This document shows, one piece after another, positions 1 to 19,441 of a DNA stretch of 19,441 nucleotides. This stretch comes from Calocera cornea HHB12733. Taxonomy: Eukaryota > Basidiomycota > Dacrymycetes > Dacrymycetales > Dacrymycetaceae. How positions within the stretch are numbered: the first letter of the stretch is position 1; every line of letters starts with the position of its first letter. The position numbers and the translations under genes are program-made. Under the pieces are notes generated by a model. The model saw nothing but the letters and a program-made list of their open reading frames with translations, was not told where the DNA came from and searched no databases. Where the stretch lies: NCBI GenBank assembly GCA_001632435.1, contig KV424187.1, positions 1 to 19,441 of the forward strand, written 5' to 3'.

Positions 1-2459
1 GTTGACTCAAGACCAGGGGATACACCTCAAGTGATTGGAACCCGTAGATCGGCCCGCATCATGGCAAGGGACAAGCCGCAATCTGCGAGTCTGCGAGAGT
101 GTGCAGTTTCGCGACGACGGAAGCGTCCAAGTGAGACAAAGGTCACGGATTTCAAGGCCGACCGGGGCGCGAGCGATCGATCTTGTCAAGATCGACAACA
201 ATTGCATGTCCGCTTCGTGACGCCTATGGCGTCGAACTTGACCATCCTCGAGGGCGAAAACGCACGAAGGCTGCCTGTGACTGGCTCGGCGGATAATGCG
301 GAAGAAAGAAAGACGGTCCCAGATAACTCCGTTCGGACCGGAAAGCACCCTCAGCCAAGCACGCCGGCACCGATTCCACCAGACATAGTCGACAAGCTGG
401 CTACGCTAGACGTGTCTATCGAAGAAGGAGATGATGGATGGGAGTCGATATGGACTCATCGAGACCTCTTCACCCCACTGCCTGATGCGACTTGCCCACT
501 GTCTGAAACATATGAGGTATGAGTTGTCAATTCACCCTCTCTATCTTACCTGACGAAGCTCAATCTAGATGGCTTCTTGCCTCCAAGGACCACTGCGCAA
601 TATTGATCTCGCGCTTCCATTGAGCTCTGTATGCGAAGTAGGTCCATTCAGGGTTATGCTGATGGTTAATCACTGAAGCCACAAAGGAAACTCTGGACGA
701 CCAAGTTTACTCTTTCAGAACAAACCAGTCGAGGGTGATCAAGATTGCCTTTCCGACGCGTAGGGATTCCCCAAGTAACGTATGATCTCATCTCTCTTCG
801 GGAATCGGAGTTGACGGTGCTCTGCATAGGATTTATTGCATAACACCCTACAAACATTACAGAAGCATGCTGTTCTCCTAGAGCCGAACCTGCAGACAGT
901 AGCGGGTCATACCATGAGTAATCACTGGCCCGCAAAGCCCTTCAAACCAGACGACGGTCCTGTGTGGTTCTTCAAAAGAGAACACCTTAGTAGTCGCAAG
1001 ACGTGGCAGCTATTGGACTGGTCGAAGGACCATAGCTTGGTGATCGTGGACGGTGCGTTGGTGGAGAAGCCCCTAGAGTGGGATGTGAGAAGGATCGGAA
1101 AGTGGCGAGACCCGAACATCTGTTACGAAACCACAGGTGTGTAGAGTTTGGAGTGGAGACCAGCCCTGTGCTGACAATATGTATCAGTGCAGTCCCCTTT
1201 ACCACCGCAGCTGGCTAAGCTATACAAGGTCGATGGCGAGGACGCTGAAAGAAGGACTCTCTGGATGCCCATAAGACACGTTGTTGAGGCGACCATTGCG
1301 TTGAAGTTATATCCCATCATCCATATGTCCGGGATGAACAACACAGCTCGGACTTGTTCTGTGGATCGATACCCTCTGGAGTAAGCAATCATTTTAACTT
1401 GAGTTTCTTGCTTACGCCTGCTGCAGGTCTCTAGACTCGGGCACTGCCATCTGGAACGCCACGGCCTGCATCGGAGGCTTGGTTCGCGACCCTCCATATT
1501 GGCGACTGGAGACGCTATCAACGCGTGGTGCTTTGACTGGCGGTGCTTCTGAATTCGCTGGACTCGCTTTATCGCTGGCCATCACGGGAGGTACTAGTAA
1601 TCAGCCGGTGAAAAATGCTATCACCGTGAAGGAAGGAGGCAGACTAGTTTGGTTCATCGGGAAGGGGCTGGAGGAGACTGGGATGAAACAGCAACCTACA
1701 AAGGATGATCTCGAACTGTTCGCTGCAAAAGGTCTGCCGATTTACATGATTCACTTGGAGAATCAAGCCCTTTGGTGCGTTGATACGTGCGGTCTGTGAT
1801 TGAACTCTGACAGCAATCAGGATACAAGGACAGCACCTGCACGGGGCCGTGTCGACAACGCACACAAGGTCCGAAAGCTGCAGCTTCTTGATGAGCACCC
1901 ACTTCCCACAGATCCATCACGAGCGCATGCGGCAGGCCCTCTGGGACGGTGATATGCCTGCTGCCGCGCATCCCGCGATAGTGCTTTACTTTCATCGCGC
2001 TGTTCTCTGGATTTGGCTAGGGATGCAACGGCATGCGCAAATGAGAGAACCGGACTTCTGGACAGCGGAAGAAAGGCCCCCGTTGTTACAGCAAGGAGCT
2101 TGTGCGTATCTCAATCTGTTACGGGCGAGCGACGAAGGTGACGGCGCGTATCAGGGCAACATCTGCCTTGGCCAGCGGAAGTCGCTGTGTCCGCAGTTCA
2201 GATGGTTCTGGACGAAGACTTACTGCATCCGAGTGGAGCGTTGGACAGCTCAACGGCATACCACGCGGCCCTGGCGAGTTTGTATCTCGATCCTGCGGCT
2301 GAAAGACAAAAACAAATGGCTCGGCGTGTCTGCCCCGAGATCATTGTCAAAATGTTTGGAAACACTGAGGCATACCAGCGGTTCACACTCAGAAAAATGC
2401 GGAAGACTTGTCACTTACGAGGTTCATTGCTGGCTAAGTTAGCTGCGACTTACAGCTGA
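1..2459 (+). CDS. Uncharacterised multi-exon protein, 5' end outside window
   Basis: I do not recognise this gene. The reading frame is open from base 1 (frame 1), so it probably begins upstream; ATG at 61 is an alternative start. A consistent model has exons 1-516, 569-637, 687-779, 830-1136, 1188-1380, 1427-1774, 1821-2101 and 2155-2459, which sum to 2112 nt with phases that match at every junction (about 703 codons plus TGA). Introns are 46-53 nt with GTATGA, GTAGGT, GTGTGT, GTAAGC and GTGCGT donors and AG acceptors, typical of basidiomycetes. The N-terminus is basic (RRSARI near residue 15) and low-complexity. The middle, from the DDGPVWFFKREHL stretch through to ENQALW, looks globular, with many aromatics. 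No signal peptide, membrane segment or catalytic motif stands out. The last intron is the least certain: an acceptor at 2175 instead of 2154 would also keep frame. Confidence that it is a real gene is high; function is unknown. Confidence 0.72.
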
Positions 2460-2551
2460 GCTGGCGTACAATAGGAAGACCTGTGTAGCTTACAAGAGTT
2501 TATGCACTTCTTTGAGATCATGCATGTGTTGTGACTTGCAAGTTGTGAAGC

Positions 2552-4203
2552 ATGGCTTCACAGAAGGCGGACAAGAGACGCGCCAATGAGACACGAGACG
2601 CGTCAATGGTACACGTCGGTGGAACGGGGAAGGGAGACGCGTCTTCTTCTACATCGACTATCCCCTCTAACCAGAGTGTCGACGTCATGCAGACAGTTCT
2701 CGAAACAGAGGACACCTTGCACTTGGTCCTTGAGAAGATGGATAACTCGACTCTCGTAGCGATGGCCTGCGTAGCGCGACGCTTCATGCGCCCAGCCTTG
2801 AAGCAAGCGTGGAGAGTGCTAGACGATGCCAAACTTCGGTCAATGACTCGTACGAGCAAAGACAGCAGACTGAACTTCCATGGAGTGGGTTATGCGTTCA
2901 TGAGTGTATGTATGGCTTGCTGACTACAGTGAAGTCAGACAGTACTGCTGCCTATTACAGGAGCTTGCCCTTGTCGATGTCACTAAACCTCTCTGAGAAT
3001 TGTGGCCGGATGACATCGCCCTGGCTCTTACTGGCTCTGTTGCAAACGAACGAAACCACGATACTTCCTCGCTTGCGTCAAATAACGCTCATCCTCGGTG
3101 GTGATCTAGACATCGCCTTTCTACACTACTTCCTCACTTGTCATACCAAGGTTCAGGATTTGGTCCTCGACTTCAGCATGATGGAAGTGGAAATTACCAC
3201 GCTCAAGCCGCTACTTGACTGTCTACACACAGCATCAGGGACGTTATCTCAACTAGCTCTCCGGAGTCTTCCGATGGTATCGCCTGTGTTCGCGGACAAG
3301 CTCGCCGCTACCCTTTGCGGTTTGTCAGGAATAGAGTCACTCGTGATACAAACGGACGACACGTTACCAGCGACGGTGGTCCGATCAATCATGTCTATCG
3401 ATTCCCTCTCACACCTCGACCTGAAGGCACTCGCATTCGGAGATGTACGAGAAAGACTCCGTTTCTGTCATCTATGGCGACTAGAAAGTCTGCACCTGCG
3501 CGGGGACCTGACCACGGTGATGTGCATGCTTAGCTGCGTGGCAACCTCGTTGCGCGTTCTCAAGCTCGCACTTCCTTTGTCTGCACTGGAAGAAGAACAG
3601 ATGCACGACATGACAGCGCAGATAGCGTCTCGATTTCCCCAACTCAAGTCAATCCATCTGCTGCTGAAACGAAGTGAGGACGAAGATGCGCGTCTCTTTT
3701 CTTGGGACCAGCTTGTCCCGCTCCTCAAGTGTCATGACCTCCGGTACTTCGTATGCAGATTCGATGGCGCATGTCCGATCAAAATCAAGAACAAGGACCT
3801 GCTTGACATCGCAGAGAGCTGGAAGGAGCTGACCATGTTCAAGTGTCATGCATGGCCCTCGACGTTTCCAGTACCGGAGGAGCTATGCAGCGCAATGCGT
3901 AACGAATGCAGTCTCACACTTGAAGAAGTCGCAAGAATGTGTACCCTTCTTCCGAATCTGCGCGAGCTGCACCTGTCGCACGTCAAATTTGCTCCGCCCG
4001 AGCGCGAACTCGCTGAAGAGACCGACCTTGAGGAGCTTCTCATGGACCAAGTGACGGTTGACGATGCAGAGCGCGCAGGGCAGATGCTAGCAACAACTTT
4101 TCGCGCGGCTATAGCTATAGTGATGTATACCACGAGCACAGAAGAACAGTGGACAGATGTCCTCTCCCATGCGCGAAGAGTTCGGCGGGCATGGATGGGA
4201 TAG
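2552..4203 (+). CDS. F-box / LRR-like protein
   Basis: Likely substrate-receptor type protein of an SCF ubiquitin ligase. The ATG at 2552 opens a Ser/Thr-rich leader of about 45 residues. An F-box-like segment follows at about residues 47-92 (ETEDTLHLVLEKMDNSTLVAMACVARRFMRPALKQAWRVL pattern), with the usual Leu-rich first half and the 'C..ARRF..PALKQAWR' second half. Downstream, 2962-4203 codes for irregular Leu-rich repeats (LPRLRQITLI, LSHLDLK, LESLHLRGDL, LPNLRELHLS), as in the large F-box families of basidiomycetes, which often recognise unknown targets. The two parts lie in different frames. A GTATGT donor at 2906 is clear, but the obvious acceptor at 2960 gives the wrong frame. An acceptor at 2997, with a CTAAAC branch site about 10 nt before it, restores frame but ends in GAG. 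So either that 92-nt intron is used or the gene carries a frame error. TAG stop at 4201-4203. The F-box assignment rests on pattern only. Confidence 0.65.
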
Positions 4204-4913
4204 ATGCAACTGCTACAGGGAACGGGCCCTGCTTGATACAACTAAAAGATGCGCGACAATATGGCTTCCTGTAGTGAATGACACAGTGAGCACGTTATTG
4301 CCATGTACAGAGAGGTTGTGGATGGAGTCGCTGTATGACCATTTCCCGGATACGTGTGGGAGGAACAACAAACGCACAAGTCACGCTGCAGAGAGCGTCC
4401 GGAAAGATGTTTTTGACTGTGGAAATGTGTTCCAGGGTGGGAACCTGAGTCATCTGATATACGTTCTATGCAATGCTCCTTAATCGAGTTCCAATGGCTA
4501 GAGATACATGAGAAGCTGAGGTGCAGTACGAAAGGGTGAGCCAGGTGGAAGTGCTACATATGCAGTTGTTACTGGAGCTGGTGTGTCATCTGGACAGCAG
4601 CTGGACGCGGAGCCTGCGGAAGCAACCGTGCACCTCTTGCCCACCGTAGTGCGACGGCGACGGCCAATCGCGTATGGTCCTTGCCCACCTACGCTCCCCG
4701 ACCGACGCCGAACTTACTGCCCTTGCTCGACCACAAGCTGTCAAGCGGCTGGACGCTGCACGCTCGACACACCCCGCGCAGCAAAAGCGTACAAAGAGCG
4801 CTGCCGCCGGAGAATGAGTGAGCGCGCACGGTAGCACCTCTCTCTCCACGCTTCACACACCACCCTCACCCCCCACCCCCACCCCTCTGCTCCTCCCCGC
4901 ACCAGCGCGCGCA
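4204..4913. other. Intergenic region
   Basis: This stretch lies between the F-box/LRR gene stop and the next start codon. Short open frames are present (for example 4583-4834 on + and 4586-4849 on -), but they overlap each other and lack recognisable protein features. I see no RNA gene or repeat. The right part presumably contains the promoter of the downstream membrane-protein gene. Confidence 0.5.
4848..4913 (+). promoter_or_regulatory. Pyrimidine-rich leader/promoter tract
   Basis: An almost pure C/T tract (runs of CCCCCCACCCCCACCCC) directly precedes the ATG at 4914. Such CT-rich tracts are common just upstream of start codons in basidiomycete genes, where they often mark the transcription start or 5' UTR. 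No TATA box is evident. The call is based on composition and position only. Confidence 0.35.
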
Positions 4914-5555
4914 ATGTCCGCCTCCTCCACCCTCCCGCTGCTCTACGCCCTCTACCGCCTGCTCAACCCTCCCCTCCCAACCCCGCTCGACTACCTCCCC
5001 CTCATCTTCCGCCTCCTCGCCCTCTCCATCGCAGGCCCATTCCTCTTCATCACCTTCCTCGAGGTCGCAGGCTACCTCGTCGTGCGCACACTGGGGTTCA
5101 CCACCCGCCTGCCCGGGTCCGCAGCGAGCTCTAGAGCGGGGTCAGCGACCTCCAGCCCAAGCTCGGAGAAGCCCCTCCTCCCCGCAGCCCTCGGCCTCCA
5201 GCCCATCCCCGTCCCCGTACCCGCGTCCGAGCCGCACAACGCCCTCTCAGATGCCCAGCGCACCCTCGCACCCCCACCCCAGATCCTCATCCCCGCCACC
5301 AATGTCCTGCGCTCGCCCACACCCGGGAAATACGAGACGTACTTCGCCACGCCTGGGGAGCACGACTTCCGGCTCTCGGGCACGGGGCTGTTCTCCCCGC
5401 CCGACTCGCGGGAGGGGAGCCCGCCGCATTCTTCTGTCGGCTTGGGAGGGGCGGAGGGGAGGAGCAGTGCGCTTGGACTCGGGATGGACGCGGACGTACG
5501 GAGCCGGACGGGCATGAACGGACTCAAGGCGCTCACTCCTGTAGAGGCGCGGTGA
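4914..5555 (+). CDS. Small membrane-anchored hypothetical protein
   Basis: This is a single-exon gene of 213 residues. I chose the ATG at 4914, directly after the pyrimidine tract, over an upstream in-frame start at 4818, which would add low-complexity Thr/Pro sequence. Residues 1-24 are short and moderately hydrophobic. Residues about 30-57 form one strongly hydrophobic segment (PLIFRLLALSIAGPFLFITFLEVAGYLVV), probably a membrane span, followed by Arg residues. From about residue 65 to the end the protein is Ser/Pro/Gly-rich and looks disordered (SSRAGSATSSPSSEK, then TPGKYETYFATPGEHDFRL). Codon use is extremely GC/C-ending, which supports real coding and contrasts with the flanking DNA. No catalytic motif is visible and I do not recognise the family. 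Antisense open frames over the same bases (5072-5671, 5247-5834) are by-products of the GC-rich codons. TGA stop at 5553-5555. Confidence 0.7.
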   Translation: MSASSTLPLLYALYRLLNPPLPTPLDYLPLIFRLLALSIAGPFLFITFLEVAGYLVVRTLGFTTRLPGSAASSRAGSATSSPSSEKPLLPAALGLQPIPVPVPASEPHNALSDAQRTLAPPPQILIPATNVLRSPTPGKYETYFATPGEHDFRLSGTGLFSPPDSREGSPPHSSVGLGGAEGRSSALGLGMDADVRSRTGMNGLKALTPVEAR

Positions 5556-6750
5556 TCTCCTTCCTGCACGCTCACTAGATCGAGCCATGGGAGGCAAGGG
5601 GAGTTGTACGATTGTTTCCAGAGAAGGAGGCCCGGGAGGGGAGCGGAGGAGAGGAGGGGAGGGAGGAGCATATATGCATGTTATGCCCGCGCCCGCGCGG
5701 CCCATCCTCGCGCGCCCGCCATCCCCGGTGTACCGCTCGCCCGTCTCGCTCATTATTCGCCCACTACACGCTGCCGCTAGACGACACCTCGACACCCGTT
5801 CTGTCCGTTCCGTTCGCATCATCACTACATTCATCCATCCCCTTTCTCATCCGCATATCCACCATTCTCGTTCGTTCTCATCCCTGTGTTACCGCCTGTG
5901 CTACTTACGTTACCGAAAATTGCGATATACGCGCGCATGTACTCATCAAACTCAACGTTCCTTATGCCTATGTGTTCTGTCTGTACGGATGCCACTGCGA
6001 AAATGTAAAACGGGCGTGCTGTGCTCGGCCACCTCGCTCCTGTTCTGACCTGCTCTGCGCGTGTCACACCCTCCCACCCCCGCCCCCACTCTCCGCTCTA
6101 CCCTCTATCAGACGCGAGCAACCGAAACCCCGCAGGCGCTGCGCAGGCTCACTCTCGGCCGCGCCCAGCACCCTCATAACGAACTGCAGAGCTTGGCCAG
6201 GTCATGCACGCCAGGGCCCGACAGGGACTCCCGAGACTAGTTTCGAATGAGTGTACGCAATGCGCACACCCAAGAAAGGTCCGGTCCGCGGTCCCTCAGG
6301 CTGTAGGCGTCCCTCCTGTGGGATGGGGGCTCCGAGTTCTCCCGCGCTGCCAGCGTGGAGAAGGGAGTGTTACCAGTGGCTCAGTTGGTGCGGACTCGGA
6401 CCATCGTGGCCCGTGCGGCGGCGGAGGGAGGCGAAGCGCCTTTCCGGTTGCCGGCGGGCGTTGGGGGAGCCTCGAATCGAGATGGGGTGATGAAAGGGGG
6501 CATGGAGAGCGTGGACTCAGCCGGGGGATCTGGACGCTCGAGGTTGGTGCTCTCCCGCGGTGCTGGCTGCATCAGATAGACTTGGCCGGGGAGCCTAGAG
6601 GGGGGATCGGCCGGGTAGTTGGCAGTCTCGACGCCCGGAAACGTGCTCGCGCATACTCCTTACCCGCACTGTCATCTGCATCTGAAAACTACACCGGTAA
6701 CAGCCCCTCCCACACGCAGGTAACACACCCTAGGCAGCTCCCATGCGACC
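5556..6750. other. Gene-free region, probable 3' UTR then unassigned DNA
   Basis: About 5556-6010 is C/T-rich and probably includes the 3' UTR of the preceding gene. About 6190-6730 is G-rich on the + strand, with several hundred bases of open frames but no protein-like sequence. A tRNA A-box-like string near 6375 is not supported by a tRNA fold. The GGCY motif that characterises the next 11 kb is absent here apart from isolated GGCCGGG strings near 6580-6610. I see no gene. Confidence 0.5.
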
Positions 6751-6808
6751 CCAATTAGGGGGTATGTCGACGCGGGTGCGCGATCGGCCTGTTAGGGGTC
6801 CCCGCCAG

Positions 6809-6937
6809 CCAGATCTGGTCCGAATGCGGTCGCCTGCGGGCCGCTTACCAAAAACAGATCTGGCCCCGTATGGTCCCTTGGCAGCAGTATCTGGGCGCCA
6901 ATCTGTCTTCCCTCTGTGTTTAGCTCCACATCTGGTC
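6809..6937. promoter_or_regulatory. Cluster of CAGATCTG-type palindromic sites near left edge
   Basis: CCAGATCTGGTC lies at 6809-6820, CAGATCTGG at 6855-6863 and ACATCTGGTC at 6928-6937, with degenerate copies (TATCTGGGC, AATCTGTC) between. The same palindrome clusters in the divergent promoter at 13893-14004. CAGATCTG fits the CANNTG E-box form bound by bHLH factors, but it could equally be a transposase-binding subterminal repeat. Function is inferred only. Confidence 0.45.
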
Positions 6938-6939
6938 AA

Positions 6940-8430
6940 TGTTATTGTATGCCCTGGCTGCCGGCCATCCGGCCATATTATATCACTGGCTAACATCAAC
7001 ATAATGCTCGACAGAGAGGGGGTCAAGCGTCCGCAGCCCCCGTCGCCAGCGACATTTTCCCCGTCCACCTTGTCCTTGTCCTGCTCGTCGACAACTCTGC
7101 TCTTTGCCTGGAACTGGTCAGTGTCGTCAATCTTTCTCCAATTTCCTGTCCATTTGCTTGTCTACGGCTGGGCTGGCTGGCTGGTTCTCTACTGCACCCA
7201 CTCGGACGATAGTTTCTCGCCCGTCTTCCCACGGCCGACCGGCTCGTCGCTTCCGTCTTCCGGTTCGTTGCCAGTGCTTGCCTCGCGCCTGGCTTCCCAG
7301 TGCGAAGTTGCGAAGTTCGCCAGCCATCCTCTGGGCACGATCCTCGCCCTACTGAGCTCTACTATACTGACAGCTGTCTCCTTAACGATCTTTGTCTCCT
7401 TCGTGTTCACTTCCTCCACGTTTTCGCGCTCTGAGTCTCAACCTACCCGCCCCCTCCATGGTGACAGCGGCTGGCTGGGGTACGAGATCAACTCGCAGCG
7501 CTGACTCGCTCGCGTTGGGGCTTCGTCTTCTCCCCCTTCTTGCCGGCTGGATGTTCTATCGCTCTTCACGATGCATCTGCTCGGCTGGCTGGCTGGCGTG
7601 GCCGATGTTCCTTGCCAGCGTGTACGCCCTGTCACACGCTACACCTTCCGCAGCCGATCTGCCGCGTGTTCACCCTCGGGTCATGCTGTCCATTTTGTTC
7701 TTTGCTTTCTCAACCCATCGCCCTACGCCCAACAAACAATGGAAGGCCGGATGGCCGCCGAATAGCTTGGCTTCCGAGCTGAGACATTCCAGCGACGCGC
7801 ACAAGACGATCCCACATGCGGCCTTAATCCCTCCGTCCCCGCTGCACATTGAGAAGGAGCTGCACCTCACCACAGCAGAGTGGCTGGCTGCACTCGCACT
7901 CGCACTCGCAGAGGCGAGTGTAACCACTCCGTTATGGGAACACACCGCCTTCTGCCCGCAGTGCAACTCCATGGAGCACCCGCTTAGGGGCCCTCCGGCC
8001 GGCTGGATCATCCCAACAAGATGCTCTCCATCTGTGACGCCGGTATCTGCTTGACAAGCGTGACCTAGTTTAGAACAGATGTCATTCATGGGCGGGCGGC
8101 CTTATCCTCCTCCGCCAACATCTTCTGCGTCGGCCAGCTCGGCGAGCCGCCTCCCAATCACGGCTGCGTTGACCATTGGCCGTAGCGGCGGCCGATCAGT
8201 GTACCTTCCTATTTCCATCTCCAACTATCTGGTGAACGCGGTGTTTAGAACATAGGCCATTGATTCTTCGCATTCCACCTCGTCCTGAGATTCCTGTATG
8301 ATACATCTGTGATGGGACTGGTTGGCCGCCGGCCAGGCTGGCCAGCTGGCCGGCTGAGTGTTCATTGAACACTCCATCAACATTGCCGCACGATGGCTTC
8401 CATTACCAGTCTTGTACCTAGCTAGCGTAG
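6940..8430. other. Non-coding left part of the element, downstream of the KDZ gene
   Basis: About 1.5 kb lies between the left palindrome cluster and the stop codon of the KDZ-Ulp1 gene. It carries about ten GGCY motif copies and is biased to C/T on the + strand over 7060-7560. Open frames up to about 250 codons exist on + (6743-7504, 7392-8054), but the translations are low-complexity Ser/Leu/Pro without protein-like pattern, and a minus-strand frame overlaps them. A small hairpin-like set of CACTCG units followed by GCGAGTG lies at about 7890-7920. No gene called; an unannotated non-coding transcript is possible. Confidence 0.45.
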
Positions 8431-11400
8431 CTACTTTCCATCACTAGCAATAGGCCACCCCATTACGTAGCTGTACAAAGCCCGTCGGAAAGCCCAGGCC
8501 CTCGGTCCTTCGCTCCTCGTGAACCCTCGGCAAATGCTCAGCTCGTTCATGAGCAGCCAGCCACCACAGTCATAGCCATTATCTTGTTGTATCACTTGCT
8601 CACTCCGGTACTGCCAGCCGGCCCAGCCGGGGTCCCTTAATCCGACTACTTCTCGCGCCTTTGTGATGCTGTCTCGAACCCACTGCTCACGAATCAGTCA
8701 TGATTCCGTTCAGGATGTAGCACAGGCCTTCTTACCTCCGCGTATTGCTTGTGATCACCAACCCCTCGCAGACTGTTTAAGAAGGACATCGTCTTCGTCT
8801 CGAACTCCACCTTCCCCAGCACCCAGTGGGACTTCGTCGGATCATGGCATGGTATCAGCCAAATCGGCCTCCTGAAGCTGAACTGGCGATCGTACAGCTT
8901 CTGGGCCGGCCGGTCAGCTGCTTTGCCGTCACGCTCCAACTTACCTACATACCTCTTTTGAATTGCCCTCCTTCGGCAGCACGTACGAGAAGTATTTGTC
9001 GAACCAAAAGCGTTTGCCTCTGTCGTCTTGAATGTACGGTAGGTCCGCCAGCATGTGGGGATCAAATATGCGGACGGCCGGCAGGCCAGCCGCACTCGAA
9101 TTCTCAAACCACTCGTATGGTTGGCCTTCTTCGAAAAGCTTCCCGAATACCGAGATGATCTGATCATCGAACCATTCGTTCTTTTTGTACAGGATCCTCT
9201 GCGCGTTGCTATCCAGAGTGAGCCGCTCCCTCCCGAACTGCATATGTCGCCAGGGAACCGTCTCCCAGTTTACCGGCGGCGGTACGTCAATCCCAGAGGA
9301 CGCTAACCACCGCAGAGGATCCTTTTCGAGCGTTGGTTGGCCTTGATTATCGCCGGGCGGTTGCTGAACTTCAAGATGTACGCCTGACGCGGAACCCAGG
9401 GACTCGGAAATCCTTGCATGTCGTCGGCCAGCCGGCGGGCCACGCCTCTTCCCGGTGCGATCATATTCGTTCTTGCCTATCAACCCCCCCCCCCTCTTTC
9501 TCAGCCGCCTTCGTTTCATCCATGTCTTCATCATCCGTCCCCTCTCCTACGCGCCTGGCGTTGGCATGCCGTGGTGCACTAGGCAGGTCCCACTGCACGC
9601 GGTCCTCGAGAGCGCTAGGGGAAGGAAGAGTGATCGGCGTGCCCAATGTTGCCGGCGCAGGTGCAGCAAGTTGGAGCAGCGCGGAGATTCTCTCCAGTTC
9701 TTGAGCCGCACGCGCAGCCGCCCGGCCGGTCGACCGAGACGAAACTGGTGTTGGCAGGCGAGAGGGTGGACTCAGGACGTATGGGGGGATAGACGATGGC
9801 GGCAGGCCGGCGATTGGAGTATCCGCAGGTGCAGGTGCTTGCCCGTCGGCTGGTCTAGGGTCCGCTGGTATAGGCGGCCATGGAGGAGACAGCGAGCGCG
9901 AATGAGGTGACGATGGATGCGGCGGCCACGGTGGTGACGACGGCGCCGGTGGCCATGGGGGAGAGGTCGAATGGGATCGCCGGATGGCCGGCTGGCCATC
10001 CGAAGCGCGATCCTCTCCATTCTCCTCCATTTCTTCGTCTTCCACCTCCTCGTCCTCCTCCGCCCCCGCATATATCCCTATTCCACTCCTCTGCCGTCCT
10101 GAAGCGTTCAACATGACCATCCCGCCCAACTCTTCCACCGCCACGTCGGCATCTCCCATCACACGATCAAACGGATCCGAGTTGTCGGACCAGTCATCAT
10201 CCCAGTTTGTTCCCTCGTTGTCGGTGTGGCCGGCCGGCCAAACTGGCCCCAGTTGTGGGACACGGTACGGAGAAGCAGACACAGTCGCCATGGCGGGAGT
10301 GGGCGGAGACAGTGATCTGAGAGGGGGAGATGGCGGCGGGGCTGGCCGGGCGTTTCGGGCTTGGTCTTGCAGCCAGCGTTGCGTCCTTGCAGCAGCAATC
10401 CTCGTCAGCTCGACAGGATCCATGGTTGTAGTAGGCGTAGCTGGATCGTTGGTTTCGTTGTTGTCGTCTTTCCAGCGCGCACTAGCCGGGGTGAGGGGAG
10501 GAAGAAAGGTGAAAGGGTCTCCCTCCTGCGTTGTTGTCGCTCTATCTCCCTGGCTGGCCGGCTTCTGATCGATAACGATCGCGGACCTCCACTTCCCTTC
10601 AGGAAGCGCTCGACATGTCCATTTGTGCCGATGATGGGCATGCTGTGTCTCCATACGTTGCAGGTACAAGGCGTCGCCGGCATCTGTGGCATCATTAAGC
10701 GAGTGGAATGGGTCGGCCAGCCGGCTGGCAGCTTCAGCGTACCGCGACATTCAGGAACGGCTTTCTTCAGTGCATCTCTCTCTTCAATCCACCAGCCCAG
10801 TACATTCTCTGCTTCTTTTTCCAGCCGTCTCGCTTCCTCCTCACATCTTGCTCGCAGGAGCAAACCAGTCACGCCATGCCGTACATCCTCATTCGTAACC
10901 CATGCCGCGGGCGGCTGAACGGCCGGCCACCAAACGTCGTCTAGCAGATGGTGATCTTCCGTGGGGCTTTCAAGACTATGTGGGTTGAGCTTCAGGGGTA
11001 GGGGGATATTCCATGCCGGATTGAAATGTTGTTCAAGAGCATCGACGTATCCATTGTATCGCCGAATGGCGGCTTGAGTGGTATTCCAACGAGGCCCATA
11101 GCCTCGCATGATCTGGTCCCTAAGCTTTGTCCCTAACTGAGCATGAGATTTGTTCCACGTGGCCAGCCGGCCCAGCGCTTACCCAGTGGTTCTCGTCCCC
11201 CGCCCCTGGCGCGGTGCAGCCGAGCTAACTCCCACATGTGTCCAATGACGCGCTCGCGAATGTTCATCTTCTCTTGCCTTGCCAGCACCAAGAAATGAAG
11301 GAAAGCGCTCGAGACACCGCGGAACTCTGGGAATGCCTGCTCAATGCGAAGCTCGACAAACAGCTCTTCGCCCTTCTTCATCAGCTCCGCATGGCACTGG

Positions 11401-13763
11401 TGCAGTCCTTCAAAGGCTGCACGGCCAGCTGTACGGCCGTGCAGCTGACTGATACTCGCTTGAGCGTCTTGAATGATGGATTCTACTCGGAGCATCTCGC
11501 TTTGCAGGCGCTTGTAAATGCCTATCTTCCCCTCAATGACTTTCACCGAATCTATTATGCGACTTAGGCTGGCCGGCTGTCTCTGGCGGCACTCAAATCA
11601 ACCTACCCGAACGTCCCGATTGTGGTTGTTCCACTTGTAGCTGATGCTGTTCGGCTAACTCCTTTTCGGTCATCCCACTGTCTTGTATCAACCGATCCGC
11701 ACGATGGCGATGAACGGCGAGCAGCTTCAGTTTCTGGTTGAACCACCGCCCAAGGTTCTCCTTCATGGTTTCTCCGCAATGACGAAATTTCCGATCGAGT
11801 GCCATTACACGACGTGACTTCTGTTTGGCAGTCAGCATAGCCAGATGGCCTGCGGCCGGCGGGCCGCCCTTCAAGAACGTCAAAGGACTTACATCAGCGC
11901 GCCGCAAAATGGGTATCTCTCTCCGGGTGCGACTCCAGACTCTCTCACTCCCCTCCCCATCGCTCAGCCCAAACCCGTCTCTGCGACGTGGATTATATGC
12001 CACTTGGCAGGCCCACTCATGCCCGTATGCATGTAGGACGCTGCAGCCCATGATGAACCGCGGGAAGTCTTCACCGAGATAATCGTACTGGACAAACGTG
12101 CTGTCAGAAGAAGTCCACCGGAGTGCGGCTGGCCGGCCTGCCGCATTGCTTACCATACGACAGCTGTGATCTAGCTGACATCCAATGTCGTACAGTAAGC
12201 CAACTGTCGCGGCCTTTGGAAGCTCTTTCAGGAGCTCGAGGAGCATGGCCACGACATATTTCTGCTGTTCACCCGGCGTCATAATGTCGCAGGCCAAAAG
12301 GGGAATATCGTGCCGACACAGCAACACGACCACACCTGTGGGATCGAAGAGCTTCTCGTTGACCAGGGCCGCGTCTTCATCCGCAACCTTGAACGATTTC
12401 TTACAGCGGTCGAGGGCCTCTGCACTCAAGCGCGCTGGCATTCGATTGGCCGGCTGGCTGGCTCGCTTGCGCGCCATTTCTTGGCCGACAGCGTCCACCG
12501 ATTCGCGCGACATGAAGATTTCAGGACTATAGACTGGGACACTCTCGATACCGCCCCGAAATCGTCGAAGTTGCCTGTTGCCATCCGCGCAGACAATAAC
12601 ATCAGGGCCCCTGCATTTACGGTCAATGTTGCCGAGGAGCGGTTGTAACAAGTACACTCACTCGACGGCCGGCTGGCCCCATGTTTCTTGAGCAAAGCAT
12701 GCAGGGCAATACCGTCTCAAACGGTGGGACGCGCGTTCTCCTTTGGCAACTCCACCTGAATCTGTGGCTTCTGGCAACTGGTACGTCTCGGGTGGGTGCT
12801 GCGCGTCGACCATCTGCAGCAGCCGTCGCCTCCACTCGATTTGCGCCAAATCGTACCAAAGTGCCGCGCTGGCAAAGCTACGTCTCCAAGGATCTCGCAA
12901 AACCATGCGCTGGCATAGAACTTCAGCCAACGCTCTGGCTGGCCGGCTGGATTCGACTCACCTCTAGACTATCGCGATAGAACCACCCGTGATCGCCATG
13001 TTTGCGCTGCAAACCTTCACAGAAGGCATCCACTGGGGTGGCGCATGTCCGATAAAGGTGCAGAAAGTGCAACAACAGGCTCTGGCTGAATGCCATCTTT
13101 GCTCTTGTTGGAGTGCTCGGCCAGACACCAGATCTCACGAGGGTTGCCGCCAGAGGATGCTCGGCACAATATGCAATCTTGATTGGGGCGTATCCTAAGG
13201 CCAGCCAGCCGTCAGCACATAAACGAACCAAGTTTCAAACCGCGGGCTGGCTTACCATCAAAAGTGACACAATCAACCGTGTGTACTCGAGAGCCGCTGC
13301 ATTGCTCATCACAGACCGCCATGGGCATCGATGTTGGAGCATTCCGGAATCCGTCAGTGCTGGCGTATGCTTGTCGAAGACTGTCCACCAATTGAGGGAG
13401 AGCTGAGAGCCAACGAATATACGTCTGGGTCTTCTGCGCGGCGTACCGTGTGCTGGCGGCTGGTTGGCCGGCCGCTGTAGTGGGCTTCACCTCTTCCCAC
13501 ACGTGCTCCCAGTCTTCCTCCTCGGGCGCATAGACATGGTTCAATTCGACGGGAATTTCGAATCGGGAGCCCCCAATATACTGCGATCCTGGCTCCAAAG
13601 ACGGCAGCGTCGGGCCAGCCGGCCCAGTGGTCTTCTCCCGTCGCGTGTTGATCTCGGCCTCTCGCACTCTGTGAGGTACGTCTCGTGGAGTCCTGGCCTC
13701 AAGAACAGGCTCTATGGGACGGCGTCGCTTTCTGGAGATGAAGGGTTTGGGCCTGGTGGGCAT
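8431..13763 (-). CDS. KDZ transposase fused to a C-terminal Ulp1/C48 cysteine protease
   Basis: Predicted transposase of a KDZ DNA transposon. Exons (minus order): 13763-13256, 13194-12962, 12909-12662, 12610-12154, 12087-11893, 11820-11607, 11551-11183, 11132-10743, 10683-~9484, ~9483-8953, 8900-8736, 8682-8431; about 1586 residues. Phases match at every junction except near 9484, where the frame changes at an 11-G run (short intron or frameshift). The N-terminus has the KDZ-associated cysteine cluster (CDEQC, VDC, YCAEH, then CPACF). The DDE core has CADGN (~residue 338), YDIGC (~471) and SDGEGSERVW (~527), preceded by HAYGHEW. A helical region and a disordered Pro/acidic linker with three SPPWPP units follow. 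The C-terminus matches Ulp1: NEWFDDQIISVF, then SHWVLGKVEF (His), FLNSL (Asn where Asp is usual) and QQDNGYDCGGW (Gln, Cys). The start at 13763 begins a basic N-terminus; an in-frame ATG at 13838 would add 25 residues. Eight of its ten clear introns contain the GGCY motif. Confidence 0.82.
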
Positions 13764-13892
13764 CGTGGTCGAAGCGAGCGAGGGGAAGATGTCCTGCCTG
13801 GACCAGCCGGCCGCATGACCACAAGGTACAGTAAGCATGTTGCCTCAGTACCCTACAGCTGGATGACATTACGCGAAGTGTGATGCTTGGCA

Positions 13893-14004
13893 CGACCAGA
13901 TCTGGTCGCGCATGTCTCACACCTCAGTAAATCGACAGGGTCCAACCAGATCTGGTCACCACACGACCAGAGCTGACCAGATCTACGCCGAACTGACCAG
14001 ATCG
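13893..14004. promoter_or_regulatory. Palindrome cluster in the divergent promoter of the KDZ gene and its neighbour
   Basis: A perfect 16-bp palindrome CGACCAGATCTGGTCG lies at 13893-13908 and ACCAGATCTGGT at 13945-13956. Half sites GACCAGAGCT, GACCAGATCT and GACCAGATCG begin at 13965, 13975 and 13995. They fall between the KDZ gene start (13763, minus) and the neighbour's start (14121, plus), so they probably control both genes. Spacings of 10 and 20 bp between the last half sites put them on one face of the helix. Binding protein unknown. Confidence 0.6.
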
Positions 14005-14120
14005 GGCCAGGTACTGGATATCCAACCCTCGGACAGCCAGCCGGCTGGCTCTTATTGGGTCCATATCCAAGCAGGTAGCCCTCGCCATCTGACCGCCACC
14101 TTTCCCATTCCAGCCTTGCA

Positions 14121-15116
14121 ATGATGGCTCCAACTACTACTCCTCCGACGTTGACGGCGGAAGACTTCGAGCCGTCTGGCGCGCTGTATTGCGACACTCC
14201 CCGATGGCTGCCCCTTGGATCCGTACCGCAAAGGTGGCTTCGGTTCCTCATTATCCGCGACTGGTACCTCATAGACGATCGTACCGATGAAGAGATTGTC
14301 TGGACCGATTCTCGGCTGGCCGGCCTGTCTTACCAGTATAGTTCAACCGGTTCTGGTCCCCAACATCACGCGGATCCGGAAATCTGGCCATTCAGAGGGC
14401 CCAACCCATCCATCCCAAGTGCTGTTTCTGTAACTCCGCCTGCCGTGTCCATTTGTGGAGAAGCGTTTGCTGTCCCGTTCGAAGGATTTCAGAACGTGTG
14501 GAACAACGAGTTCTTCGTCTACACTCCTCTGCAACGACACATGTTGATTGCGCAAGGACGACTCTTTGGCCCCGCTCGACGTCGTTTTCCTGGCTTTTCT
14601 GCTGCGACTTTTGACTTGGAGCATGCTGGAATGTATTTTCGGTACGTTTGGCTGGCCGGCCAAAGGGAATCTTACCACTACTAACCATGGAAACTCTGCA
14701 GAGGCACATGGATCACTGCGATCTGTCAGGCCCTCGTTTATTTGCCACATCAGAACATCGTATTGATGCTGCACGATCCTCGTGCAACCGGTCGGCTGGC
14801 CTTTGAAGATTGGAAGGAAGAGCAAACTCAGCGGCTCGCCGAGGTGCAAGTGCCTATTTCCAGCGCTCCGTATTCATTCCATGAAGCCCACATGTTGCCT
14901 CCAGCCGGTTTCACCCCGCCCCTGGTTCAAGCCTGGTACGACATAGGAGAATCACGTGGGTTGACGCGGCACCAATGGATGGAGCACGACTTCACTGGTC
15001 TGCTTTTGGCTCAGCTTATCTCTTTCCGCGGTGGCCCGGTAGAATGGGACACGAGCTCCAGATTGGAAGGTCCGGGGACTGACTGGGACTCCGTTGAGGG
15101 GCAGGACATCGCCTAG
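14121..15116 (+). CDS. Uncharacterised element-borne protein, divergent from the KDZ gene
   Basis: I do not recognise this protein. Two exons, 14121-14641 and 14702-15116, join in phase 2 to give about 311 residues. The intron is 60 nt, with donor GTACGT, a perfect CTAAC branch site and a TGCAG acceptor, and it holds a TGGCTGGCCGGCCA motif directly after the donor. The protein is rich in aromatic residues and looks globular. Notable stretches are RWLRFLIIRDWYLIDD (about 38-53), FEGFQNVWNNEFFVYTPLQRHMLIAQGRLFG (about 118-148) and GTWITAICQALVYLPHQNIVLMLHDPRATGRLAFEDWKEEQ spanning the splice junction. There are no membrane segments or obvious catalytic motifs. The shared upstream palindrome cluster suggests co-expression with the transposase gene, so it may be an accessory factor or cargo. 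An exonic copy of the GGCY motif encodes DSRLAGLSY. The coding call is solid; the role is unknown. Confidence 0.72.
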
Positions 15117-15208
15117 CCCCCAAAAGAGCAGTTCGAGGATTAGGAAAGATAGTATCATCTCATAGGCATACTTTGTCAATTATGTGTTTCATGTTGCCGT
15201 TGGGACGG

Positions 15209-15220
15209 TTGGCCGGCCAA
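15209..15220. repeat. Perfect 12-bp copy of the dispersed palindrome
   Basis: TTGGCCGGCCAA is the cleanest fully palindromic form of the dispersed motif and lies in non-coding DNA 93 bp after the stop of the 14121-15116 gene. It is useful as a reference for the motif consensus because no protein or splice constraint acts here. Confidence 0.7.
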
Positions 15221-15322
15221 GGTGGTTTAGTTGGTTCAGAATACCGGCAAAAACTGTATATCCCATTCATACATGGTAGAACCACAAGACTTGACTGGCC
15301 AACCGTCTGCTGCATAACATAA

Positions 15323-15514
15323 CATTGTCGTGCTCCAGTAATCTCTGTAAGTGCCGCAATTTCAATCAGTATCAGAGCATAGCACATGTGAAGCAGAGTG
15401 CTGCTGAACCGATTGGAGCATTGTCGTGCTCCAGTAATCTCTGTAAGTGCCGCAATTTCAATCAGTATCAGAGCATAGCATATGTGAAGCAGAGTGCTGC
15501 TGAACCGATTGGAG
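15323..15514. repeat. Tandem duplication, two 96-bp units
   Basis: Units 15323-15418 and 15419-15514 are head-to-tail and differ at one visible position (C at 15385, T at 15481). Each contains GTAATCTCTGTAAGTGCCG and AAGCAGAGTGCTGCTGAACC. The near-identity implies a recent duplication. Short open frames crossing it are not convincing genes. It lies 3' of the uncharacterised plus-strand gene. Confidence 0.92.
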
Positions 15515-16527
15515 TTCTGTCAGTCCATGATGCAAAGTAGGAACCATAGTGGGCCGTCCGGCCGCATTCCTCTACCTCTCATCAACATGATGATTGCTAA
15601 TATAGCCATGTCATGAGTACGTCGCTAGACAGGCGGGTAGCGCGCTGTAATCAACATCAATTTTCGGCACTTCCGAGCGGTACATGTACTCCATGGTGGG
15701 CCAGTACGAAACACGTTACGGATTGAACGATTGAACGAGGTATGGTATGGCGGGCCAGCCAGCCGTAATACCGCTACCCTTGACATATTAGGTGATTGCC
15801 TTGGGAGTCATCGCATTTTTACTGCAGCGGAGCCGTCCGGGGAAGAGGAAAGACATAGGAATTAGTTCTCTTGACTCTTAGATACGGCTGGCTTCCATTC
15901 GAGCGAACTCGGCAGTCTACGATTCCTTTTTGTGTAACGAACTGGCCGGCTGGCTGCCCTTCTCTGCAGAGGTCAAGCGGGCTTCTCGTTTCTTCGGCTG
16001 GCATAGAATCCTTCTGCAAGGCATCCGACTCTAGCCTAGGCCATTGTAATTCATTGTTCCCTTCGCAAGGCTAGTCTCTCTTGCTATGTAGAAATCTGAC
16101 CCGTGGGGTCTGCCCGCCCAACCCTTGACTGCGGTCCAATAGCTGCCTGGGACAAGCTCTCGAAAATTCGCAAGGAATCGATATACCCGGAAACGTGGAC
16201 ATGTCATGTTGACTTCTTGTGCAAACATTATCTGCCGAGTCTCCATGCGCTGGCTGGCTGGCTGGTACTGGAGCCTTACGGCCCATCATCAATGATCGTT
16301 GTGGCCGATGACCCAGGGTCGAAACAGGATACATGGTATGTAGTTGATATGCAAGGGTATCCTTGATCAACGTGAGTGGGTTGCCGGCGTCCCACCTGCA
16401 CAGCGACATAGCACGGCTTTGTCGGGCTGGCTGGCCGGCCGGTTCACGCGACTGGTTTACGACATCGCATTTCTAGTTCCCCAAGACAGAGCGCTACAAG
16501 AGAACATAATCATACCCGGGCCCTCTG
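15515..16527. other. Non-coding stretch with one ambiguous possible exon
   Basis: About seven GGCY motif copies occur here, including a pure GGCT run at 16250-16266 and a long one at 16425-16442. A plus-strand frame at about 16103-16335 reads fairly protein-like (WDKLSKIRKESIYPETW and GPSSMIVVADDPGSKQDTW) and ends at a good GTATGT donor at 16336. An overlapping minus-strand frame at 16246-16031 is equally plausible (FRELVPGSYWTAVKGWAGRPHGSDFYIA). The two cannot both be easily accepted, so I call neither. The rest shows no gene. Confidence 0.4.
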
Positions 16528-18174
16528 TTACGGAGGGTCCCTTCTAGCGCTATCTACACCATAGTAGTGCCCACGAGGGGGAGGAGATGGCTCCCTAGTC
16601 CATGCATGAGGTGGCAGCCGGGATGGAGCCTCTGCGGGAGGTGGAGGCATCGGTCTAGGGGGAGGGAAATCGTAATGGACGGTGGGGTCGGCAATTGTTG
16701 GCCGATACCCACCGTGGTCGGTCTGCCCCATTGCCCGAAGGTGCGCAGGTGCCATCATACCTTCATCCGGTCGAGGAATGATCACCCTTCTTGAAGGGGC
16801 TGGCCGGCTGGAAGGATACCAAGAGGGGTCATATCTGTACCCCTGGCCTTGCAGCGAAGTGGGGGCACGCGGCGGGAGGTATCGGTCCTCGTGCAAGGTG
16901 TGCGTGGCTGCAAACTCAGGACCAGAATCGGCGAAATCAGGGGGCCGGCTGGCTGAAGGAGGGGATTGTCTTGGTGCTACCCGCGAAGGCTCAGCAGGAT
17001 GGCGCATATAGGGATGCGCAACCTCACGAGCATGGGACATCATGCGGCCAGCTGAATGGATCTGTCGAGGGTCCTGATTGATGGCGTAGCCACTCCGGAT
17101 GATCTTCCCTGGCAGTGGAGGAATGGACGGCTCCATGGAGATGGCGGGTGGAGATGGACCTTCGTGAGACTGGAATGGTGCTGGAGGAGAGCGACTCAAT
17201 TGTAGAGTGTCTGCGTGAGAGCGAGGGTCTGGATGGCCGGCCGGCAAGCCATCTGCCTGCTCGAACGCGACTTCTCGCTCCGAGGGCAGATCTTCGTCCT
17301 CGCTTTCGAGAATATCAGAGATCTTGCGCTTCGTATGCATTGAATGAACCTCAGGTCTCCGATCGGACACTTGGCCAGCCGGCCGTGGCTCGCCAGGTTT
17401 GCCGCGAGTGCGAGCGGGATGGGTCGGCGATCCTGCACGCGATGTCGCCTCGCTGTTTTGATGTGCCCTAAGCGGCCGGCGTTTGGCTTTGGATCGTTCA
17501 GCCGGACGGCTGGCCTCTCCCAGATCCTTAGTGCGTGTGGTTGACAGTACGCCGATAGGGGGCTCCGCATTGTCTTCATCTGCTTCTTGTGATCGACGCT
17601 CTTCATCCTTGTAGCTCCACGCCCGGCCATCGGTTCGTATAATCAAGGCGGGGTTGTGTGTCATCGGGTCATGTATAGATTCTGTAGTTGGAACGTCAAT
17701 ATATTTCTCTGTATAGGACGCTGTACAGGACGGTGGGGCCGCACCTTTGGACCACAACTCGACGCGGAGTGCGGCCGCCGGATTCTGACTTGTGAAGCCG
17801 CGCCAGATGGGGACGAGGTCTTGATCGACGCTGTTCTGGAGCTGAGAAGCAAGCTCGTGGGGCCAAGGAGCATCTTCCGGCCAGTTGATGATGGTGCATT
17901 TGTATTTGATCGCCAATTTAAGCCAGCTTGTACGCCACGGACAGCTGGCCGGCTGAGAAGCGTTGGGATCCGAAAGTAGCTTCATCTCATCTAGTCGAGT
18001 GCATGGCTTATCAATCGGATGGATCATGCAAGCGACGCAAAACATACGGAGTAGACGCTTGCCAGTTCTCTGGATGTCCTCCCGCGCAACCTTCAGATTA
18101 TCCGGCCGGCGGCGATCGATAACCTCTGGAGGCGGATTATTTGCCTGACCATGCGCTTGTTTTCTACGCATCAT
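16528..18174 (-). CDS. Uncharacterised element-borne protein with disordered Pro-rich tail
   Basis: This single open frame of 548 residues starts at ATG 18174 (a second ATG follows immediately) and ends at TAA 16528. Residues about 25-190 look folded: KVAREDIQRTGKRLLRMFCVACMIHPIDKPC, then WLKLAIKYKCTIINWPEDAPWP (about 84-105), then LVPIWRGF and LRVELWSKG. The KYKCTIINWP string resembles one I associate with hypothetical proteins scattered through basidiomycete genomes; that is memory, not a search. Residues about 190-548 are disordered, with basic clusters (SKAKRRPLR, HTKRKISDILESEDEDLPSE) that could serve as nuclear localisation signals, and a Pro/Arg-rich C-terminus. Six or more exonic copies of the GGCY motif encode ASQPAS, SRPAE, PRPAGQ, LPAGHP and SSRPAP. 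It belongs to the motif block and may be an element cargo gene. No catalytic motif recognised. Confidence 0.68.
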   Translation of the reverse strand: MMRRKQAHGQANNPPPEVIDRRRPDNLKVAREDIQRTGKRLLRMFCVACMIHPIDKPCTRLDEMKLLSDPNASQPASCPWRTSWLKLAIKYKCTIINWPEDAPWPHELASQLQNSVDQDLVPIWRGFTSQNPAAALRVELWSKGAAPPSCTASYTEKYIDVPTTESIHDPMTHNPALIIRTDGRAWSYKDEERRSQEADEDNAEPPIGVLSTTRTKDLGEASRPAERSKAKRRPLRAHQNSEATSRAGSPTHPARTRGKPGEPRPAGQVSDRRPEVHSMHTKRKISDILESEDEDLPSEREVAFEQADGLPAGHPDPRSHADTLQLSRSPPAPFQSHEGPSPPAISMEPSIPPLPGKIIRSGYAINQDPRQIHSAGRMMSHAREVAHPYMRHPAEPSRVAPRQSPPSASRPPDFADSGPEFAATHTLHEDRYLPPRAPTSLQGQGYRYDPSWYPSSRPAPSRRVIIPRPDEGMMAPAHLRAMGQTDHGGYRPTIADPTVHYDFPPPRPMPPPPAEAPSRLPPHAWTREPSPPPRGHYYGVDSARRDPP

Positions 18175-18352
18175 ATCAGTTCACCACCAAAAGTGAGAGA
18201 GAATGGCTGGCTGGCCGAACACACGCAGTGAAGTAAACCCATGCGATCTTGCAACCGTCGGGGGTTCGTCGATACGCCTCTTCTGTATTGAAAGGGCCTT
18301 GGATAATGCCCTCACTAGTTGACCTTCTTCAGGGGGGAGCACCGCAGGATAC
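18175..18352. other. Junction between the motif block and the gypsy LTR
   Basis: The last GGCY motif ends at 18217. The following 135 bp show no motif, gene or recognisable repeat. If the KDZ element ends here, its right terminus should be inside 18217-18352. A short resemblance to the left edge (GTATGTCGACG near 6762 versus GTATCGACGAA on the minus strand near 18277) is too weak to be called an inverted repeat. Confidence 0.35.
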
Positions 18353-18753
18353 TGTTAAGACCGTTCTATATTGCAAGAGACGTCTAGATACAGCACTAGG
18401 AAGGTGGCCGCAGGGAAGGAAGAAGATAGAGAACGAAGGGGACGGAGAATGACAGAAAATTACCATAGGCAGGAGCCCAAGCCTCGCCGAGGCTCGGGTG
18501 TGTAGGTGTGGCCCCAGTGGGGCCCGGGAATGCGGCTCCGGCATGTTGAGAGGGCGTCAGGGATCACCTGGGTGCACAGCCTCTCGGGGGCTCCGGGGAT
18601 GCGGCTCCGGCATGTTGAGAGGGCGTCAGGGTTTAGCCCTCGGCATGCGGCCCCAGTGGGGCCCAACGGTCAGTGTTCAGGAAATATGAGGAGTGTCGTA
18701 TATGAAAGGGGTAGGAGTGGTGTGACTGGAATTCTGGGTAAGCAGGGCTTACA
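18353..18753 (-). repeat. Probable 3' LTR of a Ty3/gypsy retrotransposon
   Basis: On the minus strand the LTR begins TGTAAGCCC at 18753, immediately after a polypurine tract. Its far end is placed at 18353, where the + strand reads TGTTAAG, an imperfect inverse of the TGTAAG start; that end is tentative. Length would be about 401 bp. Inside are a 33-bp direct repeat (18530-18562 and 18599-18631) and two copies of a 15-bp palindrome GGCCCCAGTGGGGCC (18510-18524 and 18649-18663). The partner 5' LTR is outside the window, so identity and target duplication cannot be judged. Confidence 0.55.
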
Positions 18754-18765
18754 CCCTCCCCCACC
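18754..18765 (-). other. Polypurine tract of the gypsy element
   Basis: On the minus strand, GGTGGGGGAGGG lies 25 nt after the integrase stop codon and directly abuts the LTR start TGTAAG. Position and composition match the plus-strand priming site of LTR retrotransposons. Confidence 0.7.
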
Positions 18766-18790
18766 AAGAACGTGCTCAGGAGTAGGAGGG

Positions 18791-19441
18791 CTACTGAGCA
18801 CGTGAGGCTGGTGTTACTGGTGGATGTTCCTGTCGCCATCGCTTGAGATGAACAGTATCTTTGAGGCTTGCCGCTGGTTCCCAGCTGTCATCAGCAGTGG
18901 AGTAGCCAGCCCAGCGGATGAGGAAGTAACACTTGTTCCGGTTGAGCTTTTCATCAAGGATCCGCTCAACAAGGTATTCTTCTTGGTCATTGACAAGGAC
19001 AGGACCTGGGCGGGGTGGATCACGGTTGGGGAAGAGGTTAGGATCATTTTGGTTATAGGAGCGGAGTAGGCTGCCATGGAAGACAGGGTGGACATTGGAA
19101 TTCGGCATGGACAGCTTGTAGGTAGAGGTGCTGGGGTATGATTTGATTACCGTCCAGGGCCCGTCATATCGTGGTAGGAGTTTGGCCGATCGTTTCTTCC
19201 CTTGGATCTTGTATTGTCCTCGACGGTTCTTTGTGTTCAACATGACCTGGTCGCCTTCATGATAGACATGCTCAGGTCCTCGATGCTTGTTTGCATGATG
19301 GGCCTGACGGGTTTTGGCAGCTAGGAGATTGTCACGGGCTTCTTGGATGTCCATCTGCAGGCGGTGGATGAAGTCGGTGGCAGCAGGGACGTTCAGCCCC
19401 AGTGGGGCTGTAGGGTGTAGAGGTGGTATGAGGCGCGGGCA
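18791..19441 (-). CDS. Gypsy polyprotein C-terminus: integrase tail plus chromodomain (partial)
   Basis: The frame is open from the right window edge to TAG at 18791 (216 residues visible). The first part is the region after the integrase core (MDIQEARDNLLAAKTRQAHHANKHRG), then the typical 'GDQVMLNTKN..G..K..KRSAKLLPRYDGPWTVI' stretch found before the C-terminal tail in Ty3/gypsy integrases, followed by YKLSMPNSNVHPVFHGSLLRSY. It ends with a chromodomain: EEYLVERILDEKLNRNKCYFLIRWAGYSTADDSWEP, with the aromatic positions Y, W and W in place. In chromoviruses this domain directs integration by binding modified histone tails, often methylated H3. An ATG at 19354 exists but is internal to the polyprotein. 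No stop codons or frameshifts occur in the visible segment. Assignment to Ty3/gypsy is confident; the clade is not determined. Confidence 0.92.
   Translation of the reverse strand, partial: CPRLIPPLHPTAPLGLNVPAATDFIHRLQMDIQEARDNLLAAKTRQAHHANKHRGPEHVYHEGDQVMLNTKNRRGQYKIQGKKRSAKLLPRYDGPWTVIKSYPSTSTYKLSMPNSNVHPVFHGSLLRSYNQNDPNLFPNRDPPRPGPVLVNDQEEYLVERILDEKLNRNKCYFLIRWAGYSTADDSWEPAASLKDTVHLKRWRQEHPPVTPASRAQ

Follow-up and report, generated by a model that had tools for sequence, protein, structure and literature searches.

In the genome of the basidiomycete Calocera cornea, KDZ transposon families have their own short dispersed words, which are mostly palindromic. The word of one of these families, family A, is composed of GGCT and GGCC units (GGCY) and is distributed through exons, introns and spacers. 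The best reading of these sequences is that of a protein-binding or self-recognition tag. The array of family A may be a family-specific recognition signal which extends along the whole transposon and is read by an element-encoded protein, an explanation to which we give a probability of about 0.45.

The element and its genes

The window, that is, the whole stretch of 19,441 nucleotides analysed, corresponds to contig C273 in the assembly of Calocera cornea HHB12733. Within it lie the left-hand 11.6 kb of a Zisupton-type KDZ DNA transposon, delimited by a shared left end and by the limit of homology. The left end, CACCCTAGGCAGC, lies at 6726 and is common to the copies on C42, C110, C162 and C40, and the match between the window and other family A copies stops at 18288. 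An LTR retrotransposon adjoins this point and runs off the contig, so that the right part of the element is missing. In complete copies the GGCY motif goes on for several kb past the equivalent point. The initial annotation had set the limits of the motif block at 6955 and 18217; GGCY sites do fill this interval, but the element begins earlier, at 6726.

Two complete copies of family A, of 18.5 and 19.2 kb, possess terminal inverted repeats (TIRs) and 8-bp target duplications. The copy on C42 occupies 11880-30390, with perfect 140-bp TIRs and TAGTTGCC on either side, and that on C110 is bordered on either side by TCGTTGAC, an 8-bp target duplication. Both display the Zisupton-type traits of TIRs and 8-bp target duplication, for which the right end is absent in the window. 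The features of the window are the following.

6726 to 18288, no strand: KDZ (Zisupton-type) DNA transposon, family A, left 11.6 kb
6726 to 6865, plus strand: left TIR, its extent borrowed from the perfect TIR of the C42 copy
6809 to 6935, no strand: left-end copies of the second palindrome, CCAGATCTGG, at 6809, 6854 and 6926, the last two with one mismatch each
6954 to 18217, both strands: 45 GGCY-unit clusters, based on positions, shuffles, spacing and retention in three copies
Cluster starts 1-23: 7171, 7469, 7583, 7882, 7997, 8336, 8555, 8616, 8904, 9084, 9426, 9986, 10228, 10340, 10552, 10715, 10921, 11161, 11567, 12127, 12448, 12667, 12937
Cluster starts 24-45: 13199, 13245, 13466, 13613, 13805, 14035, 14314, 14650, 14794, 15211, 15753, 15886, 15944, 16252, 16425, 16798, 16943, 17235, 17373, 17508, 17947, 18205
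8600 to 13763, minus strand: KDZ transposase gene, with CxC1-like cysteine cluster, KDZ core and weak Ulp1-like tail
13896 to 14006, no strand: three copies of CCAGATCTGG (13896, 13946, 13997) between divergent genes, the last with one mismatch
14121 to 15116, plus strand: gene G2, 311 aa, divergent from the transposase gene; its intron 14642-14701 holds a GGCY cluster
16528 to 18174, minus strand: 3' part of the accessory gene G3/4, which has more upstream exons in the C42 copy

The hand-spliced transposase matches the KDZ core (PF18758) with an E value of 3.3e-46. The cysteine cluster ahead of the core reaches 33.8 bits for CxC1 (cut-off 26.9), and the C48 peptidase match of the Ulp1-like tail remains under its cut-off. 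The gene has 10 short introns, drawn by eye, seven of which carry a GGCY cluster; its reading frame shifts at a poly-G run near 9487-9495. No Pfam family was matched by G2 or G3/4, and the low quality of their structure models (mean pLDDT 29.7 and 36.4, respectively) precluded a search by fold. Two homologues of G2 and six of G3/4 were found, all from Calocera, with a homologue of G2 in Calocera viscosa. A scan of viral contigs with the KDZ alignment gave no relative.

The GGCY array and its retention

The block is real, and the phenomenon is wider than first described. All 55 plus-strand occurrences of GGCYGGCY lie between 6955 and 18217. The absence of the motif outside it, claimed by the initial annotation, holds for the plus strand but not entirely for the other, on which RGCCRGCC falls inside in 28 of 29 cases, with an exception at 18904. 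Once both strands are merged, the block holds 45 clusters. In 300 dinucleotide-preserving shuffles the mean was 2.6 clusters and the maximum 7, whereas a Markov model of 4th order, for which the block served as training sequence, yields 26 (maximum 40). The spacing of the clusters is more regular than random, with a coefficient of variation of 0.50 (0.1 percentile) against 0.64. In the C42 copy, 68 clusters were counted inside the 18.5 kb and one in its 3.0-kb flanks.

As had been proposed, the motif is indifferent to gene boundaries, since clusters occur in exons, introns and spacers and on both strands. According to hand-drawn gene models, coding sequence (about 7.2 kb) holds 20 of the 45 clusters, intergenic DNA 16 in 3460 bp and introns 9 in 623 bp, the highest density of the three classes. 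This intronic peak would suit signals acting in the RNA, for instance in splicing or in the stability of transcripts. Such a function is very improbable, given that the motifs occur in both orientations and that the spacers are well stocked with sites which are also retained.

Retention was scored separately for coding sequence, introns and spacers, the last two being free of codon effects. Across three copies which are only 65-67% identical, GGCY sites are kept at homologous positions in 89 of 127 cells, as compared to 234 of 3271 for control words. Against GC-rich control 8-mers, the proportions are 47/60 versus 169/1800 in coding sequence, 18/27 versus 6/183 in introns and 24/40 versus 59/1288 in intergenic DNA. 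Because the sites persist in such diverged copies far above control words, the motif looks to be under selection as DNA.

The GGCT and GGCC units occur in tandem, and in C42 one long stretch of them reaches 56 bp; this, together with the yield of the Markov model, would be the argument for a by-product of base composition, codon bias, tetramer slippage or chance. Its probability is practically negligible, in view of the few clusters in shuffled sequence, the retention above control words, the scarcity of GGCY at other KDZ loci of similar GC and the words of families G, E and H, which are single and lack tandem units. The earlier suggestion of an element-wide DNA signal, rather than a codon effect or a microsatellite, is supported by the excess over shuffles, by the retention in introns and spacers and by the separate words of the families.

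Private words of other families

By their words, about nine KDZ families can be distinguished, D and F being less certain; there is no single KDZ-wide motif, as the word differs from family to family. An excess of the own word is found in all 25 assigned KDZ rows, the words having been partly picked on these same loci. Counts above all 60 shuffles were obtained in 4 of 218 off-family cells and in 2 of 126 control cells. In a blind 6-mer test (p ≤ 0.01), 16 of 25 KDZ rows were significant versus 1 of 15 controls, that control being a Plavaka element with its own word; for palindromes, the figures are 16 of 25 and 0 of 15. Nine of the 25 KDZ rows fail this threshold in the any-6-mer test, and three further motif-bearing element pieces (L042, L048 and L049) were not above shuffles in an earlier version of it. 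Out of sample, the I word was recovered in L063, the G word in L045, the C word along C103 and the B word on C13, a contig outside the loci read. One 16-mer, CATGATCATGATCATG, occurs at 48 places in 32 Mb, of which 46 lie in the vicinity of five copies belonging to a single family.

The words are not uniform in character. That of E is of odd length, that of D is weak in the blind test, J (L009) gave only a weak, non-palindromic word and K (L021) none in the same test. Regular spacing is absent in families I and E. The exact palindromes tried for D and F proved poor descriptions: that of D, GTGCTGCAGCAC, has 9 occurrences in the genome and none at D loci, and F rests on one element. The words of B, C, E and F are without CpG, and because of this a CCGG/CpG methylation tag is rejected as a general principle.

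In the KDZ tree, copies with the same word cluster together, except that I sits among the A copies. A sister element on C3 has G2 and G3/4 in common with family A and bears a different dispersed word. A possible in-place exchange of A sites for I sites bears on few positions, as the alignable blocks hold just 3-5 A sites in each copy, one of them near an I site each time. Despite their unlike body words, A and I both have CCAGATCTGG before the transposase gene, a palindrome which the element ends carry as well.

The signal is not exclusive to KDZ, because one Plavaka subfamily, that of locus L056, carries AACTGTCA, with CTGTCA present 31 times in 4.0 kb at this locus. Genome-wide, the spaced pair of this word is beside Plavaka matches in 41 of 60 places. 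The Plavaka survey comprised five loci, the other four of which (L057-L060) gave no significant 6-mer, and the genome has 74 exon-level Plavaka matches.

Candidate readers and known systems

The leading candidate reader is the fast-diverging N-terminal cysteine-cluster region of the transposase, because the transposase is the sole gene seen in every family; G2 or G3/4 would be alternative candidates. Mostly palindromic words suggest binding by a homodimer. With sites every few hundred bases, the reader could coat the element along its length and hold the chromatin there in an open state, as an anti-silencing device, leaving the rest of the genome untouched, and a change of word would isolate daughter families from each other.

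The ubiquity of the transposase, the words following the branches of its tree, palindromes fitting a dimer and the CxC cluster at its N-terminus could equally belong to transposase-binding sites for transposition itself, serving synapsis, compaction or self-protection against insertion into the own element rather than chromatin control. This appears rather unlikely, as the TIRs, where the transposase must act, are devoid of GGCY (no cluster in those of C42, the first and last lying about 456 and 220 bp from the ends of the copy), and the ends bear the different palindrome CCAGATCTGG. Regular dispersed sites would also fit a host factor, for which the arrays might act as insulators, as signals for replication or as targets of silencing. 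We consider this improbable, since families of one genome have unlike words and since an element would be expected to shed silencing sites, yet they are retained.

An element-encoded reader of family-specific sites recalls some known systems. Elements of the EnSpm/CACTA group have many short TnpA-binding words in their subterminal regions. The Calocera element shares with them the many short words within one element and differs in that its array fills the element, with the 68 sites of C42 spread over 18.5 kb and only the outermost two to four hundred bases of that copy empty.

The function would most resemble VANC/VANDAL anti-silencing in Arabidopsis. Related VANDAL families accumulate different short motifs inside the element, which are bound by the element-encoded VANC, and the sites are described in non-coding DNA as tandem repeats (PMC5735166, PMC10398659). 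The Calocera families similarly carry a family-specific motif within the element. Their sites, in contrast to that description, extend over exons, introns and spacers of the whole element, nearly half of those in the window being coding and some families being untandemed, and their words are mostly palindromic, in another superfamily and another kingdom. No VANC-like protein was found, the Pfam search of G2 and G3/4 being empty and their homologues coming only from Calocera.

Among KDZ elements, Cryptococcus KDZ1-3, of about 9-11 kb, are described in the available text as having, like the Calocera element, TIRs (long ones), target duplications (4-8 bp) and CxC1 plus KDZ transposases; in this comparison by description only, that text mentions no dispersed motif (PMC12810828). 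Fungal Dileera and Kyakuja elements with TET/JBP likewise use KDZ transposases and are presumed to have a route of escape from DNA methylation, two Kyakuja families having 7-bp duplications without TIRs (PMC12730594); unlike these, the Calocera genome gave two Tet/JBP matches, both under the cut-off. No description of dispersed motifs in KDZ elements was found among the titles and abstract openings listed, mostly of openly accessible literature, and the passages on palindromes in papers on KDZ transposases concern unrelated matters.

How a transposon escapes silencing without harm to its host is an open question, for which VANC is the well-studied sequence-specific case. Tentatively, large DNA transposons of fungi, from at least the KDZ and Plavaka superfamilies, may carry element-wide, family-private barcodes, selected through exons and introns alike. 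Element proteins would read these barcodes and thereby distinguish their own element from the host and from sister families, and a split of families would bring their wholesale replacement. The words serve as genome-wide family detectors, as the places of the 16-mer illustrate. Being kept through coding exons, the motif would mean that transposase proteins are shaped by a DNA-level constraint. One genome offers word-bearing families, complete copies, wordless loci and two sister elements in which the genes are shared and the words differ, so that a direct pairing of reader with word is feasible.

The GGCY array and the element that carries it

The window is the entire contig C273 of an assembly of 32.1 Mb, and the block of GGCY units at 6955..18217 described in the initial annotation is housed by a KDZ transposon. 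Its transposase, spliced by hand, matches KDZ with an E value of 3.3e-46 and CxC1 with 33.8 bits (cut-off 26.9), and the match of the transposase tail to the Ulp1 protease family stays under the cut-off. In this tail, two overlapping frames meet at the poly-G run 9487-9495, where the copy on contig C42 has a single 578-aa frame; a frameshift or a misassembly in the window copy may account for this. The complete C42 copy measures 18,511 bp, with perfect terminal inverted repeats of 140 bp and TAGTTGCC flanking both sides; the C110 copy measures 19,156 bp, with TCGTTGAC at each side. Between the window copy and those on C162, C42 and C110, identity is 65-67%, and the last position of the window copy homologous to other copies is 18288.

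Features of the window
6726: left end of the element, CACCCTAGGCAGC, common to four more copies (C42, C110, C162, C40)
6809-6935 (element end) and 13896-14006 (divergent promoter): second palindrome, CCAGATCTGG
15323-15514: tandem duplication of 96 bp at 99% identity, within the spacer that separates the accessory genes G2 and G3/4
18352 to ~18750: LTR (boundary by eye), with two 44-bp repeats at 18519 and 18588
18352-19441: Tf2/gypsy-type element adjoining the end of KDZ homology; after the LTR, the tail of its polyprotein with chromodomain and SH3_Tf2-1, then the contig end

The proposed confinement of the motif is borne out within the window, as 55 of 55 forward and 28 of 29 reverse occurrences of GGCYGGCY lie in the block. 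In 300 dinucleotide shuffles, a control called for at that time, the number of clusters (merged GGCY units of both strands) averages 2.6 and never exceeds 7, against 45 observed. The right limit of the block is not the end of the signal: since homology stops at 18288 and the LTR and the contig end follow, it is the edge of a remnant. The C42 copy holds 68 clusters inside and 1 in its flanks (2,989 bp), with none in its terminal repeats, and the C110 copy 78 inside and 2 in 3.3-kb flanks. Sites are spaced more evenly than random in the window; so are those of C42, C110 and the family B element of C81 (each of these three <1 in 2000 simulations) and of families G (0.005) and H (0.035); evenness against random simulations fails for I (0.20) and E (0.58).

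The array also disregards gene boundaries, as had been noticed; 8 of the 11 introns drawn contain a cluster.

Clusters per sequence class in the window (gene models drawn by eye)
Introns: 9 clusters in 623 bp
Spacers: 16 clusters in 3,460 bp
Transposase exons: 12 clusters in 4,598 bp
G2: 2 clusters in 936 bp
G3/4: 6 clusters in 1,647 bp

Words of the KDZ families

The genome contains 51 exon-level KDZ matches. Among the KDZ loci read, only those of family A are GGCY-rich (window, C162, C204, C64, C110, C61, C42). A family-specific DNA word runs along whole elements.

Dispersed words of the other families
B: CATGATCATG
C: TCTAGMTCTAGA
D: CTGCAGC (weaker)
E: GCAYTGC
F: CATTGTACA
G: TCYGGA (TCAGGA enriched as well)
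H: RACGTY
I: CGTACG/CGTCCG

Families F, G and I are represented by one element each, and C and E by one near-identical pair each. Nine words were counted in 27 KDZ rows, each against 60 shuffles, with the near-identical second contigs C37, C238 and C265 and further pieces of included elements set aside; the KDZ loci C13:273824 and C79:120321 lie outside the sequences read. The family's own word exceeds all 60 shuffles in 25/25 assigned rows, the words having been chosen partly on the same loci. The same holds for 4 of 218 off-family cells, including that of the E word in F, its tree neighbour, and for 2 of 126 control cells (14 rows: 5 Plavaka, 8 other stretches and window 1-6700). Two KDZ rows, J (L009, on C10) and K (L021, on C186), have no assigned word; these loci carry no more than a weak word (GCAAGA/ATCTTG, non-palindromic), if any, and are useful negative cases. 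The contig pairs C10/C37, C103/C238 and C233/C265, near-identical and bearing KDZ loci, are perhaps two haplotypes or recent copies.

Because some table loci had served for picking the words, weight falls on a blind test, in which the best dispersed 6-mer reaches p<=0.01 against shuffles in 16/25 KDZ rows and 1/15 controls, and the best palindrome in 16/25 and 0/15. Of the nine 6-mer misses, three belong to D, two each to B and H, one to A (L030) and one to K. In an earlier 60-shuffle run, three further pieces from motif-bearing elements, L042 (B) and L048 and L049 (A), fell within the shuffle range, and one flank control (C81) was level with the shuffle maximum. Out-of-sample agreement with the words was found at L063 for I, L045 for G, C13 for B and C103 for C.

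Across 32 Mb, CATGATCATGATCATG occurs at 48 places, 46 of them within 15 kb of five B-type KDZ matches, the intervals around which make up 0.47% of the genome. TCTAGMTCTAGA occurs at 37 places, 34 on C103 and C238, the contigs with near-identical KDZ loci. Of 102 GGCTGGCCGGCY places, 100 were listed: 72 of these have one of the seven A-type KDZ matches nearby, C40 and C106 together account for 7, and the remaining 21 lie elsewhere. The GGCY-rich locus C40:22001-32000 (L039), without a KDZ match, is an A-element piece with an end repeat and right-hand genes; C106:107-112 kb is likewise GGCY-rich without a KDZ match (pattern search only).

Retention of the family A word and a second palindrome

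Retention was scored as GGCYGGCY or its complement no more than 8 columns from the homologous position in the C162, C42 and C110 copies; 127 of the 135 cells could be aligned, and the other 8 were dropped. The family A word is kept well above control words (GC-rich 8-mers of equal degeneracy): 24/40 versus 59/1288 in spacers, 47/60 versus 169/1800 in coding sequence and 18/27 versus 6/183 in introns, figures that a pull of the aligner towards motifs could somewhat inflate, with equal freedom for the control words. Identity 10-40 bases around the sites is 0.46 in spacers, 0.63 in introns and 0.67 in coding sequence (gaps as mismatches). We read this retention as purifying selection on the DNA sequence in family A.

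Same-word copies group together on the KDZ tree, several forks of which are weakly supported, with long branches flagged. Family I (C3) falls among the A copies, A not being resolved as its own group. The C3 element has an A-type gene set (identity to A 31-81% in transposase pieces, 39-50% in G2 and 64-78% in G3/4 core exons), and its body word is CGTACG/CGTCCG instead of GGCY. The palindrome CCAGATCTGG, often spaced 20-21 or ~50 bp in family A, also precedes the transposase gene of C3; the shared site is the divergent promoter, the end-repeat occurrences being those of family A (C3 ends not found). As A and I share CCAGATCTGG and differ in body word, the promoter palindrome was conserved through a replacement of the body word, which suggests two different DNA-binding activities.

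A candidate reader and words beyond KDZ

The word would be read by a dimeric element-encoded protein. Since the transposase is the sole gene seen in every KDZ family, its N-terminal cysteine-cluster region would be the simplest candidate; G2 and G3/4 were unrecognised by tblastn in the 17 kb read of the C81 B element. The array skips the element ends, the site of transposition, and covers the remainder, a layout that fits a role in controlling the element's chromatin better than one in cutting and joining.

The closest known parallel is VANC of Arabidopsis, whose family-specific motifs lie in non-coding tandem repeats, with an effect that spreads over the element (PMC5735166, PMC10398659). The likeness is one of outline: the Calocera KDZ words, unlike those of VANC, are not confined to non-coding DNA, and no VANC homologue was recognised, so we do not class the array as a VANC system. 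TET/JBP dioxygenases are reported in some fungal KDZ elements (PMC12730594); a search of this genome gave two TET/JBP matches, both below the cut-off.

The only control passing the blind test is a Plavaka locus, L056 (C91:82623). Along its stretch 333-4014 the word AACTGTCA, which is not palindromic, is scattered in both orientations and frequently paired at a 12-bp period; CTGTCA occurs 31 times in 4.0 kb. The spaced pair occurs at 60 places in the genome, against none for the reversed control; 41 of the 60 are beside Plavaka matches on C78, C91, C100, C154, C158, C229 and C280; the other four Plavaka loci read gave no significant 6-mer. Since a Plavaka subfamily has its own word, private words, all seen here in one genome, may extend beyond KDZ and be more widespread among the large DNA transposons of this fungus.
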